In this document: positions 1 to 64,000 of the stretch, piece after piece
Layout of the letters: the number at the start of each line of letters is the position of its first letter
Numbering within the stretch: the stretch's first letter is position 1
Assembly (NCBI RefSeq): GCF_000815105.2
Contig: NZ_CP010310.2
Coordinates: 3,906,001 to 3,970,000 of the forward strand
From: Pandoraea pulmonicola
GTDB lineage: Bacteria; Pseudomonadota; Gammaproteobacteria; Burkholderiales; Burkholderiaceae
Direction of reading: 5' to 3'
Length of the DNA stretch: 64,000 bases
Notes under the pieces: generated by a model
The model's input: the letters and a program-made list of their open reading frames with translations, nothing else
Database searches by the model: none
Told to the model about the DNA's origin: nothing
Translations under genes and position numbers: made by a program

Positions 1-137
1 ATTGCATGTCTCCTGATAGGAATGGATGGTCCAACCCGGCTGCGTCGGCGAAATTCGCTCCGAGACAGGAGGTTCGCCGTTGCACAAGGTCCGGAATGTG
101 ATGCCGCGGCCACGCGAATCTTGTTGAGAAAGTCGGG

Positions 138-983
138 CTATCTTTCGTCGACGACGCGGTTTCGCAGCTCGCCGATGCCGCTTACGGCGACCGAGACTTC
201 GTCGCCGGATTTCAGAAACACCGGGGGGGTCCGCTTGTGCCCAACGCCTCCCGGTGTTCCCGTCGAAATGGAATCGCCGGCCTCCAAACGGCAGAACGTC
301 GAGACGTAAGCGATCAACTCGTCGATAGGCCACGCCATCAACCCAAAAGCGCTGCGCTGCATCTCCACGCCGTTGATCCGTGTCACGAGTTCCATCCGCG
401 ACGGATCGGTTATCTCGTCGGTGGTCACGAGACAGGGACCAAATGCGCTCGAGGCGTCGAAGTTCTTCCCTGCCGTGACACTGTGCTGTTGCCAGTCGCG
501 CACAGAGCCGTCCATCATGATGGAGTAGCCGGCGACGTGCTCCATCGCCCGGGCGGGCGGAATGTGTCGCCCTGGCTTGCCGATCACGATCACGATCTCG
601 CCTTCGAAATCGAAGCGGGTCGAATGCCTGGGCCTGAGCAGATCCCGGCCGGCCCCGACCATCGACTGCGGGAGCTTGTTGAATAGAAACGGATGACTGG
701 GAGCGTCCTTGCCCGTTTCGATCTGATGATCGCGATACGACCACCCCAGCCCGAACATGCGGGCGTCCAGGTTCGGGATCAAACGGTCGAACACCACGTT
801 GGCCAGCGGCGTGGCTCTGGCGCCGGAAAGCAATTCGTGAGCCTCCGCAAGCGCTTGCGCCGCCAACAGCTCACGTAAATCGGCGTACTTCGAACCGAGA
901 TGCGGCACGAGATCGACGAATCCCTCTTCGGTGAGAAATCCGTAGGCGGGTTTGCCGTCGATGGTCACAGATGCGAGTCTCAT
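138..983 (-). CDS. fumarylacetoacetate hydrolase (FAH) family protein
   Basis: 281 residues, the usual length for FAH-fold enzymes. These hydrolyse or decarboxylate acylpyruvate-type products of aromatic ring cleavage with a bound divalent metal. The acidic metal ligands are visible as the F-E-G-E stretch (E127, E129) and D158 in the MMDGSVRDWQ segment; the TGTPGGVG glycine turn follows near residue 243. The ATG is preceded by GAGGTG at good spacing. It starts 9 nt after the NTF2-like gene, so the two form an operon divergent from the FAD monooxygenase. A second FAH paralogue lies at 6349. Substrate cannot be told from sequence; an acylpyruvate from the neighbouring aromatic pathway is an inference. 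Confidence 0.9.
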   Translation of the reverse strand: MRLASVTIDGKPAYGFLTEEGFVDLVPHLGSKYADLRELLAAQALAEAHELLSGARATPLANVVFDRLIPNLDARMFGLGWSYRDHQIETGKDAPSHPFLFNKLPQSMVGAGRDLLRPRHSTRFDFEGEIVIVIGKPGRHIPPARAMEHVAGYSIMMDGSVRDWQQHSVTAGKNFDASSAFGPCLVTTDEITDPSRMELVTRINGVEMQRSAFGLMAWPIDELIAYVSTFCRLEAGDSISTGTPGGVGHKRTPPVFLKSGDEVSVAVSGIGELRNRVVDER

Positions 984-992
984 GCGTTCACC

Positions 993-1442
993 TCAGGGAT
1001 GCTTGAAGTCGACGTACACCTGGCGACACGCCAACTTCCATTCGCCATCGACAAGCCGCAGTTCGTCGCGATATCTGCCGACGACATGCGGCCCAGGCAA
1101 AGGCGCAGGGGCATCCAGACGCTGTGGAGACTCGTGGCGATACGCCGTCACATAGGACTCGACGATTGCGTCCTCGGGCGACACCAAACGCGTACGCAAA
1201 TTGCTCAGCACATGCCGCACCAGCAGGCCGGCAGGGCGGCGGGCCATGAAGGTCCTCAGCGCATCGTGCCCCCGGATCTCCCCGTCCGCTCGTTTCCAGA
1301 TACCGTCCGGCGCCATGTTGCGCACCATCTCCTCGTGATTTCCGTCATCAAACGCCGCCGTGAAATCGATCACGACCCATTGGCATTGCAGCGCGATATT
1401 CGACGCACGCTCGGCCAGTGGCACCTTTGCTTCCTCCACCAT
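993..1442 (-). CDS. NTF2-like / SnoaL-type small protein
   Basis: 149 residues of the nuclear-transport-factor-2-like fold, with typical phrases such as FTAAFDDGNHEEMVRNMAPDG near the N terminus and GRYRDELRLVDGEWKLACRQV near the C terminus. Members of this fold act as small isomerases, hydrolases or dehydratases, or as unassigned catabolic accessory proteins. The ATG has a strong GGGAGG ribosome site 5 nt upstream. It is first in the two-gene minus-strand unit ending with the FAH gene, and its promoter region contains the inverted repeat at 1516-1557. Exact chemistry unknown. Confidence 0.8.
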   Translation of the reverse strand: MVEEAKVPLAERASNIALQCQWVVIDFTAAFDDGNHEEMVRNMAPDGIWKRADGEIRGHDALRTFMARRPAGLLVRHVLSNLRTRLVSPEDAIVESYVTAYRHESPQRLDAPAPLPGPHVVGRYRDELRLVDGEWKLACRQVYVDFKHP

Positions 1443-1515
1443 CGCTTCCTCCCTGGTTCGTAGCCATCAATCGACAATTACCGATATCAGTCGAGCAAAG
1501 TCTCACAGACTCATT

Positions 1516-1557
1516 TTTATATGTCAACATTATCATATGTTTGTATTGACATATAAA
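1516..1557. promoter_or_regulatory. Large perfect inverted repeat, probable PadR operator
   Basis: Perfect 12-bp arms TTTATATGTCAA (1516-1527) and TTGACATATAAA (1546-1557) flank an 18-nt spacer whose exact centre is the palindrome CATATG (1534-1539). The arms contain ATGT/ACAT halves, which are typical of PadR-family operators. Each arm also reads TTGACATATAAA outward, so each could serve as a -35 element for one of the two divergent genes. The block CATATGNNNNTATTGAC (1534-1550) recurs at 4091-4107 beside padR. Assignment to PadR is inferred from this shared motif and from proximity. Confidence 0.75.
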
Positions 1558-1635
1558 TTTAGCGAGATCACCATGGCACCACGGCCGGGCAGCAACGGTC
1601 GACTCCACCAAATTCCCCCTACACACGAGGAATCC

Positions 1636-3255
1636 ATGAAGGACATTGAGACCTCCGTCTTGATTGTTGGCGCTGGCCCGGTCGGGTTGGCATTGGCGAA
1701 CGAACTTGCCTATCGCGGCATCGCGTTCATTCTTGTGGAGAAGAGCGACGGCAGCGTGCTCTTTCCTGCTGGAGAAGGCATCTTTTCGAGGACCATGGAG
1801 CATCTGCGGCGTTGGGGACTCGCGGACCGTGCACGCGTCAACGAAGGGTTCCCCGACGACTATCCGTTGAATGTCGGCTTTGCCACGTCGTTGTCGGGCA
1901 AGCTCCTCGCGGCCTTCGAAGCCCCCTCGAATCGCGCGATGCCCGCTCGGAGCCCGCATTCCCCCGAAGGCAACATCATTTGCCCGAAGCAGATCTTCGA
2001 TCCGCTACTGAGGCGCGGCGCCGAAGAACGGGGCGCGGACCTGCGATATGACACGGAACTTCTGGACTTTCGCGAGAGCGGCGAGACAGTCGTTGCGACG
2101 GTACGAAATGACGCAACCGGTTCGACATACGAAATTCACGCGACTTATCTTGCCGCGTGCGACGGCGGGCGCAGCCACGTACGGAAGCGCTTGAACATTC
2201 CGTTCATCGGCGAATTCGCCACCGGTCACAACTTCGCCGTTTTCTTTCGGGCGCCAGAGCTTCTGAACGAAATCGAGTCGCGCTTCGGAAAGCGATTCGT
2301 CCAGTTGCACACGGTGAACACGCCGAATCGTCCGTACTTCACCTCGGTCAATGGACGCGATCAATGGCGCATGTCCATGTACGTACCGCAAGACACAAGC
2401 CCTGACCCCGCAGCGGCATTGAGCCGCGCGATCGGCATCCCCTTGCAGACGGAGATCATCCGGGCACAACCCTGGGCTGGCCACCGCGTCGTGGCCAGCA
2501 AGTACAGGGTCGGGCGTACATTCCTGCTCGGCGATGCCGTTCAGTTGCGCTGGCCCAAAGGAGGATTCGGCGCCAACACCGGCATTGGCGACGCAGTGGA
2601 CCTGGGATGGAAGTTGGCGGCCACGATACAGGGTTGGGGCGGCAGCGCGTTGCTGGACAGCTACGAGGTGGAACGGCGTCCTATTGCCGTTCGGAACGTC
2701 AACGAAGGCGCGAACAATCGCACCTTCGATGCGCTCATCGAGCAGGATCCGATGCTCGATGACGATTCAGCACAGGGCCAAGCGAGAAGGACCCGCGTGG
2801 AAAACCAGATTCATGCATTGCGCCTGAGAGAATTCCAGACGCAGGGTATTCAACTCGGATACCGTTACCGACAATCCCCCATTTGCCTTTCTGACGATAC
2901 GCTCGAGCCCCCCGACGACCACATGTCGTATCAGCCGTCGACGTGGCCCGGCAGTCGAGCACCTCACGCCTGGCTCGACGACAGGCGTTCGACACTTGAT
3001 CTGTTCGGCCGTGGGTTCGTGCTGGTTCGCTTCGACAATGCCCCGGGTCCAACATCGTTGACTGCCGCCGCGAGATCGCTCGGCATGCCGTTCGAGGAAG
3101 CCCAGATACACTCAAGCGTACTTCGGAACCTGTATGAAAGGGACTACGTGCTCGTGCGCCCGGACGGACATGTCGCATGGAGAGCCGACGCACTCCCGGA
3201 GGACGCCCTGTCTATCCTGAATCATGTCCGCGGGGGGTCGCCACGCGCCGCTTGA
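1636..3255 (+). CDS. FAD-dependent aromatic monooxygenase (MhpA/PheA type)
   Basis: 539 residues, the usual length for class A flavoprotein aromatic hydroxylases, which use NAD(P)H and O2 to hydroxylate phenolic substrates. The N terminus has the FAD Rossmann motif VGAGPVGLALA (residues 11-21) ending in E35. The second FAD motif FLLGDAV (D300) is followed by GGFGANTGIGDAVDLGWK. The C-terminal thioredoxin-like domain ends near YVLVRPDGHVAWR. I chose ATG 1636 because GAGG lies 5 nt upstream; the frame stays open further upstream, including ATG 1573, but that would overlap the promoter palindrome region. It is divergent from the NTF2/FAH pair. Confidence 0.9.
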   Translation: MKDIETSVLIVGAGPVGLALANELAYRGIAFILVEKSDGSVLFPAGEGIFSRTMEHLRRWGLADRARVNEGFPDDYPLNVGFATSLSGKLLAAFEAPSNRAMPARSPHSPEGNIICPKQIFDPLLRRGAEERGADLRYDTELLDFRESGETVVATVRNDATGSTYEIHATYLAACDGGRSHVRKRLNIPFIGEFATGHNFAVFFRAPELLNEIESRFGKRFVQLHTVNTPNRPYFTSVNGRDQWRMSMYVPQDTSPDPAAALSRAIGIPLQTEIIRAQPWAGHRVVASKYRVGRTFLLGDAVQLRWPKGGFGANTGIGDAVDLGWKLAATIQGWGGSALLDSYEVERRPIAVRNVNEGANNRTFDALIEQDPMLDDDSAQGQARRTRVENQIHALRLREFQTQGIQLGYRYRQSPICLSDDTLEPPDDHMSYQPSTWPGSRAPHAWLDDRRSTLDLFGRGFVLVRFDNAPGPTSLTAAARSLGMPFEEAQIHSSVLRNLYERDYVLVRPDGHVAWRADALPEDALSILNHVRGGSPRAA

Positions 3256-3283
3256 GCCGGCGCAATGCGCATGTGCCCCACGC

Positions 3284-3307
3284 GAGCCGGCCGATCGGCG
3301 CCGGCTC
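3284..3307. terminator. Hairpin between convergent genes
   Basis: GAGCCGGC (3284-3291) pairs with GCCGGCTC (3300-3307) around an 8-nt loop, between the convergent monooxygenase and padR ends. There is no U-run on either strand, so intrinsic termination is only plausible. Confidence 0.4.
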
Positions 3308-3341
3308 ACCGTTTCGACAGCCGGCAGCATCCACCGGCGGG

Positions 3342-3980
3342 CTATGCGCCGCCGGACACGCGCTGAAATTCGGCCAGCATCCATTGATACCACTGAAGGG
3401 TGAATACCCGATGTTCACGACTGAAGGTGATGGTCGAGTACAAACCGAACAGTTCGTGATCGGCGCCCACAGGGAACGTCACCCCATATCTGCCCTGTGC
3501 TTCCTCAAGGTGCTCCGAGATCGCCCGAATCTCTCCCTCGATCATCTCGATCTGACGATGCAACACATCCACGGCTTCGGCAGCGGACAACAGCCCAAGC
3601 GAAGCGACCTTGAGGTTGAACTCGTTCCGCGTAGGGGTATGCGTCGGCGCAGTCTTGACCCATTCCCGTAATGCAACTCGCCCCGCTTCAGTGATTCGAT
3701 AGATTTTCTTGTTGGGCTTGGACTCCTGCACGACGTGAGAGAACGTCACATAGCCGGCCTCGGTAAGCACGGCAAGCACGGGATATATCTGGCTGTGATT
3801 CGCCTCCCATGTGTAGTTCCTGGGAGGCCCCATCAACAGGGACAGCTCGTACCCAGTCTGGTCCTGATGAGCGAGTCGACCAAGCAGCGCATATCCGATG
3901 ACAGGAATCTTCGCTCGCACCGTTGCGGCGTGGTCGGCATCGGAAATCACCTGTTTGCTTGCAGCGGCTTTACGTGGCAT
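3342..3980 (-). CDS. PadR-family transcriptional regulator
   Basis: 212 residues. The N-terminal winged helix spans roughly residues 25-110: VIGYALLGRL, then YELSLLMG, then SQIYPVLAVLTEAGYV, then KKIYRITEAGRVAL. The C-terminal half is the helical dimerisation domain. PadR proteins are usually repressors released by phenolic ligands. ATG 3980 was chosen because it begins the conserved part; there is no clear ribosome site, and the frame stays open to 4163, so the start is uncertain. The gene is divergent from the MFS transporter, and the intervening region carries an element shared with the 1516-1557 palindrome, suggesting autoregulation and control of both flanking units. Confidence 0.85.
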   Translation of the reverse strand: MPRKAAASKQVISDADHAATVRAKIPVIGYALLGRLAHQDQTGYELSLLMGPPRNYTWEANHSQIYPVLAVLTEAGYVTFSHVVQESKPNKKIYRITEAGRVALREWVKTAPTHTPTRNEFNLKVASLGLLSAAEAVDVLHRQIEMIEGEIRAISEHLEEAQGRYGVTFPVGADHELFGLYSTITFSREHRVFTLQWYQWMLAEFQRVSGGA

Positions 3981-4074
3981 ATCGACGCGCCAATGGGTTG
4001 GGTCCTTATGAAGAAGCCCGATTATACGGTAGCGAGCCCAAGCAGCGACTGCACCAAGGCCCATACACCGGGAT

Positions 4075-4107
4075 AATTTGTAATTTCTTACATATGACCA
4101 TATTGAC
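4075..4107. promoter_or_regulatory. Second probable PadR operator
   Basis: CATATGaccaTATTGAC at 4091-4107 matches the motif CATATGNNNNTATTGAC at 1534-1550 exactly at the fixed positions. At the mirrored distance on the left, 4075-4084 matches the left arm in 6 of 10 positions, so this is a degenerate version of the same palindrome. It lies between padR and the divergent MFS gene. Confidence 0.65.
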
Positions 4108-4240
4108 TTAAGAAATTTGGCCTGAGACACTCCATACGCTATCGTACTGAAAGACGACGTCATGCAATTCCCGGGGGCGCACGAAAGTGCGCATTGAGGC
4201 GGACCACCCTTCTTCGCCCGGTCGGGCGAGGAGGCCTCTC

Positions 4241-5479
4241 ATGGAAACAGCAGGACAGTCCCCATCGGTTCCGACGGGAAACGCAATCCCTTGGCGTGCC
4301 ATGCGCACCCTCCTGGGTGCCGGACTCGGCATGTTCCTCAATCTCGGCCCGGTTCTGGTGTTCTCGTTCGGCATATTTCTACGTCCCATCGCAAGTCACA
4401 CCGGCTGGAGCGTGGCCGCCATCGCGTCGACAATGGCTCCGGCACTCGTCATCACCGCAGCCCTTCAACCGATGAGCGGCGTGTTGCTCGATCGATACGG
4501 GGCAAGGCGCTTCGCGCTACTGTCCCTCGCGGCGTTCGCCTGCGGACTCGCCCTGTTGGGCAGCACCCCCTGGAACGAGACCAGCTTCCTGTGCTTCCTT
4601 GTCCTCGCCACCTGCCTTGGCGCCGGACAGACGCCGCTTCCGTACGCACGCCTGGTGGCCGAGCAGTTCGATCGACGGCGAGGCCTGGCGCTGGGCATCG
4701 CCCTGTCGTTCTCCGGCGTCGGCATTGCCATCTGGCCGCAAATCGCGAAAGTTCTTCTCGATGCCTTCAGTTGGCGAGGCGCCTATGTGGGACTGGGAGC
4801 GTTGACGGCAATCATGGGCGCATTGGCGATTCTGACGCTCCCCCAGACGCCCTTGCGAGACGCATCCGCCACAGTTCAGGTCACTCGACCCGAGCAAGGA
4901 GAAGACTTGCGAGGTGCGCTACGACGCCCGGTTTTCTGGATATTGGCCGTGTCATTTTTCACGATATCGGCCGTCATCACGGGAAGCACCATCCACGCGC
5001 CAGCGATCCTCATCGAGAGGGGACAGACTGTCGATGCGGCAACCACGATGGCGAGCATCGTCGGCATCGCCAGCGTCGTCTCCCGGCTGCTGGTCGGCGC
5101 TGCGCTGGACGGCCGCTCGCCATTCAAAGTGACCTTCTTCGTGTTCCTCGCGCCCGCTCTGGGAACGCTCCTCCTGTCCCGGCTCGAAAACGGCACGTGG
5201 TTGGCTGCCTTGCTCATTGGCGTCGGCCTGGGAGCGGAAGCCGACACGCTGGCTTACCTCACATCGCGCGTCTTCGGTATGCGGCACTTCGGCAAGATCT
5301 ACGGCGCGCTGATGGCGGCATTTCTCGTCGGTACGTCAGTCGGCCCCGCGTACTTTGCCTACTTCCTGGCGGGCCATGGCGGATATGAAGCCGCGCTGAT
5401 GGCGTCGGCGATTTCCGGCGCTATCGCCGCGTTCCTTGTGCTGACGTTGCGCCAACCGGATCGCCATGACACGCGCTGA
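4241..5479 (+). CDS. MFS transporter
   Basis: 412 residues with about 12 hydrophobic segments, starting with TLLGAGLGMFLNLGPVLVFSFGIFL and ending with AISGAIAAFLVLTL. It has the loop 2-3 motif MSGVLLDRYGARR, typical of the major facilitator superfamily and closest in style to the oxalate/monocarboxylate (OFA/MCT) branch. ATG 4241 has AGGAGG 6 nt upstream. It heads a plus-strand run with the thioesterase, FAH and epoxide hydrolase genes, and probably imports the aromatic acid or exports an intermediate. Substrate unknown. Confidence 0.88.
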   Translation: METAGQSPSVPTGNAIPWRAMRTLLGAGLGMFLNLGPVLVFSFGIFLRPIASHTGWSVAAIASTMAPALVITAALQPMSGVLLDRYGARRFALLSLAAFACGLALLGSTPWNETSFLCFLVLATCLGAGQTPLPYARLVAEQFDRRRGLALGIALSFSGVGIAIWPQIAKVLLDAFSWRGAYVGLGALTAIMGALAILTLPQTPLRDASATVQVTRPEQGEDLRGALRRPVFWILAVSFFTISAVITGSTIHAPAILIERGQTVDAATTMASIVGIASVVSRLLVGAALDGRSPFKVTFFVFLAPALGTLLLSRLENGTWLAALLIGVGLGAEADTLAYLTSRVFGMRHFGKIYGALMAAFLVGTSVGPAYFAYFLAGHGGYEAALMASAISGAIAAFLVLTLRQPDRHDTR

Positions 5480-5582
5480 AGAAACCCCATCTCCATCGGG
5501 AGACCTTCCTTCCCCGCCATCGAGCTTTCTCCATAACTTTCATCTATTCATTCCGTTCATTCAGCTTACAAGCTTCAAAGAC

Positions 5583-6119
5583 ATGATCGACGTCACCGCA
5601 CCTCATCCACCGCTCAGCGACCAGCGCACGCTCTGGCTAGCCAGACAATTTTCGGAAGAACCGGCCTACCGCCACATCGGATTGAGGGTTGACGAACTGG
5701 CCCGTGGCAAGTGCGTCGCATCCGTCCCGATCGTAGACGCGTTGCTTCATCACCGCGGCGCCGTGCAAGGCGGCATCGTCGCCATGATCGCGGATTCCAC
5801 GGCAGGCTATGCCGCACTGACACTGCTCGACGAAAGCGCGGGCGAAGACCGTGACGACATGGCAACGCTGGAGTTCAAGACGTCGTTTCTCGCACCGGTG
5901 ACTGGCGACACGGTACGGTGCGTCGCGGAAATCGTGAGTTGCAGCCGAACCATTGCCTTTTGCACCGCCCAAGTCTTCAGCGAGACGGGGGGCGAGTGCC
6001 GATTGTGTGCGTTGGCGTCACTGACGTTCAAGCGCCTGTCTCCTCGCGGAACCTCGTCATCACGGATCGAACCGGCGACGAGAACATTGGAGGTCGCGGG
6101 CCATCCCCTGGTTGCCTGA
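5583..6119 (+). CDS. PaaI-family (hotdog) thioesterase
   Basis: 178 residues with the hotdog signature HHRGAVQGGIVAMIAD (H56 to D71), followed by LEFKTSFLAPVTGDTVRCVAEIV, as in PaaI-type acyl-CoA thioesterases. These hydrolyse aromatic or aliphatic acyl-CoAs and can clear dead-end CoA esters. ATG 5583 matches the family N terminus but lacks a strong ribosome site. The alternative ATG at 5466 overlaps the MFS stop by 14 nt and would add 39 poorly conserved residues. It follows the MFS gene in the same direction, suggesting an acyl-CoA step or by-product in this pathway. Confidence 0.85.
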   Translation: MIDVTAPHPPLSDQRTLWLARQFSEEPAYRHIGLRVDELARGKCVASVPIVDALLHHRGAVQGGIVAMIADSTAGYAALTLLDESAGEDRDDMATLEFKTSFLAPVTGDTVRCVAEIVSCSRTIAFCTAQVFSETGGECRLCALASLTFKRLSPRGTSSSRIEPATRTLEVAGHPLVA

Positions 6120-6348
6120 ACATCGACCTCGCGCCGGACGTCGGGAAGACGGAAATGCCGGAAACGATCGATTCCAACTTGTTCGTGTTCGGCGCAGCCT
6201 CACTCGTTGTCATCACAGCCGCCGATGAATTCACGCAATGTTCCGCGATGTGGGCCATCTCGGACAACCGGCCATATCCAGGCATGCATGATGATTGATT
6301 GACGCCGAACGAACTTGGCACGAATCAACACTCACCGGAGAACTGTCC

Positions 6349-7197
6349 ATGAAGCTCTGTCGCTTCACCTTCAATGGCTCGACGCGCCTCGGTAAAATCG
6401 AGGGAAACGATGTCGTCGACCTTTCCGCCGTCGTCGACACGGGGAACTCGATGCGTCTGCTGCTGGAGCGCCTCGATACGCTCCGCCCGCTCCTCGGTTT
6501 CGCCGGCGGGCCGCGTATTCCACTGCAGCAAGTCAAACTCGAATCGCCGATCAACGATCCGCGCAAGTATCTGATCATCGGCATGAATTACCAGGCGCAT
6601 GCCAAGGAAGCGGCGGCGGCGGGCATCCCGATTCCGGCATCGCAGCTCTGGACCAACAAGCAGGTCAGTTGCATTACCGGTCCCTACGACCCGATTCTCC
6701 TGCCGGCGAAGTCAGACAAACTCGATTACGAAGTCGAACTGGCATTTGTCGTCGGCAAGCGTTGCCGACACGCCAGCGTTGAGAACGCGTTGTCGTACGT
6801 GGGCGGATATCTCGTTGCCAACGACGTCAGCGTGCGCGACTGGCAGCAACTTTCCACGACGCATACGCTCGGCAAGAGCTTCGATTCGCACGGCCCCCTC
6901 GGCCCCTGGATTACCACGGCCGACGAAGTCCCCGATCCCCAAGCCCTGACCCTTCACCTGAGCGTGAACGGCAGTGAGCGGCAGCGCAGTTCCACCGCCG
7001 ACATGATCTACAGCGTTGCAGCGCAGATCGCTCACCTTTCCGCCATGACCACGCTGGAACCCGGCGACATCATCGCCACGGGCACGCCGTCGGGCGTCGG
7101 GGTCGCGCGCGGTGTATTCCTCAAGGCGGGCGATGTGGTCCGCGCCGAGATCGATGGACTCGGCTTTATCGAAAACGTAGTCGAGCCGGAAGCATGA
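6349..7197 (+). CDS. FAH-family hydrolase (second copy)
   Basis: 282 residues. The family core is complete: YLIIGMNYQAHAKE, then LDYEVELAFVVG (metal ligands E128 and E130), then NDVSVRDWQ (D159), then IIATGTPSGVG near residue 246. It is close in layout to acylpyruvase and 2-hydroxyhepta-2,4-diene-1,7-dioate isomerase/hydrolase proteins. GGAG lies 8 nt before ATG 6349. The 229 bases before it (6120-6348) hold no credible gene. It is followed 53 nt later by the epoxide hydrolase-like gene. Confidence 0.9.
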   Translation: MKLCRFTFNGSTRLGKIEGNDVVDLSAVVDTGNSMRLLLERLDTLRPLLGFAGGPRIPLQQVKLESPINDPRKYLIIGMNYQAHAKEAAAAGIPIPASQLWTNKQVSCITGPYDPILLPAKSDKLDYEVELAFVVGKRCRHASVENALSYVGGYLVANDVSVRDWQQLSTTHTLGKSFDSHGPLGPWITTADEVPDPQALTLHLSVNGSERQRSSTADMIYSVAAQIAHLSAMTTLEPGDIIATGTPSGVGVARGVFLKAGDVVRAEIDGLGFIENVVEPEA

Positions 7198-7250
7198 ACC
7201 GGCCCACGATTCATGCTTCTTCGCATTGACATCAACCCACGAGAAACCCA

Positions 7251-8195
7251 ATGACCGAACTTCGCCACAATTTTGTAGAGGTAAATCGCACACGGCTTCA
7301 TTACGTTGAAGCTGGAGAGGGCCCCGCCGTCATCTTCTGCCACGGATTTCCGGAGCTGTGGTATAGCTGGCGCCATCAGTTGCCGGCGTTGGCGCGGGCC
7401 GGCTATCGCGCCATTGCGCTCGACATGCGCGGGCATGGTGCGTCCGATGCGCCGCCGGATATCGAAAGCTACGACGTGTGTCATACCGTGGGAGACGTCG
7501 TCGGCCTGATGGACGCGTTGGGCATCGAGCGCGCGGCATTCGTCGGCCACGATGCAGGTACGTCCACGGCATACCACGCCGCACTCATGCGACCCGACCG
7601 CGTGCGCGGCGTCATGGGCTTGTCGGTCCCATACATTCCCCGCGGTCCCGTGAGCATTCTCGAAGCCTTCCAGGGCGCGGTGCCTCCAGGCTTCTACATG
7701 CTTTACTTCCAGGAGCCCGGCGTCGCGGAAAAGGACCTGGGCCGCGACGTGAAAGAAACGCTGCGGCGTCTCATCTACGCCAACTCGGGCCAAAACCCCC
7801 AGGTGCCGTTCATCATGACCGTCCCACCCGGAGGAAATCTGGTCGATCAGTTACCGGCACCCGATGGCCCTATCGAATTTCTTTCGGAAATCGACCTCGA
7901 AGTCTACGTGGCGGCCTATTCGAGAACGACGTTCCGCGGCGGACTGAACGGCTACCGCGTTTTCCAGCGCAATTGGGAGATCACTGCACCGTGGAATGGC
8001 ATGGCCCTGCCGGTCCCATCGGCGTATATCGGCGGCACCTCCGATACCGTGCTGCATTTCCCGGGATTCCGCGAAGCGGCACAAGCGATGGGCAACGCCC
8101 TGTTCATCGAAGGCGCGGGGCACTGGATCCAGGCGGAGCGCGCGGAACAAGTCAACGAAGAACTCATCAAGTTCCTCGCCACCCTCCCTCGGTGA
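7251..8195 (+). CDS. alpha/beta hydrolase, soluble epoxide hydrolase-like
   Basis: 314 residues with the full epoxide hydrolase signature. HGFPELWYSW (31-40) supplies the oxyanion hole. The nucleophile elbow GHDAGT has Asp (D101) rather than Ser. Lid tyrosines are at FYMLYF (Y149, Y152) and RGGLNGYR (Y235), and the catalytic His is in GHWIQAE (H291). Such enzymes open epoxides to diols through an alkyl-enzyme ester; fluoroacetate dehalogenases share the fold but lack the paired lid tyrosines. It is the last gene of the plus-strand run, converging on the MDR reductase across a long hairpin. Confidence 0.88.
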   Translation: MTELRHNFVEVNRTRLHYVEAGEGPAVIFCHGFPELWYSWRHQLPALARAGYRAIALDMRGHGASDAPPDIESYDVCHTVGDVVGLMDALGIERAAFVGHDAGTSTAYHAALMRPDRVRGVMGLSVPYIPRGPVSILEAFQGAVPPGFYMLYFQEPGVAEKDLGRDVKETLRRLIYANSGQNPQVPFIMTVPPGGNLVDQLPAPDGPIEFLSEIDLEVYVAAYSRTTFRGGLNGYRVFQRNWEITAPWNGMALPVPSAYIGGTSDTVLHFPGFREAAQAMGNALFIEGAGHWIQAERAEQVNEELIKFLATLPR

Positions 8196-8230
8196 TCTGC
8201 GCTCGGAATCGCCAGCGGCGGTAGAAACCG

Positions 8231-8262
8231 CGGGCGGTGCGATGGCATCATCGCACCGCCCG
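8231..8262. terminator. 14-bp perfect-stem hairpin between convergent operons
   Basis: CGGGCGGTGCGATG (8231-8244) pairs perfectly with 8249-8262 around the loop GCAT, between the convergent epoxide hydrolase and MDR genes. There is no T-run. The position suggests a bidirectional stop or an RNA-stabilising hairpin. Confidence 0.6.
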
Positions 8263-8270
8263 TCTCGCAC

Positions 8271-9419
8271 TCAGTTCCCCTTGTTCGGATTCACGAGGTA
8301 TTTCTCACCGGTAGCGCGCTTGCTGTACTCGGCAATCACTTCCGCACGAAGCATCTCCGCGAGCGAGATCTCCCCGGAATAGTGACTTCTGAACGTCGTC
8401 TTCAACTGGCTGGCGATTCGCGTTTTCAACTCAGTCGTCGCAGCGGCCCCAATCCTGCTAAGGAAAGTCGACATCAACCAACCGCCAACGCTCCATGCCA
8501 TGCCGAAGTTCCGTCGAATTTCGGTCGCCCCGGTGTCCAGTCCTCCGTATATGTAGACCTGCTTGAGCGTCGTCGAGCCGTAGCGGCTATATGCGTCTTG
8601 CGCTTTCCGGCTCAACGCCCGCTCCATGCACGTGAGGATCTGGCTGGCGAGCCCTCCCCCACCCGTCGCATCGAACGCGATCGTCGCACCGGTCTGCGCG
8701 AGCGCCTCAGTGAGATCGTCCATGAACGTGGGCGAACTGGTATCGCAGACGAACCTCGCCCCCTGGCGCTTAAGCAAATCGGCCTGCGACTGGCGACGCA
8801 CCACGTTCACCAGCGCAATGTTGTCTGCAATGCAAACCCGATTGAGCATCTGCCCCAGGTTGGAAGCCGCTGCCGTATGCACCAGGGCCACATGCCCTTC
8901 CCGGCGCATGGTTTCGATCATCCCGAGCGCGGTCAGCGGATTAACGAAGCTCGACGCCCCATCCCGCGGCGAGTGGTCCTCAGGGAGCACCATGCATTGA
9001 TCGGCGCGAACGCATCGATACTGCGAATACATGGCGCCACCGAATATGCTCACTGTCCGTCCGAGCAATGCCCGCGCACCGCTCGATGCGCCGGCATCAA
9101 CCACGATCCCGGCGCCTTCGTTGCCGATGGGCAGCGACGCATCGAGGCGTGCGGCCATCGCTTTCATGCCCGCCTCGGGCACGCGAGCGACGACAGTCGA
9201 TCGCTCATCGCTGCCATTGCAAACTGCAGTGTCCATATCAGCGGCGCCGAACAGCAATCCGATGTCGGAGGGATTGAGCGGAGAGGCTTCGATTCGGACC
9301 ACCACCTCATCGGGACCGGGACGTGGGACTTCCAGGCGGACGAGAGAAAGCTCCAGCGCTCCGCTCGCCTTGATCAGCGAACGAAGTTGAAGAAATGTCT
9401 TTGGAACGTGAAAGCTCAT
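8271..9419 (-). CDS. MDR-family zinc-binding-type dehydrogenase / quinone oxidoreductase
   Basis: 382 residues of the medium-chain dehydrogenase/reductase family. The GroES-like start has PGPDEVVVRIEASPLNPSD, then PIGNEGAGIVVDAG; the nucleotide-binding half has TALGMIETMRREGHVALVHTAAASNLGQ, then FDATGGGG. Cysteine zinc ligands are not evident, so it is more like the zinc-free NADPH:quinone or enone reductases. It is the last gene of the long minus-strand operon, 74 nt after the fusion gene, and probably reduces an enone or quinone intermediate of that pathway. Confidence 0.85.
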   Translation of the reverse strand: MSFHVPKTFLQLRSLIKASGALELSLVRLEVPRPGPDEVVVRIEASPLNPSDIGLLFGAADMDTAVCNGSDERSTVVARVPEAGMKAMAARLDASLPIGNEGAGIVVDAGASSGARALLGRTVSIFGGAMYSQYRCVRADQCMVLPEDHSPRDGASSFVNPLTALGMIETMRREGHVALVHTAAASNLGQMLNRVCIADNIALVNVVRRQSQADLLKRQGARFVCDTSSPTFMDDLTEALAQTGATIAFDATGGGGLASQILTCMERALSRKAQDAYSRYGSTTLKQVYIYGGLDTGATEIRRNFGMAWSVGGWLMSTFLSRIGAAATTELKTRIASQLKTTFRSHYSGEISLAEMLRAEVIAEYSKRATGEKYLVNPNKGN

Positions 9420-9493
9420 GAAACCGATTCCGTGAGTGGGTGTGCTGCGAATAGAAGAAAAGCGCGCCGATGGGGCAACCGAACCCTCGAACG

Positions 9494-11842
9494 TCAGTTC
9501 CGGTACAGGATCTCCATCACCGACGGATCCACGGGGCTCGGCGGCACCGGATACGCCTGCAGATCCGCCGCCGGCACCCCGGCCCGAAGCTTCGCGAGCA
9601 TTTCATCCGCGTCGAACCGCTGTCCGATCGGATTGGCATCCATCGCCCCCGACTTCACGAAAGCCAGAAACTCTTCGATCGTCTCCTGGTTATCGACCTG
9701 CAGCTCGACGCGATTCCGGTCGGGGTCCTCGTAGTACAACGATACCGTGGGACCGTGGTTGATCGTCAGAATGGGAACCACGCCCTTCGGCTTCAATCGT
9801 GCATAGGTCTCGAGCAGATCTGCCAGCGTCCCGAACGTGAATGCCACGTGCTCCAGTCCGACGGTGCCGGACGGACGGTCCACCATGCCCGGAACGCGCA
9901 CGACCGCCAGCCGATGGTGCTCGCTGTCGAATGTCATGAAACACGTCATGGCATCCTTGTGGGCCACTTGCGCGCTCAGCATGTCCCGATACCATTCGCA
10001 CATCGCCTCGAAGCGCTCGTCGGAGCGCAGCACGACGTGAGCCAGCTTCTTCGGGCGTACGCCGCCCTCGTCTTTCGAAACCATTCCTTCGGACTTCATC
10101 GAGTTCTCCATTTCGTCTGTTTTCCGTGCGCGCGAGGCTTCGCGAAAGACCCGCCCCGCCGCAAGTTCGTTTACCGCGGCGAAAATCTCGTCGCCCTGCG
10201 CGACGCCTGCCACCTGCCCGCACCAGAGGACGTGCCCGTCCGGACGCACCAGCGCAGCGTCTCCCCACCGGAAACCGTTGGCGTCGGCCAGCGCTTCCGG
10301 CACATCGACCTGGACGACATCGATGCCCGCCCCTTTCAGTGCATCCAGGTTCACCTGCCCGGCCGCCACGCCGCCGAACAGCAACAGCGAGAAGGTGTCC
10401 CGGCTGTAGAAGTCCAGCGTCGAACGACGTGTGCCCCCCGCGCCGATCCAGGCGTGTCCCAGGCGCGCCCCGCGGCGGATGACCGGCACATAGTCGTAAT
10501 CGGGGATCGCGCATTCCGAATCGTCTTCCGCATAGCTGAATCCGAGTTCGATGTTGAGCGCGTCCCAATGAGGCCGCTGCCTATCGATCGATGCCTGGAT
10601 CCGCGCTCGCTTCGCGGCGGCATCGGCGCCGGTGCCACTGACGCCGTAGTCGCGCTCCGGCGCCACCGGGCGTTGCACGACGCGATGGTCGGCGGGCGCG
10701 ATGAATGCGGCGCCGGCCACCTGCTGAACCTCCATTAGCTTCTGGAAGTTCTCCACGCTGTGCGTCCGGTTTCGCGCGGCCACCGGCGCCCGCTCCACCT
10801 CGTAGGTATCGAGCAATTCAGGCGCCGCGCGGCCCGACGCGACCATCGCCAGCTTCCAGGCCAGGTTATGGGCGTCCTGCACGCCGGTGTTGAGACCGAG
10901 TCCGCCAGTGGGTGGGAATCGGTGGGCCGCATCGCCGATCAGGAAGAACGGCCCTTTGCGGAAGGCCGAGGCCACCTGCGCACTCATGTTCCAGGACCCG
11001 ACACTCACAAGTTCGAGCGCCGCCTGCGGATCGCCGACCGCGCGGCGAGCCAGTTCGAGCATGACCTCGCCGGTGAAGTCCTCACGCGTTGCGTCGGGCG
11101 GCATTGCGCACATCAGCGCCCAGCTCTGGTCGAGATCGAACGAAATCAGGAAGCCCGGGACATCGTCATTTGCCACGAAATGAACCGGCCCCGTGTGCCC
11201 GCCGAGATAGCGATTGAGGTCCCCCTTGAAGTAGCAGGTCGCAAACCGCGCAATCGACGGCGGCCCGATCATTTCGATATCGAGCGCCTTTCGCACCTTG
11301 CTGCTCGCACCGTCGCAAGCAAGGACATAGTCGAATACCTCGCGCCGCGTCTGGCCGCCGGCGTCACTGATGGACAGGACGCCCTTGCCGTTTTCCATGC
11401 CGGCATCGAGAACGTCGTGACCGAAACGTACGTCGCCGCCCAGGGCCAGAAGGTGTTCGAGCAGAATGCCGCAGAACACGTTCTGCCCCATATTCAGCGT
11501 CCGCACAGGGCTGGCGCTGCGGCGGTACGCCTTCTGCTCCGCGTTTCCTTCGATCAGCAGTCGCCCGAATCGCGTGCCCGCGAACGATGACGACCAGGTC
11601 ACGCACAGCATCCTGTCCTCCCGAGATGCGGCGGCTTCCATCGTCTCGAACAGGCCGAGTTCACGGAGGATCTCGCAGGTCCGAGTGTTGACGACATGCG
11701 CTTGCGGCAACTTCGCGATCGAATCGCTGCGCTCGTAGATCGTCGCGTCGAGCCCTTTTTTCTTCAGCAGGATCGCCGTGATCAATCCCGCCGGACCGGC
11801 GCCCACGATAGCAATGCGGGGTTTTGTGTTCTGCGTTTTCAT
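9494..11842 (-). CDS. Fusion of FAD-dependent monooxygenase with C-terminal VOC (extradiol-like) domain
   Basis: 782 residues from ATG 11842, which has AAGG 8 nt upstream; a TTG 18 nt earlier extends the frame. Residues about 8-575 are a class A flavin hydroxylase: IVGAGPAG, then ACDGASSKVR, then FLIGDAAHRFPPTGG and NTGVQDAHNLAWK, with a thioredoxin-like tail ending DGHVLW. Residues about 597-720 are a vicinal-oxygen-chelate domain with a plausible metal triad: H in KLAHVV (about 602), H in LEHVAF (about 665) and E in RNRVEL (about 713). The linker contains ATG codons, one after GGAG, so a separate VOC product by internal initiation is possible. A hydroxylase joined to a ring-cleavage-like domain could hydroxylate and then cleave or isomerise the product. 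VOC function is inference. Confidence 0.87.
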   Translation of the reverse strand: MKTQNTKPRIAIVGAGPAGLITAILLKKKGLDATIYERSDSIAKLPQAHVVNTRTCEILRELGLFETMEAAASREDRMLCVTWSSSFAGTRFGRLLIEGNAEQKAYRRSASPVRTLNMGQNVFCGILLEHLLALGGDVRFGHDVLDAGMENGKGVLSISDAGGQTRREVFDYVLACDGASSKVRKALDIEMIGPPSIARFATCYFKGDLNRYLGGHTGPVHFVANDDVPGFLISFDLDQSWALMCAMPPDATREDFTGEVMLELARRAVGDPQAALELVSVGSWNMSAQVASAFRKGPFFLIGDAAHRFPPTGGLGLNTGVQDAHNLAWKLAMVASGRAAPELLDTYEVERAPVAARNRTHSVENFQKLMEVQQVAGAAFIAPADHRVVQRPVAPERDYGVSGTGADAAAKRARIQASIDRQRPHWDALNIELGFSYAEDDSECAIPDYDYVPVIRRGARLGHAWIGAGGTRRSTLDFYSRDTFSLLLFGGVAAGQVNLDALKGAGIDVVQVDVPEALADANGFRWGDAALVRPDGHVLWCGQVAGVAQGDEIFAAVNELAAGRVFREASRARKTDEMENSMKSEGMVSKDEGGVRPKKLAHVVLRSDERFEAMCEWYRDMLSAQVAHKDAMTCFMTFDSEHHRLAVVRVPGMVDRPSGTVGLEHVAFTFGTLADLLETYARLKPKGVVPILTINHGPTVSLYYEDPDRNRVELQVDNQETIEEFLAFVKSGAMDANPIGQRFDADEMLAKLRAGVPAADLQAYPVPPSPVDPSVMEILYRN

Positions 11843-11871
11843 ATTCGACACCTTGTTCAAAGAACGATGCT

Positions 11872-12798
11872 TCAGATCGTTACCTTCTCTTTGCCCTTCA
11901 GGCCCAGCATCTCGCGGGCTTCCGAGGGCGTTGCGATCTCCAGGCCGAGACGCTCGAGCACATCGCGGATCCTCCAGACCTGCTCGGCGTTGGATGTCGC
12001 CAGTTGGCCCGAGCCGATCGTAAGAGAATCCTCCAGTCCAACGCGTACATTCCCTCCCATCAGCGCCGCCTGCGTCACTAGCGGCATCTGGTGACGACCG
12101 GCCCCCAATACGGACCAGCGGTAGTCATCGCCGAACAACTTGTCCGCGATGCGCTTCATGTGAGTCAGATTCTCCGGATCCGCTCCGATCCCGCCGAGAA
12201 CTCCCAGGACGAACTGCACGAACGGTGTCTTGACGAAGCCGCGATCCACGAAGTGCTTCAGCGTGTAGAGATGGCCAACGTCATAGCATTCGAATTCGAA
12301 ACGAGTGCCGAGAGGCTTCGCCAGCCGTTCGAACAGTTGCTCGATGTCGCCGAAGGTATTCCGGAAAATCGCGTGTCTCGACGCTTCGAGATAGGCGGGC
12401 TCCCATGCATGTTGCCAGTTCTTGATTTTGTCGAGGATCGGGAAAAAGCCGAAGTTCAGCGAGCCAACGTTGCAGGACGCCATTTCTGGCGAAAACGCCA
12501 GCGCCGCCTCGAGTCGCTGGTCCAGATCCATGGTGTGCGCGCCACCCGTCGTGATGTTGATGATCGCGTCCGTTTCGCTATGGATGGGGTGCAGGAACTC
12601 CCGGAACACGTCCGCACTGGGCGTCGGTCGGCCGTCGTTCGGATCCCGTGCGTGCAGGTGAAGCACCGCGGCACCGGCCTCCCAGGCCGCAATGGCCGCC
12701 TCCGCGATCTGGGCGGGCGTAATCGGCAAATGAGGCGACATCGTCGGCGTGTGGATGGAGCCTGTGACCGCACAGGTGATGACGACTTTTCGAGACAT
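11872..12798 (-). CDS. BKACE family beta-keto acid cleavage enzyme (DUF849)
   Basis: 308 residues with the family's N-terminal VVITCAVTGSIHTP and zinc-binding AAVLHLHARDP (H47, H49), then the C-terminal MGGNVRVGLEDSL. BKACE enzymes condense a beta-keto acid with acetyl-CoA to give acetoacetate and a new CoA thioester. This is a way to bring a keto-acid fragment into CoA metabolism. It lies between the RND transporter (46 nt upstream) and the monooxygenase-VOC fusion (29 nt downstream), so it is likely a late step in the same pathway. Confidence 0.9.
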   Translation of the reverse strand: MSRKVVITCAVTGSIHTPTMSPHLPITPAQIAEAAIAAWEAGAAVLHLHARDPNDGRPTPSADVFREFLHPIHSETDAIINITTGGAHTMDLDQRLEAALAFSPEMASCNVGSLNFGFFPILDKIKNWQHAWEPAYLEASRHAIFRNTFGDIEQLFERLAKPLGTRFEFECYDVGHLYTLKHFVDRGFVKTPFVQFVLGVLGGIGADPENLTHMKRIADKLFGDDYRWSVLGAGRHQMPLVTQAALMGGNVRVGLEDSLTIGSGQLATSNAEQVWRIRDVLERLGLEIATPSEAREMLGLKGKEKVTI

Positions 12799-12844
12799 GG
12801 AACCTCCATGGATGTCATGGTTGATGGGTTGGCCCGAGGGCGAC

Positions 12845-15268
12845 TCACTGCTCCGCTCCGAGTGCCACCGTCTCCGTTTTTGCCTGGCTCGCGAGGGCGG
12901 CCGGGCGCAGGAGTAAACAGGCCAGGGCGGGAAGAAGCACCAGCGCGCCGAGCATGTTCCAGAGGAACATGAACGCGAGCAGAATGCCCATGTCGGCCTG
13001 GAACTTGATTGGGCTCGCGACCCACGTGATCACCCCGATGGCGAGCGTGATCCCGGTGAGCATGACGACCTTGCCGGTGAAGATAAGCGCCTGGTGATAG
13101 GCCTGCGACAACGTCATGCCCTCTCGCAATCGCGCGAGCAGTATGGAAAGGATGTAAAGCGCGTAGTCCACCCCGATCCCGACGCCCAGCGCGACCACGG
13201 GGAGCGTCGCCACCTTGACCCCGATTCCGAGCGCCACCATGAGTGCCTCGGCCAGGAACGATGTCAGCACCAGCGGGATCACCGCCACGGCGACCGCCCG
13301 CCACGAGCGGAACGTGGCGTAGGCGAGCATCACCACGGCGGCGTAGACGAGCCACAGCATCTTTCGCCACGCGTCGCGCACGACGATGTTCGTGGCGGCG
13401 TCCACCCCCGCCGAACCGGCAGCCAGCAGGAACTTCGCGTCCTGAGTGTCGTTCTTTGCCGCGAAGGCCTGTACGTGGTCCACCACCCGGGTCAGCGTCT
13501 CGGCCCGGTGATCCTTGAGGTAGACGTACATCGTCAGCAAGTCGCAGGCATCGTTGTAGAGGCCGCGCGGCGCGTTCGCCGTAATCGAATTGACCATGTC
13601 CTGGCTCGGCAGCAACTCGTACCACTTCGGGTTGCCCTCGTTCAATCCGACCAAGGCGCGTCGATTGAGCAGTCCCAGCGTGTTCGTCGACTCGACCCCC
13701 TGGATCTGACGCAGTTGCCACTCCAGTGCGTCGACCTTCAGGACGGTGCCGATACGCGTACATTCGCCCGGCGGGGTCTTGACGAGCACGGCCAGCACAT
13801 CGCTCGATGCGCCGTAGGAAGCATTGACGAAGGCGACGTCTCGGTTGTATCGGCTGTGCGCGCGCAACTCCGGTGCGCCCGGGTCGAGGTCGCCAATGGA
13901 CAGATGCTTGCTTACCGCGAAGCCGATGACGAGCATCACCGCAGCGCCGGCGACGGTCGCAGCCGCCCAGGTCGGGCGCGTGAATCGATCCAGGAAGCGC
14001 CATATCGAACGGCGGGTTCCTTCCGTCGCATCCTCGCCATGGGATTCGAGGCTGCGCTCCGCAGCGGATCGATTGACGCCGACATAGCTCAACAGGACGG
14101 GAAGCAGGATCAAATTAGTGAAGATCAACGCCGCCACCCCCATCGACGCGGCAATGGCCAGTTCGCGAATGGCTTGAATGTCGATGACGAGAAGTACGGC
14201 AAATCCCACCGCATCGGCAAGAAGCGCTGTCAGGCCGGCGAGAAAGAGTCGCCGGAACGTCAGCCGCGCCGCGGTGAGCTTGCTCGCCCCTCGGCCGATG
14301 TCCTGCATGATCCCGTTCATCTTCTGCGTTCCGTGGCTCATGCCGATCGCGAACACGAGAAACGGCACCAGGATCGAATAGGGATCGACGGAAAAACCGA
14401 GCAACGGCAGGAGCCCCAGTTGCCACACGACCGCCGTCAGGGAGCTGACAACCACCAGGACCGTGGAGCGCAGGCACCGCGTATAGGCAAATACGATGCC
14501 GCCGGCGATGACGACCGCCAGCGCGAAGAACAGCAGGACAGACCGGACGCCATCGATCAGATCGCCCACCAGCTTGGCGAATCCGGTGATATGGATCTCG
14601 ACTCTCTGGCGCTCGTACCGCGCACGCAGTTCCTCGAGGTTGCGGGAGAATCTGCCGTAGTCCAACGGCTCGCCATCGATCCCTTTGTTCAGCAGCGGAA
14701 CGAAGATCATGCTGGAACGTCCGTCCAGCGCGACGATCTGCCCGATCTCCCCGGAGCGCGCAACGTTGGCCGCGAGTTGCTGCAGGCTTTTCGATGAACC
14801 ATCGTAGCCGTCGGGGATGACCGGGCCTCCCTCGAGCCCGTCCTCGGTGACGCCGGTCCACCGCGTGGCGGGCGTCCACAGACTTTTCACCCCGCCACGG
14901 GCGACGCCGGGCGTCAGATACAGTTCGTCGTTGATCTTGCGCAACGTCGCCATGTAGCTCGCATCGTAGATGCTCCCATTCGGGTTGCGGACGGCCACGC
15001 GCACCGCATTTCCCAAACCGTAAAGCTGGGTTTCGTAGCGCAGGAAATTGACGATGAACGGATGCGACGTCGGGATGGTTTTTTCGTAGCTCGCTGACAG
15101 ACGCAGATGGCTGGCCTGCCAGCCGAGCAACAGCGTGATGAGTGCGCACAATACAACGACCATGGCGCGATGATTGAACAGCACCCGCTCGATGCGGGAG
15201 CCGGAGGACGTATCGAATCGCGACATTTCGGCAACCGTTGACTGCTTGGGGGATTGAGGATGGCTCAT
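12845..15268 (-). CDS. RND superfamily (MMPL-type) transporter
   Basis: 807 residues with two repeated halves, each with a large periplasmic loop and a cluster of membrane segments (12 in all). One TM lies near residues 30-50, a cluster near 225-400, one near 435-455, and a final cluster near 640-790. Such proteins export or move hydrophobic molecules using the proton gradient and differ from AcrB-type pumps in lacking an MFP partner nearby. Its ATG overlaps the YCF48-like stop by 4 nt (ATGA), giving translational coupling. The set RND + YCF48-like + DUF1329 + DUF1302 recurs in hydrocarbon and steroid catabolic loci; uptake or export of a hydrophobic substrate is inferred. Confidence 0.88.
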   Translation of the reverse strand: MSHPQSPKQSTVAEMSRFDTSSGSRIERVLFNHRAMVVVLCALITLLLGWQASHLRLSASYEKTIPTSHPFIVNFLRYETQLYGLGNAVRVAVRNPNGSIYDASYMATLRKINDELYLTPGVARGGVKSLWTPATRWTGVTEDGLEGGPVIPDGYDGSSKSLQQLAANVARSGEIGQIVALDGRSSMIFVPLLNKGIDGEPLDYGRFSRNLEELRARYERQRVEIHITGFAKLVGDLIDGVRSVLLFFALAVVIAGGIVFAYTRCLRSTVLVVVSSLTAVVWQLGLLPLLGFSVDPYSILVPFLVFAIGMSHGTQKMNGIMQDIGRGASKLTAARLTFRRLFLAGLTALLADAVGFAVLLVIDIQAIRELAIAASMGVAALIFTNLILLPVLLSYVGVNRSAAERSLESHGEDATEGTRRSIWRFLDRFTRPTWAAATVAGAAVMLVIGFAVSKHLSIGDLDPGAPELRAHSRYNRDVAFVNASYGASSDVLAVLVKTPPGECTRIGTVLKVDALEWQLRQIQGVESTNTLGLLNRRALVGLNEGNPKWYELLPSQDMVNSITANAPRGLYNDACDLLTMYVYLKDHRAETLTRVVDHVQAFAAKNDTQDAKFLLAAGSAGVDAATNIVVRDAWRKMLWLVYAAVVMLAYATFRSWRAVAVAVIPLVLTSFLAEALMVALGIGVKVATLPVVALGVGIGVDYALYILSILLARLREGMTLSQAYHQALIFTGKVVMLTGITLAIGVITWVASPIKFQADMGILLAFMFLWNMLGALVLLPALACLLLRPAALASQAKTETVALGAEQ

Positions 15269-16371
15269 CGCGCGACGCTCCGGCTTGGCGGTGATGGCAG
15301 CGCGAGACGTAAAACTCCCGCAGCGCCGAGCGCCAGAATGTCACCGGCGTCCAGCGGCAGTACGGCCGACAGCGGCGGCTGCGGCGGAACATCGAGCAAC
15401 GTCAGGCGCCCTCCCATAAAGCCCACGAAGCATTGCCCCGCCTGGTTCGACAGGAGAACGGCGCCATTGGCGAGAGCGACGGCCGAACTGAACGAGACCT
15501 GACCCGCGCCCGCAAAACGAGTCCAGGACTCTCCGGCGTCGGAGGAATAGAACGCATTGCCGCGGAGTCCGGCGATGACGATCTCGCGGTCGCTCAGGAA
15601 GACGCTGCTGAACCAGCTTCCTTCATACGGGCTGCTGAGTGGACGAAAGTGCCTCGCGCCGTCCCTGGACCGAAGCAGAAGCCCCTGCTCCCCCGAAATC
15701 AGGACGACATCGCCTCGTGCGCGAATGGAATACAAATGCAGTCCTTTGGGATTGACCAGACGATCCGCCGCGCTCGTCCACGTCTTCCCGCCGTCAGTCG
15801 TCTCGAAGAACTGGTTGTAGGCCCCCACGACGAAACCATGCGACGCATCGACGAACCATAGGTCGAGCAGCGGCGCCGTTGCGCTGTTCGCAGCGACCTG
15901 CTTCGCAATTTCGAGCTGCGCAAGGGTTTCGCGATCGGCGGGGAACTGCCGAACGCGATCCGTTGCCGCGTCCAGGGCTATCCGGCCGAGTTGCGTCCCG
16001 TCGGTCTGCCGCTGCCAGGTGTTGCCCCCGTCGTTCGTGTGCAGGATCACACCGCCGTGCCCGACCGCCCAGCCTTGCCGCGCGTCCACGAACTGCAGCG
16101 CTGTCAGCGTGACTGCGACGGGTACGCGTGCAGCCTGCCTCCAGTTGCGCCCGCCGTCGTCGGAAAGCACGACGATGCCATGCTCTCCTGCCGCGACGAC
16201 GCGTGTGCCGGCCATTGCCGCGGCCTGGAGCACGTTCCGCTCGGGATATCTGACAGAGAGCGCATCCTGTCCCAGCGCCGGAAACGTGGCCGACGCCTGA
16301 GCGGACGCGCAAGAGAGGAGCATCAACGTGCAACATGCTGCAGATGCCCATCGGCGAAGCGAGGAATTCAT
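15265..16371 (-). CDS. Secreted YCF48-like (BNR-repeat beta-propeller) protein
   Basis: 368 residues. A signal peptide is visible: positive start, CCTLMLLSCA core, and ASA cleavage site. Repeated propeller motifs of the form SDDGGRNW, TNDGGNTW, TTDGGKTW and SSDAGESW follow, as in the YCF48/Hcf136 family. ATG 16371 begins the signal peptide, with a GGGA ribosome site upstream; the frame stays open to 16452 without conserved sequence. It overlaps the RND gene by 4 nt, suggesting the propeller acts with the transporter in the periplasm. Function within the complex unknown. Confidence 0.85.
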   Translation of the reverse strand: MNSSLRRWASAACCTLMLLSCASAQASATFPALGQDALSVRYPERNVLQAAAMAGTRVVAAGEHGIVVLSDDGGRNWRQAARVPVAVTLTALQFVDARQGWAVGHGGVILHTNDGGNTWQRQTDGTQLGRIALDAATDRVRQFPADRETLAQLEIAKQVAANSATAPLLDLWFVDASHGFVVGAYNQFFETTDGGKTWTSAADRLVNPKGLHLYSIRARGDVVLISGEQGLLLRSRDGARHFRPLSSPYEGSWFSSVFLSDREIVIAGLRGNAFYSSDAGESWTRFAGAGQVSFSSAVALANGAVLLSNQAGQCFVGFMGGRLTLLDVPPQPPLSAVLPLDAGDILALGAAGVLRLALPSPPSRSVAR

Positions 16372-16460
16372 CGAACATCCCAAATCGTAAAGGCCGGACC
16401 ATGCCACGGTCAGCGGCCGCGGTAACGCGAGAACGCGACAGCGTTCATGCACGGGCGATT

Positions 16461-17816
16461 TCAGCGAACGCCTTCCCCGGCCATCGCATCGGGGGTGAAG
16501 GTGGCGTCCTTGAACGCGGGACGCTTGGGCACATACATCGCATTTCGCTCGTTGGTGATGCCGCTGACGAACGACGAGCCGGTGGTCAGGTCATAGACGC
16601 CCCAGTTGATCTGCTCGGTCGCGGGAACATCGGACATCACGACTGGCAGCGCAAACGGAATTCGCGCCAATTGGCCGTTGGCGTCATAGCGCTCGGCCAT
16701 GACGGCGTCCCAACTGTCTTCGTCCACGTAGTAGCGGCTCTTCGGAGACGTGTGTCGCTCACCGCTCTTGAGCGTCGCCTCGACGACCCATACACGATGC
16801 AGTTCCCAACGGATGAAGTCAGGGTTCAGGTGGTGCTGGCCGAGGAGCTCGCTGTCTTTTGCCGGCTGCAGCGCACGATTGGCGTTGTAGGGGATGTACA
16901 TTTCACGCTTGCCCAGCAACTTCCAGTCGAACTTGTCGAGACGGCCGGTGAAAACGGACACCTCGTCGAACGTGGCCACCCCTGCGGAAAATGGCGTCAG
17001 CGTGTCGCAGCACGAATTGGGGAGTTTTCGAACTCTGCGCTGCCCCGTCAGGTAGACCCACGCCGCCGTTTTCGACTCATCGAGGTTCATTCGGTCGGTG
17101 ATCGCCTCACCGGCCCGGATCGCCGGCCCCCGAGTGAGCGAACGAATCATGTAGTACTCGTTGTTGAACTTTTCGGGGGTCTGCGCGTAGTACGGCATCC
17201 AGACGTCGTTCGACGCGTCGACAACGTTCACCCACGTGCCGTCCGGCGTCAGTTGATACGCCTTGCCTTCCAGATGCCAGGACTCGCCGCGCCAGCGAAG
17301 CTGGTGATTCCACATGACCTCCAGGCCCGACTTCGGAATCGGGAACGGAATGCCACCGTAGACGCCCTGCGGCACTGGCCCGGAACTCGTCTCCACCAGT
17401 TTTGCATTCACGGCGTTCTTGGCCGTGTTGTCGTACACCCACTGCGGAGCAATCGCGGTTCGGTGCGTTTTATATACATCGACCCGGAAGGTATTCGGGT
17501 ACTTCTGCAGGAGCGCCTTCGTCCCTTCCGTCAATTGACCCGAGTACTGGGCCATGTTTTTGGCGGTGATCGAATTCAGCGGCTTCTCGGCGGCAAACGG
17601 ATCGCTTCGGCGACCGTTGTTCAATCCGGCGTTCGGGGTCGGCGCGCCAGTCCACGCCGGGATGGTGCCGTCCTTGTTACCGGCGCGCTCGGCGCCGAAC
17701 GGCGTCAGCGTGGTCTTGAGTTGAGCGGCGTCCTCGGCGCTCACGGCACTGTGCGCCGCTCCCGCCATCAGCGAGAGAGTCAGGGCAAGTGCGGACGAGA
17801 TTTGAATCGACTTCAC
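16461..17816 (-). CDS. DUF1329 family secreted protein
   Basis: 451 residues from GTG 17816, which has GGAG 7 nt upstream and opens a signal peptide with core SSALALTLSLMAGAAHS. An upstream ATG at 17858 lacks these features. DUF1329 proteins have a LolA/LolB-like lipid-carrier fold; phrases here such as GGIPFPIPKSGLEVMWNHQL and SRYYVDEDSWDA are characteristic. It lies 13 nt after the DUF1302 gene. The pairing DUF1302-DUF1329 is common next to RND/YCF48 genes, and a role in moving a lipid or hydrophobic ligand between membranes is inferred. Confidence 0.87.
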   Translation of the reverse strand: MKSIQISSALALTLSLMAGAAHSAVSAEDAAQLKTTLTPFGAERAGNKDGTIPAWTGAPTPNAGLNNGRRSDPFAAEKPLNSITAKNMAQYSGQLTEGTKALLQKYPNTFRVDVYKTHRTAIAPQWVYDNTAKNAVNAKLVETSSGPVPQGVYGGIPFPIPKSGLEVMWNHQLRWRGESWHLEGKAYQLTPDGTWVNVVDASNDVWMPYYAQTPEKFNNEYYMIRSLTRGPAIRAGEAITDRMNLDESKTAAWVYLTGQRRVRKLPNSCCDTLTPFSAGVATFDEVSVFTGRLDKFDWKLLGKREMYIPYNANRALQPAKDSELLGQHHLNPDFIRWELHRVWVVEATLKSGERHTSPKSRYYVDEDSWDAVMAERYDANGQLARIPFALPVVMSDVPATEQINWGVYDLTTGSSFVSGITNERNAMYVPKRPAFKDATFTPDAMAGEGVR

Positions 17817-17829
17817 GTGGCATCTCCAT

Positions 17830-19500
17830 TCAGAAGGAATAACGTAGCGACGCGGCAATAAAATCGCGGTCCTTCAGCGTTTGCTGCCAGCTGAACGCGT
17901 TGGCAGCCGTGGTGAACGACCCCAGCGCGCCGTAGTAGTGCGTGTAGGCAAGCGTGAAGCGCCACGCGTCGCGGAAGCTCGCATTGATGCCGATGGTGAT
18001 GTCGCCGCCGCCGGCCGGCGTCCATGCGTTCGGGTTTCCTGCAGCGAGCGGACGCGAGCTGCTCGGCGCCCAGCTCATGCCGATCGGGATACTGATATCG
18101 ACGCCGCTGAAAACGTTGCGGTAAGTGGGTTCCAGAATGAACCGCACCTGAAAGCCGTCGCGAGTCCCGTTCACATCGGCAGCCCCCGGGTTCCGGGTGA
18201 TGCGCATGACGTGGCTCCATGCGAACTCCGCCGTCAAATTGGCTTCGCGCCAAAACGGGGTTACGGGAAGCGACGTGATCGACGAAATGTTGATATGCGC
18301 GGTGTTGCCGACGGCGTAGCCCGGGTTGTCCGTGTTGTTCGTGGCCGGCGCGGGAGAGATTGCGCTGGCGTCGACGCCGCGATTACTCGCGAGATCCTGG
18401 TTGTGCCGGATGGAGCCCTCGATGGCGAGATTGACGTCGCCGAACGTGTGGCTCGCGCTGGCGCCGAGCGCCGTGATGCCTTCCTGATAGGCCAGTCGAT
18501 AGCCGGTGGGCGCCGGGCCGCCTGGTGTCAGGCCAAGGACGGGCACCACCTGTGGCGTCTTGCTATGGAAGCGGATCGCATACAGTCCGAAGTCGGTGTC
18601 CGCCTCGCGGAACCTCAACTGCACGCCTCCCTGCCCGGAGTTTTTCGGCTTCACGTCCCCCAACCGGACGGCCGCCGGAACGCCCGGCCCCAACAGCATT
18701 CTTTCACTTCCGACGTCGGTGTCGTTGTTGGAGAAATACGTGCCCGCAACGGGTACCCGGTTGGGCACCCACTCCAATTGATAGTAGGCGCCGACCGATA
18801 CGTTCGGCCCCAACTGCATCTGCCCGGACAGTTGCGGAACGGGGCGAATCGCCTCCTTGAACTGCGTTCCCGGCACCGACGCCAGCTTGACCGCATCGAC
18901 CGGCATTTGACCGCCGGCAATCGCGTTGGCGCCAAAGAACAGGCTTTCGCCCCAGATCAATGCGTGCCGCCCGGCGCGAACGGTGGCGTCGCCGGTGTCG
19001 AGGTCGAACTTGCCGAACACGAATGCGTCAAGCAGTTCGACGTTGCGCCCCTGCGTCACCCGCGCCGTGCTGGTGAACTGGTTGGAGGGCACCGAGGTTT
19101 GATTGGGATACGCGCCGCCCGCGAAGCCCGGATTGCTGTTCGAGCGGTTGTAGACGCTGTCGTAATAGGCCGCGCCGCTCAGGCGCACGCCGAATCGGCG
19201 CTGCCACGTTGCGTCCATTTCGCTGAATAAATCGACGCGATTGGAGATCAGGCCTGCCCGGAAATTCCGGTCTCCGTCGTCGTTGTTCGGATTGGCAACC
19301 AGCGCCGGCGCAGCACCGCTCAAGCGAAACGCATTGCTGTACTTGAGCGTCGTGTCCCATCTGGCGATGACGTCCGGATTTCCCAGATCGATCTCCATCG
19401 CCGTCGCCGACAGCGCCGACATCGCACCGGCGGCCAGAATCGTGAGCCTCAATATCCGACCGCGCCGACAATCGCGGCGTGCTTTCAATACCTGTCTCAT
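17830..19500 (-). CDS. DUF1302 family outer-membrane protein
   Basis: 556 residues. A signal peptide (core LTILAAGAMSALSATA) is followed by a beta-rich sequence ending in SLRYSF, a C-terminal aromatic consistent with an outer-membrane barrel. Typical family phrases include IDLGNPDVIARWDTTLKYSN and GRHALIWGESLFFG. ATG 19500 has AGGAG 5 nt upstream; the ATG at 19521 does not. First gene of the long minus-strand operon, followed by DUF1329. It is probably the outer-membrane pore or acceptor of the transport system. Confidence 0.88.
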   Translation of the reverse strand: MRQVLKARRDCRRGRILRLTILAAGAMSALSATAMEIDLGNPDVIARWDTTLKYSNAFRLSGAAPALVANPNNDDGDRNFRAGLISNRVDLFSEMDATWQRRFGVRLSGAAYYDSVYNRSNSNPGFAGGAYPNQTSVPSNQFTSTARVTQGRNVELLDAFVFGKFDLDTGDATVRAGRHALIWGESLFFGANAIAGGQMPVDAVKLASVPGTQFKEAIRPVPQLSGQMQLGPNVSVGAYYQLEWVPNRVPVAGTYFSNNDTDVGSERMLLGPGVPAAVRLGDVKPKNSGQGGVQLRFREADTDFGLYAIRFHSKTPQVVPVLGLTPGGPAPTGYRLAYQEGITALGASASHTFGDVNLAIEGSIRHNQDLASNRGVDASAISPAPATNNTDNPGYAVGNTAHINISSITSLPVTPFWREANLTAEFAWSHVMRITRNPGAADVNGTRDGFQVRFILEPTYRNVFSGVDISIPIGMSWAPSSSRPLAAGNPNAWTPAGGGDITIGINASFRDAWRFTLAYTHYYGALGSFTTAANAFSWQQTLKDRDFIAASLRYSF

Positions 19501-19575
19501 TTGTCTCCTCTCGCGCCCCATGGGCTTTTTTCGACCCTTCTCGCCCTCTTGCGGGGCTCTGGATCTCTATCTTTT

Positions 19576-19602
19576 ACAGATCACGTTTTAGACGAAATCT
19601 GT
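19576..19602. promoter_or_regulatory. Inverted repeat at the DUF1302 operon start site
   Basis: ACAGAT (19576-19581) and ATCTGT (19597-19602) form an inverted repeat with a 15-nt spacer just downstream of the predicted -10 box (19610-19615), where a repressor would block transcription. The GntR protein encoded nearby is the natural candidate; this is inference. Confidence 0.45.
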
Positions 19603-19609
19603 GAATTGC

Positions 19610-19638
19610 ATGCTAAACATATTTTTATCGATTTTCAA
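19610..19638 (-). promoter_or_regulatory. Sigma-70-type promoter of the DUF1302 operon
   Basis: On the minus strand TTGAAA (19638-19633), a 17-nt spacer and TAGCAT (19615-19610) give a good sigma-70 layout in a locally AT-rich stretch, 110 nt before the DUF1302 ATG. Confidence 0.55.
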
Positions 19639-20104
19639 TACGTATATCCATCAAAATCTATTTTTTACATCTTCAGCGATATGACGGATTGTCAGGCGAT
19701 GAGGCGAAGGAAGACCGGTGTCGCCGGTAAAGGGCGCATGAGACGCGTGAGAGAAGTGCTGCCGAGCGGAACGGCACCGTGTTCGGCGCCGTAATGTATG
19801 ACGCTGTGCAGGATGGGCGCGTGTGTCGTCGGAACACACACGAGAGGAACATGGAGCGGGAATGAAGTTCGACGTCGCGTGAAACGACGGGAGACGTGGG
19901 ATCTCGCGCCGTCTCAGTCGTCAGTCAGTCGCCTGATCGCTTTGGGGCGACGTGCGCGAGAGCCGCGCAAGTGCGGCGAGAAAATCCAGGAGATGAGATG
20001 ACGTCGCGGGCCATCCCGCGTGGTCGTCGAACGTCGAAAGCAGGTGGCGGCACGCCGCCGTCGGCAGACCGGATCCGCGCGGACGCGCTTATCGGATGGC
20101 AGGT

Positions 20105-20827
20105 TCAGCCCGCCACTTCCGCGCGAGTCCCCGGCTTGCCGGCCTTGCTGGGGAATGCCTTGTCGAACTCGACCAGAACGAGTTGGGCCGATTTGCTGAA
20201 ATGTTCCGCGACCAGACGCTGGCCCATCTCGGCATCTCGCGCGACAACGGCCTCCATCAGCTTCTTGTGTTCCGTCATCGCGTCGCGATTCTCGATCGTC
20301 GTATTGCGGACCGACAGATTGTGATAGCGAGCCAGCTTTTCGCGCAGCAGTCGACAAAGATGCAGAAGCGTGGGCGACTCGCATCCCTCCAGCAGCGATT
20401 CGTGAAAGACCGAGTGCGCGCCGAACCACTCGGCGAACAGTTCGGGAGATGTCGGCAGCGGCGTCTTCGACAGACGATGGAAATTGCTGACGACTTTGGA
20501 TTCCCACTCCAGGCTGCCGTTTTCCATCGCAAGGCGAAGCGCCATGCCTTCGAGTGCGATTCTCGTCTTAGTGAGATCCAGAAGCTCCTCTCGCGACACC
20601 GGTGCGACGCAGAATCCGCGCTGCTCCTGAAACTCGACGAGGCCATCGCTCGACAATCTCGACAGCGATTCCCGAATAGCCGTCGCGCCTATCCCGTACC
20701 GCTCGACCAACACTTGAATTCGCAGACGTTCGCCCGGACGCAGATCACCCGAAATGATGTCCGCCCGCAGACGGCGGAACGCCAGTGTCGTCAAACTCGC
20801 GGCAGATGAGGAAGTGTCGTTGGCCAT
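20105..20827 (-). CDS. GntR/FadR-family regulator
   Basis: 240 residues. The N-terminal winged helix has LAFRRLRADIISGDLRPGERL, then GIGATAIRESLSRLSSDGLVEF; the C-terminal all-helical FCD domain has EHKKLMEAVVARDAEMGQRLVAEHF. FCD regulators bind small organic acids. ATG 20827 starts close to the HTH; the frame stays open to 20884, no clear ribosome site. It sits upstream of and in the same direction as the DUF1302-to-MDR operon, so it is the likely pathway regulator. Its own upstream region carries ATGG-N7-CCAT at 20920-20934. Confidence 0.88.
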   Translation of the reverse strand: MANDTSSSAASLTTLAFRRLRADIISGDLRPGERLRIQVLVERYGIGATAIRESLSRLSSDGLVEFQEQRGFCVAPVSREELLDLTKTRIALEGMALRLAMENGSLEWESKVVSNFHRLSKTPLPTSPELFAEWFGAHSVFHESLLEGCESPTLLHLCRLLREKLARYHNLSVRNTTIENRDAMTEHKKLMEAVVARDAEMGQRLVAEHFSKSAQLVLVEFDKAFPSKAGKPGTRAEVAG

Positions 20828-20919
20828 GTCGATATGTCGAATTTGGTAATTTCGGTGCGCGGTACGGAACGTCAGTTGGGCCAATGCTCCCGGGCCCGTT
20901 GGTTTGGCGGCAGTATAAT

Positions 20920-20934
20920 ATGGATAGAAACCAT
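20920..20934. promoter_or_regulatory. Short palindrome in the GntR/Nudix divergent promoter region
   Basis: ATGGATAGAAACCAT is a 15-nt inverted repeat (ATGG-N7-CCAT) about 95 nt upstream of the GntR ATG in an AT-rich stretch. FadR-type GntR proteins bind palindromes of this size, so autoregulation is plausible. Confidence 0.4.
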
Positions 20935-21029
20935 TTTAATCGATTTTTTCTGATAGCATCGGCGAACCTTCCCAACCGGTTAAGCCCGACCGCCCCTCTT
21001 GCCGCCGTTCATCGCCTACCGCCCATTCA

Positions 21030-21458
21030 ATGACGAATCCGAATCAGTATATCGATACCCAATTTCCACGCATCGGCTGCGGTGCTGCGATACACCGCGA
21101 CGGGCGAATTCTGTTGATCAGGCGATTGCGCGATCCCGAAGCGGGATGCTGGGGACTTCCGGGAGGAAAACTGGATTGGGCCGAGACGGTCGAGGATGCC
21201 GTGCGGCGGGAAATCAGGGAAGAGTTGGCAATCGTACTCGGCGAGGTTCGCCTGTTGTGTATCGTCGATCAGATCGACGTCGCTCGCCACGCGCACTGGG
21301 TTGCGCCCGTGTATGAAGTTACCGAATTTTCGGGCGAGCCACGTGTCATGGAGCCCGAGAAACACGCCGCGTACGCGTGGTTCTCGAGAAGCGAACTCCC
21401 GGCGGAGCTTACCTATGCGACGCGGGTGGCGCTCGACCACCTGCCGTCAGTTCGTTGA
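21030..21458 (+). CDS. Nudix hydrolase
   Basis: 142 residues with a near-complete Nudix box starting at GGKLDWAE (G46, E52) and continuing AVRREIREELAI (R60, E61, E64, E65); the usual Gly after EE is Ala here. Nudix enzymes hydrolyse nucleoside diphosphates linked to another moiety using Mg2+. The general form PRIGCGAAIHRDGRILLIRR resembles ADP-ribose/NADH or MutT-like housecleaning members. It is divergent from the GntR gene. The stop codon lies inside a small tandem repeat. Substrate unknown. Confidence 0.9.
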   Translation: MTNPNQYIDTQFPRIGCGAAIHRDGRILLIRRLRDPEAGCWGLPGGKLDWAETVEDAVRREIREELAIVLGEVRLLCIVDQIDVARHAHWVAPVYEVTEFSGEPRVMEPEKHAAYAWFSRSELPAELTYATRVALDHLPSVR

Positions 21459-21488
21459 GGTGGTTCATTGAGGCGGTTCGTTGAAGCG
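21450..21488 (+). repeat. Three tandem 13-nt repeats
   Basis: GTTCGTTGAGGTG, GTTCATTGAGGCG and GTTCGTTGAAGCG run head to tail at the 3' end of the Nudix gene. The first unit contains its TGA stop, and each unit contains TGA in the same place. Confidence 0.85.
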
Positions 21489-21552
21489 AGCCAGGAGCGT
21501 TGCTCGCCATGGTGCGCTATCGCCTGACGCACCCACGGCCGCATCGTCGCAC

Positions 21553-22425
21553 TCACGTGCGCGCCGTCCGAATACGGCAGTTCAACCAGTCGAGTGCTTC
21601 CTGCCAGTATGTCGAGCGATGCGAATCGCTGAAAAAGCCGAAGTGCCCCACGGGCGCCGTGTCGACGGCTTTGCGACGTATCTCCCAATCGACTTTCGGA
21701 TAGCCGGCATACAGCGCTTCGGCAGCCGCCGGCGGAACATAGTCGTCATCGCTGAACTCGATCGCGAGAACAGGTAAATGCAATTCGGCATAGCCGGACG
21801 CCCCGTTCAACCCGAATTCGGGTGCCAGCAGATATCGTTCATGCCTCGTCCACCGTCCCCAATCCCGCATCAATGCGCTGGGGATGGTTTCCGATCCGAG
21901 GCCCAACGCCTTCGCCGGGAATGACCGGCTCAGCCGTCCAATCACCGGGATCAGGACATTGAAAAGCAGAAACGGCATGAGCATGCGCCGCAGCGGCCAT
22001 CGCCGGACGTTCGGAAACGATGCGCCGAGGAACATCGCCCCCGAAAGCCGTCTGGCCCTCACGGCCAGTCCAAGAAGCTGCGCCCCCATGCTGTGCCCGA
22101 CGACGAACACCGGACGACCTTCAGCCATGTCTGTCGCTCGTCGGATCAACGCATCGATGTCCTGCGTGCCCCACTTGGCAAGGCGAAGGCCCCGGGGATC
22201 GGTGGCAACGGCGCTCTTCCCTGTACCGCGATAATCGAAAGTCAGCGCGGCAATGCCGTGTTGGGCCAGAAATGCCGCGAACTTCATGTAGAAGCGCGAC
22301 GAAACTCCCAGCGCCCCGGCGATCACGGCAACGGCTCGCAGCGGCGTGCCATCCGGCGGATAGAGAATGGTCGCCGCCAACGCCGCGCCATCATCGCAAT
22401 GTATCCGTGCTGGCTGAGTGTTCAT
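21553..22425 (-). CDS. alpha/beta hydrolase (serine, S33-like)
   Basis: 290 residues with the nucleophile elbow GHSMGA (S112), the strand-turn LTFDYRGTGKS and a C-terminal PVGHFGFF catalytic His (about 264). An Asp in VLAIEFSDDDYVPP completes the triad. It resembles YheT/YbhF-adjacent or lysophospholipase-like predicted hydrolases whose substrates are unknown. Starts at ATG 22425 without a clear ribosome site. It is 58 nt downstream of the secreted hypothetical gene in the same direction. Confidence 0.85.
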   Translation of the reverse strand: MNTQPARIHCDDGAALAATILYPPDGTPLRAVAVIAGALGVSSRFYMKFAAFLAQHGIAALTFDYRGTGKSAVATDPRGLRLAKWGTQDIDALIRRATDMAEGRPVFVVGHSMGAQLLGLAVRARRLSGAMFLGASFPNVRRWPLRRMLMPFLLFNVLIPVIGRLSRSFPAKALGLGSETIPSALMRDWGRWTRHERYLLAPEFGLNGASGYAELHLPVLAIEFSDDDYVPPAAAEALYAGYPKVDWEIRRKAVDTAPVGHFGFFSDSHRSTYWQEALDWLNCRIRTART

Positions 22426-22483
22426 GCCAGATCAACGCCGCGAAGGACGTCCCCGTTCGTTCGGACAGTGTCGCATTGCGCAC

Positions 22484-22957
22484 TCATTTGACAGTCCCTC
22501 GCTCCGGTTCATCGCCGTCGGTCGATGTCTCGCTCTGCATGGGGGCACCTGTTACCAATATCCGTCCGATGTGCCACAACGTCGTCAACCCCGGGATCCC
22601 ACGGGTCGCCGACGTGATCGAATCCCGTGTGGAACGATAAAGCTCGCCGAGTGTCGGTGACACCTCGGCCAGTGACGCCGACGTATCGTCTCCTTGCTGG
22701 ATGGCGGCAACCGGCTGCATCTGCACGTGCCGAGACGGCAGGCGACGCGTGGCGAATACATCCGTCCACCAACGATAACCCTCAGCACTTCCCGCTTCGT
22801 CCGCTGCGGGGCCGTTTGCGAAACGGGAGATTTTCGCTGCGTCCGGACGCGCGCATGCCGATACATCGGCATGCGCGAGCGTCGCCAACGGGGTCATCGA
22901 TACCCCGGCCGCCGCGACAACGACATATCCGATGCTTCGCATTGTCCGCACGGACAT
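22484..22957 (-). CDS. Hypothetical secreted protein
   Basis: 157 residues; family not recognised. ATG 22957 has GGGGG a few nt upstream and opens a good signal peptide (MSVRTMRSIGYVVVAAAG core, cleavage after THAHA-like LAHA). The mature part is about 125 residues, without membrane spans or known motifs; a YRWWTDVF segment stands out. It lies between the DUF2000 and hydrolase genes on the same strand. Existence is supported by signal peptide and ribosome site only. Confidence 0.55.
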   Translation of the reverse strand: MSVRTMRSIGYVVVAAAGVSMTPLATLAHADVSACARPDAAKISRFANGPAADEAGSAEGYRWWTDVFATRRLPSRHVQMQPVAAIQQGDDTSASLAEVSPTLGELYRSTRDSITSATRGIPGLTTLWHIGRILVTGAPMQSETSTDGDEPERGTVK

Positions 22958-23000
22958 CGACACCCCCTGTTTCATTGCTCACGAAGATGAGCGACCCCGA

Positions 23001-23414
23001 CTACCGCAGCAGCTTCAACGCGCCGGTAAGAGAACGGACCCACGACGACGGGCCCACCAGTCCGATACCGTCGATCTCTTCCTGTGCAAGATCTCGTCCG
23101 GGAAACGCCTGTTCATAGTCGGCATGCTGATGAAGCGCACGCGCGAAGGCCGGAAATGCGACGACGGAACCCTGCGCAGCCCCTACCGCCTTCAACAGGA
23201 TTGCCTGGATTGTCGCCTGATCCGCCTGAAGAATCGGCACCGGCAGGCGCGAGCTCACGTCGATCGTCCGGTCGGATCGATCGGTCAGCTTGCGCCCGGC
23301 CAGCGCAGGTGTGCCTGCGCCCAAGCCAATGGAAATGGCGCCGACGGTATTCGCCAGGAGTCCCAGGCCAAGCGCGGGATTGACGACAATTGCAATACGA
23401 ATTTCACTTTCCAT
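23001..23414 (-). CDS. DUF2000 family protein
   Basis: 137 residues with the family pattern IAIVVNPALGLGLLANTVGAIS near the start, LPVPILQADQATI in the middle and DGIGLVGPSSWVRSLTGALKLLR at the end, close to a full-length match to DUF2000 proteins, which have a peptidyl-tRNA-hydrolase-II-like fold. Biochemical role not established. ATG 23414 begins the conserved part; the frame is open to 23465. It follows the NTF2-like gene at 23481-23930 in the same direction. Confidence 0.85.
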   Translation of the reverse strand: MESEIRIAIVVNPALGLGLLANTVGAISIGLGAGTPALAGRKLTDRSDRTIDVSSRLPVPILQADQATIQAILLKAVGAAQGSVVAFPAFARALHQHADYEQAFPGRDLAQEEIDGIGLVGPSSWVRSLTGALKLLR

Positions 23415-23480
23415 TGACGAATGCCTTCGGCACCTCCCGAATGGCTGGACTGTCGATGCAGTCACGGGCCGCCCAACGCG

Positions 23481-23930
23481 TCATTGCGGCGCGTCTTGCG
23501 GATCGAATACAACGGCAATTCTGCGTTCCTGAATTCTCCATCCCTGCGCCGTGCGCACATACTTGTCGAAGTACTCTCCGACAATCGGATCAGGCGTCTT
23601 CCACGCCTTTGCGTCGGGCGCCTCACCTCGAACCTTATAGCAGACGACATAGCTCACGCCCGTCGCCGTATCCGGCGACTCGGGCGTGACCCGGATGTTG
23701 GTACAGAAATGACGCGTGACCATATCCGCGGGCCGCGCGTTCAGCGATGCTCCGATCGCCTCCTGCCCCTGCACCGTTCGCCCTTCCGACAGGATAACGG
23801 CATCCGGCGCAAAGAGTTGGGTCACGCGGGAATAGTCTTGCGCATCGATGGCATTCGCGAAGTCGATACACAGCAACTCACAGGCTTGGCGAGCGTCTGC
23901 CGCGTATTGGATCGGTGTTGTCGCGTTCAT
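23481..23930 (-). CDS. NTF2-like / SnoaL-type protein
   Basis: 149 residues with the common start ARQACELLCIDFANAIDAQDYSRVTQLFAPDAV and end VGEYFDKYVRTAQGWRIQERRIAVVF typical of SnoaL-like ring-hydroxylase-small-subunit-like folds. ATG 23930 has AAGGAG 7 nt upstream. It follows the IclR gene after 150 nt and precedes DUF2000. Could be a small isomerase or dehydratase, or a non-enzymatic partner; not decided by sequence. Confidence 0.8.
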   Translation of the reverse strand: MNATTPIQYAADARQACELLCIDFANAIDAQDYSRVTQLFAPDAVILSEGRTVQGQEAIGASLNARPADMVTRHFCTNIRVTPESPDTATGVSYVVCYKVRGEAPDAKAWKTPDPIVGEYFDKYVRTAQGWRIQERRIAVVFDPQDAPQ

Positions 23931-24080
23931 GGTCCAGCTCCTTTGACGTATCTGTTTTGAGAAATTCAAACCGTTCGGAAGCGTCAATTCTCAATGAGAC
24001 CAATTCCCGCCGATCCTCGAATGTTCCATATCGCGAGACTTTGCGAACAAAAACCTCCCGGCGGACGACGACACGCCGCG

Positions 24081-24899
24081 CTAGTAGGAGAGCGGGTCGT
24101 GGGCCATGACCCGGTGGTGGCGAATCACCGTCTGCACACGCCCGGCATGCTCGCGCAGGCGCTCCAATACGAATCGCCGATGTGCCGCCGTCAACTTGCT
24201 TGTCGGCACCGCCACACTCATCGCCACGACCGGCCGCCCTCCCGTGTCGAAAATCGGGAAACCCAGCGCCGACATCCCTGGTACAACCTCGCCAGCGCTT
24301 TCGGCAAAGCCCGTTGCGCGCGTTTGCTCCACGCGTCGAGCCAGCGTGTCCGGGTAGAGGACGCTTCCCGACGGCAGCAATATTCGCCCCTTGTTCAGCA
24401 CACCCCTTCGCTCCTCTTCCGCGAGGAAGCTCAGAAGCGCGAGCCCGCCGGCGCCGACGCCGAGAGACACGCGGCATCCCTTGAATGCCCCGCCGACGTC
24501 GCACCGTTTGGCGGGCGTGGCCATATCGAGGCAAATGACCTCCGTGCCGCTTTTCATCTTCAGATAAACAGCCTCGCCGGTGAGGTCCGCGAGGCTTGCC
24601 ACCACCGGACGACACAAGTCCGGCAATCTGAAATGCGCCGATGCGGCCACGCCCAGTTCGCGCGAGAAGGCGCCCAGATGAAACCGATGCGCATCGTCAC
24701 GAACGACGAATCCGAACGTCGACAGCTCCGACAATATCCTGGAGACGGTCGCTTTCGGAAGGCCGCTCATCCGCACCAGGTCAACCAGCCGCAATCCGGT
24801 CAAGTTCGATGCCGCGATCTGCCTGAGCAGCCCTGCCGCGCGCTCGATGCTCTGGATCCGTGTGGTTCTTGGCTGGATGCCGTCAGTCGCTCGAGGCAT
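24081..24899 (-). CDS. IclR-family regulator
   Basis: 272 residues. The N-terminal winged helix is at about 14-75 (IQSIERAAGLLRQIAA, then LVDLVRMSGLPKATVSRILSELSTFGFV). The C-terminal effector domain has VSLGVGAGGLALLSFL and VVPGMSALGFPIFD. IclR proteins commonly sense aromatic acids or their breakdown products. ATG 24899 has GGAG 6 nt upstream; the open frame to 25235 is a shadow of the reductase gene. It lies 23 nt after the ferredoxin reductase gene, so it can be read as the last gene of the ring-degradation operon. Confidence 0.9.
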   Translation of the reverse strand: MPRATDGIQPRTTRIQSIERAAGLLRQIAASNLTGLRLVDLVRMSGLPKATVSRILSELSTFGFVVRDDAHRFHLGAFSRELGVAASAHFRLPDLCRPVVASLADLTGEAVYLKMKSGTEVICLDMATPAKRCDVGGAFKGCRVSLGVGAGGLALLSFLAEEERRGVLNKGRILLPSGSVLYPDTLARRVEQTRATGFAESAGEVVPGMSALGFPIFDTGGRPVVAMSVAVPTSKLTAAHRRFVLERLREHAGRVQTVIRHHRVMAHDPLSY

Positions 24900-24922
24900 C
24901 ACTTTCTCCGCACGTTCGAATA

Positions 24923-25936
24923 TCACGCGCGCGACGCCGCAGGCGCGGCAATAACGAACGCATCGCTGAAGAAGCGATCCGGCGCGAGTCCGCTCTTCGC
25001 CACGAACGACGTACGGGCCGCCTCGATCATCAGTGGATTGCCGCAGGCATAGACTTCGAATGCCGACAGATCCGGGATGTCTTCCTGAACCGCCAGATGA
25101 ACGAATCCCGTACGTCCTCGCCACGAATCCTCCGGACTGGAAAGCACGGGAACGAACCGAAAATTCTCGCTCGTGGCTTCCCAGCGCCGCATCTCGTCGA
25201 TTGCATAGAGATCCGCTTCCCGGTGTCCTCCCCAATAGAAGGCCACGCCCCTTGCCTGCAACGCGTCGTGGTGAGAGCGCAAGAATGAAGCGATCGGTGC
25301 GTACCCTGTCCCTGACGCGACCAGAACGACGGGCAGACGCGTGGGGTTCAGCAAGAAGCTCCCGAATGGCCCCTCGACGCGCAACAGGTCGCGAGGCTTC
25401 AGACGCTGATACACATGCTGTGAAAAGCGTCCGCCCGGCACCGCTCTCACATGCAGCTCGACGTGGCCGTCCTCACCCGGCTGATTCGCCATCGAGTAGC
25501 TGCGGCGCGTTCCATCGCGCAACACCACGTCAATGTACTGCCCGGGCGCAAAGCGGAAACCCGAATCAGGGGGTAGCTGGAGCTGTACCACGGACACGTC
25601 GCCGGACACGCGATCGACCGACAGCACTCGCCCGCCGGTCTTCACGACCGGACGTCCCGGTGTTGCGCAGACGCCGAGCGCCTCGACCACGACGTCCCCT
25701 ATCGGCATTGCGATGCACGTCAGGCAATGTCCGGGCCGGACGGCGCCGACGTCGACACCATCGGGATAGCGCACCTCGCCACTGACAAGGCGCGATTCAC
25801 ACGCGAGGCATTCCCCCTTGCGGCAGCTGTGCCGGGGAAAATATCCGGCATCCAGCGCAGCTTCGAGTATCGTGGCGCCGCTTTCACACTGAACTTCGAC
25901 CTCGGCCGGCACGAGCCTGAGCACATTCGCGACCAT
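24923..25936 (-). CDS. Ring-hydroxylating dioxygenase reductase component (2Fe-2S, FAD, NAD)
   Basis: 337 residues. The N-terminal plant-type ferredoxin domain has C38, C43 and C46 (HSCRKGECLAC) and a fourth ligand at C71 or C74. The FAD domain has RSYSMAN (145-151); the NAD domain has VLVASGTGYAPI and YACGNPLMIEAA. It passes electrons from NAD(P)H to the Rieske ferredoxin or directly to the oxygenase. Having both a fused 2Fe-2S reductase and a separate Rieske ferredoxin marks a three-component (class III-like) system. It is 3 nt after the hydratase stop. Confidence 0.92.
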   Translation of the reverse strand: MVANVLRLVPAEVEVQCESGATILEAALDAGYFPRHSCRKGECLACESRLVSGEVRYPDGVDVGAVRPGHCLTCIAMPIGDVVVEALGVCATPGRPVVKTGGRVLSVDRVSGDVSVVQLQLPPDSGFRFAPGQYIDVVLRDGTRRSYSMANQPGEDGHVELHVRAVPGGRFSQHVYQRLKPRDLLRVEGPFGSFLLNPTRLPVVLVASGTGYAPIASFLRSHHDALQARGVAFYWGGHREADLYAIDEMRRWEATSENFRFVPVLSSPEDSWRGRTGFVHLAVQEDIPDLSAFEVYACGNPLMIEAARTSFVAKSGLAPDRFFSDAFVIAAPAASRA

Positions 25937-25939
25937 CGC

Positions 25940-26722
25940 TCAAACCGTCCGACAAAGGATCTGGCCGAGCCCGCCGATCCGAAGACGAAGCTGCTCACCG
26001 GGGCTCACCGGAATCATCGGCCCGAGCGCACCGGACAACACGACTTCGCCCGCCTTCAGCGGTTGACCGCGCAGCGAGAGCGTCCTTGCGAGCCACCACG
26101 CGGCATACAGCGGGTTTCCCATACACGCCGCGCCGTTGCCCTCGGAAGATTTGCCGTCGACGCTCTCCAGCCGCATCGGGCAATCCGAAAAATCGAGTTC
26201 GGAGATTCGCTTGGGGGTGTCGCCGAGCGCATAAAGACCACAGGAGGCGTTGTCTGCCACCGTATCCTCGAGCGTGATATCCCAGTCCGCAATCACACTA
26301 TCGACGAACTCGATTGCGGGCAGCGCATATTCGAGGCTCGCGAGAAATCGTCCCCAGGTGATGTGTTCGTACGTCAAGTCCCGACCAATGACGAACGCGA
26401 TTTCCCCTTCCGCTTTCGGCTGAACCAGGCGACTCACCGGGACTTCCTCTCCGGTGAGAAACTCCATGTCGCCATACAGGACACCGAAGTCGGGCTCGTC
26501 CACGCCGAGCTGTTGTTGCACAGCTCTGGAGGTCAGCCCCACCTTCTTGCCGGAAACCGTGCGGCCTTGCGCTCGCGCCAACCCTGCGTTCAGTTCGGCG
26601 ACCGCGTAGGCATCATCGAGACCGCGGACATTGAACGTCTCGGAAATTCGCGGAATCGTCCTTCCGGCTTTTCTTGCCTCGCGCAGCGCCTGCGCCGCGA
26701 GAACAACATTGGATTCTTTCAT
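25940..26722 (-). CDS. 2-oxopent-4-enoate hydratase (MhpD-like)
   Basis: 260 residues. The family pattern is clear: GKKVGLTSRAVQQQLGVDEPDFG, then PKAEGEIAFVIG, then VADNASCGLYALG, and GNPLYAAWWLARTLSLRGQPLKAGEVVLSGALGPM. It hydrates 2-hydroxypenta-2,4-dienoate (or a homologue) to 4-hydroxy-2-oxovalerate after meta-cleavage. ATG 26722 has GGGGA 5 nt upstream. Aldolase and acylating aldehyde dehydrogenase, usual partners, are absent from this window. Confidence 0.9.
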   Translation of the reverse strand: MKESNVVLAAQALREARKAGRTIPRISETFNVRGLDDAYAVAELNAGLARAQGRTVSGKKVGLTSRAVQQQLGVDEPDFGVLYGDMEFLTGEEVPVSRLVQPKAEGEIAFVIGRDLTYEHITWGRFLASLEYALPAIEFVDSVIADWDITLEDTVADNASCGLYALGDTPKRISELDFSDCPMRLESVDGKSSEGNGAACMGNPLYAAWWLARTLSLRGQPLKAGEVVLSGALGPMIPVSPGEQLRLRIGGLGQILCRTV

Positions 26723-26782
26723 CATCTTCCCCTGCACTGCCTCTCTCACCTGCACCGACGACTCCGTCGCTCGCCGCTGTCG

Positions 26783-27589
26783 TCAGCCGCCTCGCGCCGG
26801 TCGTCCGCGCACCTCCCATCCACCATCGCTCTGAAGGATGGCCGCGGTCGTCGCCGGCGAGTTCTCGCGCGACGCCAGCAGAACATAGTGCCCGGCGTGA
26901 TCCTCGGGCCGCGCGATGCGCTTCAAGGGGACGGCGTTTGCGGCAGCCTCGGCAAAACCCGGAATCTCCGAGAGCCGCACGTCGTGCTTGCCAAGCGATT
27001 CCGCGCTTTTGAGCGGCGTGACCGTCCCGCCCGGCGCCACGCCATTCACGCGCACATCGGGCGCGAGCTCATAGGCGAGTTGCCGGATCAATCCGACGCA
27101 GGCATGCTTCGACGCGACGTAGACCGGCCCACCGCCGCCCGCGTAAAAGCTCGCGTTCGACAGCGTGAAGATCATGCTGCCGCGCGTTTCTTTCAGCGCC
27201 GTTGCCGAGGCTTCCGCAGCGAGGAGATACCCCAGGACATTGACACCGAAAATCTCGTCGAATGTCGCCTTTGCCGTAGCGCCGTCCAGCTTGCGCAACG
27301 TCGCGAAGTGATCCCAGACGCCCGCATTGCCGACCAGCGTGTCGAGCTTTCCGAAGGCGCGGCAAGTTGCCTCGACGGCCGCATGATTCGCGTCCGGGTC
27401 GCGGACATCCCCCACCGTGACGGTAATCCGGTCTCCGAATTCGTCGCGCATCGCATCGGCTTGCTTGCCGTTGCGGATCAAGACTCCGACGCCACGCACG
27501 CCCTCCGCCACGAAGCGTCGCAAAACGGCCAATCCGATACCGGAATTCGCGCCGGTGATCAATGCAACATCGTCCTTGAGCCAGCCCAT
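26783..27589 (-). CDS. cis-dihydrodiol dehydrogenase (BphB-type SDR)
   Basis: 268 residues. SDR NAD motif TGANSGIG (12-19), NAG (88-90), and the catalytic set S144, Y157 and K161 (YVASK). The middle is close to BphB/HcaB-type enzymes that rearomatise the cis-dihydrodiol made by the Rieske dioxygenase to a catechol, producing NADH. It begins 2 nt after the beta subunit stop, so translation is probably coupled. Ends with the usual ILQSDGGWEVRG. Confidence 0.9.
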   Translation of the reverse strand: MGWLKDDVALITGANSGIGLAVLRRFVAEGVRGVGVLIRNGKQADAMRDEFGDRITVTVGDVRDPDANHAAVEATCRAFGKLDTLVGNAGVWDHFATLRKLDGATAKATFDEIFGVNVLGYLLAAEASATALKETRGSMIFTLSNASFYAGGGGPVYVASKHACVGLIRQLAYELAPDVRVNGVAPGGTVTPLKSAESLGKHDVRLSEIPGFAEAAANAVPLKRIARPEDHAGHYVLLASRENSPATTAAILQSDGGWEVRGRPARGG

Positions 27590-27591
27590 GG

Positions 27592-28143
27592 TCAGAAGAA
27601 GGTATTCAGGTTTTTGGACATCAGCAGAGACTGCGTAATGACGATCTTGCGACTCGCAATACAGAAACTGCCGTCGCGCTCGCGCAAGACGTCCTCGCGA
27701 CGGCCGAACAGCAGGTCGTTGTCGGCTTCGCCCCGGCTGCGATAGTTCACGAACACCGAATGCACCCGATATGTCCCCGCCGTTTCTCCGGCATAGGCTT
27801 CGACGTTGCTGATGACATGGACATGCCGCGTGGCCGGATCTTCCGCCCACGCGGACGGCTGCATGAAGCGCGCGACACGTCGCGAAAGATCGAGATGGTT
27901 GTCGTCGAAGTAGGCGCCTCTCCCGCGTCCGTACGCGCCGAGCCGATCGGCGCGGCGGCGGTTCTCGATCGCCGGCATCCAGTAGTGAATGTCCTCCGCC
28001 ATGAGTCCCAACCAAGCCTGCCAGGCCTCCTCGTCGAGAAGACGCGCTTCGTGATAGAGGAACTGCTCGATCCGGTAGGCCGTCTCCCGATCGACAGGCT
28101 GCGCCACGTCCGGTCGAGCGGCCACGTCTGCATCGACGATCAT
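27592..28143 (-). CDS. Aromatic-ring dioxygenase beta subunit
   Basis: 183 residues of the small non-catalytic subunit of Rieske ring-hydroxylating oxygenases: IEQFLYHEARLLDEEAWQAWL near the start, EDIHYWMPAIENRRR, then DVLRERDGSFCIASRKIVITQSLL at the end. It supports the alpha subunit in an alpha3beta3 hexamer. The ATG overlaps the alpha subunit stop by 4 nt, as expected of stoichiometric subunits. Confidence 0.95.
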   Translation of the reverse strand: MIVDADVAARPDVAQPVDRETAYRIEQFLYHEARLLDEEAWQAWLGLMAEDIHYWMPAIENRRRADRLGAYGRGRGAYFDDNHLDLSRRVARFMQPSAWAEDPATRHVHVISNVEAYAGETAGTYRVHSVFVNYRSRGEADNDLLFGRREDVLRERDGSFCIASRKIVITQSLLMSKNLNTFF

Positions 28144-29543
28144 GCGGCCTCCTTCGGATCGCTATTGTGAAAACTCGATTCCGGGAGCGCCGCCACGTCC
28201 CGCTGCGGAACGTCGTCCCAGCTGCGGGCCTTCATGAGGTCTTGCCATCGTTGATAGAACGCCCGATGGTTTGCTTCATTGACCTGATTTCGGTAGACAT
28301 TGCCCGGCAGATCGGAATCGGTGAGCTCCGACCCTCGTCCCAACCCCATGTAGAGATCCTGCTGGCGCGTGACGAAGCCCGCATTGGTCCGCGTCGAGAA
28401 CTCGAAATTCTCGCCGTCGTCCATCTCGAAGACGCCCGATGGGGAGAAGGTCATCATCGTGCCCTTGAGCCACCGGTCCTTGATATCCTGCGGTGCACTC
28501 TTGTTCACGAATGTCCAGGTATGGAGTTCGATCTTTCCCGGGCCTCGCGGATGCCACACGCGAAATGTGTTCTGGCCCGGCAGAAACGAGATATTCGGGA
28601 ACACGCTGGCCGACGAAATGGAGCCGATCATTTTCGAGCGAAACTCCCCCAGACGGGCGGCAACCTGGGGCTGAATCGAGTACAGGTACTTGCGGATCGG
28701 CTTGTCCCCGAGCGTCGCCGCGTTGCCCACGGTATCGAGGTTGAATTCCCATCCGTGGCCGTTGAAATTGACGTGATAGGAATCCGGATCCCGGTGCACC
28801 TCCGAGACCGGGCCTCCCAACATCGCGCGAGCAGCGGAGTCATGCGTCCACAGGGCGTGGTAGATGTCGCCGATGAAGTTCTCGACCGGAATCTTCCAGT
28901 TGCAGTTGATCACGGACTTGACACATCCCCCGATGAACTCGGTGCCTTCGTCGTCCATGTCGAAGAGGACGTCGAGGTAATAGCGAAAGTCGCCGAGCCA
29001 CGACTCGAGAGGCGGGGCATCCGGGTCCATATTCCCGAAAATCAGCCCCTTGTACGTTGCAATCTGAGCCACTGGATGCAGTCCATGCTCATCGGCATTC
29101 ATTCCGCTGGCATTGAACAATTCCTGCCCTGCCATGCCACGCAATGCGCCGTCGATGCCAAAACTCCAGCCGTGATAGTTGCAAACGAACGTTCTCGCGT
29201 TCCCCGCATCGGTAAAGGCAAGCCGGTTGCCGCGGTGCGGACACGTATTCAGATATGCCTTGACGCTCCTGTCTTTCTGCCGGACGACGATAACGTTGTC
29301 TTCGGCCATATAGGTCGTCACGTAATCTCCGCTTGCGGGAATCTGGGAGTCGTGCGCCAGGAACAGCCAGCTTCGTGCAAAGATCTTCTCCAGTTCCTGG
29401 TCGTAGATCCGCTGATCCCAGTAGACGCGGCGCGACAGCCGGCCATTGTTCAAGTCGAGCACGTCGTCCAGAAACGACAGCGGTGCGCTGGCCGGCTCGC
29501 GTCTCACCCGGTCGCAGGATCCGGTGCATGAAAGTTCTGCCAT
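28140..29543 (-). CDS. Aromatic-ring dioxygenase Rieske alpha subunit
   Basis: 467 residues, typical for alpha subunits of three-component dioxygenases. The Rieske cluster ligands are C101 and H103 (CPHRG) and C121 and H124 (CNYHGW). The mononuclear iron site has D226, H229 and H234 (ENFIGDIYHALWTH), with the third ligand in FEMDDGENF (D375 or D376). Electrons come from the ferredoxin encoded immediately upstream. It adds both atoms of O2 to an aromatic ring to give a cis-dihydrodiol. Substrate is not readable; sequence style is biphenyl/naphthalene/phenylpropionate-like. Confidence 0.95.
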   Translation of the reverse strand: MAELSCTGSCDRVRREPASAPLSFLDDVLDLNNGRLSRRVYWDQRIYDQELEKIFARSWLFLAHDSQIPASGDYVTTYMAEDNVIVVRQKDRSVKAYLNTCPHRGNRLAFTDAGNARTFVCNYHGWSFGIDGALRGMAGQELFNASGMNADEHGLHPVAQIATYKGLIFGNMDPDAPPLESWLGDFRYYLDVLFDMDDEGTEFIGGCVKSVINCNWKIPVENFIGDIYHALWTHDSAARAMLGGPVSEVHRDPDSYHVNFNGHGWEFNLDTVGNAATLGDKPIRKYLYSIQPQVAARLGEFRSKMIGSISSASVFPNISFLPGQNTFRVWHPRGPGKIELHTWTFVNKSAPQDIKDRWLKGTMMTFSPSGVFEMDDGENFEFSTRTNAGFVTRQQDLYMGLGRGSELTDSDLPGNVYRNQVNEANHRAFYQRWQDLMKARSWDDVPQRDVAALPESSFHNSDPKEAA

Positions 29544-29552
29544 GATCCCCCC

Positions 29553-29897
29553 TTAGATCGCCGATTCGGCTTCGTCGGACTCGGCGTCGAGGTCGGCAAA
29601 GATCTCGTCTCCGCTTTCGATGACCCTGTACGTCCGGACATCGTCGGTGCACGGAAACGTCACTGCTCGCCCGGTCGGGATGTGGAATGCGCCGTCGTGT
29701 ACCGGGCAGGCGATCAGGTCGCCGTCCACGATCTCTCCCGACGCGAGCGACGCTTCCGCATGCGTGCACATGTCGCTTGTCGCGTAGAAGCGACCCTCGA
29801 TGTTGTAAACCGCCACAGGACACGCGGACGTTTCGACCCGGCATACCGCCCCGGGCGCCAGGCTGTCGCGCTTGAGTAGAAATACTTTGTTCGCCAT
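29553..29897 (-). CDS. Rieske-type ferredoxin component
   Basis: 114 residues with the Rieske motif C44-T-H46 and C64-P-V-H67 (MCTHAEASLASG, then ACPVHDGAFH). These small ferredoxins carry electrons from reductase to oxygenase. ATG 29897 begins the conserved part, overlapping nothing but 8 nt from the LigB stop; the frame is open to 29948 across it. It has an acidic tail of DAESDEAESA. Precedes the alpha subunit by 9 nt. Confidence 0.93.
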   Translation of the reverse strand: MANKVFLLKRDSLAPGAVCRVETSACPVAVYNIEGRFYATSDMCTHAEASLASGEIVDGDLIACPVHDGAFHIPTGRAVTFPCTDDVRTYRVIESGDEIFADLDAESDEAESAI

Positions 29898-29905
29898 ATC
29901 CGGTG

Positions 29906-30745
29906 CTAGCAAATGTGTAATTGAACGAAGCCGAGGCCAGTCACCCATTCGGGAACGGGCTCGTAATCGATGATTTCGCCCCGGGCGCCTTCAAGCGCCG
30001 CCATCGCGCACGCCCAGTTGCGAATCTCCATCGCACCGTTGCCGCCGTTCGAAAGAATGTACGCATCGGTCAATGCCGTCATTGCCTGCAGGTCGCACGA
30101 TCGCGCGTAGCCCAATATCTCGCGATCGAAGACCTCGTTGACTCGCCCCATTTCCGCGGTCCCGACCCAATGGCTGATGCCGCCGCTACCCACCACGACG
30201 ACACGTTCGTTGTCATCGAACGCTTCGACGGCCTCGCGAATTTGCCGGCCCAACGCCACGGCCCGGGACATTCGAATGTAGGGATCCACGCCGGCAGCCA
30301 GGTATACGGGGACCGTTCCGACGTTCGCCCCCGCATCACGCAACGGCTGGACGATCAGCCGATCGGGAATGGCTACGGAATGATCCACAGTCAGCGCTCG
30401 CGCTACCGCCCAATCGAAGCCTCGCTCGAGGCCGTACTCCGCAATGTGAGTGGCAAGGCCGGCACTGTCCGGAATCACCGATCGCTTCAGACCGGGAAGT
30501 CCATCGATCGGACCGTCGACGTCACCGGTACCGATCAGAAAGCTCGGCAGACAAGTGGTGCCGAAGAGCATGTAATGGTCGGCGCCGACGATAACGACGC
30601 TCGACGGCCGCAATGCGGCGAGGCGCTCTGCGCATGCGGCGAAGGCGTTCCACATGCGCCTGCCGATGTCAGGCGCCGGCGCCGTCGGCGCCACGAACAT
30701 GACCGGATCGTGAGGAACGAGGAATCCGCCCACAACCTTTCCCAT
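29906..30745 (-). CDS. Class III extradiol ring-cleavage dioxygenase, LigB-type catalytic subunit
   Basis: 279 residues. LigB-superfamily iron ligands appear as H12 (LVPHDP), H57 (GADHYM) and E240 (GNGAMEIRNW), with catalytic H192 (GGISHW). Such enzymes cleave a catechol next to the hydroxyl pair to give a ring-opened semialdehyde or oxo-acid. GGAG lies 6 nt before ATG. Together with the small LigA-like subunit encoded 14 nt upstream it forms an alpha2beta2 protocatechuate-4,5-dioxygenase-type enzyme. Its catechol is presumably the product of the neighbouring Rieske dioxygenase and SDR. Confidence 0.92.
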   Translation of the reverse strand: MGKVVGGFLVPHDPVMFVAPTAPAPDIGRRMWNAFAACAERLAALRPSSVVIVGADHYMLFGTTCLPSFLIGTGDVDGPIDGLPGLKRSVIPDSAGLATHIAEYGLERGFDWAVARALTVDHSVAIPDRLIVQPLRDAGANVGTVPVYLAAGVDPYIRMSRAVALGRQIREAVEAFDDNERVVVVGSGGISHWVGTAEMGRVNEVFDREILGYARSCDLQAMTALTDAYILSNGGNGAMEIRNWACAMAALEGARGEIIDYEPVPEWVTGLGFVQLHIC

Positions 30746-30759
30746 CTTGATCTCCCCGT

Positions 30760-31065
30760 CTATTGCTTGATAGCCGCCACGTGGACGACTTCCCCCTCGC
30801 CCACCTTTCGCAACCGCTTCATGTAGGTCCGCATGTCTCGCTCGGGCGACAGTTCCTGCCAGAACCCCATAGTCAGCATGGGGTTCACTCCCGCCTGCTG
30901 GAGCGCCGCAACGTCAAAAGCGAGCACCATTTGGCGTTCTTGTTCCGACAATGCGTATCGCGACAGGAACGCGATCGCGTCTTCGCGAAAACGTTGCTTG
31001 GCGGATCTGTCGACGCTGAGCTGGTGCAATACACGCTCGAGTACGTTTCGACTCATATCGATCAC
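30760..31065 (-). CDS. LigA-type small subunit of extradiol dioxygenase
   Basis: 101 residues of the LigA family (all-helical): FLSRYALSEQERQMVLAFDVAALQQAGVNPMLTMGFWQEL. In LigAB this subunit covers the active site of the catalytic subunit. GTG 31065 shares GTGA with the upstream hydrolase stop; an ATG at 31056 is three codons inside, and either may be used. LigB follows after 14 nt. Confidence 0.88.
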   Translation of the reverse strand: MIDMSRNVLERVLHQLSVDRSAKQRFREDAIAFLSRYALSEQERQMVLAFDVAALQQAGVNPMLTMGFWQELSPERDMRTYMKRLRKVGEGEVVHVAAIKQ

Positions 31066-31883
31066 GCGAGGAATTCTCGAACCAGACGGAGAAAATCGTC
31101 ACGCCGCTCCGTCTGCACCCAGTGGCCGCACTGGCCAAACATATGGAGATCGGCTCGCGGAATCGATTTGGCGAGCAGTTCGCCACACGCGGGCGGCACA
31201 ACCCGATCTTCACGGCCGTGGAGCACCAGCGTCGGAGCCATGATTTCGGCCACGACCTTCGCGGGAAATCCTTTCACCATGGTCGGCCCGTCCTCGTTGG
31301 GCTTGGGGATCAGCTTCCGAAGCGCGTCCTGCGCACCGGGACGGGCGCTCGCGCGATACCGTTCCTCGACCATCGCTTCGGTGATGATCGACGGGTCATA
31401 CGGAAAGAGACGCATGGTCTTTTCCATGTTCTCCAACGACGGCTCGTACTCCCATGCCGAACGCAGCCCTTCAGTCTGCTGGAACTCCCCGGCCGGCGTT
31501 CCCAGCAGCACGAGTCGCTCGACGCGAGACGGGTCAAACACCGCCAAACCGAGCGAAATCGCGCCACCGAACGAATTTCCGACAAACGACGCCTTTTCAA
31601 TACCGAGCTCGTCCATGACCCCGATCAGGTGACGGACCCACAACTTGATGTCGTACTTGCTGTCGCTCTTGAATTCCGTAAATCCGAACCCGGCAATGTC
31701 CGGCACAACCACGCGGAACGACGCCGCCAGGGCCCCCATCACGCCATGCCAATTCGTCCACCCCGAAACGCCGGGCCCCGAACCGTGCAGCAGAAATACC
31801 GGCTTGCCCTTGCCCTCATCAAAGTAGTTGGTCAGATGACCGGCTGCCATGATTTGCCGGCCCAAACCCGAAAACGTCGACAT
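31062..31883 (-). CDS. Meta-cleavage product hydrolase (alpha/beta hydrolase, BphD/MhpC-type)
   Basis: 273 residues with signature elements of carbon-carbon hydrolases acting on ring-cleavage products: HGSGPGVSGWTNW (33-45), nucleophile GNSFGG (S104), HGREDRVVP (D226) and GQCGHWVQTER (H254). It splits the semialdehyde or dioic product into 2-oxopentenoate and an organic acid. ATG 31883 has AGGAGAGGG upstream. First gene of the ring-degradation operon. A palindrome overlaps its promoter (see 31897-31914). Confidence 0.92.
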   Translation of the reverse strand: MSTFSGLGRQIMAAGHLTNYFDEGKGKPVFLLHGSGPGVSGWTNWHGVMGALAASFRVVVPDIAGFGFTEFKSDSKYDIKLWVRHLIGVMDELGIEKASFVGNSFGGAISLGLAVFDPSRVERLVLLGTPAGEFQQTEGLRSAWEYEPSLENMEKTMRLFPYDPSIITEAMVEERYRASARPGAQDALRKLIPKPNEDGPTMVKGFPAKVVAEIMAPTLVLHGREDRVVPPACGELLAKSIPRADLHMFGQCGHWVQTERRDDFLRLVREFLA

Positions 31884-31896
31884 ACCCTCTCCTATT

Positions 31897-31914
31897 CCAT
31901 ACGTATGCGTATGG
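31897..31914. promoter_or_regulatory. Palindromic operator overlapping the ring-degradation operon promoter
   Basis: CCATACGTATGCGTATGG has perfect 7-bp arms (CCATACG/CGTATGG) around TATG. It overlaps the -10 box TACCAT (31911-31916) of the minus-strand promoter by four bases. A TetR gene is transcribed divergently from 32083, so this is the natural TetR site. A related 17-nt imperfect palindrome at 32011-32027 sits near the TetR start. Confidence 0.7.
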
Positions 31915-31939
31915 TAAAAAAATGGGAATAGACGGTCAA
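31911..31939 (-). promoter_or_regulatory. Sigma-70 promoter of the ring-degradation operon
   Basis: Minus strand: TTGACC (31939-31934), 17-nt spacer, TACCAT (31916-31911), about 28 nt before the hydrolase ATG. The palindrome 31897-31914 covers its -10 and start region. Confidence 0.65.
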
Positions 31940-32010
31940 TTGAAATTTACCTAGTGGTAAACGCGATGGAATATCGGTTTTATCGTGGCGACCTCCGGCA
32001 TATCAACATA

Positions 32011-32027
32011 TGGATACGACGTACCCA
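32011..32027. promoter_or_regulatory. Second palindrome near the TetR start
   Basis: TGGATACGACGTACCCA is an inverted repeat (TGGaTACG/CGTAcCCA) with one mismatched pair. It shares ATACG with the operator at 31897-31914 and lies about 55 nt before the TetR ATG, suggesting autoregulation. Confidence 0.5.
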
Positions 32028-32082
32028 TCGGTATCTTCACCGCATGTAAAATGAGCATCCATTGAAATGGACGCACCGAGAT

Positions 32083-32673
32083 ATGCCCAGAGCAAAAGCA
32101 GGCGAGAAAACACGAGTACAGTTTGGCCCGGACGACTGGATCGCTGCGGCGACCCGCGTCCTCGTCAACAGAAGCATCGACGCGGTCGGCGTGGAGTCCC
32201 TCGCGAAGGAGCTCGGCGTTACCAAGGGGAGCTTCTACTGGCACTTCAAGGATCGGAATGATCTGCTTCGCAGGATGCTCACCGCCTGGCGAGATCGCGC
32301 AACCGAGCAGATCATTGCGAGTTTCGAAAGCCGCAAACTGCCGCCTCGGAAACTCATCCAGGACCTTCTGGATTTGCCTTCACGCGAAGTGATGGCACAC
32401 GAATCGGCATCGATCGAGCTCGCGATACGGGCTTGGGGGCGACGCGACGAGATGGCTCGTGCAGTCATTGAAGAAGTCGATGCCAAGCGCCTGTCCTACA
32501 TCGCCCAGTGCTTCAGCGCCCTCGGATTCAATATTGGCGACGCGCGCACAAGAGCGTTCGTTCTCTACGGGTATGAGGTATCGGAATCGATCGTTGGTGG
32601 CAAAAGCAGCAAGGCCCAAAAGGCTGAGAGGCGCGCATTCATGGAGCGAATGCTGCTGAGCGACGCCGAGTAG
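32083..32673 (+). CDS. TetR-family regulator
   Basis: 196 residues. The HTH is clear at about 36-55 (VGVESLAKELGVTKGSFYWHF) with the helix after it (KDRNDLLRRMLTAW). The C-terminal half is a helical ligand domain. ATG 32083 was chosen over TTG 32062; the ribosome site is weak. Divergent from the ring-degradation operon with palindromes in between, so it is the likely local repressor, relieved by a pathway metabolite. Confidence 0.9.
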   Translation: MPRAKAGEKTRVQFGPDDWIAAATRVLVNRSIDAVGVESLAKELGVTKGSFYWHFKDRNDLLRRMLTAWRDRATEQIIASFESRKLPPRKLIQDLLDLPSREVMAHESASIELAIRAWGRRDEMARAVIEEVDAKRLSYIAQCFSALGFNIGDARTRAFVLYGYEVSESIVGGKSSKAQKAERRAFMERMLLSDAE

Positions 32674-32694
32674 TCGCAATCTCGTCACGCAAGC

Positions 32695-32727
32695 GGGGGA
32701 GGTGGCGCGCCCGGCGCCACCTCCCCC
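32695..32727. terminator. 14-bp stem hairpin between convergent TetR and SMR genes
   Basis: GGGGGAGGTGGCGC (32695-32708) pairs perfectly with 32714-32727 over a 5-nt loop. Only a short TTT follows on the plus strand. Located between convergent gene ends, so a bidirectional terminator is likely. Confidence 0.65.
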
Positions 32728-32745
32728 CTGTTTCCGCGGAGAACT

Positions 32746-33069
32746 TCAGGCTTGCGAGAATATCTTGGTGCCGGCCACTCCCACCACGATGAGGGCAATG
32801 AACGCCAGCTGTGTGATCGAGATGTTCTGCTTGAAGATCAGGCAACTGCCGATGGCTACGCCGGCGGCACCCAGTCCGGTCCAGATCGCGTAAGCGGTTC
32901 CGGGGGGAATCGTCCGCATGGCCTGAGCAAGCAGAAACATGTTCAGGAAGCTCAGCACGATCGGAACGGCGACGACGAACTTCGACGCTCCGCCAACGGT
33001 GCTCCATTTCAGACTCAACGCCCAGATCACCTCAACGACGACGGCGAGGCCCAGAAGGATCCATTCCAT
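32746..33069 (-). CDS. SMR-family transporter, Gdx/SugE-like
   Basis: 107 residues with four hydrophobic segments. The essential membrane Glu is E13 (LAVVVEVIWALSLKWS). The segment PPGTAYAIWTGLGA is typical of the Gdx (guanidinium exporter) subgroup rather than EmrE. ATG 33069 with AAGGGG upstream; the longer frame is a shadow of RidA. It lies 19 nt after the RidA gene, last in the amine/amino-acid cluster. Guanidinium or a related small cation as substrate is inference. Confidence 0.88.
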   Translation of the reverse strand: MEWILLGLAVVVEVIWALSLKWSTVGGASKFVVAVPIVLSFLNMFLLAQAMRTIPPGTAYAIWTGLGAAGVAIGSCLIFKQNISITQLAFIALIVVGVAGTKIFSQA

Positions 33070-33088
33070 AGCGATCAGCCCCTTCGCG

Positions 33089-33478
33089 TCAGCAACGGAG
33101 CGAGACGATAGCGTCGACCTCGACCAGCGCCCCCTTCGGTAGCGCAGCGGCTTCGAAGGTGGTACGCGCAGGGTACGGCGCCGCAAAAAATTCCGCGTAT
33201 GCCGCGTTGATTTCCGCGAACTGCGAGAGATCTCGCACAAGAACCGTCGTCTTCAGCACATTGGACATGGCGCAACCCGCGGCCTTCACGATGTGCTCCA
33301 GGTTCGTCAGACACTGACGCATTTGCTCGGCGGCATTGGTGCTCGCGATGACGCCGGCGTTCGCATCAATGGGCAACTGCCCCGAAACAAAGAGAAGGTC
33401 ACCGAAAATCCGGGCTTGAGAATAGGGGCCAATGGCGGCCGGGGCTTCAGGGGTTTCGATGGTCGACATATGCTTCAT
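33089..33478 (-). CDS. RidA family enamine/imine deaminase
   Basis: 129 residues. The family's GPYSQARIFGDLLFVSGQLP (17-36), substrate-binding R105 (PARTTFEA) and VEVDAIVSL near the end are intact. RidA proteins hydrolyse reactive 2-aminoacrylate or related enamines from PLP enzymes. It lies between the class V PLP enzyme (22 nt upstream) and the SMR gene, so it probably removes imines released by that enzyme. ATG 33478 chosen; ATG 33469 is possible. Confidence 0.92.
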   Translation of the reverse strand: MKHMSTIETPEAPAAIGPYSQARIFGDLLFVSGQLPIDANAGVIASTNAAEQMRQCLTNLEHIVKAAGCAMSNVLKTTVLVRDLSQFAEINAAYAEFFAAPYPARTTFEAAALPKGALVEVDAIVSLRC

Positions 33479-33500
33479 GAGTTTCGGAAGTCAGGTTGAT

Positions 33501-34661
33501 TCAGCGATGCGTAAACATTTGCGGATTCGTTGCATTCGATAGCACGTCGACGACCTGCTCGAGTTCATCGAACGTGTTGTGGAAATGCGGGGAAACGCGG
33601 ATCGCCCCCGAACGCACGCTCGTGAGAATGTTGTGCTTCACAAGGGCCTCGTGAGCGTCTTCGGCCCGGCAGGACGGATGGCGCAGCAGGACGATTCCCG
33701 AGCGCTCGCGCCCCTTGAGCGGGTTCGCCACCTCCAATCCCGCACTTGTCGCCTTGTCTCGAAGGAAATCCACCAGCGTCAGAATCCGGCGTTCGATCAA
33801 ATGCATGCCGATCTGCCCGATGGTCGCGAATCTCTGCGTCAGTCCGAAGATGCCGACGCTATTCTCGCTGCCGGGCTCATACCGTTCGGCGGTGTCCAGA
33901 AAATCGAGCGTTCGGTGGAACGCGAAGGGTTCCCTGACCGAAAGCCACCCCACCAACGACGGACGCACACGCTCCATCGCCCGGTCGGAAAACGCCATGA
34001 ATCCCGTACCGACGGGCCCCAGCATCCACTTGTGAGAAGCCACGACCAGCACATCGACGCCGCATGACTCGATGTCGACCTCCAGAGCACCGATCGACTG
34101 GGTTCCGTCCACGACCAGCAAGGCGTCGCAGTCGCGGCACAACTCACCGATCGTCGCCAGATCAACGCGATAGCCGTTGTAGTACTGGACGTGACTCAAC
34201 GCGACAACTCGGGTCTTCGCGTCGATGAATGACCGAAGCACGTCGGCGGTCACCTTGCCGTCGGCCACGTGGACCTGACGGACTTCAACGCCCTTCGCCT
34301 CGAGCTGCAGCCACGTCAGCAGATTCGACGGAAACTCCATGGCAGGCACGACCACGTTGTCGCCCGCGTTCCAGTCGACGCCCGCAGCGACCATCGACAG
34401 ACCGATGGACGTGTTCTGCACGTAGGCCACGTGTCCCTGTTTCGCGCCCACCAGAGAGGCACCCAGCGAGCGGCCTCGTGCGTACTCGGCGTGCGCGGCG
34501 ACTTCGGACGCGGCGAGCATTTGCACGTGCAGTTCCGTCGCACGATGCATCGCCTGTTGAACCGAGCGCGGAATCGGGGATATCGCGGCGTGATTCAGAA
34601 ACACGTGCGCGTCCAGAAATGGGGTGTCGCGCCTCGCGGCCTCGACTACTGTGTGATTCAT
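33501..34661 (-). CDS. Class V aminotransferase-fold PLP enzyme
   Basis: 386 residues. PLP-lysine K211 in ASHKWMLGP, D185 in LLVVDGTQSIG, H157 in SHVQYYNG, and the C-terminal SGAIRVSPHFHNTFDELEQV, as in NifS/Csd/isopenicillin-N-epimerase-like proteins. No cysteine sits in the loop where cysteine desulfurases have one, so sulfur transfer is unlikely. Racemase, lyase, epimerase or beta-elimination activity on an amino acid imported by the adjacent permease is a reasonable inference; the RidA gene next door supports an imine-releasing reaction. Confidence 0.88.
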   Translation of the reverse strand: MNHTVVEAARRDTPFLDAHVFLNHAAISPIPRSVQQAMHRATELHVQMLAASEVAAHAEYARGRSLGASLVGAKQGHVAYVQNTSIGLSMVAAGVDWNAGDNVVVPAMEFPSNLLTWLQLEAKGVEVRQVHVADGKVTADVLRSFIDAKTRVVALSHVQYYNGYRVDLATIGELCRDCDALLVVDGTQSIGALEVDIESCGVDVLVVASHKWMLGPVGTGFMAFSDRAMERVRPSLVGWLSVREPFAFHRTLDFLDTAERYEPGSENSVGIFGLTQRFATIGQIGMHLIERRILTLVDFLRDKATSAGLEVANPLKGRERSGIVLLRHPSCRAEDAHEALVKHNILTSVRSGAIRVSPHFHNTFDELEQVVDVLSNATNPQMFTHR

Positions 34662-34762
34662 GGTTTCCTTACGTCGAATGAGCTATCGAACATTGCCCTC
34701 ATGCGCAAACCGGATCTCCTATCCGCGCATGAGGAGTTCGTATCGAAATGGCGAGTCGCGCG

Positions 34763-36175
34763 TCACTGGCGGGCTGCGGAGCCCGCCGACACTCGTCGAC
34801 CGCGAATCTGGTAGATCAATGCAATGGCCGCCGCGCTCACGCCGGTCGTGATCATCTGGTTGCGGGACTCGGCGTGGAAGAGCGAAACCACGACGAAGGC
34901 CGCCATCATGGCCGCAGCGAGGTATGACAGATACGGGAAGGCCCACATCTTTACCGGCAGTTCCACACTCGGGTCCCGATCCGCACGGCGTCGCAGAATG
35001 ATCTGCGAGACGATCGCGGACGCCCACAGGATCATGTTCACCGAGCCCACGGCGTTGAGCAGCAGCATCAGGACGGTTTCGGGCCAAAGGTAGTTCATCG
35101 CCACCGCAGCGAAACCGAACGCGACGGATGCGAGCATGGCCGCACGCGGTACGCGATTCGCAGCCAGGCGAGTGAAGCGACGCGGTGCGGAGCCACGCTC
35201 GGCGAGCGAGAAGATCAGGCGTGACGCGCCATAGATGTTGGCATTCAGCGACGAAAGCAGTGCGAGCGCAATGGTCATCGTGATCATGACCTCCACCCCG
35301 GGGATGCCAGCGAGCTTGAGAATGGCCACGAACGGCCCGGCCTTCAGATCACTGGAATTCCACGGCAGAACGGTGACCATGATGGCAACGGGAACGACGA
35401 AGAACAGCACGATCCGATAGAGCATCGAGCGAATGGCTCGCGAGATGTTCCGCTTCGGATCTTCCGTCTCCGCCGCCGCGATGGCGATGATCTCGGTGCC
35501 GCCGTACGTGAACGTCACGATGAGAAGCGCTGCGCCGACACCGGCCAACCCCGTGGGCATGAATCCGCCATGGCTGAAAAGGTTGCTCAGCCCCGGCGAA
35601 GGAACATGAGGAACGACGCCGGCAAGAATTGCCACGCCGACCCCGATGAACGCGATAATCACCGCGATCTTCAACCCGGCAAACCAGAATTCCATCTCCC
35701 CGAACTTCGATGAGCCCGCGAGGTTGATGATCGTGAATCCGCCGACGAAGCTCAAAGCCAGCGCCCACTGCGGAAGCGATGGCCAATACGCATGAAGAAT
35801 CACGGCAGTGGCCGTTGCCTCGGAAGCGATGGAGATCACCATCGTGAGCCACCACAACCAGCCGACCGTGATACCCGCCGTCGGCCCCAACGCGTTGCCG
35901 ACGTACACGGACAGCGCCCCGCTGTTCGGATTAGCGGCGGCCATCTCGCCGATCATCCGGATAATGAGAATCACCAGAAGACTGGCGAAGCCGAAAGCCA
36001 CCAGGACTGCCGGTCCGGCCACGGCGATCGCCTTGCCCATCCCCACGAAGAGCCCCGTGCCGATCGCACACCCCAGACTCATCATCACCAGATGACGAGG
36101 CTTCATCCGCTTTCCGAGTTCGCTCTGCGCGTCGAGAGGCGCGGGCGAAAAAGCTCCACTTTCAGCAGCTTTCAT
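34763..36175 (-). CDS. APC-family amino acid permease
   Basis: 470 residues with about 12 membrane segments. It starts KRMKPRHLVMMSLGCAIGTGLFVGMG, the characteristic GABA/amino acid permease TM1 motif, and has TFTYGGTEIIAIAAAETEDP in the middle. ATG 36175 has AGGAG 8 nt upstream. It is the first gene of the permease-class V-RidA-SMR unit, divergent from the LysR gene. Substrate is an amino acid or amine; which one is not visible. Confidence 0.92.
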   Translation of the reverse strand: MKAAESGAFSPAPLDAQSELGKRMKPRHLVMMSLGCAIGTGLFVGMGKAIAVAGPAVLVAFGFASLLVILIIRMIGEMAAANPNSGALSVYVGNALGPTAGITVGWLWWLTMVISIASEATATAVILHAYWPSLPQWALALSFVGGFTIINLAGSSKFGEMEFWFAGLKIAVIIAFIGVGVAILAGVVPHVPSPGLSNLFSHGGFMPTGLAGVGAALLIVTFTYGGTEIIAIAAAETEDPKRNISRAIRSMLYRIVLFFVVPVAIMVTVLPWNSSDLKAGPFVAILKLAGIPGVEVMITMTIALALLSSLNANIYGASRLIFSLAERGSAPRRFTRLAANRVPRAAMLASVAFGFAAVAMNYLWPETVLMLLLNAVGSVNMILWASAIVSQIILRRRADRDPSVELPVKMWAFPYLSYLAAAMMAAFVVVSLFHAESRNQMITTGVSAAAIALIYQIRGRRVSAGSAARQ

Positions 36176-36372
36176 TGCAATGTCTCCTAGGATGACTCTC
36201 TCGGTCATCGCCGATAAATACTAAGTAATACGAATTAATAACGGGCTTTTTCCGCCGCACAATCGAGACGTCATGCTTGGCCGAAGGCGCGCCGGTCCCT
36301 TGACACAAACGCCGTCATTGATCGAGGGCGACGCTCGGATTCGCAGGAAGGTCACGACGCGGGAGCCATCAG

Positions 36373-36387
36373 AACACACGTTTTTAA
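36373..36387 (+). repeat. AACACAYGTTTTTAA repeat, copy 1
   Basis: AACACACGTTTTTAA, one base different from the copy at 36451-36465 and 78 nt away in the same orientation. Candidate LysR-recognition element. Confidence 0.7.
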
Positions 36388-36450
36388 CGCATGCAAATCG
36401 ACGCCAATAATGGGGAAAATGAACCAGGCTCATACTCAAAAAACCCCGTA

Positions 36451-36465
36451 AACACATGTTTTTAA
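36451..36465 (+). repeat. AACACAYGTTTTTAA repeat, copy 2
   Basis: AACACATGTTTTTAA, 14 of 15 bases identical to the copy at 36373-36387. The central ACATGT is itself palindromic. Confidence 0.7.
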
Positions 36466-36573
36466 ATAATATTCCACACTTACCACAGGCCGATGGCGCG
36501 GTACACTGGAGGGGATTTTGGGAACTGCGAGGTTGGCCAACGGGCGTGCGTCGCAATCTTTGGATATCAAGCC

Positions 36574-37557
36574 ATGACGACAGACGAACGGAAAACCGAC
36601 TTCCATCTCGACAAGCTGGATTTGAATCTGCTTCGCGTGTTTCTCGTCCTGATGCAGCAACGGAGCGTGACGAAGGCTTCGTATCAGTTGGGCAGGACGC
36701 AGTCTGCCGTCAGCCACTCGCTGGCGAAGCTGCGGGAGTTCTTTCAGGACGATCTTTTCAGTCGCGACTCCGGCACCATGGAACCTACGGCGTGCGCACG
36801 CGAGCTCGCGGAAGTCATTGGGTCGTCGCTGGCCGGCATCAGCGATGCCGTGGGTCGTCACCGCCACTTCGATCCTGCGACCACCAAGCGGAATTTTCGA
36901 ATCGGCGTGACCGATGATGCCGCGCTGGCCTACATTCCGAGGCTCACACGCCACTTCGTGAGTCAGGCGCCAAATGCCGCGCTCAATATCATTCACGCTC
37001 CGGGGCCGCAGGTCACCGCCCTTATTCGTTCCGGGGAAATCGACTATGCAATCGCGCCTTCGCACGGCGTCGCGGATGCCCGCCTCGAGCTGATTCCGCT
37101 GTCGCGCGACCGTCTGCTTTGCGTCGGCTGGCGAGAAAACCCACTGATGAAGAAAGCGCTCTCAGTACAGGAGTATCTGAGTGCGCAACATCTGCAGGTG
37201 TCCGCCGACGGGGTGTCGCCGGGCGTGGCAGACAGGGTTCTGCATGCACAAAAACTCAAGCGCCGGGTCGTGGCCACGGTGCCTTACTACCTCGTCGCCC
37301 CCTCTGTCCTCAAGGGATCGAACCTGCTCGCAATTCTCGGCGACAGCGTGCTTTTTGCGATTTCCGAGCACGATGAAATCGTGGTTTCGTTGCCCCCGTT
37401 GAACTTGCCTCGCCTGGACATATGCCTGGCATTCGACCCGGTGCGGCAACACGACAACGGCCATCGGTGGCTCAAGCAACTCATCGTGGAACTGTGGAAA
37501 TCCCAACGCCAGCGCAAGCGCGAACTGATGGGGAAGTTCAGCATCGGTCGCGAATGA
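36574..37557 (+). CDS. LysR-family regulator
   Basis: 327 residues. The N-terminal HTH is at about 14-62 (LDLNLLRVFLVLMQQRSVTKASYQLGRTQSAVSHSLAKLREFF, then LFSR). The effector domain is type 2 periplasmic-binding-like. ATG 36574 has GGA about 9 nt upstream; earlier frame is leaderless sequence. Divergent from the permease gene, so it is the expected regulator of the permease-PLP enzyme-RidA-SMR unit. Confidence 0.92.
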   Translation: MTTDERKTDFHLDKLDLNLLRVFLVLMQQRSVTKASYQLGRTQSAVSHSLAKLREFFQDDLFSRDSGTMEPTACARELAEVIGSSLAGISDAVGRHRHFDPATTKRNFRIGVTDDAALAYIPRLTRHFVSQAPNAALNIIHAPGPQVTALIRSGEIDYAIAPSHGVADARLELIPLSRDRLLCVGWRENPLMKKALSVQEYLSAQHLQVSADGVSPGVADRVLHAQKLKRRVVATVPYYLVAPSVLKGSNLLAILGDSVLFAISEHDEIVVSLPPLNLPRLDICLAFDPVRQHDNGHRWLKQLIVELWKSQRQRKRELMGKFSIGRE

Positions 37558-37666
37558 TGCGAACCGACCTGCGGCTTCCCGCGTTGTAATTCCAGAACAT
37601 CCTGTTAGGATCACGCAAAAGGGCGGCGGCTGAAAAACGAACAATGTACGATATCAGCAACCGCAG

Positions 37667-37683
37667 GGGCGCCATGGGCGCCC
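37667..37683 (+). terminator. Possible hairpin before the GGDEF gene
   Basis: GGGCGCC (37667-37673) ATG GGCGCCC (37677-37683), with no T-run, in the 157-nt gap between LysR and the MHYT gene. Weak evidence for termination. Confidence 0.3.
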
Positions 37684-37714
37684 TCGTTGCGTAAGAAGCT
37701 CTTAGAGATTTTTC

Positions 37715-39823
37715 ATGTACGTCAGTACCTATGATCCGCTGTTGGTCACCCTGTCAATTCTTGTAGCAACGCTTGCTTCCTACACCGCGCTGGACATGAC
37801 AGGACGAATTGTCAGCGCGCGCGGATCGGCCGCCCGATGGTGGCTCGCCGGTGGGTCGTTTGCCATGGGGGTCGGCATCTGGTCGATGCACTTTATCGGA
37901 ATGCTGGCGTTCGACCTGCCCATTCCCCTCGGGTACGACCCGGCGATTACGCTTCTTTCCCTGCTCATTGCGGTTGTCTTTTCGGCGTTCGCGCTCTGGC
38001 TCGTATGCCAGGACTCGCTCCCCCGGCACCGCCTGACGTTCGGCGCGATTCTGATGGGCATCGGCGTCGCGAGCATGCACTACACGGGCATGGCCGCGAT
38101 GCGCATGCAGCCCGGCATCCAGTACACGCCGTGGATCTTCTGCCTGTCGGTGTTGATCGCCATCGCCGCTTCCGGCGCAGCCCTCTGGATCGCGTTCAGC
38201 CTGCGCCGCCACTCGCCGCGCACCCGTCAATTGCGCGCGGGCGCCGCCGTCGTCATGGGCCTGGCCATCGTCGGTATGCATTACACCGGGATGGCGGCGG
38301 CCGAATTCCCGTTCGGCACCATCTGCGGGGCAGCGGGAGGCACCGGCGCCACGGGATGGCTGGCCGTGGTGGTGATCGTCGGCACGCTCGCCGTATTGGC
38401 CATCGCCCTGACCGTGTCGGTCCTCGACTTCCGCCTTGAATCGCAGACCTCGAAGCTCGCCATGTCGCTGGCGGAAGCCAATCAGGAACTGACATATCTG
38501 GCGCTCCACGATCCGCTCACGAAGCTTCCCAACCGCGAATTGCTGCAAGACCGGATGGATCAGGCGATCCAGCGCGCGGAAATATCGAACGGGCGCTTCG
38601 CACTCATGTTCGTCGATCTCGACGGTTTCAAGGCCGTGAACGATGTGTTCGGCCACGCGATCGGCGATCTCCTGCTGCAGGAAATTTCGCTTCGCATTTC
38701 CAAGTGCGTGAGAAGTCGGGACACCATCGCCCGCGTCGGGGGAGACGAGTTCGTACTGCTCGGCGACGTGAGCGAGCCGACCGATGCGGCAACGCTGGCC
38801 GAAAAGCTGCTCGCCGAGATCCGCAAGCCGGTCTCGGTGCATGGCCATGACCTGTTCGTTTCGGGCAGCGTCGGGATTGCGATGTACCCCGAAAACGGTG
38901 CGTCGGAAGAAGTGTTGCTGTCCAACGCGGACGCGGCGATGTATCACGCCAAATCGATCGGCAAGAACACTTACTGCTTCTTCGATGCCTCGATGAACGC
39001 CAACGTGCACGAGCAACTGAAGTTCGTGATGGACCTCCGATCGGCATTGGTGCGCGGCGAACTGGTCCTGCACTTTCAACCAAAGTTTGTCGCGCCCGAC
39101 GGTCCGGTGACCGGCGCCGAAGCGCTGGTGCGCTGGATTCATCCGTCGCGAGGCCTTATCACGCCCGACCAGTTCATCCCCATCGCCGAAAAGGGCGGCC
39201 TGATCATCCCGTTGGGAGAGTGGGTGCTCAACGAAGCCTGCCGTCAGATGAAGGAATGGCGGCAGCGCGGACACACCGAATGGGACGTTTCGGTCAACGT
39301 CTCCTCGCTCCAGTTCGCACATGCGAGGTTTACGGAGACCGTGCGCGCAACGCTCGAGCGACACGGACTGGATCCGAGCTGCCTGACCATCGAGGTTACG
39401 GAATCCACTGCCATGCGCGACGTGGAGACGAGCCTGAAAATCCTGCAAGAACTCAGCGAAATGGGCGTAAAGATCTCGATAGACGATTTCGGAACCGGAT
39501 ATTCGAGCCTGATGTATCTGAAGCGCCTTCCGGCCACCGAACTCAAGATCGATCGGGAATTCGTCAGCGAACTGACACGCGATACGGAAGACGCGGCGAT
39601 CGTATCGGCCATCGTCGCGCTAGGCCAGGCGCTGAATCTTCGTATTGTCGCGGAGGGCGTCGAGACAGCGGAACAGCAGGAATTCCTCACCGATCTTGGC
39701 TGCGACTCGCTGCAGGGCTTTCTTCTGGGGCGTCCCGTGCCCGCGGAAGAGTTCGTCGCGCATGTGGCGGCAAAGGATGCGCCGCTCCCAGTTGCATCCC
39801 GCCACGCTCTGCGCATCGAGTAA
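37715..39823 (+). CDS. MHYT-GGDEF-EAL c-di-GMP signalling protein
   Basis: 702 residues. The N-terminal seven-helix MHYT sensor has three repeats of the motif (WSMHFIGM at about 56, MHYTGMAAMR at 121, MHYTGMAAAE at 188), thought to bind copper and sense a gas. A GGDEF domain follows, with intact GGDEF at 342-346 (RVGGDEFVLLG). The EAL domain has EAL at 469-471 (GAEALVRW), then DDFGTGYSS and DREFV. Both catalytic motifs are intact, so the protein may make or break c-di-GMP depending on the signal. Stand-alone gene; no obvious ribosome site of strength. Confidence 0.95.
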   Translation: MYVSTYDPLLVTLSILVATLASYTALDMTGRIVSARGSAARWWLAGGSFAMGVGIWSMHFIGMLAFDLPIPLGYDPAITLLSLLIAVVFSAFALWLVCQDSLPRHRLTFGAILMGIGVASMHYTGMAAMRMQPGIQYTPWIFCLSVLIAIAASGAALWIAFSLRRHSPRTRQLRAGAAVVMGLAIVGMHYTGMAAAEFPFGTICGAAGGTGATGWLAVVVIVGTLAVLAIALTVSVLDFRLESQTSKLAMSLAEANQELTYLALHDPLTKLPNRELLQDRMDQAIQRAEISNGRFALMFVDLDGFKAVNDVFGHAIGDLLLQEISLRISKCVRSRDTIARVGGDEFVLLGDVSEPTDAATLAEKLLAEIRKPVSVHGHDLFVSGSVGIAMYPENGASEEVLLSNADAAMYHAKSIGKNTYCFFDASMNANVHEQLKFVMDLRSALVRGELVLHFQPKFVAPDGPVTGAEALVRWIHPSRGLITPDQFIPIAEKGGLIIPLGEWVLNEACRQMKEWRQRGHTEWDVSVNVSSLQFAHARFTETVRATLERHGLDPSCLTIEVTESTAMRDVETSLKILQELSEMGVKISIDDFGTGYSSLMYLKRLPATELKIDREFVSELTRDTEDAAIVSAIVALGQALNLRIVAEGVETAEQQEFLTDLGCDSLQGFLLGRPVPAEEFVAHVAAKDAPLPVASRHALRIE

Positions 39824-39824
39824 A

Positions 39825-40322
39825 TCAAGGGAACTGATTGCGATGTGCGCGCAGCCACAGGAACTGGAGCATCGAGCCCAGCACGAACACGCTCAGCCAC
39901 GCCAGGAGCGCGCCGCGCACTAGCGGCGATTCCGGGCCGGCGGCGAGGGGATGATTGACCGGAAGCCGTGTCAGCGTCTCGTTGATCCCGGGAACCAGCA
40001 ACAAGAAAAAGCTGAACGCGAACGAAAACTGGGAGAGGTACAACCGCGCACGTCCCAGGAACCGGATTCGCGGAACGAGCAGCCCGCTCAATGTCGCGAG
40101 CAGCGCCAATATGCCCAGTGCGTGCCCCGCGTTGAACCGGCCAGTGCTGGACAACCCAAACGACGTGAAGATCGACAGAAGCATCCCGGCAAGATAGATC
40201 TTTGCGGGCGATGTGTTGGGATCGATGCGCCGATATCGGAGGAAGCTGTAAACACCCGCCGCGAATGTCACCAGACTGATAGCCGTGTGGCCCGCGCCCA
40301 GCGCGGAAATGGGATGAGGCAT
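39825..40322 (-). CDS. Putative membrane protein of unknown family
   Basis: 165 residues with about four hydrophobic segments (near 14-28, 44-58, 68-82, 95-110 and 136-155, five at most). Family not recognised. ATG 40322 has AAGGAG 7 nt upstream. A perfect 18-bp palindrome lies upstream at 40411-40428, probably the TetR site: the TetR gene at 40482 is upstream on the same strand. Function unknown; a small transport or redox membrane protein is possible. Confidence 0.7.
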   Translation of the reverse strand: MPHPISALGAGHTAISLVTFAAGVYSFLRYRRIDPNTSPAKIYLAGMLLSIFTSFGLSSTGRFNAGHALGILALLATLSGLLVPRIRFLGRARLYLSQFSFAFSFFLLLVPGINETLTRLPVNHPLAAGPESPLVRGALLAWLSVFVLGSMLQFLWLRAHRNQFP

Positions 40323-40410
40323 GAGACAACTCCTTTTGAAGATACAACCCTGGGTCGGCATGGCGTGAACGCATGGACGATCACATCGAGCCAACAATTT
40401 ACCCAGAAAA

Positions 40411-40428
40411 CAACCAACTAGTTGGTTG
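40411..40428. promoter_or_regulatory. Perfect palindrome, TetR-type operator
   Basis: CAACCAACTAGTTGGTTG reads the same on both strands (18 bp). It lies 89 nt before the membrane-protein ATG and downstream of the TetR gene. It shares ACTAGTTGGT with 41173-41182 upstream of that TetR gene, so TetR probably controls both. Confidence 0.8.
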
Positions 40429-40481
40429 GTACGATGATAAAAAAGAAGGAGCTTTTTACGCTCCGCCATTAAAAACTCAGA

Positions 40482-41069
40482 TCAGTTCGACGCCCGAAGA
40501 CGGTCTATTGCGACCCGCGAAATCGCCTGAAACGATCCGGCATTACCGGACGCCCGCGCCGTCAGCATGGCGCCGTAGACGGTCGACATAAACGTCTGCG
40601 CCTCCATGAGCGCGCTGTCGCACAAGGCGAACTGCTTTTGGGCCGCGCCCGCCTCCAGAACCGTCGCGATCCACGCGCTCAAGTCGTCAAAATAGCGACG
40701 AACCTCGGTTGCAACATCTTGCGGGATCATGGGCAATTCCGCCGCAAGCATTGTACAAATACAGATGGGCAGCGTTCCATCGCGGATGCATTCGGCCCAA
40801 TAATCGGTGTACGCCGTCAGTCTGGCCAAAGGATCCTCGACGCGCTTGTCGAGCGCAGCCAGTCCTTCGCGGGCCTGGGCGCGGTGCATCTTGACAACGG
40901 TCAGCACCAAATCCGCCTTGCTCGGGAAATGATGGTGAATGCTGGGCTTGCCGATACGCACCCGCTCGGACAGATCCGCATAACTGAATCCGTGATAGCC
41001 GCCTGCGGCAAGCAGCTGCTTCGTGTGCTGCACGATTTCGGTTGCCCTCGGGGACAGCTCAACGCTCAT
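40482..41069 (-). CDS. TetR/AcrR-family regulator
   Basis: 195 residues. The HTH is at about 26-48 (HGFSYADLSERVRIGKPSIHHHFPSK). The C-terminal half fits the TetR ligand domain (DPLARLTAYTDYWAECIRDGTLPICICTMLAAELPMIP), similar to the TetR subgroup found beside electrophile-responsive genes; the cysteines in CICT may sense an electrophile (inference). ATG 41069. It is 90 nt upstream of the palindrome controlling the membrane-protein gene. Confidence 0.9.
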   Translation of the reverse strand: MSVELSPRATEIVQHTKQLLAAGGYHGFSYADLSERVRIGKPSIHHHFPSKADLVLTVVKMHRAQAREGLAALDKRVEDPLARLTAYTDYWAECIRDGTLPICICTMLAAELPMIPQDVATEVRRYFDDLSAWIATVLEAGAAQKQFALCDSALMEAQTFMSTVYGAMLTARASGNAGSFQAISRVAIDRLRASN

Positions 41070-41151
41070 GGATTCTCACTCGATTGCCTGCACTTGGACG
41101 CGACGCCCGTGTATGCGATGTCGCGTTTTACGCGCACTTTGGCGTGCCTGA

Positions 41152-41195
41152 TGACACACTGTCGATCAATCTACTAGTTGGTCGACAGTGTGTCA
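41152..41195. promoter_or_regulatory. Long inverted repeat upstream of TetR gene
   Basis: TGACACACTGTCGA (41152-41165) and TCGACAGTGTGTCA (41182-41195) are perfect 14-bp arms around a 16-nt spacer containing ACTAGTTGG. The piece ACTAGTTGGT (41173-41182) is shared with the operator at 40411-40428. Expected to be the TetR autoregulatory site; the long outer arms may also form a hairpin. Confidence 0.65.
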
Positions 41196-41353
41196 ATCCC
41201 CTCGAGGGCACCTTTTCTGAGTTCGCGGTTCGCGAGGGGAGCACGCCTGCGTCGCATGAGAAAAGCGCTCCGATCCGCTCAATGGCCGTTCGGCAGACAC
41301 TGGCACTGCGCCTCGACTCGTTGGCATGCTCCGGCTGACTCGCATCCCGGCGG

Positions 41354-44300
41354 CTACTTGTCCTGCCGCAGCGCGAGTCGCTCCGCTTCGCTCAAACGCG
41401 ACCAAAGCGCCGAGTCGACCTTCTCGCCCAGACCCACAATCTGTACCGGGTTGGCACGACTGTAGCCGGCCGTCTCCGGTGACAGCGACGACAGGGGAGC
41501 GCTCGGCGCCTTCCTTCCAGCATCGACGCCGGCGGCAGGCTCGTTGCCCTGCCCGATCGTACGCACCGTGAAAATCGACGGCTGCCCGGCCCGTGCGGCG
41601 CCTCGCTCCCGCGCCACCGCCTCCTGCGCGGCATTTGCGGCTTGCGACGCACTCGCACTGGCATTGGTCAGCGCCGCCACGTTCACGCCAGCAATCACCG
41701 GCATGCCCGTCGCCTTGCCCTGCACCTGAATATTCGCTGCGTTGATGACTTGCAGCGCCGCCAGGTTCACGTTCCCCGACACGCGAATGCCCGCCTCTCC
41801 TGCGTCGATGGTGCCCAGAGGGGCCAGAAGATCGATGTCGCCGGGTTTCACTTCGGGAATCGGATTGAGCGTGGCAATACCGGCACCGGTGCCGGGTACC
41901 TGTGGCGACAGCCTGACGTTGCCCCACATGTCGTACTCCCGCTTGGGCGGCGTGTAGACGATGGTCGATTTCGAACCGCGACCCGCGTTGATGTCGCCTT
42001 CAGACGACCATCCCAGAATGTCGCCGCCGAAGGTCGTCATGATGCGGCTCTGGCCAAGCAGAATGCTGCCGCGCGCGAACATCTCGATATTGCCTCCACC
42101 CTGTGTCAACACGCCGGAATCCGCTGGGGGCGCCGCGCCTTCGATACCGAACACCTGTTGACCGCCCGGCGTGAGCAGTTGAATGTTGCCGCCGAAGTTG
42201 GTGCGAACGAAGCCGCTGCGCGGGGTGTAGACGAAAACACTGTCGGTCTGGTTCCACACCGCCCGATTGCCGCGGAACATGACGATATCGCCCGCGTGGG
42301 TCACCGGGTTGCCGTTCGCATCGCTGTCCGGCGCGAGTGCGGCGATGGCGTTGCGGCTGCGCAGGAAGCTCGCGTAGCGCGGGCTGGCCCGATCGTTGTA
42401 CTCCCGGCCGCCCGCCTTGAGTTCGGCGAAGTAGACGTTGCGTGCAAAGACTCGCTGCTGCTCCGCGGGCAACGCGAAATAGTAGGTGCGCGCCTCGTCC
42501 GTGTTACCGGCAAAACCGTAGGTCTGCGCGAGCCACGCCGCCAATTCGTCGTCATACACCTTCACGACCTTGCCCACCTGATCGGCCAGTGGCACGCCGG
42601 TGCGCGCGAGATTGGCCGGATCCAGATATGGCTTGACGAACCGAAGGTAGTCCAGCCCGTCGGCGCCGACGCCCGCCTGCATGGCGATGTTGGCACCAGG
42701 GCGAGTGTCGCCCGCCACTACCGGACCGAGACTGGTGACCCCGGCGCGATCTTCCATCAGGATGTTGCGTCCAGCGCTGACCTCAAGCATTCCTGGACCG
42801 GCCACGTTGAACGTACTGTAAAGAATGTCTCGTCCGGCGGAGACGACCGACACGTCGGACGCCCTGTTGTGAACGAACAGATTGCCGGTCTCGGTAAAAC
42901 CGAAGCCGCTGCTCCCCGCGCGCGGGACGCCCTCGAGCAGCAAGGAGCCGCTTCGCACGATGTCGCGTCCTGCGACCATTCGCACCGGTGAGCCTTCGTA
43001 CCAGGTGCGGCCCAGACGCGGCTCCTTCTCGAAGAAGGTACCGGTGCCCGTGAACTTCATGATGCGCCCGCTGTTCACGCCGACAAGATCGCCCGCTACC
43101 GCGTAGAAGAGCGCGGATGCCACACGTTGTGTGGACGTCGCGGAGACGGAGTCGGCACCGAAGGCGAAGATCGGGAAGAGGCTCTGGTCAGCCCGATTGC
43201 CATCGCCGGTCAGGTTGCTGACGTCCGGAAGACTCGCCGACGTGCCAACCGCCTGGACCCAGGCGGAATAGGCGGGGCGTTGCGGCGTTGCAATGGCACC
43301 CATCGCCGCCCCGGACCGGCTGACCGTGAAGCCACCGGCGTAGATCGAATCGGCGGCAAGGAACTGCAATTGCCCGCCATTGGCAGACGGCGCCAGTACA
43401 AGCGGCGTGGCCGGGTATTCGTCCGCCTGCGACGTCCCGGCCGCCTTGCCGTAAAACAGATTGCGACTCGCCGAGACCACGCGCAGGATCGACGGATATA
43501 CGACGGCCTCGTCGGTGATGGTGCCCACCGGGCTGGTGATCGGCGTAACGTTCCCGCCCGCCGAGAACATGTCGAGCGCCGTACGACCGGTCCACAACGT
43601 GAACCAGCTCGATCCGCCGCCCCCCATACCCGCCTTGTCGGCATTCGGCGAGACATAGGGAGACGCATACGGCTGCAAGACCCGGCCGGGGTCGGCGACG
43701 TCCTGCGTCACCTGATCCGACAGCGTGGAGAGGTTGAACGTCGAATCGCCCGGCACCAGCGTAAAGCCACCGCCCGGATAGGCGCGTGTCGAGCGGAAGG
43801 CGTCGAATGCGCGCGTGTCGCCCGGCGTCTGCTGCGCCGCCTGAGCGCCGTAGGCAAGATCGATCGTGCCGATCTGCGACGCCTTGATCTCGGTATGACC
43901 CCGCAAGTTGGTTACAACACCGTTACTGCGATTCAGCGGGTTGGTGCCAATCGGATTCACGACGCCCCCGACGCGCACATCGAGATCGCCGCCCCCGGTA
44001 AGCGTCATGCCGCCATCAGGCGCCACGCGGCCGGTGCTGCCCACCGCAAGCACCACCCCTTGCGGACGCGAATTCACGTTGACGTCGAACCGGCTGCCGA
44101 CGAGTCGCGTCAATTGCCCCGCATCGCCATCGACCTGCGCCGTGAGGTTGCCGCCACCGAGCGTGCCGAAGCCCGTGAAACCCAGCAAGCGGGTGGGGCC
44201 GCCACTCAGTTCGGCCGTGAAACTGCCGAAGTTAATCCACCACGCCGTGGGCTGGCCCTGCGTGCCGGTGGCCACCGCGCCACTGCCCTGACGCCACAGC

Positions 44301-47300
44301 CAGTTGCCCACTTCGCCGCTATCGTACCCACCGTCACCGACGAGCGGCCGCTGGTTGGTTGCGGGGGACGGCATGAGCTGCGAGCCTGTCAGATTGCCGC
44401 CGACGCGCAACAGCAGGTTGCCGCCCCGATCCGGATACCAGGCGCGATACAGACTGTCGGCCCCCCCGTTGACGAACGCTTCGTTGTTGCCGGCCGCCTC
44501 GTTCAACACCGTGCCCAGCGAGTTCTTCGCGCGCGGCTGGTTGTAAGGATCGCCGGCCCGCGTGGCGACCGACGACGTGCCTGCGGTGTAGACGCCAAAC
44601 AGCGAGTCCATGCGCATGTTGCCGCCGCTCAGCATTTCCAGATCGCCCGTGCCCGTGCGCAAAACGCTGAAGCGCGAGCTCGTCGGCGAGTAGCTGTACG
44701 TCGTGCCCGGCGTTGTGCACCACGTCGGATTGTCCTCGCAAAGCGTCGGCCAGCCCAGCCCGATGGTGTCCACGACATCCCCGGCATGGATCGCCGGATC
44801 GGCGAATTCGTCCGCGCCTTGCTTCGTCCACACGTAGCTGACCTTGAGCACGCAGTAGGACGGCGTGTCCGCGCAAAGTTCGCCGGGGGACTGATCGATG
44901 CCGATGCGGCGCAGCAGTTCTTCCGTGATCGGTTGGCCAGCCACAATTCCGTCGATGCCGAGATCGGCCGCCTCCTGCGACCACGTCAGCACCCCCTTGG
45001 GCGGCACGCCCCTGCCATACATGCCGTAGTGACTGTCAGCCAGTCGCAGATCACCGCGCACCGGGCGCGTCTGCACCACGCGGCTGTCCGCGGCGCCCGT
45101 GTCGGCGCCCGACACCAGCCGCATCGACCAGGACTGCGAGCCTTCCGGCAGCATCTGCGCCAGCGCCCACGCCTTACCCTGCTGCCCGCCGACTTCCGGG
45201 CGCAGCGCAATCGAATCGACACCCGCGGGCAATTGCACATTGGTACCCGATGGAATTACCGCCCCCGTGGCCAGCGCCTTCGCGCCGTCGAGCAAGACCA
45301 CATTGCGGACCAGCGTTCCCTCGCCAGAGTCAGGAATGCCGGGCAGCGGCACACCCTTGGGCCACACCATGGCGCGCACGCTCACGGGCAACGGCATGAC
45401 CGAGCCGGCGTCCAGACGAGCGTTCGCGGCAATCGTCAGCGGGGCGCGAAGCAGCGTGCCCGCCGCATACAACACGTTCCCGGCACTGTCGCGCACGGCC
45501 GCGGAGAGCACGGTGCCTGCCGGCAATGTGACCGGAGCGTCGAGCCTCACCGCGACCGGAATGCGCACGCCCGCGGTCATGACAACGCCCTTGATCGGCA
45601 GATCGTAGTTGAGGATCGAGCCTGCGGGGAAAGCCGTGCCATCCGCCAACGTGACGCCGCTGCCGGGCACGACGATGTCGTCCCCGGCGAAGTTCATGCC
45701 GGGCAGCAGCTTCCAGCCCGTGTCGTCCTTCGTGGGCGGCGGCGGCGTGAAGCCATCGTTGATGCTGCCGAAGATATCGAGGTTGCCGCCGGCTCGGATG
45801 GCGAGCATGCCCACTTCGCCGGAGCCGTAGACGTTGGTCTTGGCAAAGCGCGGATTGAGGCTCTCGTAGCGATAGCCAGACAGATCGAGATCGCCGCGCA
45901 CGACGATGTCGCCGTCGCTCGTCTTGCTGACGATGTCGACGCCGGGTCGTAGATGCAGCACGCCGAGATAACCGGGGTTGTTCAGACCTGCCAGTTTTGT
46001 CCCCGGCAACGCGCCGTTCGCACGCGCGTGCTTGATGAAGTCCGTGCTCTCGTCGTGCTTCGCCGTCAGATAGGCCTGATCGACCACCTGATACGGGCGA
46101 CCGCCAGCCGCAAGTTCCAGCGTCGGCTTGCCGTTCGCGTCGAGTACGACATTGCCCCCGGCATCTCTGAGAACGGCGTAGGGCGCGTCGTCATAGCGCT
46201 GCATGGCGTTCAGTGCGATGGACCTGGCGCCGCGAATCGTCAGACCGCTGCGCGCGTCGATGGCGATGTCACCGTACGTCGCCGCGTCCGCATCGTCCAT
46301 ACGCCCCTGACTGCCCACGCGCGGCGCATTCAGCGTGAGGGTGCCACGCGCCACGCCATCGCTCTGTCCCGGTGCCGTGCCGACCGTGGCGCCCGTGCCG
46401 TGACGCAGATCGATCTGTGCGCCGCCGCCCATCGTCAGGATGCCGTCGCCAGAACTGAGTTCGACCACGGCGCGGTTCGGACTGTCGATGATCTTGCCGT
46501 AGCTGTCCACGCGCAGCGCAGTGCCGTGCGCGTCGAGCACCGCCGTATCGGCGAGCGTCAGCCCCTGCTTGCCTGCCAGGCGAATCGTGCCCACGCGCTC
46601 GCCGCTGGCGTCGATCGCGCCGGCAACCGTCAGGCGGCCGTTGTCGACCGAGACGTTCACTTCGCCCGCCTTGAGTTCGTTGCCGATGACCAGATCCCCA
46701 CGCTTGAACTGGAAGCTGCGGCCGCCGAACACGCCGCCCTCGTTGAGCCGCGTGTTGAGCCCCGCGAACAGCGCGTCGGCCCTGCCCACGCCAAGTGATT
46801 GCGCACGCACTTCCACACTGCCCGCCTTGAACGGCACGAGCGTGCCGGCGGCGTCGTAGTATCCGTCGCTCTTTCCAAAAACGCGGCCTTGCAAATCCAC
46901 CTGGCCCGCTCCCGCGTCGAGGGCCACGGCCTTGAGCGTGCCCGCACTGCTGTTGTGCGCCGAGATATCGATCGTCGATGCGCGCGACTGCGTGATGTTG
47001 CCGCGTCGGCTCTCGAGCACGACGTCGCCACCCCAACTGAATTTGTCGACGTCGACGAAGGTGCGCGTGCGCCCTGCCAGATCGAGCTGTGCGCCGTCGG
47101 CCAGCGTCAGGTCCTTGTCGGCAATCAACGTGAGCTTGCCGCTGGGCAATACCACAGCGGTCGCCACACGCAGGCTGTCGCCATGCAGTGTAAGGTCGGC
47201 GCCAAGCGCGTCGATGTCGCGCGAACGGTCGACGGACGGCGCGCCCGCAGGGGCCGCAACGGTCACGGCGCCACCCGCGACGATCCGGTTCGATGAGCCG

Positions 47301-50300
47301 GCCGCGCCTGTCATCAACGGCGTGGTGAGCGTCAGACTGCCGCCGTTGTACTGATAACCGCTCAGGGGGTCGTAAGCCCCCTGCGACTGGTACACCGACA
47401 GGCTGCCCTTCTGGTTGGCGGAAATGCGATCGCTCGCAATGAGATTCACGTTGGCGAAGCCAAGCGCCAGGCGATCGTACGATTTGACGCTGCTCGGCTG
47501 CGAAAACGGCGCAAATCCGAATTCGAAGCGCTCCGTGGCCAGATTCAATGTGCCGGCGCCCGTGCCAGCGCCGTTTGCGATCACCGTACCCGGGGCGCTT
47601 TGCGTCCCGCCCCAGATCAGGTTGGCCGTGCGGATCGTGGCAACGGTGGCGGCATTGCCCTGACCGTAGATCGCCGGTGTCGTGAGCACCAGACGGTCCA
47701 GCGAGGACTTTCCGGTGGCAGCGTCGTAGGTATCGAGCGTCACGTCGCCGTAGAAGTTGACGCTGTTCGCCGCGCTCAGCGTCAGTGTCTCCAGCGCGGG
47801 GGCGCCAGTCGATGTATCGCCGCGCAGCAGTCGTTCCAGTACCGCCTGATTCATCGCCAGACCGTCGGCACGGATACCGTTCGCCTGCGCATCGGCCAGT
47901 GCCTGTGTCGTCCCGATGTTGATGCCCCCGACGGCGAGCGTGAGGTTGCGTGTGCCGTAGCGTACGGTGTCATCGAGCACGAAATTTCCCGACGTCGCGG
48001 CAGCGAGCGTGCCTTCGGAATATAGCGTCGTCATACCGGTACAGTTGCCGGCAGGGCACCCGCCGATCTCCACGCCACCGCGCGCGACGCTCTTCGACGG
48101 CAGAATATTGATCAACCCGTTCGACGCCGCAAGCACGTAAGGTTTCGCCTGATAGATGAAGCCATCGTTCGCGTCGTAAGCCACTTTTCCGCGACGCAGC
48201 GTGTTGATGCCGGCGCCGCGCTCCACGCGGATCAGGCCGCCCTCCGTCGGATTACCGCCATCGTCGTCGGCAACGAGGAACACCTCGGGTGCCGAGAGGG
48301 TAGCGCCGCTGCGCAAGTGGATCCGTTCGGCAACGGCGTCGCCGAATGTGAGGTAGTTGCCGCCCTGCCCGTACGTCGTTGACGACATGCCGCCGAGGAC
48401 CATGCGCGCCGCACCGATGTTGTTCAGGCTGTCGGCGCGTAGTGTCCCCCCCCTGAATCCGGGTGTCACACCGGCATCCGGCCCCACGACTTCCAGCATG
48501 GATCGGTTCTCGTTGCGCCGCACGACGACGGACAGCGTGCCTCCATAGCCACCCGGCGCAACGTCGAAGCGCCCCATGCCGTCGAATCGGAACGCATCGA
48601 TGCCCGCGCCGGTTTGCAGTTCGAGCTGCAAGGTCTTGGCGTCGGCGGGCAACATCGGGCGAGGCACACCCCGCCGCGCGGCGTCCGCCGTCGCGAACTG
48701 CGTGTAGCCGGTTTCGTTGTACTGGGAATAGGTCCGGAGCACGTTCGCCGGCGTCAGAATGATCTGGCTGGCGAGGCTGTCGCGCGTGCCGGTGCCCGCG
48801 ACCGACAGCGTACCGGTGGCCGACCACGAACCGTTGCGCATGGCTTGAGCCGCCGCCCCGGCACCCTGCCCGGCGCGTCCGTTGATCTCGATGCGGAATG
48901 CGCCGGGCAGCAGCGCATACGTGGCAGGCATCAGCGTGTAGGTACCTGCGGGCAAGCCGGGCACGCCCGCGCCAATGGTGATCTGACGGCCGATGGCCGG
49001 CTCGGCAGCGCCGCCGCCGGCCGAGGGCGCATAGGCACTCTGTCCCCCCGGGACGATGGCATACACTGGATTGGTCTTGATATCCGGCAACGTGAATCCG
49101 CCGTTCGGGCCGACCTGCATCAGCGCAGACAGCCGCGCGTCGGTGGAACCGCCGCGTCCCGAGATAAAGCCCGCCCCGGTGAGTTCCCCGCCGCCGGAGA
49201 GGTCGACCAACGCGTCCTTTTCGACCTTGACCGACTGCCCTGCCAGCACGATGCCCTGCACGATCACGCCGCGCGGGCTGGCTCCGCCAACCCCGGTGAA
49301 CGTCACGTCCTTGCCGTTGTAGCGCCAGCTCTGCCCGTCCGTCGTGCCGCCATAAGGCATGACGAGCCCCGCGCCGCTGACCGACGTCACGCTGCCCGGC
49401 AGCAAGCGCACCGAGACGGACGTGTCGTCGCCGTACCCGGTCACTCCCAGCTTGATCTGCCCAAGCGGCGCTCGAATCACGCCGTCCTGCACGACGTTGG
49501 CCGACATCATCGACAGCGAACCGAAGGCCGAATACGGCAGTTCCGGCAACGTGTCGGTCGAACGCGCGATCGTCAACGAACGCTTCGGGTCGTATGACGC
49601 GACGGCATTCGCCGTGGAGAAACCCGCCATGACGGCGGCGCCAGCACCCGTGCCGGGATATAGCTGCGCGGCGCGAAGCGTGACGTCGCCGGGCACCGTG
49701 AGCGAGGTGGCCGGCGCGCCGCCATTCCAACCGTCGACGGTCGCCATGAACCGCAAATCGCCGCGACTGGTGAGTTCCGCGTTCCGGGCGTTGAGCACCA
49801 CGATGCCGCGTACGTCGATGAGATTCGCATTCGCATCCACTGTCGCGAGAAGGGGGCGAGCCGGTTCGAGCGCCGGGCCGGGGACCAGATAGCCGTCGCG
49901 ACCGATCGGTTTCTGTCCAGCCAAGCGCAGGTACGACGAGGTGAGATGCAGGGCCGCCGGCGACGTGGCGCCGTTCTGCGTCGTGATGTCGCCGTAGAAC
50001 TGGAGATTCTGGCCGACCTTGAGCGACACGTCGCCAGTGACGTTCGTTTTCCCGAACAACGACAGATTGTCGAAGCCGCCCGCGTCCACCTGAGCGGCGG
50101 ACAGCCGGCCGTAGCCGTAGGTCAGTGCCGATGCGGCCTGCGTCGGTGTCAGGAAGCTGCGCAAGGGGCTGGCGCTTTGTGTCTGCTCGAGAATCAGTTC
50201 ACGCGCCGTCAGCACCTTCTGGGCAGCGCTCGCCTTCGCGTACAACGCATTGACCTGCGCGACGGACAAGGAGCCGCCCGCCGCCCCGGCACCGCCAGCG

Positions 50301-53300
50301 GCCGCCTTGAACGTCCCATCCAGATAGAGCCCGTTGTTCGACGCGATGGCGATGTTGCCGCCGTTCGTGGTGACCTGGCGCCTGCCCTGCCCATCGATAT
50401 TGAGTGCGGCTTGTGTTCCGGAGGCGTCGAACACGGCGCCGTTGCGCACCACCACGAACAGATTCGTGCCCGTTGCCGTGCCGCTCGCATGATCGATGTC
50501 GCCGCCGATGACGATGTTGCCGCCGCTGCGCACCGCGCCGTAGGGATTGCCGTGCACATCGAGCGCCGTGGCTGCCCGCGCCGCCACGTCGAGCACGGCG
50601 CGCTCGCCGATCCAGATCGAGCGGCCGTGCCCTTGCCCGTTCACGGTTTCGGCCACGATGCCGATGTCCTTCGTATCACCGAGTGCGATGGTCCCGCCCC
50701 ACGCGTTCAGGGTACCGTCGACAGTCATCTGGCCAATGCTGTTCAGCGTGATCGACTGGCCCGGGTCGACACTGACCACCGCGCCCTTGCCGATCGTCAG
50801 TTGCGACACGGCCATGTCGGAGGCCGTCGAGGCGAAGTTGCCCGTCTGAAGGGTGAGGCTCGCGCCCTTGCGCTGTGTGAGCACCGCATGCGCGGCGTCT
50901 TCCTGATACAACGGCGGCGTCGCCACGGTGAACTTGTTGCGCCACTCACCGCCGTCGACCAGGCTGCGGGTTTGGTCGGCGCGCCGGTACACGGGCATGG
51001 TGACGTCAACCGTTGCGCCATCGCTCACGGCAACGTTCGTCGCCCCCGTGACCCGATAGCTGGAGAATCCCTTGTTGAAGAAGTCGTGGCCCAACGCGAC
51101 CGTATCGGAAGCCGGCTCGGAGCCCGCCGCGTTCGGGGCGTCACCGATCACGACCTTGCGAGCCAACAGATCGAAGGTGCCGCCGCCCGAGAAGCCGTAA
51201 GCACGCACCGCGGCTTCCCGATCCAGCACGAGCGACGCATTGCCGCCCGAGGTCGCCAGCGTCACGTCGCCGCCACGTCCGCCCTGGAGCTTGCCATCGC
51301 TGCCGAGCAGCGCACCGGAGGACACGTCGATCAGGCTCCCGGCCGCCAGCGCGACATTGCCGCCTGTGCTGATGGCCACGCTGCCGCCATCGCGATACGG
51401 CACTCCCGTGAAGCGGTCCGGCTCCGTGACCAGATTGCTCCACAATCCGCTCGCGTCGAGCTTCATGCCATGCGCCACGATCACATTCCCCACCGGGGCC
51501 ACCGGGTTGACGATGGTGCCCACGAGCCCATTCTGGCTCATCTGACTGAGGATGCTGCCGATCTGAATCCGGCCGCCGTGCGCGGTCACATTGCCGTTCA
51601 CGGCAACGTCGTTGCCGTACAGCGTCACGAGTCCGCCCGGCGCCACCCGAAGGTCGCTGCCGAGTTCGATCCGGTCTTTGGCGGCAACGCGAATGGCGCC
51701 GAGACCGAATCCGTTGATCAGCGACGTGTCGAGCCACAGTTTGTCCCGACGATCCGCTGGCAACGCAGTGGTGAGATCGAGCTCCGCCGCGATTTGCGCC
51801 TGCGCATCGCGCAGGTCCACGCGGCTGAGCACGGCGCTCAGATTGTCGTACAGCAGGCCGCTGGTCTTGTCGTACATCGGCTGCACCTGGCCGACGATCA
51901 ACTGTGCGCGGCGCGCAGCCGCCGTCTGTGACTGGTGGTAGCCGTCGACATCCATTGCCGGAGCCTGCGTCTGTCGCGGCCCCTGATACGCGTCGCCCGC
52001 GATACTGCCTTCGAGCACGGCCCCCGCGGTGGAGATAATCAGCCGCCCGGCATCGCGCCCCACCGTGTAACCGTTCTCCAGTCGCGTCGACGGCGCGATG
52101 AACGGCGTGGCGTAGTACTGTGTGGCATTGGCGCCCCAGCGGGCGTGCGTGTCCTCGAACCCCCTGTAGACGCCCGTATAGATCAGATCACCCGGGGCCT
52201 TCGACACTTCGTAGAGACCGCCGTCAGCGCCCTTGAGCCAGGTCTGATGCAGATACCCCGTCTGCACGTTCAGCGTGCCGCCCGAGAGATTGATCGTCGA
52301 CCCCGGTTGCGTGACGACGTCCTTGCCGCTGAACGTGAGCGTGCCGCCCTGTGCCATCCACTCCCCGGCGGTGTGGCCTTGCGTGCCAAGATAGCCACCG
52401 ACTTCCAGCAGACCGCCTGCCGTGTACCAGCGATCGCTGTCGTAACCGTTCACGCCCTTGGCCACGAACACGAGCTTGCGGCGATCGATCCACACGTCGT
52501 TGCTGTTGAGCAGCTTGCTGCCCCGATTGCCCGGTGCGTCGCGCTGTTCGTTGCCCTGAACGTTCACCTTGACGTTGTTGCTCTCCATCGACACGTCGAC
52601 ACCGACCGCGCCGGAGACATCGAGTTGCGCACGATCCCGCACCAGACTACGCGTGGCCGCGTTCACGAGGATCTGCCCGCCGGTGGCCAGCGTCAGCGAA
52701 TCCGGCAGGAAATCGACGGTGCCGGAACTGGTCAGCTCGACACGCGATTGATCGCGGCGGTCGTTGACCGGCATGATGTTGTAGGTGCCGTCGATGGCCG
52801 GCGCAAGCATGGCGTTGCGCTGACTGTCGAGTGCCGTGCCGCCGCCTTCGATCACGATGGCGCTCGTCGCGCCCGGACCAAGCGCCACTTTGCCGCCCAC
52901 CCCATTGGCCACGAGGTGCAGCGTGCCGCGCGTATTGACGGATGTCGTGGCGATTGCCACGCCGTTTTGCTGAACCTCTCGACCAGCGAGCGAAACATCG
53001 CCCTCGCGCGCCATGATCAACCCGGTATTGCGCACCAGCCCTGCCGCGCTATTCGCCGCGAACTGCGGCGTGATTTCATTGCCCCGCGTGGTCGATGCCG
53101 GATTGCCGTCGGTGCCCACCCCGCGCTTGATGACGAAGCTGTCTCCGGCCGCCAGCGCAGTTTGGCCTCTGAGCGCGGCGATCTCCCCCGCGTTGTGCAC
53201 TTCCTGCCCGAGCAGCAGCACATAACCGCCGCCGTCGGTCGACGCCGCCGGTGCGCGCGTCGTGATCTGCGCCCCCGCCTGAACCAGCACCTTGCCCGCG

Positions 53301-54124
53301 GCATCCGTAAAGGTCGGAGTATTGGTACCAGTGCCGTAGATGCCGTTTTTCTGGAACTGGTCATTGGTAATATTGGCCGCTGCCGCCACGAGATTACGCG
53401 TGTCGACTTGACTGGACCCGGTAAATACAATGCCGTTCCGGTTGGCGATAAGCACGGTGCCGTCCGCCTTGATCTGGCCCTGAATCACACTCGGACGCGC
53501 TTGCGGATCGTTCACCCGGTTGAGCACGGCCCAGTCGCGCTGCTGGTCGAAGGCCACGGTGGTGTTCTTGCCGACGTTGAACGTCTCCCAGTTCAGAATC
53601 GCCTTGTCGGCGGTTTGCTGCACTGAGACGGTGGTCTTGCCCACGGAGGTCGTTTGCGTCGGCGCGCCGGCATTGATCCAACCCTGCGTCAGGCTGTTGG
53701 TGTCGACTTTGAGGCCGCCCGCCGTCAGACCATCGGGCACCGATGTGTCGTTCTGTGCAGCCTGACGCGCAGCCGTCTGCATCGACTGCTGTGCAGCGAT
53801 GGCCTGTGCTGTCGCCCCGAGATTCGCAATGGAACGCTGCAACTGAGCGTTTGCCTGACGCTGCTGCTCCGAAGGAGAGTTCAGCGCTGACAAGGGCATG
53901 CCATTGGGCAGGCGGCCAGTTTGCGCTGCGGTGTTCTGCGCGGCGCCCCGCGCCGCAAACCAACCAGCGCTGAACGCCTGCTGCGCGTGGGCATCGACGA
54001 ACAGACCGCCCGTCGCCAGCGCCACCGCCATGGCGCGCGCCATAGGCGCCGCGCGAAATACTCGTCTCACTTGATTAGGATGCCGTATTTTACGTGCTTC
54101 GCCCGTGCGCCCGCGTGTGCTCAT
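41354..54124 (-). CDS. Giant filamentous-haemagglutinin-like exoprotein (DUF3739 type)
   Basis: 4256 residues from ATG 54124, preceded by AGGA 6 nt upstream. The extended signal region has RRVFRAAPMARAMAVALATGG, ending VDAHAQQ. The two-partner-secretion domain (about 140-290) includes IANRNGIVFTGSSQVDTRNLVAAA, the NPNG-type motif. The long middle is glycine- and asparagine-rich beta-helix sequence. The C-terminal DUF3739 has GWSSEGDINAGRGSKST, then LNPIPEVKPGDIDLLAPLGTIDAGEAGIRVSGNVN. It would be exported by a TpsB pore and form a surface fibre. No TpsB is in the window. It is the last gene after STN, ECF sigma and FecR genes, implying sigma control. Function (adhesion or contact) is inference. 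Confidence 0.9.
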   Translation of the reverse strand: MSTRGRTGEARKIRHPNQVRRVFRAAPMARAMAVALATGGLFVDAHAQQAFSAGWFAARGAAQNTAAQTGRLPNGMPLSALNSPSEQQRQANAQLQRSIANLGATAQAIAAQQSMQTAARQAAQNDTSVPDGLTAGGLKVDTNSLTQGWINAGAPTQTTSVGKTTVSVQQTADKAILNWETFNVGKNTTVAFDQQRDWAVLNRVNDPQARPSVIQGQIKADGTVLIANRNGIVFTGSSQVDTRNLVAAAANITNDQFQKNGIYGTGTNTPTFTDAAGKVLVQAGAQITTRAPAASTDGGGYVLLLGQEVHNAGEIAALRGQTALAAGDSFVIKRGVGTDGNPASTTRGNEITPQFAANSAAGLVRNTGLIMAREGDVSLAGREVQQNGVAIATTSVNTRGTLHLVANGVGGKVALGPGATSAIVIEGGGTALDSQRNAMLAPAIDGTYNIMPVNDRRDQSRVELTSSGTVDFLPDSLTLATGGQILVNAATRSLVRDRAQLDVSGAVGVDVSMESNNVKVNVQGNEQRDAPGNRGSKLLNSNDVWIDRRKLVFVAKGVNGYDSDRWYTAGGLLEVGGYLGTQGHTAGEWMAQGGTLTFSGKDVVTQPGSTINLSGGTLNVQTGYLHQTWLKGADGGLYEVSKAPGDLIYTGVYRGFEDTHARWGANATQYYATPFIAPSTRLENGYTVGRDAGRLIISTAGAVLEGSIAGDAYQGPRQTQAPAMDVDGYHQSQTAAARRAQLIVGQVQPMYDKTSGLLYDNLSAVLSRVDLRDAQAQIAAELDLTTALPADRRDKLWLDTSLINGFGLGAIRVAAKDRIELGSDLRVAPGGLVTLYGNDVAVNGNVTAHGGRIQIGSILSQMSQNGLVGTIVNPVAPVGNVIVAHGMKLDASGLWSNLVTEPDRFTGVPYRDGGSVAISTGGNVALAAGSLIDVSSGALLGSDGKLQGGRGGDVTLATSGGNASLVLDREAAVRAYGFSGGGTFDLLARKVVIGDAPNAAGSEPASDTVALGHDFFNKGFSSYRVTGATNVAVSDGATVDVTMPVYRRADQTRSLVDGGEWRNKFTVATPPLYQEDAAHAVLTQRKGASLTLQTGNFASTASDMAVSQLTIGKGAVVSVDPGQSITLNSIGQMTVDGTLNAWGGTIALGDTKDIGIVAETVNGQGHGRSIWIGERAVLDVAARAATALDVHGNPYGAVRSGGNIVIGGDIDHASGTATGTNLFVVVRNGAVFDASGTQAALNIDGQGRRQVTTNGGNIAIASNNGLYLDGTFKAAAGGAGAAGGSLSVAQVNALYAKASAAQKVLTARELILEQTQSASPLRSFLTPTQAASALTYGYGRLSAAQVDAGGFDNLSLFGKTNVTGDVSLKVGQNLQFYGDITTQNGATSPAALHLTSSYLRLAGQKPIGRDGYLVPGPALEPARPLLATVDANANLIDVRGIVVLNARNAELTSRGDLRFMATVDGWNGGAPATSLTVPGDVTLRAAQLYPGTGAGAAVMAGFSTANAVASYDPKRSLTIARSTDTLPELPYSAFGSLSMMSANVVQDGVIRAPLGQIKLGVTGYGDDTSVSVRLLPGSVTSVSGAGLVMPYGGTTDGQSWRYNGKDVTFTGVGGASPRGVIVQGIVLAGQSVKVEKDALVDLSGGGELTGAGFISGRGGSTDARLSALMQVGPNGGFTLPDIKTNPVYAIVPGGQSAYAPSAGGGAAEPAIGRQITIGAGVPGLPAGTYTLMPATYALLPGAFRIEINGRAGQGAGAAAQAMRNGSWSATGTLSVAGTGTRDSLASQIILTPANVLRTYSQYNETGYTQFATADAARRGVPRPMLPADAKTLQLELQTGAGIDAFRFDGMGRFDVAPGGYGGTLSVVVRRNENRSMLEVVGPDAGVTPGFRGGTLRADSLNNIGAARMVLGGMSSTTYGQGGNYLTFGDAVAERIHLRSGATLSAPEVFLVADDDGGNPTEGGLIRVERGAGINTLRRGKVAYDANDGFIYQAKPYVLAASNGLINILPSKSVARGGVEIGGCPAGNCTGMTTLYSEGTLAAATSGNFVLDDTVRYGTRNLTLAVGGINIGTTQALADAQANGIRADGLAMNQAVLERLLRGDTSTGAPALETLTLSAANSVNFYGDVTLDTYDAATGKSSLDRLVLTTPAIYGQGNAATVATIRTANLIWGGTQSAPGTVIANGAGTGAGTLNLATERFEFGFAPFSQPSSVKSYDRLALGFANVNLIASDRISANQKGSLSVYQSQGAYDPLSGYQYNGGSLTLTTPLMTGAAGSSNRIVAGGAVTVAAPAGAPSVDRSRDIDALGADLTLHGDSLRVATAVVLPSGKLTLIADKDLTLADGAQLDLAGRTRTFVDVDKFSWGGDVVLESRRGNITQSRASTIDISAHNSSAGTLKAVALDAGAGQVDLQGRVFGKSDGYYDAAGTLVPFKAGSVEVRAQSLGVGRADALFAGLNTRLNEGGVFGGRSFQFKRGDLVIGNELKAGEVNVSVDNGRLTVAGAIDASGERVGTIRLAGKQGLTLADTAVLDAHGTALRVDSYGKIIDSPNRAVVELSSGDGILTMGGGAQIDLRHGTGATVGTAPGQSDGVARGTLTLNAPRVGSQGRMDDADAATYGDIAIDARSGLTIRGARSIALNAMQRYDDAPYAVLRDAGGNVVLDANGKPTLELAAGGRPYQVVDQAYLTAKHDESTDFIKHARANGALPGTKLAGLNNPGYLGVLHLRPGVDIVSKTSDGDIVVRGDLDLSGYRYESLNPRFAKTNVYGSGEVGMLAIRAGGNLDIFGSINDGFTPPPPTKDDTGWKLLPGMNFAGDDIVVPGSGVTLADGTAFPAGSILNYDLPIKGVVMTAGVRIPVAVRLDAPVTLPAGTVLSAAVRDSAGNVLYAAGTLLRAPLTIAANARLDAGSVMPLPVSVRAMVWPKGVPLPGIPDSGEGTLVRNVVLLDGAKALATGAVIPSGTNVQLPAGVDSIALRPEVGGQQGKAWALAQMLPEGSQSWSMRLVSGADTGAADSRVVQTRPVRGDLRLADSHYGMYGRGVPPKGVLTWSQEAADLGIDGIVAGQPITEELLRRIGIDQSPGELCADTPSYCVLKVSYVWTKQGADEFADPAIHAGDVVDTIGLGWPTLCEDNPTWCTTPGTTYSYSPTSSRFSVLRTGTGDLEMLSGGNMRMDSLFGVYTAGTSSVATRAGDPYNQPRAKNSLGTVLNEAAGNNEAFVNGGADSLYRAWYPDRGGNLLLRVGGNLTGSQLMPSPATNQRPLVGDGGYDSGEVGNWLWRQGSGAVATGTQGQPTAWWINFGSFTAELSGGPTRLLGFTGFGTLGGGNLTAQVDGDAGQLTRLVGSRFDVNVNSRPQGVVLAVGSTGRVAPDGGMTLTGGGDLDVRVGGVVNPIGTNPLNRSNGVVTNLRGHTEIKASQIGTIDLAYGAQAAQQTPGDTRAFDAFRSTRAYPGGGFTLVPGDSTFNLSTLSDQVTQDVADPGRVLQPYASPYVSPNADKAGMGGGGSSWFTLWTGRTALDMFSAGGNVTPITSPVGTITDEAVVYPSILRVVSASRNLFYGKAAGTSQADEYPATPLVLAPSANGGQLQFLAADSIYAGGFTVSRSGAAMGAIATPQRPAYSAWVQAVGTSASLPDVSNLTGDGNRADQSLFPIFAFGADSVSATSTQRVASALFYAVAGDLVGVNSGRIMKFTGTGTFFEKEPRLGRTWYEGSPVRMVAGRDIVRSGSLLLEGVPRAGSSGFGFTETGNLFVHNRASDVSVVSAGRDILYSTFNVAGPGMLEVSAGRNILMEDRAGVTSLGPVVAGDTRPGANIAMQAGVGADGLDYLRFVKPYLDPANLARTGVPLADQVGKVVKVYDDELAAWLAQTYGFAGNTDEARTYYFALPAEQQRVFARNVYFAELKAGGREYNDRASPRYASFLRSRNAIAALAPDSDANGNPVTHAGDIVMFRGNRAVWNQTDSVFVYTPRSGFVRTNFGGNIQLLTPGGQQVFGIEGAAPPADSGVLTQGGGNIEMFARGSILLGQSRIMTTFGGDILGWSSEGDINAGRGSKSTIVYTPPKREYDMWGNVRLSPQVPGTGAGIATLNPIPEVKPGDIDLLAPLGTIDAGEAGIRVSGNVNLAALQVINAANIQVQGKATGMPVIAGVNVAALTNASASASQAANAAQEAVARERGAARAGQPSIFTVRTIGQGNEPAAGVDAGRKAPSAPLSSLSPETAGYSRANPVQIVGLGEKVDSALWSRLSEAERLALRQDK

Positions 54125-54332
54125 CTCAAATCCTGCCGATAGACGGTTCTATAGCCACCCGGCTGCCCGTGCCGTGCAGGGCAACCCTGTTCATCGGGTC
54201 GCGCGTCGCAGTCGCGAGAACGCACCCTATGCCCAAGGACGAACGAGGAACCTCCCCACCCGCAGACTATTTCAGGGATTTTTTCGAACCGCGCGCCAAT
54301 GAGGCGGCGCAGGGGACGTCGTGAAACGGCTG
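54125..54332. other. Gap between FecR and exoprotein genes
   Basis: 208 nt without a gene. It contains an AT-rich core with T6/A6 near 54274-54285 in otherwise GC-rich sequence, possibly a sigma-factor-dependent promoter for the exoprotein. I could not match a consensus. Confidence 0.4.
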
Positions 54333-55334
54333 TCAGGAAAGCACGACCAGGCCACCCGGCAACGTGCGGGCGCTCAGATCGAACGTGCGCTGCAATTGCG
54401 CGAGGGCCATGTCCAGCAAGGTGATCTCGAAGCTTCCGCTCACCGGCTGGTTGCGCAGCGATGCGTTCATCAACACCACTCTCCCTCGGCGGTAGCGGTT
54501 GATCTCGTCGAGCACGTGCCCAAGCGGTGCTTCGCGGAAGATCAGCATGCCGCTGCGCCACGCGGACACATCGGCCACCGAAACGCGTTTCACGCGGCCA
54601 ACCGCGCCATCGTCGTAGATCGTCTGGTCCCCCGCGCGCAAGACGTGTCGCCCGGCCGGGTGAGCGACGTTGACAGTGCCCTCGATACAGGTCACGCAGA
54701 CATGGCTCGCCAGACGGCGCACTTCGAAGCGTCCCGCACTGGCTTCGCTACGCCCCGCACCGGCGAGGACCGCGAATGGCGCGGCACCGGCGCCGATGTC
54801 GACGGCGGTTTCACCGGTCAGCAGACGGATGCCGGTGGTCGAAGCGCCTGCCGTCTCCCGTTGGATGCTGGTCTCAGTATTGAGCGTGATGTCGACGCGC
54901 GAGGCCAGCGCAATCGTGCGCTGCTCGCCGGTGGCAGTGCGGTAATCGGCTCCCCACTCCGCTGGCGCGGGCCAAAGCCCCGCCGGTGGGTGCAACACCG
55001 CGACACCAGCGACCACCGCGGCGCTGGCGGCCGCACCGAGAAACGCCCGGCGGCCCATGTTGGGACCGCGCAGTGCGAGGACATGCTGCTGGGCCGCCTC
55101 GGGGTTCTCGCGCAGCACCTCGCGCGCGGCGGACTTGAGCAATGACCACTCCTGTTTGGCGTCGCTGAACGCCGCGTGATGCGCAGGGCTGGTGCGCAGC
55201 CAGCGCTTGAACGCATCGGCATCCCACGAGGTCACGTCGCCGGAACTGAGGCGGCGCAGCCAGGCCCACGCCTCACGCTCGATCGAGCCGGGCGAGTCTT
55301 GCAACGAGGTGCGACCGTCGTCGTGCGTCGTCAT
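54333..55334 (-). CDS. FecR-type anti-sigma factor
   Basis: 333 residues: DUF4880 cytoplasmic sigma-binding part at about 20-65 (WLRRLSSGDVTSWDADAFKRWL), a membrane span at about 96-116 after GRRAF, the FecR domain beginning YRTATGEQRTIALA (131), and a C-terminal secretin-like/DUF4974 region near 255-330 (LLDMALAQLQRTFDLS). In such systems FecR passes a periplasmic signal from an STN domain to the sigma factor. ATG 55334 has AGGAG 6 nt upstream. It lies 127 nt after the sigma gene. Confidence 0.92.
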   Translation of the reverse strand: MTTHDDGRTSLQDSPGSIEREAWAWLRRLSSGDVTSWDADAFKRWLRTSPAHHAAFSDAKQEWSLLKSAAREVLRENPEAAQQHVLALRGPNMGRRAFLGAAASAAVVAGVAVLHPPAGLWPAPAEWGADYRTATGEQRTIALASRVDITLNTETSIQRETAGASTTGIRLLTGETAVDIGAGAAPFAVLAGAGRSEASAGRFEVRRLASHVCVTCIEGTVNVAHPAGRHVLRAGDQTIYDDGAVGRVKRVSVADVSAWRSGMLIFREAPLGHVLDEINRYRRGRVVLMNASLRNQPVSGSFEITLLDMALAQLQRTFDLSARTLPGGLVVLS

Positions 55335-55461
55335 GCAACGCTCCTCTTGCGCATTCCGACCACGATGGAGCGGGTGTGCGCAAACGATGAACGGAGGGTG
55401 GAGAAAATGCGTGCCATATGGAAGGACGAATGTACCGCCGCGCGCCCGCAGACTTTTTTCT

Positions 55462-55968
55462 TCATCGGTCTTTCCGGGCGATCAGGGAGTCGTGTGCCCG
55501 TTTCAGATCGGATTCGACCGTGCGCAACGACACGCCGAGCCGCTTGGCCACTTCCTTTTGTTCGAGTCCGTCCCAGTGGACCATAAGCACGATCTGGCGA
55601 CGCCGCTTGGGCATACGGTCGATAGCCTCGCGCAGTGCCTCGATCCGGGAGCGTCCCTCCGCAATCCGCTCCGGACCAGGGGCCGGATCGGCCATGTCCA
55701 TGAGTTCTTCGATCTCGTCCAGCGGCAGCGAGCGGCCCTGACGGCGCTGAATGTCGACGGCAATATTGACCGCCATGCGCAGCAGATAGCCCGCCGGGCT
55801 GAGAATCTCGTTCTCTTCCTTGCGGCTATGCACGCGCAGCCAGGTGTCCTGGAGCGCATCGCCGGCGAGGTCGCCATTGCCGAGCAGTCGTGTGACCCGA
55901 GACTTGAGCGTGCTGTAGTGCTTGGTGAGATAGTCCACCAGCACCATCGGCGGCGTATCGTCGCTCAT
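55462..55968 (-). CDS. ECF sigma factor (FecI-like)
   Basis: 168 residues. Region 2 is at about 10-80 (GNGDLAGDALQDTWLRVHSR, then PAGYLLRMAVNIAVD). Region 4 is at about 105-160 (MPKRRRQIVLMVHWDGLEQKEVAKRLGVSLRTVESDLKRA). The ATG shares ATGA with the STN gene stop, so translation is coupled. It should direct RNA polymerase to the promoters of this locus, including the exoprotein gene. Confidence 0.93.
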   Translation of the reverse strand: MSDDTPPMVLVDYLTKHYSTLKSRVTRLLGNGDLAGDALQDTWLRVHSRKEENEILSPAGYLLRMAVNIAVDIQRRQGRSLPLDEIEELMDMADPAPGPERIAEGRSRIEALREAIDRMPKRRRQIVLMVHWDGLEQKEVAKRLGVSLRTVESDLKRAHDSLIARKDR

Positions 55969-56696
55969 GAACCGGCCCTGGGAATCGCGGGAGCGTCGCA
56001 CGTCATGCCGAACTCGGCATCGTGGGGCAGCAGCAGCATCGTCACAGGTTGAGGAATATCGCTGGGTGGCGCGGCGTCCATGCGCAGGTCGCGCAATGTC
56101 TCGAGTACCGCGATGTCGCGTTGCCCGTTGCCCGTCGAGCCGATCAGACGCGCGCGCTGTACGTGGCCGGTCTCGTCGAGTTGGAAACGCAGCAAGGCGC
56201 GGTAACGTCCGGGGGCGGTGAGTGGATGGCTGCACAACGCTTGCCAAACGCGCGTCTGCACCAGTCCGGGATAGCCGGTCAGCTTGCCCAGCCCGTTGCC
56301 GGACGGCGCGGCGGCCGTTTCATTTGCCGCCTTCAGGATGAACGCGCTGCTTTGCCCCATGTTGAATTTCTCGGCGGTCAGGCCCGTGCCTTCGAGCAAC
56401 TTGCGCAGGGCGGCCTCGGGCGAATACCGGCCGCGAACGGCCGTCGAGGTTTGTCCCGCAAGAATTTCGCTGCGATAGAGCGCCGGTAGACGTGCAGCCG
56501 TGCCGAAACGCCGAAGCGCATCCGTCAACGGCAATGCGGGGATGTCAAAGTCGATGCGCGGATCGCTCTCCGGCGCGGCCGGAACCACCGCGCTCGCGGG
56601 GCCCGCAAGCACAGGCTGCATCACGGGGATCGAGACAAGCGCGATCGAGCATCCCGCCAGCACACGCAGACTCATCGATGCCGGGTTGCCTGCCAT
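55965..56696 (-). CDS. Secreted STN + TonB_C domain protein
   Basis: 243 residues. The signal peptide (MSLRVLAGCSIALVSIPVM, cleavage near GPASA) is followed by an STN domain at about 48-118 (IDFDIPALPLTDALRRFGTAARLPALYRSEILAG, then PEAALRKLLEGTGLTA). A TonB C-terminal-type domain follows at about 140-225 (YPGLVQTRVWQAL, then RYRALLRFQLDETGHVQRARLIGSTGNGQRD). In FecIR systems STN is normally the N-terminal part of a TonB-dependent receptor; here it is a free periplasmic protein. It starts the operon, with no strong ribosome site; ATG 56675 is an alternative. Confidence 0.85.
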   Translation of the reverse strand: MAGNPASMSLRVLAGCSIALVSIPVMQPVLAGPASAVVPAAPESDPRIDFDIPALPLTDALRRFGTAARLPALYRSEILAGQTSTAVRGRYSPEAALRKLLEGTGLTAEKFNMGQSSAFILKAANETAAAPSGNGLGKLTGYPGLVQTRVWQALCSHPLTAPGRYRALLRFQLDETGHVQRARLIGSTGNGQRDIAVLETLRDLRMDAAPPSDIPQPVTMLLLPHDAEFGMTCDAPAIPRAGS

Positions 56697-56941
56697 CGTC
56701 TATCGCACGCTCGGTCGAACGCCAGGAGACCGTGGGAAATCCAAACCGACCTCTTGGCAAATGCGAGTGAGGCTACCTGCCTTACATGAAATTTCAGTGA
56801 CAAACGGAAGGCTGCGAGGGTGTGGCAACGTCTGCCTACGCCAGACTTCGGTGGATCTTGGCGGCTTGCTCACTTTGACTGCCGTCACGGGGAATCAATC
56901 TCGATGGTGACAAAAGCGTGGCAATGCTGCCCGCCAGCAAC
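56697..56941. other. Upstream region of the STN operon
   Basis: About 245 nt with no gene, between the tRNA-side terminator and the STN ATG. It must hold the STN operon promoter; no -35/-10 could be assigned with confidence. Confidence 0.5.
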
Positions 56942-56969
56942 AAAAAAGGGGTTAGCCGAAGCTAACCCC
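56942..56969 (-). terminator. Intrinsic terminator (original tRNA-Pro terminator)
   Basis: GGGGTTAGC-CGAA-GCTAACCCC (56948-56969) with AAAAAA at 56942-56947 is a 9-bp stem with a T-run on the minus strand. It lies 10 nt beyond the tRNA 3'-end duplicate, so it looks like the terminator of the tRNA before insertion of the small island. Confidence 0.8.
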
Positions 56970-56979
56970 TTGATCCTGC

Positions 56980-57016
56980 TGGTCGGAGCGATAGGATTCG
57001 AACCTACGATCCTCTG
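56980..57016 (-). repeat. tRNA-Pro 3'-end duplicate (att-like)
   Basis: 36 of 37 bases are identical to 58222-58258, the 3' end of the intact tRNA-Pro including CCA, T arm and anticodon-stem side. After this it diverges. A duplicate of a tRNA 3' end at one edge of foreign DNA is the hallmark of integrase-mediated insertion. Confidence 0.85.
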
Positions 57017-57084
57017 GACTTAAATCATCGTTTCGGGCGAGGCTGGCGCGTCGCCGGGAGCTCGCATACCCGATGCCGACGAGT

Positions 57085-57384
57085 TCAAGGAAACAAAATC
57101 GCAGCGTAATTTCGCGCGCTGTGCAGGATGTGAACGATGTCGATTCTTTCATCCGACTCGACCACACGATAGAAGATTTGATAGTTGCCGTGGACGCGGT
57201 GACGGATGCCAAATCGCTCATAGCGCGGAACGACAGGGAACGCAAACGGCATGTCCGCAAGGCTCGTGCACTTGTCTCGCAGTTCCTGAATGAACGTCAG
57301 TGCGCGGCGCGGGTTGTCCAGTGCGATGTGGTCACCGATGGTTTCGAGGTCGACAATGGCTTCAGGTAATAAGTGAACGATCAT
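57085..57384 (-). CDS. parE: ParE-family toxin
   Basis: 99 residues of the RelE/ParE fold: EAIVDLETIGDHIALDNPRRALTFIQELRDKC at the start, PRYERFGIRHRVHGNYQIFYRVVE, and IVHILHSARNYAAIL at the end. ParE toxins inhibit gyrase; family-level inference. The ATG shares ATGA with the ParD gene stop. Lies in the insertion between the tRNA duplicate and the intact tRNA. Confidence 0.88.
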   Translation of the reverse strand: MIVHLLPEAIVDLETIGDHIALDNPRRALTFIQELRDKCTSLADMPFAFPVVPRYERFGIRHRVHGNYQIFYRVVESDERIDIVHILHSARNYAAILFP

Positions 57385-57638
57385 GCCTTGTCGTTCACCT
57401 TCGCCTGATATTTCTTCTCAAGACGGTCGAACACGTCGGCGGCAGGCTGGCCTCGACCAGCCTCGGCGTCAGCGATGCCCTTCTCAATGACAGCATCCAG
57501 TGCAGCAAGCTGCGTCTCCCGGTCCTGAATGAGCCGGACGCCTTCACGCAACACCTCACTCTTCGAGCCGTAACGGCCCTTCTCGACAAGCTCGGCAATG
57601 TAGCTCTCGAGCGTGCGTCCGAGTTCAGCACTGATCAT
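57381..57638 (-). CDS. parD: ParD-family antitoxin
   Basis: 85 residues. The N-terminal ribbon-helix-helix has ISAELGRTLESYIAELVEKGRYGSKSEVLREGVRLIQ and a disordered tail (LDAVIEKGIADAEAGRGQPAADVFDRL) that wraps ParE. ATG 57638 has GGAGG 5 nt upstream. Antitoxin first, toxin second, overlapping by 4 nt, the classic order. It would autorepress its promoter. Confidence 0.9.
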   Translation of the reverse strand: MISAELGRTLESYIAELVEKGRYGSKSEVLREGVRLIQDRETQLAALDAVIEKGIADAEAGRGQPAADVFDRLEKKYQAKVNDKA

Positions 57639-58172
57639 GATTTCCTCCGTTTGGACTTGGCTGGGGGCAGGGGTTAATCTAGCACGCTTATCAACAGTTA
57701 TCAAATTACGTGCTCCCTGCGGATGGGAGTCGCCATCTCTGGCGTTCCGGCGCGCGCGTCTGATCCGAGTCGAGGTGGCCCGTCAAGTAATGGGCCGTGC
57801 TGGTGCAGAACAGGTTTTCAGTACGGCGCGGAACGATGCACTACGTAGTGTCAACGTGCCCGAGATCGACGCGACCGTCGTCATGCAGCTGCTTAAAACA
57901 GGAAAGACAAGTTGCACGTACAGCATTCGACGGGGGAAGCGGGATTCCCAAGGCGACGTTGCAGCGCCTCAATATCCAGACCGAATGTCGTTGCCCCAAG
58001 GTAGGAAATTGGCATGACGACAATGGAACCAGAGAGTCATGCTACGTCCGACCAAACGCCTCGCATGCTTTCCCCTGAGACTCGCAAAAGGTGCGCGACA
58101 CTCTCCGAGGCCATAGCGATGCATCAGCACTCGCTGGGCATCAAACAAGATTTTATTAGGGAAATGCCAGGG
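57639..58172. other. Unidentified rest of the small island
   Basis: About 530 nt between parD and the terminator next to the intact tRNA. Several short frames exist on both strands but none matches a family I recognise and none has a good start. It may be eroded element DNA. No integrase is visible. Confidence 0.5.
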
Positions 58173-58209
58173 AAAAGATTAGGGACAATAGATGCTGCCT
58201 GTCCCAATC
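58173..58209 (-). terminator. Terminator-like hairpin downstream of intact tRNA-Pro
   Basis: On the minus strand GATTGGGACA pairs with TGTCCCTAATC (one bulged base) and is followed by TTTT. It lies 13 nt past the tRNA 3' end, inside the insertion, and would replace the original terminator. Confidence 0.55.
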
Positions 58210-58221
58210 CCTTGAAGCTAG

Positions 58222-58298
58222 TGGTCGGAGCGATAGGATTCGAACCTACGACCCTCTGATCCCAAATCAGATGCGCTACCAGGCTGCGCTACGCTCCG
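58222..58298 (-). tRNA. tRNA-Pro (anticodon UGG)
   Basis: 77 nt. The acceptor stem CGGAGCG pairs with CGCTCCG; the D arm has AGCGCAGCCTGGTAGCGC; the anticodon loop TTTGGGA holds TGG; the T arm has GGTTCGAATCC. CCA is encoded. The 3' end is duplicated at 56980-57016, marking this as an integration site. Only this copy is intact. Confidence 0.97.
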
Positions 58299-58481
58299 AC
58301 GAAAGAGGTGAGATTCTAGAGGGTTTCCTGCGATGCGTCAAATCGACGCGCATCGCACCGACATATTTCGCCGCTCACGCTGGCACAATAGTCCCGGGCC
58401 CGGCGCCCGTTTCACCCCGTCCGGTGCTTTGCCGACAGTCACGCCGCCGCCATGAAACCCCGCCATAGTGAGAGGTTCACC

Positions 58482-58976
58482 ATGTCCGAACCCGTGTCGA
58501 TGAACCTGATTCTCTGGCGTCACGCCGACGCCGAAAACCTGCCCGCCACCCTCGCCCTCAACGCCCAGGCCGATCTGGCCCGCGAACTCACCGACCGCGG
58601 TCGCAAGCAAGCCGAAAAGGCAGCCCAATGGCTGCGCCCCCGCCTGCCCGACGACGCCCGCATCCTCACCAGTCCCGCCATACGCGCCGTCCAGACCGCC
58701 CAGGCCCTCACACCCAGTCCGCGCATCGTTCGCGATCTCGCCCCCGGCGCCAGCGCCGTCACCCTGCTCGGCGCCATCGACTGGCCCGGCACCGCACAGA
58801 CCGTCGTGCTCGTGGGTCATCAACCCTCCCTCGGCCAACTCGCCAGCCTGCTCGTCAGTGGTCAGGAGGCCTATTGGACCATCAGGAAGGCCGGCATCTG
58901 GTGGCTCGCATCGCGCCGCCGCGAAGACGAGAGCCAGGTCGTCGTGCGCGCCGTCGTCAACCCCGATCTGTTGTAA
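58482..58976 (+). CDS. sixA: Phosphohistidine phosphatase SixA
   Basis: 164 residues. Phosphoglycerate-mutase-fold catalytic pair R13-H14 (LWRHADAE) near the N terminus and the second His in VGHQPSLGQ (about 111). SixA removes phosphate from histidine of phosphotransfer (HPt/PTS-Ntr) proteins. ATG 58482 has GAGAGG 6 nt upstream. It lies between tRNA-Pro and the olsB-like gene. Confidence 0.9.
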   Translation: MSEPVSMNLILWRHADAENLPATLALNAQADLARELTDRGRKQAEKAAQWLRPRLPDDARILTSPAIRAVQTAQALTPSPRIVRDLAPGASAVTLLGAIDWPGTAQTVVLVGHQPSLGQLASLLVSGQEAYWTIRKAGIWWLASRRREDESQVVVRAVVNPDLL

Positions 58977-59076
58977 TTTCGCCCCCTCGATGCAGTGCCG
59001 AATCGCGGCCGAATCACCCTCGAATCGAGCGCTGAATGGCATGAACATTGGGACCTGACTCATGACACGGCGAGTT

Positions 59077-59094
59077 TTGTCATAGAATTGTCGC
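59077..59094 (+). promoter_or_regulatory. PHO-box-like sequence upstream of the olsB-like gene
   Basis: TTGTCATAGAATTGTCGC matches the 18-bp PhoB consensus (two CTGTCAY units 11 nt apart) at 13 of 18 positions. Both TGTC cores are intact and 11 nt apart. It ends 72 nt before the chosen ATG (59167). Confidence 0.6.
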
Positions 59095-59166
59095 CTACCG
59101 TTCACGGAATCGACATTGATGCTTTTTAAAGTACGTCGCAACGCGACCGTCACAAAAAGGGCCTTT

Positions 59167-59994
59167 ATGCGCGACCTGCCGAACCCCACCATGCCGCTTT
59201 CTTCGTTGACCCCTACGTCGCGGAGGCGTCTTCCTCGCCCTGAAACGCCTGTCAAACCGAATCTGGCTGTGGCGTGGGCACACGACGAAAGCGAGCTTCG
59301 AGAAGCGCAACGCCTGAGATATCAGGTCTTCGCCGAAGAAATGGGCGCGTCGGTCAAGGGTCCGGCAGGCCTCGACGTCGACGAATACGACCAGTATTGC
59401 GACCACCTGCTCGTGCGCGATCAGGACTCGCTCAAGGTCGTCGGCACCTATCGCGTATTGCCCCCGGCACAGGCCAAGCGCCTCGGTCGTCTGTACTCCG
59501 AAGGGGAGTTCGACCTCTCGCGTCTCGACCATCTGCGCCCGAAGTTGCTCGAAACCGGCCGCTCGTGCGTGCACCCGGATTACCGCAACGGCGCGGTCAT
59601 CATGGCCCTCTGGAGCGGTCTGGCCGAGTACATGCTACGCCACGGCCTCGAGACGATGCTCGGCTGCGCCAGCGTGCCGATGGCCGACGGCGGACACTAC
59701 GCCGCGAGCCTCTATCGTAAGCTTCAGGACACGGCCATGGCACCCACCGAGTACCATGCCGTGCCCCGCATCGCCCTGCCCGTCGACGAGTTGCAATCGA
59801 CCCTCGACGTCGAACCGCCCACCCTGGTCAAGGGCTATCTGCGCCTGGGCGCCCGCATCTGCGGCGCACCGGCCTGGGACCCCGACTTCAATACCGCCGA
59901 CTTCCTCACGCTGTTCCGCCTGTCCGACATGAATCCGCGTTACGCGCGTCACTTCCTCGGACCGGAACTCGTCAACAAACTCAAACAAGCCTGA
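59167..59994 (+). CDS. GNAT-fold acyltransferase, OlsB-like
   Basis: 275 residues, typical of the OlsB family that transfers a 3-hydroxyacyl group from ACP to ornithine, the first step of ornithine-lipid synthesis. Key phrases: EAQRLRYQVFAEEMGA, YDQYCDHLLVRD, VVGTYRVLPP, LETGRSCVHPDYRNGAVIMALWSGLAEYML, and GCASVPMADGGHYAASLY. ATG 59167 has AAGGG 5 nt upstream; the frame also opens at ATG 59119. A PHO-box-like site upstream fits known use of ornithine lipids in phosphate starvation. OlsA is not in the window. Confidence 0.85.
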   Translation: MRDLPNPTMPLSSLTPTSRRRLPRPETPVKPNLAVAWAHDESELREAQRLRYQVFAEEMGASVKGPAGLDVDEYDQYCDHLLVRDQDSLKVVGTYRVLPPAQAKRLGRLYSEGEFDLSRLDHLRPKLLETGRSCVHPDYRNGAVIMALWSGLAEYMLRHGLETMLGCASVPMADGGHYAASLYRKLQDTAMAPTEYHAVPRIALPVDELQSTLDVEPPTLVKGYLRLGARICGAPAWDPDFNTADFLTLFRLSDMNPRYARHFLGPELVNKLKQA

Positions 59995-60045
59995 CCGGCA
60001 CCGCTCTCTCCCACACACCCGAATACGCCCTCCTGCGAGAAGCAA

Positions 60046-60075
60046 CAAAAAGCCCGGCAAATGCCGGGCTTTTTG
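60046..60075. terminator. Bidirectional intrinsic terminator
   Basis: AGCCCGGCA-AA-TGCCGGGCT (60051-60070) flanked by AAAAA on the left and TTTTT on the right. It works for both converging genes, olsB-like (plus) and ppx (minus). Confidence 0.9.
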
Positions 60076-60101
60076 TTTGCCTTGCGCGCGCTCAGTGCCC
60101 T

Positions 60102-61637
60102 TCAGGCGTACACCACCTTGTAGCGCATGCCGATCTTCTCCCACTCCTGAGCCTCGCGCTGCAGGCTGTAGTCGGTGAGCGGGTTCGCGTCGATCCACGC
60201 ACGCGGCACCGACACCTGGAAACCGCCGTCGAAACGCTCGACTTCGATGCTGTCGGGCAATGCATCGGTACGCCGGCGGCAGAACAGCACGGCCAGACGC
60301 AGACAGAACAGCAATTGCCAGTCCACCTGCCGCGCCTGCGACGCGAGCTTGCCCAACTTGCCGACATGGCCCAGCAGCAACTCCGCCAGACGCGCCTGGT
60401 CCGGACGCGAAAAGCCCGGCATGTCGGCATTGCTGCCGATATACGCCGAATGCTTGTGATAAGCACTGTGCGAGATGGACAACCCCATCTCGTGCAATGC
60501 CGACGCCCATCCCAGCAGCGCCTCGCCTTCCTCGCGACCGTCCTCCCCCGCGTCATCGTCATCGCCTTGCGCCACGGCATCGGTCGGCAACTGGCGGTAC
60601 AAGGCCACCGCCAGACGCCCCACGCGATCGGCCTGCGCACGATCCACCCCGTAGCGGCGCACGAACTGCTCGACCGTCACCGCGCGCATGTCCTGATGCT
60701 GCGTGCGCCCCAGCAGGTCGTACATCACCCCCAGACGCAGGGCGGCGTCGGTCGTCTCCATGTGCTCGACTTCGAGTTCATTGAAGACGGAAAGCATGAT
60801 CGACAGCCCGCCCGGCAGCACCGGAATGCGATCCTGCTTGAGTCCGGCCAATTTGAGCCGGTTGGCGTTCTCCGCCTTGACGAGCGCGCGCTTGAGGCGC
60901 TCGAGCCCACCGCGCGTCAAGCCATGCACGCCGCCATCGTTGAACCCGTTCGCCTCGAGCAGTTCGGCCAGTGCCCGCGCCGTGCCCGACGAGCCGATCG
61001 CCTGCGCCCACCCCGCCTCGCGATAGGTGGCCGAAATGATCTGGATCTCGCGCCGCGCCGCAAGCTCGGCCTGCTTCATGGCGTAGTCGTCCACGTTGCC
61101 GCTCGGAAAGAACTGCCGGCTGTGGCTCACGCAACCGATATACAGACTCTCCATGATCAGCGGCTCGTAATCCTGGCCGATGATGAATTCCGTCGAGCCG
61201 CCACCGATGTCCACCACAAGCCGATTGCCCGCACAGGTCGGCACGGAGTGTGCCGCGCCCGCATAGATCAGGCGCGCTTCCTCACGACCGGCAATCACTT
61301 CGATCGGGAACCCGAGCGCGCGCTGCGCCTCTCCGAGAAAGTCCTGCGCGTTCTTGGCCACTCGCAGCGTGTTCGTGGCGACAGCCCGCACCTGATCGGG
61401 ATGGAACCCCCGCAGACGTTCGCCGAAGCGCTTGAGCACGTCCCAGCCGCGTTGCTGCGACGGATGGTCGAGATACTTCTCCGCGTTCAGGCCCGCCGCG
61501 AGTCGCACCGGTTCGCGCAGCGCGTCGACCTGATAGATCTGCGTGCCGGCGGACGTTTCCTCCACCCGGCCGATGATCAGGCGAAAACTGTTCGAACCGA
61601 GATCGACGGCCGCTAATAAGGGCGATGGGGTACTCAT
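60102..61637 (-). CDS. ppx: Exopolyphosphatase / guanosine pentaphosphate phosphatase
   Basis: 511 residues. The ASKHA-fold phosphate loops are AAVDLGSNSFRLIIGRV near the start and VDIGGGSTEFIIG near residue 143, followed by the C-terminal helical HD-like region. It removes terminal phosphate from polyphosphate and pppGpp. ATG 61637 begins MSTPSPLLAAVDLGS. It is divergent from ppk1 with PHO-box-like sequences between, so the synthesising and degrading enzymes share a control region. Confidence 0.95.
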   Translation of the reverse strand: MSTPSPLLAAVDLGSNSFRLIIGRVEETSAGTQIYQVDALREPVRLAAGLNAEKYLDHPSQQRGWDVLKRFGERLRGFHPDQVRAVATNTLRVAKNAQDFLGEAQRALGFPIEVIAGREEARLIYAGAAHSVPTCAGNRLVVDIGGGSTEFIIGQDYEPLIMESLYIGCVSHSRQFFPSGNVDDYAMKQAELAARREIQIISATYREAGWAQAIGSSGTARALAELLEANGFNDGGVHGLTRGGLERLKRALVKAENANRLKLAGLKQDRIPVLPGGLSIMLSVFNELEVEHMETTDAALRLGVMYDLLGRTQHQDMRAVTVEQFVRRYGVDRAQADRVGRLAVALYRQLPTDAVAQGDDDDAGEDGREEGEALLGWASALHEMGLSISHSAYHKHSAYIGSNADMPGFSRPDQARLAELLLGHVGKLGKLASQARQVDWQLLFCLRLAVLFCRRRTDALPDSIEVERFDGGFQVSVPRAWIDANPLTDYSLQREAQEWEKIGMRYKVVYA

Positions 61638-61740
61638 GTGGGGATGCGCCTGGGCGAGGAGTGCCGGAATGCACGATGCGTCACATTAAACGCATGACGC
61701 GCACTCGACAAATAAATGACGAATAAGTTACAAATCCAAT

Positions 61741-61758
61741 ATGACACGTCGTTGACAA
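61741..61758 (-). promoter_or_regulatory. PHO-box-like sequence facing ppx
   Basis: On the minus strand TTGTCAACGACGTGTCAT contains two perfect TGTCA units 11 nt apart, as in the PhoB site, with 11 of 18 bases matching overall. About 100 nt upstream of the ppx ATG. Confidence 0.6.
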
Positions 61759-61764
61759 GTGTGA

Positions 61765-61782
61765 ACGTCATATAACTGTAAC
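61765..61782 (+). promoter_or_regulatory. PHO-box-like sequence facing ppk1
   Basis: ACGTCATATAACTGTAAC matches 13 of 18 positions of the PhoB consensus, with GTCATA and CTGT parts intact. It lies 50 nt before ATG 61832. Confidence 0.5.
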
Positions 61783-61831
61783 AATCCGGATGAAGAATTC
61801 ACGCCAATCCCATGTCTTTCGCACGTTCCAT

Positions 61832-63904
61832 ATGAATTACCCGCTGCTCAACCGTGAGCTTGGCATTCTGGCGTTCAACGAACGCGTACTTGCCCAGGCA
61901 GCCGATCCGGCCACGCCATTGCTCGAGCGCCTGCGCTTCGTCTGTATCGTGAGTAGCAATCTGGATGAATTCTTCGAAATCCGTGTTGCCGGGCTGAAGG
62001 AGCAGATGCGGGAAAATCCCGGCATGCTGACGCCCGACGGTATGACGTTTCAGCAAGTTTACACGCAAGTCTGCGCCCGGGCACAGGCGCTGGTCGAAAA
62101 GCAGTACGCCATGTTCGACAGCCTGTTGCCGAAGCTCGAAGCCGAGGGCATCGCCTTTCACCCGTCCGGTCAGTGGAACGACGCCCAGGTCGAATGGGCC
62201 CGCGATTACTTCCTGCGCGAACTCGTGCCGGTCCTCACGCCCATCGGTCTCGACCCGGCGCACCCGTTCCCGCGCGTGCTCAACAAGAGCCTGAATTTCG
62301 CCGTCGAGCTCGAAGGCAAGGACGCCTTCGGGCGCGACGCCGAACTCGCCATCGTGCAAGCGCCGCGCGCCCTGCCCCGGCTCGTTCCCATGCCGGCAGC
62401 CCTCGCCCCGCTGCCTAACAGCTTCGTGCTGCTCAGCTCGCTCATGCTGCGCTTTGCCAGTGAATTGTTCCCCGGCCTCACCGCCAAGGGCTGCCACCAG
62501 TTCCGCGTGACCCGCAACAGCGACCTGTTCGTCGACGAAGACGAAATCACCAACCTTCGCACCGCGCTCCAGGGCGAACTCCCGGCCCGTCACCTGGGCG
62601 ACGCCGTGCGCCTGGAAGTCGACGCCGGCACCCCCGCGCGGCTCGTACGCCGCCTGCAGACCGAGTGCGGCCTCACCGACTCCGACTGCTACCGCGTCAA
62701 GGGTCCGGTCAATCTCGTGCGGTTGATGCCGCTGCCGGAAATGGTCGACCGCCCGGATCTGAAGTTCGTGCCGTTCGTGCCCGCACTGCCGGCGCGCATG
62801 AGCGCATCGCCCGCGATATTCGATCTCATCGACCAGGGCGATCTGCTGTTGCATCACCCGTACGACAGCTTCCAGCCCGTGCTAGAACTGCTGTTGCAGG
62901 CCGCACGCGACCCCGACGTCGTGGCGATCAAGCAGACGATCTATCGCACCGGCAACGAATCCGCGCTGATGGACGCCCTCATGGAGGCGGCGCGCAACGG
63001 CAAGGAAGTCACGGTGGTCGTGGAACTGCTCGCGCGCTTCGACGAAGAAACGAACATCAACTGGGCGGCCCGGCTCGAGGCGGTCGGCGCCCACGTCGTC
63101 TATGGCGTGGTCGGTCACAAATGCCACGCGAAGATGCTGCTCGTGGTGCGACGCACGCGTCAGGGCAAGAAGACCTTCCTCAAGCGCTACGCCCACCTCG
63201 GCACGGGCAACTACCATCCCCGTACGGCGCGCCTGTACACCGACTTCGGCCTGATGACCGCCGACGAGCAGCTGTGTGCCGACGTCCACGTCGTCTTCCA
63301 GCAGTTGACCGGCATCGGCCGGCAGACGCAATTGCACGCGCTGTGGCAGTCGCCGTTCACGATGCACACGCATCTGCTCGAAGCGATCCGCCGCGAGACC
63401 GAAGCCGCCGCCGCCGGCAAGAAGGCCCGCATCATTGCGAAGATGAACGCGCTGCTGGAGCCGACCATCATCGCCGAGCTGTACAAGGCCTCGCGCGCCG
63501 GCGTGAAGATCGATCTGATCGTGCGCGGCGTGTGCTCGCTTCGCGCGGGCGTGAAGGGACTGTCGGAGAACATCACCGTGCGCTCCATCGTCGGACGGTT
63601 CCTCGAGCACCATCGCATCTACTACTTTTACGCGCACGGCGACGAACAGGTACTGCTGTCGAGCGCCGACTGGATGGAGCGCAACTTCTTCCGTCGCGTG
63701 GAAGTGGCGTTCCCGGTGCGCGACAAACGTCTCAAGGCGCGCGTGATTCGCGAAGGCCTGATGGTGCATCTGCGAGACAACACGGCGTCCTGGGTCATGC
63801 GTCCGGACGGCAGCTATCTGAGCCGTCGCCCCGGCAAGAAGCCCTACAACAGCCAGATGGCGTTGATGAAGGAAATCGCACAGCACGTGCAGTCGGGCAA
63901 CTGA
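61832..63904 (+). CDS. ppk1: Polyphosphate kinase 1
   Basis: 690 residues. The N-terminal domain has LNRELGILAFNERVLAQA and SSNLDEFFEIRVAGLKE. The phosphorylated histidine is H432 (KCHAKMLLV). A second conserved His is H593 (LEHHRIYYF), followed by LLSSADWMERN. It makes long-chain polyphosphate from ATP. The ATG 61832 matches the family N terminus; ATG 61790 would add 14 residues but would leave only 7 nt after the PHO-box-like site, with no room for a -10. Divergent from ppx. Confidence 0.95.
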   Translation: MNYPLLNRELGILAFNERVLAQAADPATPLLERLRFVCIVSSNLDEFFEIRVAGLKEQMRENPGMLTPDGMTFQQVYTQVCARAQALVEKQYAMFDSLLPKLEAEGIAFHPSGQWNDAQVEWARDYFLRELVPVLTPIGLDPAHPFPRVLNKSLNFAVELEGKDAFGRDAELAIVQAPRALPRLVPMPAALAPLPNSFVLLSSLMLRFASELFPGLTAKGCHQFRVTRNSDLFVDEDEITNLRTALQGELPARHLGDAVRLEVDAGTPARLVRRLQTECGLTDSDCYRVKGPVNLVRLMPLPEMVDRPDLKFVPFVPALPARMSASPAIFDLIDQGDLLLHHPYDSFQPVLELLLQAARDPDVVAIKQTIYRTGNESALMDALMEAARNGKEVTVVVELLARFDEETNINWAARLEAVGAHVVYGVVGHKCHAKMLLVVRRTRQGKKTFLKRYAHLGTGNYHPRTARLYTDFGLMTADEQLCADVHVVFQQLTGIGRQTQLHALWQSPFTMHTHLLEAIRRETEAAAAGKKARIIAKMNALLEPTIIAELYKASRAGVKIDLIVRGVCSLRAGVKGLSENITVRSIVGRFLEHHRIYYFYAHGDEQVLLSSADWMERNFFRRVEVAFPVRDKRLKARVIREGLMVHLRDNTASWVMRPDGSYLSRRPGKKPYNSQMALMKEIAQHVQSGN

Positions 63905-63936
63905 ACGCCAGCCGCCTTCGGCGACGTTCGGGGGAT

Positions 63937-63957
63937 GGGGCGAAAGCCCCTTTTTTT
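63937..63957 (+). terminator. Intrinsic terminator of ppk1
   Basis: GGGGC-GAAA-GCCCC (63937-63950) followed by TTTTTTT is a short, strong hairpin with a stable tetraloop and T-run, 33 nt past the ppk1 stop. Confidence 0.9.
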
Positions 63958-64000
63958 CACTCGCTGCCGACGCATCCGCTCATGAAAAAAGGGCGTTCGA

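Follow-up and report, generated by a model that had tools for sequence, protein, structure and literature searches.

The locus analysed here, in the complete 5.87-Mb genome of Pandoraea pulmonicola, belongs to the PUMA3 (VreAIR-type) kind of signalling systems, with small differences in promoter layout. It is real and well conserved. The window, i.e. the whole stretch of 64,000 nucleotides under analysis (G000:C1:3906001-3970000), carries on its minus strand, in this order, genes for an STN protein, an ECF sigma factor, a FecR protein and an exoprotein. The first gene (55965..56696) encodes a VreA-like sensor of 243 amino acids with Pfam STN and TIGR01352 domains, the second (55462..55968) a FecI-type ECF sigma factor of 168 amino acids, the third (54333..55334) a FecR-type anti-sigma factor with the Pfam families DUF4880 and FecR, and the fourth (41354..54124) a TpsA exoprotein of 4256 amino acids in a single open frame. 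The ATGA overlap of the STN and sigma genes noticed in the initial annotation is present at 55968; the sigma start codon lies inside the ATGA that closes the sensor gene, a junction common to all six orthologous loci compared, the window's included. Purifying selection acts on all four genes, with dN/dS values of 0.04-0.27 across three ortholog pairs. The flanking genes named by Pfam encode TetR, GGDEF-EAL, LysR, a permease, ParDE, an acyltransferase, ppx and ppk, with a tRNA-Pro between them, and phoR, phoB, phoU and pstBACS lie just beyond the right edge of the window. Of the flanking genes scanned, none encodes a TonB-dependent receptor or a TpsB, and both STN proteins of receptor size are encoded elsewhere in the genome, more than 1 Mb from the locus.

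The sensor had been described as a free STN protein with a TonB_C domain, and profile searches confirm both parts. The STN domain scores 36.8 bits in Pfam against a cut-off of 28.4 (residues 73-110, with a structured part of about 48-123), and the TIGR01352 tonB_Cterm family 33.1 against 27.1, for a TonB/TolA-like domain at about residues 142-222. The TonB_C domain is supported because TIGR01352 scores above its cut-off, though Pfam alone gave no such match. The N-terminus is probably a signal peptide. The AlphaFold model (mean pLDDT 82, pTM 0.49) shows two folded lobes; with Foldseek, the N lobe matches the signalling domains of PupB and FpvA (E about 1e-6) and the C lobe gives a weak match to the C-terminal domains of TolA and TonB (E about 0.01-0.06). 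The nearest named protein, from Pandoraea apista, is 72% identical.

The giant DUF3739 exoprotein is likewise as first described. Pfam places a TPS secretion domain at residues 155-393 (52946..53662, minus strand; 89.9 bits against a cut-off of 33.5, and also found by TIGR01901) and DUF3739 at residues 4033-4143 (41696..42028, minus strand), and no other Pfam family is found at E up to 0.001. The TPS domain and the size of the protein are shared with FhaB/FhaC and CdiA/CdiB, whose partners, like the TpsB discussed below, have POTRA and ShlB domains; the exoprotein of the window differs in belonging to the DUF3739 class, in its association with an ExbB-ExbD-TonB-porin cassette and in having no toxin domain among its matches. 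A giant TPS exoprotein would fit a contact-dependent inhibition locus with its own regulator, a reading that we regard as highly improbable: besides the lack of a toxin domain among the Pfam matches, the next gene downstream encodes a TetR regulator (41069-40482), and the C-terminal region around DUF3739, far from being variable, shows good conservation across five paralogues. With no variable C-terminus followed by an immunity gene, this reading was rejected.

The architecture of the locus corresponds to that of PUMA3 in P. aeruginosa (VreA/VreI/VreR, PA0674-0676; PdtA/PdtB, PA0690/PA0692). VreA consists of an N-terminal signalling domain and a TolA/TonB-like C-terminal domain, lacks a barrel and acts with VreI and VreR, and the PUMA3 regulon contains a TPS system, according to the available text of PMC2729926. 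As in the window, a barrel-less STN protein with a TolA/TonB-like domain is thus found, and the A-I-R gene order, a pho box before the A gene and a TpsA target are common to both. The companion operon of TpsB also has the same order through YbjN in Pandoraea and in P. aeruginosa, where it reads pdtB-exbB2-exbD2-tonB4-PA0696(porin)-PA0697-PA0698(YbjN) (PMC7035377). PhoB controls vreAIR and pdtA, and pdtA needs a pho box (PMC4971064); PdtAB is grouped under phosphate and PUMA3 in PMC5422565. Unlike in P. aeruginosa, fecR is preceded by a sigma-type promoter motif of its own and immediately followed by the exoprotein gene, TpsB is encoded in trans and the genome has five TpsA proteins of the class. 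Two further differences concern species particulars and not the definition of the system: no pho box was found at the exoprotein promoter, and the scanned flanks include none of the hxc type II secretion genes. The assignment rests on architecture and published descriptions, P. aeruginosa not being among the best 80 of the 349 named loci mentioned below.

Homologues of PUMA3 were reported by Llamas et al in 2009 for P. fluorescens, P. entomophila, Burkholderia vietnamiensis, R. palustris and Janthinobacterium (PMC2729926). In Janthinobacterium and Rhodopseudomonas palustris the cluster occurs fourfold, three copies being followed by tpsA and the fourth preceding tpsB, exbBD and a homologue of PA0696, as described in the same source, whereas all five copies found here are followed by tpsA and the tpsB operon of the genome has no adjoining sensor copy. 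The suggestion that the locus is an undescribed system is therefore withdrawn: the available PUMA3 texts describe the same architecture, and multi-copy homologues followed by tpsA are already in PMC2729926. None of the titles listed by literature search, 4 in one listing and 20 of 161 in another, names the architecture in Pandoraea, and PMC9249621 makes no mention of VreA, PUMA3, Vre, filamentous or TolA.

DUF3739 is found five times in the genome, each time with a gene for a short STN protein 14-16 kb upstream of the domain. All five loci read STN-sigma-FecR-exoprotein and are free of internal stops, and the STN cut-off of 28.4 is passed by four of the five short STN proteins, the exception being that of copy S4 with a score of 22.1. 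Pairwise identities among the five paralogues are 34-41% for the sensors and 40-58% over the best segments for the exoproteins. Recurring five times in one genome, the order is more than chance. Similar to FecI/FecR/FecA, for which the current STN/FecR model is given in PMC11637429, the locus combines an STN signalling domain, a FecI-type sigma factor and a FecR with DUF4880; unlike it, the window has a TonB-type C-terminal domain in place of the beta-barrel receptor, and the input would be phosphate rather than iron. The Fec type of sigma, FecR and STN domain might point to an iron system stripped of its receptor and placed beside a haemagglutinin gene by chance. Against such a truncation, which we consider very improbable, stand the five copies with the same type of exoprotein, the pho boxes before the sensor genes and the recurrence of the arrangement in seven non-Pseudomonas genera, Pandoraea included, among the best 80 of 349 loci. 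As no receptor was found among the flanking genes scanned either, a truncated iron system was rejected, in line with the initial annotation.

Absence of a receptor and a TpsB, also claimed at first, applies to the flanking genes scanned; for the genome it fails with respect to TpsB. A genome search gave seven ShlB matches, one of which (G000:C1:1221350-1223014), 2.7 Mb from the locus, heads an operon of the order TpsB-ExbB (with LamG and DUF2341)-ExbD-TonB-Porin_5-unknown-YbjN. This TpsB, which carries POTRA and ShlB domains, is of the PUMA3 type, and because the genome has six further ShlB matches its choice rests on the operon type. Among the matches listed for 32 Pandoraea genomes, the full sensor and the TpsB-operon TonB have one and the same distribution, 17 genomes; DUF3739 occurs in these 17 as well, plus a fragment in one more. 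Of the 17 sensor-bearing genomes, 15 have a sensor gene some 4 kb beyond that TonB, and two of the 15 were read through, giving TpsB-ExbB-ExbD-TonB-porin-orf-YbjN-STN-sigma-FecR-TpsA. The source genome has no sensor match behind its TpsB-operon TonB, and in the other exception, G017, the contig ends about 4 kb behind TonB. A receptor and a TpsB adjacent in related genomes had been named as the mark of a truncated standard system; in relatives TpsB is indeed encoded beside another copy of the module (judged by a sensor gene in 15 of 17), and a receptor was not found. The sequence VDVNEYxVRGN is shared by 21 of 23 aligned TpsB N-termini, those of the source genome and L144 differing slightly; it sits where we presume the first POTRA strand to be, and it is not claimed as a TonB box.

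Beyond the genome, a scan of named genomes gave 349 relatives of the exoprotein, and the best 80 of these loci, 20 from outside Pseudomonas and 60 from Pseudomonas, were annotated with our own profiles. After three non-Pseudomonas loci with less than 4 kb of upstream sequence had been dropped, genes for STN, sigma and FecR proteins stand directly upstream in 15 of the 17 eligible ones (Janthinobacterium 5, Pandoraea 2, Variovorax 2, Cupriavidus 2, Achromobacter 2, Pigmentiphaga 1, Bordetella 1), the two exceptions being an Achromobacter locus and a Gemmatimonadetes MAG. In the Pseudomonas part of these best 80, at least 4 kb of upstream sequence is available for 53 of the 60 loci, and the three genes are found there in two of the 53; a TpsB with more than 200 bits lies within the stretch in 21 of the 60. 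P. helleri (L099) has STN-sigma-FecR-TpsA-TpsB-ExbB-ExbD-TonB-porin in one run. Among 200 Burkholderiales genomes, 23 bear DUF3739, and 20 of these have no full-length sensor at E up to 1e-10, the exceptions being the source genome, G189 and G169. Together with the harmless vreA deletion in P. aeruginosa, this indicates that the sensor is an addition to the exoprotein class and not a requirement.

Phosphate was left out of the iron-free sensing idea of the initial annotation, and the sensor genes do have candidate pho boxes. In the window, a pho-box-like direct repeat, TTGTCAC-TGAA-ATTTCAT (56786..56803, minus strand), lies 107 nt before the sensor start and is followed after 10 nt by a -10-like hexamer, TAGCCT (56770..56775, minus strand). 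Box, 10-nt spacing and TAGCCT are kept in six Pandoraea loci whose flanks barely align; because G015, G016 and G022 are close to one another, as are G010 and G014, the six loci amount to about three independent lineages. Scores are against a consensus that we take to be that of the pho box and that was not learned from Pandoraea. The window and 12 other stretches of the genome were scanned for a box of at least 11/18 with TAnnnT exactly 10 nt behind, which gave nine sites: pstS (the positive control), ppx, four of the five sensor genes and three others. The spacing between box and hexamer seen at the window's sensor gene thus recurs at pstS, at ppx and at the sensor genes of copies S1, S3 and S4; the sensor gene of S2 has a pho box with GACATT in place of TAnnnT. 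The strongest of the pho-box matches before pstS (15/18) is without TAnnnT.

The named loci (18 loci with 19 sensor genes, five of the loci being from Janthinobacterium, so that not all are independent) were scored in the same way. A box plus TAnnnT site with a score of at least 10 ranks in the top three of its locus at 12 of the 19 sensor genes and is the single best site of the whole locus at 10, and seven of the 19 are without a good site of this kind. At the exoprotein promoter no pho box was found, the best match being 10/18, of which about 2.4 are expected by chance. Since the same arrangement of pho box and -10 hexamer stands before pstS and ppx, phosphate starvation via PhoB is the probable input of the sensor operon. 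This conserved combination of pho box and -10 hexamer upstream of the sensor gene is new here.

Also new are two copies of a sigma-promoter-like motif, which occur before fecR and before the exoprotein gene and nowhere else in the genome. They read GTCTGCGGG-N14-TTCGTCC before fecR (55424..55453, minus strand) and GTCTGCGGG-N15-TTCGTCC before the exoprotein gene (54237..54267, minus strand). The pattern GTCTGCGGG-N14/15-TTCGTCC has exactly two sites in 5.87 Mb, both in the locus, with none for the reversed control, and the core TCTGCGG...TTCGTCC is kept in six orthologous loci. A similar motif, TTGCGGR-N13..18-CGTC, is present in both gaps of copies S1 and S4 and in one gap of S3, and the same scan found none in either gap of S2. 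We read the paired motifs as putative locus-specific promoters. A sigma motif as a general rule was discarded: in the named loci it turned up in no more than 1 and 2 of 19 gaps, with just one of the three occurrences outside Pandoraea; the pattern applied there (spacer 13-17) is narrow, as it missed the P. horticolens locus with a longer spacer.

The C-terminal domain of the sensor resembles the TonB of the exporter operon. A forward profile built from 42 such sensor domains gave 45.1 bits for the TpsB-operon TonB of the genome, and 16.6, 14.2, 10.8 and 0.1 for the other four TonB_C proteins. Among the TpsB-operon TonBs of 20 named loci, 18 score 25-34 and two, at 16.3 and 16.1, just below the best generic protein. 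With the C-terminal half alone and all candidates scored, the TpsB-operon TonB is the sole target among the matches listed in the 32 Pandoraea genomes. In the 200 Burkholderiales genomes, where at most 13 candidates per genome were scored, this half matches 14 at E up to 1e-10, all of them within the 23 DUF3739-bearing genomes, and gives no match at that threshold in the remaining nine of the 23. All 13 matched regions outside the source genome encode ExbB, ExbD, TonB and Porin_5, and in 12 of them DUF3739 lies 3-5 kb from TonB on the same contig; in the thirteenth (G189) TpsB stands ahead of the cassette and STN-sigma-FecR-TpsA behind it. The cassette in each region and the profile matches together suggest that the exoprotein class is often accompanied by a Ton cassette and that the sensor bears a TonB domain of its kind.

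With a reverse profile, made from TpsB-operon TonBs, the best other TonB_C protein of the genome reaches 20.0 bits; of 17 sensors, 12 score higher, one scores the same and four score lower, copy S2 being among these four. A tree of 57 rows and 99 columns gathers the 19 sensor domains into a single group (94/78) amid DUF3739-associated TonBs; very long branches lead to the four generic TonB/TolA rows, one of which joins the TonBs of two order-level genomes. By profile score, there is thus a hint that the C-terminal domain of the sensor is nearest to the TonB of DUF3739-associated ExbB-ExbD-TonB cassettes, the tree leaving the branching undecided. The available PUMA3 texts hold no statement that we could find of a kinship between the VreA-type C-terminal domain and the cassette TonB. 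This putative kinship, new here, suggests a role, open to testing, for a protein whose loss went without a phenotype in P. aeruginosa.

We consider it likely that the locus operates as a PUMA3-type module with a PhoB-driven sensor and sigma factor, a sigma factor held by FecR, the exoprotein as target and export through a TpsB in trans. Under phosphate starvation, PhoB and sigma-70 would transcribe the sensor and sigma genes, and probably fecR, from the pho-box promoter, as the sequence suggests. By analogy with the FecI/FecR and PUMA3 families, inner-membrane FecR would hold the sigma factor until the barrel-less sensor passes on, through its STN domain, a second, periplasmic signal that causes the factor to be set free. 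Free sigma factor may then read the two nearly identical promoters, that of fecR, as feedback, and that of the exoprotein gene. The exoprotein would be exported by the TpsB encoded 2.7 Mb away together with its own ExbB-ExbD-TonB and porin, and probably common to the five TpsA copies. The surface protein is very probably the target of a cell-surface-signalling switch; in this respect the envelope-sensing switch on a surface fibre that was first proposed holds in its type and target, and its sensing role is weakened by the neutral sensor deletion in P. aeruginosa.

In that species, deletion of vreA left regulon expression unchanged under phosphate starvation and virulence in zebrafish embryos unaltered (PMC4971064, PMC7035377), as far as the available texts go. 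These results favour an explanation in which the sensor is a leftover devoid of a signalling role and a PhoB-driven pair of sigma and anti-sigma factor controls the exoprotein. We find this unlikely, since the C-terminal half of the sensor is a TolA/TonB-type domain and no remnant of a plug or barrel, all five copies lack internal stops, the gene has a dN/dS of 0.09-0.27 in the three ortholog pairs, and it is found in 17 of 32 Pandoraea genomes and, among the best 80 of 349, in 15 of 17 eligible named non-Pseudomonas loci. The earlier proposal that STN senses secretion gains indirect support from the TonB-type domain and loses some through the ineffective deletion in P. aeruginosa. As an extension of the PUMA3-type module, it is possible, though doubtful, that the sensor docks at the outer-membrane partner of the cassette TonB, either TpsB or the porin, and reports occupancy of the export machine via FecR; each of the five sigma factors would then fire only when its exoprotein is exportable, phosphate starvation arming the system and occupancy triggering it.

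The tie to PUMA3 settles whether the locus is an undescribed system. It also provides a lead for the role of the VreA-type protein, whose function is termed unknown in PMC7035377, and for why an ExbB-ExbD-TonB set, called uncharacterised there for exbB2-exbD2-tonB4, accompanies two-partner secretion of this type. With five modules and one matching exporter in a single genome, P. pulmonicola is a good natural set-up for tests. If the docking idea is true, a docking domain taken over from the export motor would let the sensor couple the costly synthesis of giant proteins to the capacity for their export.

The locus adjoins two genes of phosphate metabolism, ppx (60102-61637, minus strand) and ppk (61790-63904, plus strand), and immediately beyond the window these are followed by phoR, phoB, phoU and the pst genes. 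Upstream of ppx, a pho-box-like site at 61758 on the minus strand conforms to the pho-box plus TAnnnT pattern, with the same layout as at the sensor gene of the locus. Other neighbours, both on the plus strand, are an MHYT-GGDEF-EAL cyclic-di-GMP protein (37715-39823), encoded close to the end of the exoprotein gene, and a GNAT protein (59116-59994) that weakly resembles autoinducer synthases as well as FeeM, an N-acyl amino acid synthase.

In 12 Burkholderiales genomes without a match to the full sensor (stretches L166-L173 and L175-L178), genes for ExbB-ExbD-TonB-Porin_5 come after one for a DUF3739 exoprotein; a TpsB profile built from one sequence gave no match within these stretches. A TTGTCAC-GAGA-AATTCAT box located upstream of tpsB (stretch L031, 9050-9350) is kept in all four genomes compared, but in reversed orientation.

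A 64-nt direct repeat (84%) occurs in the window at 56964-57027 and 58206-58269, the latter copy covering the 3′ end of a tRNA-Pro (58222-58298). The 1.2-kb stretch bounded by the two copies contains a ParD/ParE pair (57638-57085, minus strand) and looks like a small insertion at the tRNA-Pro.
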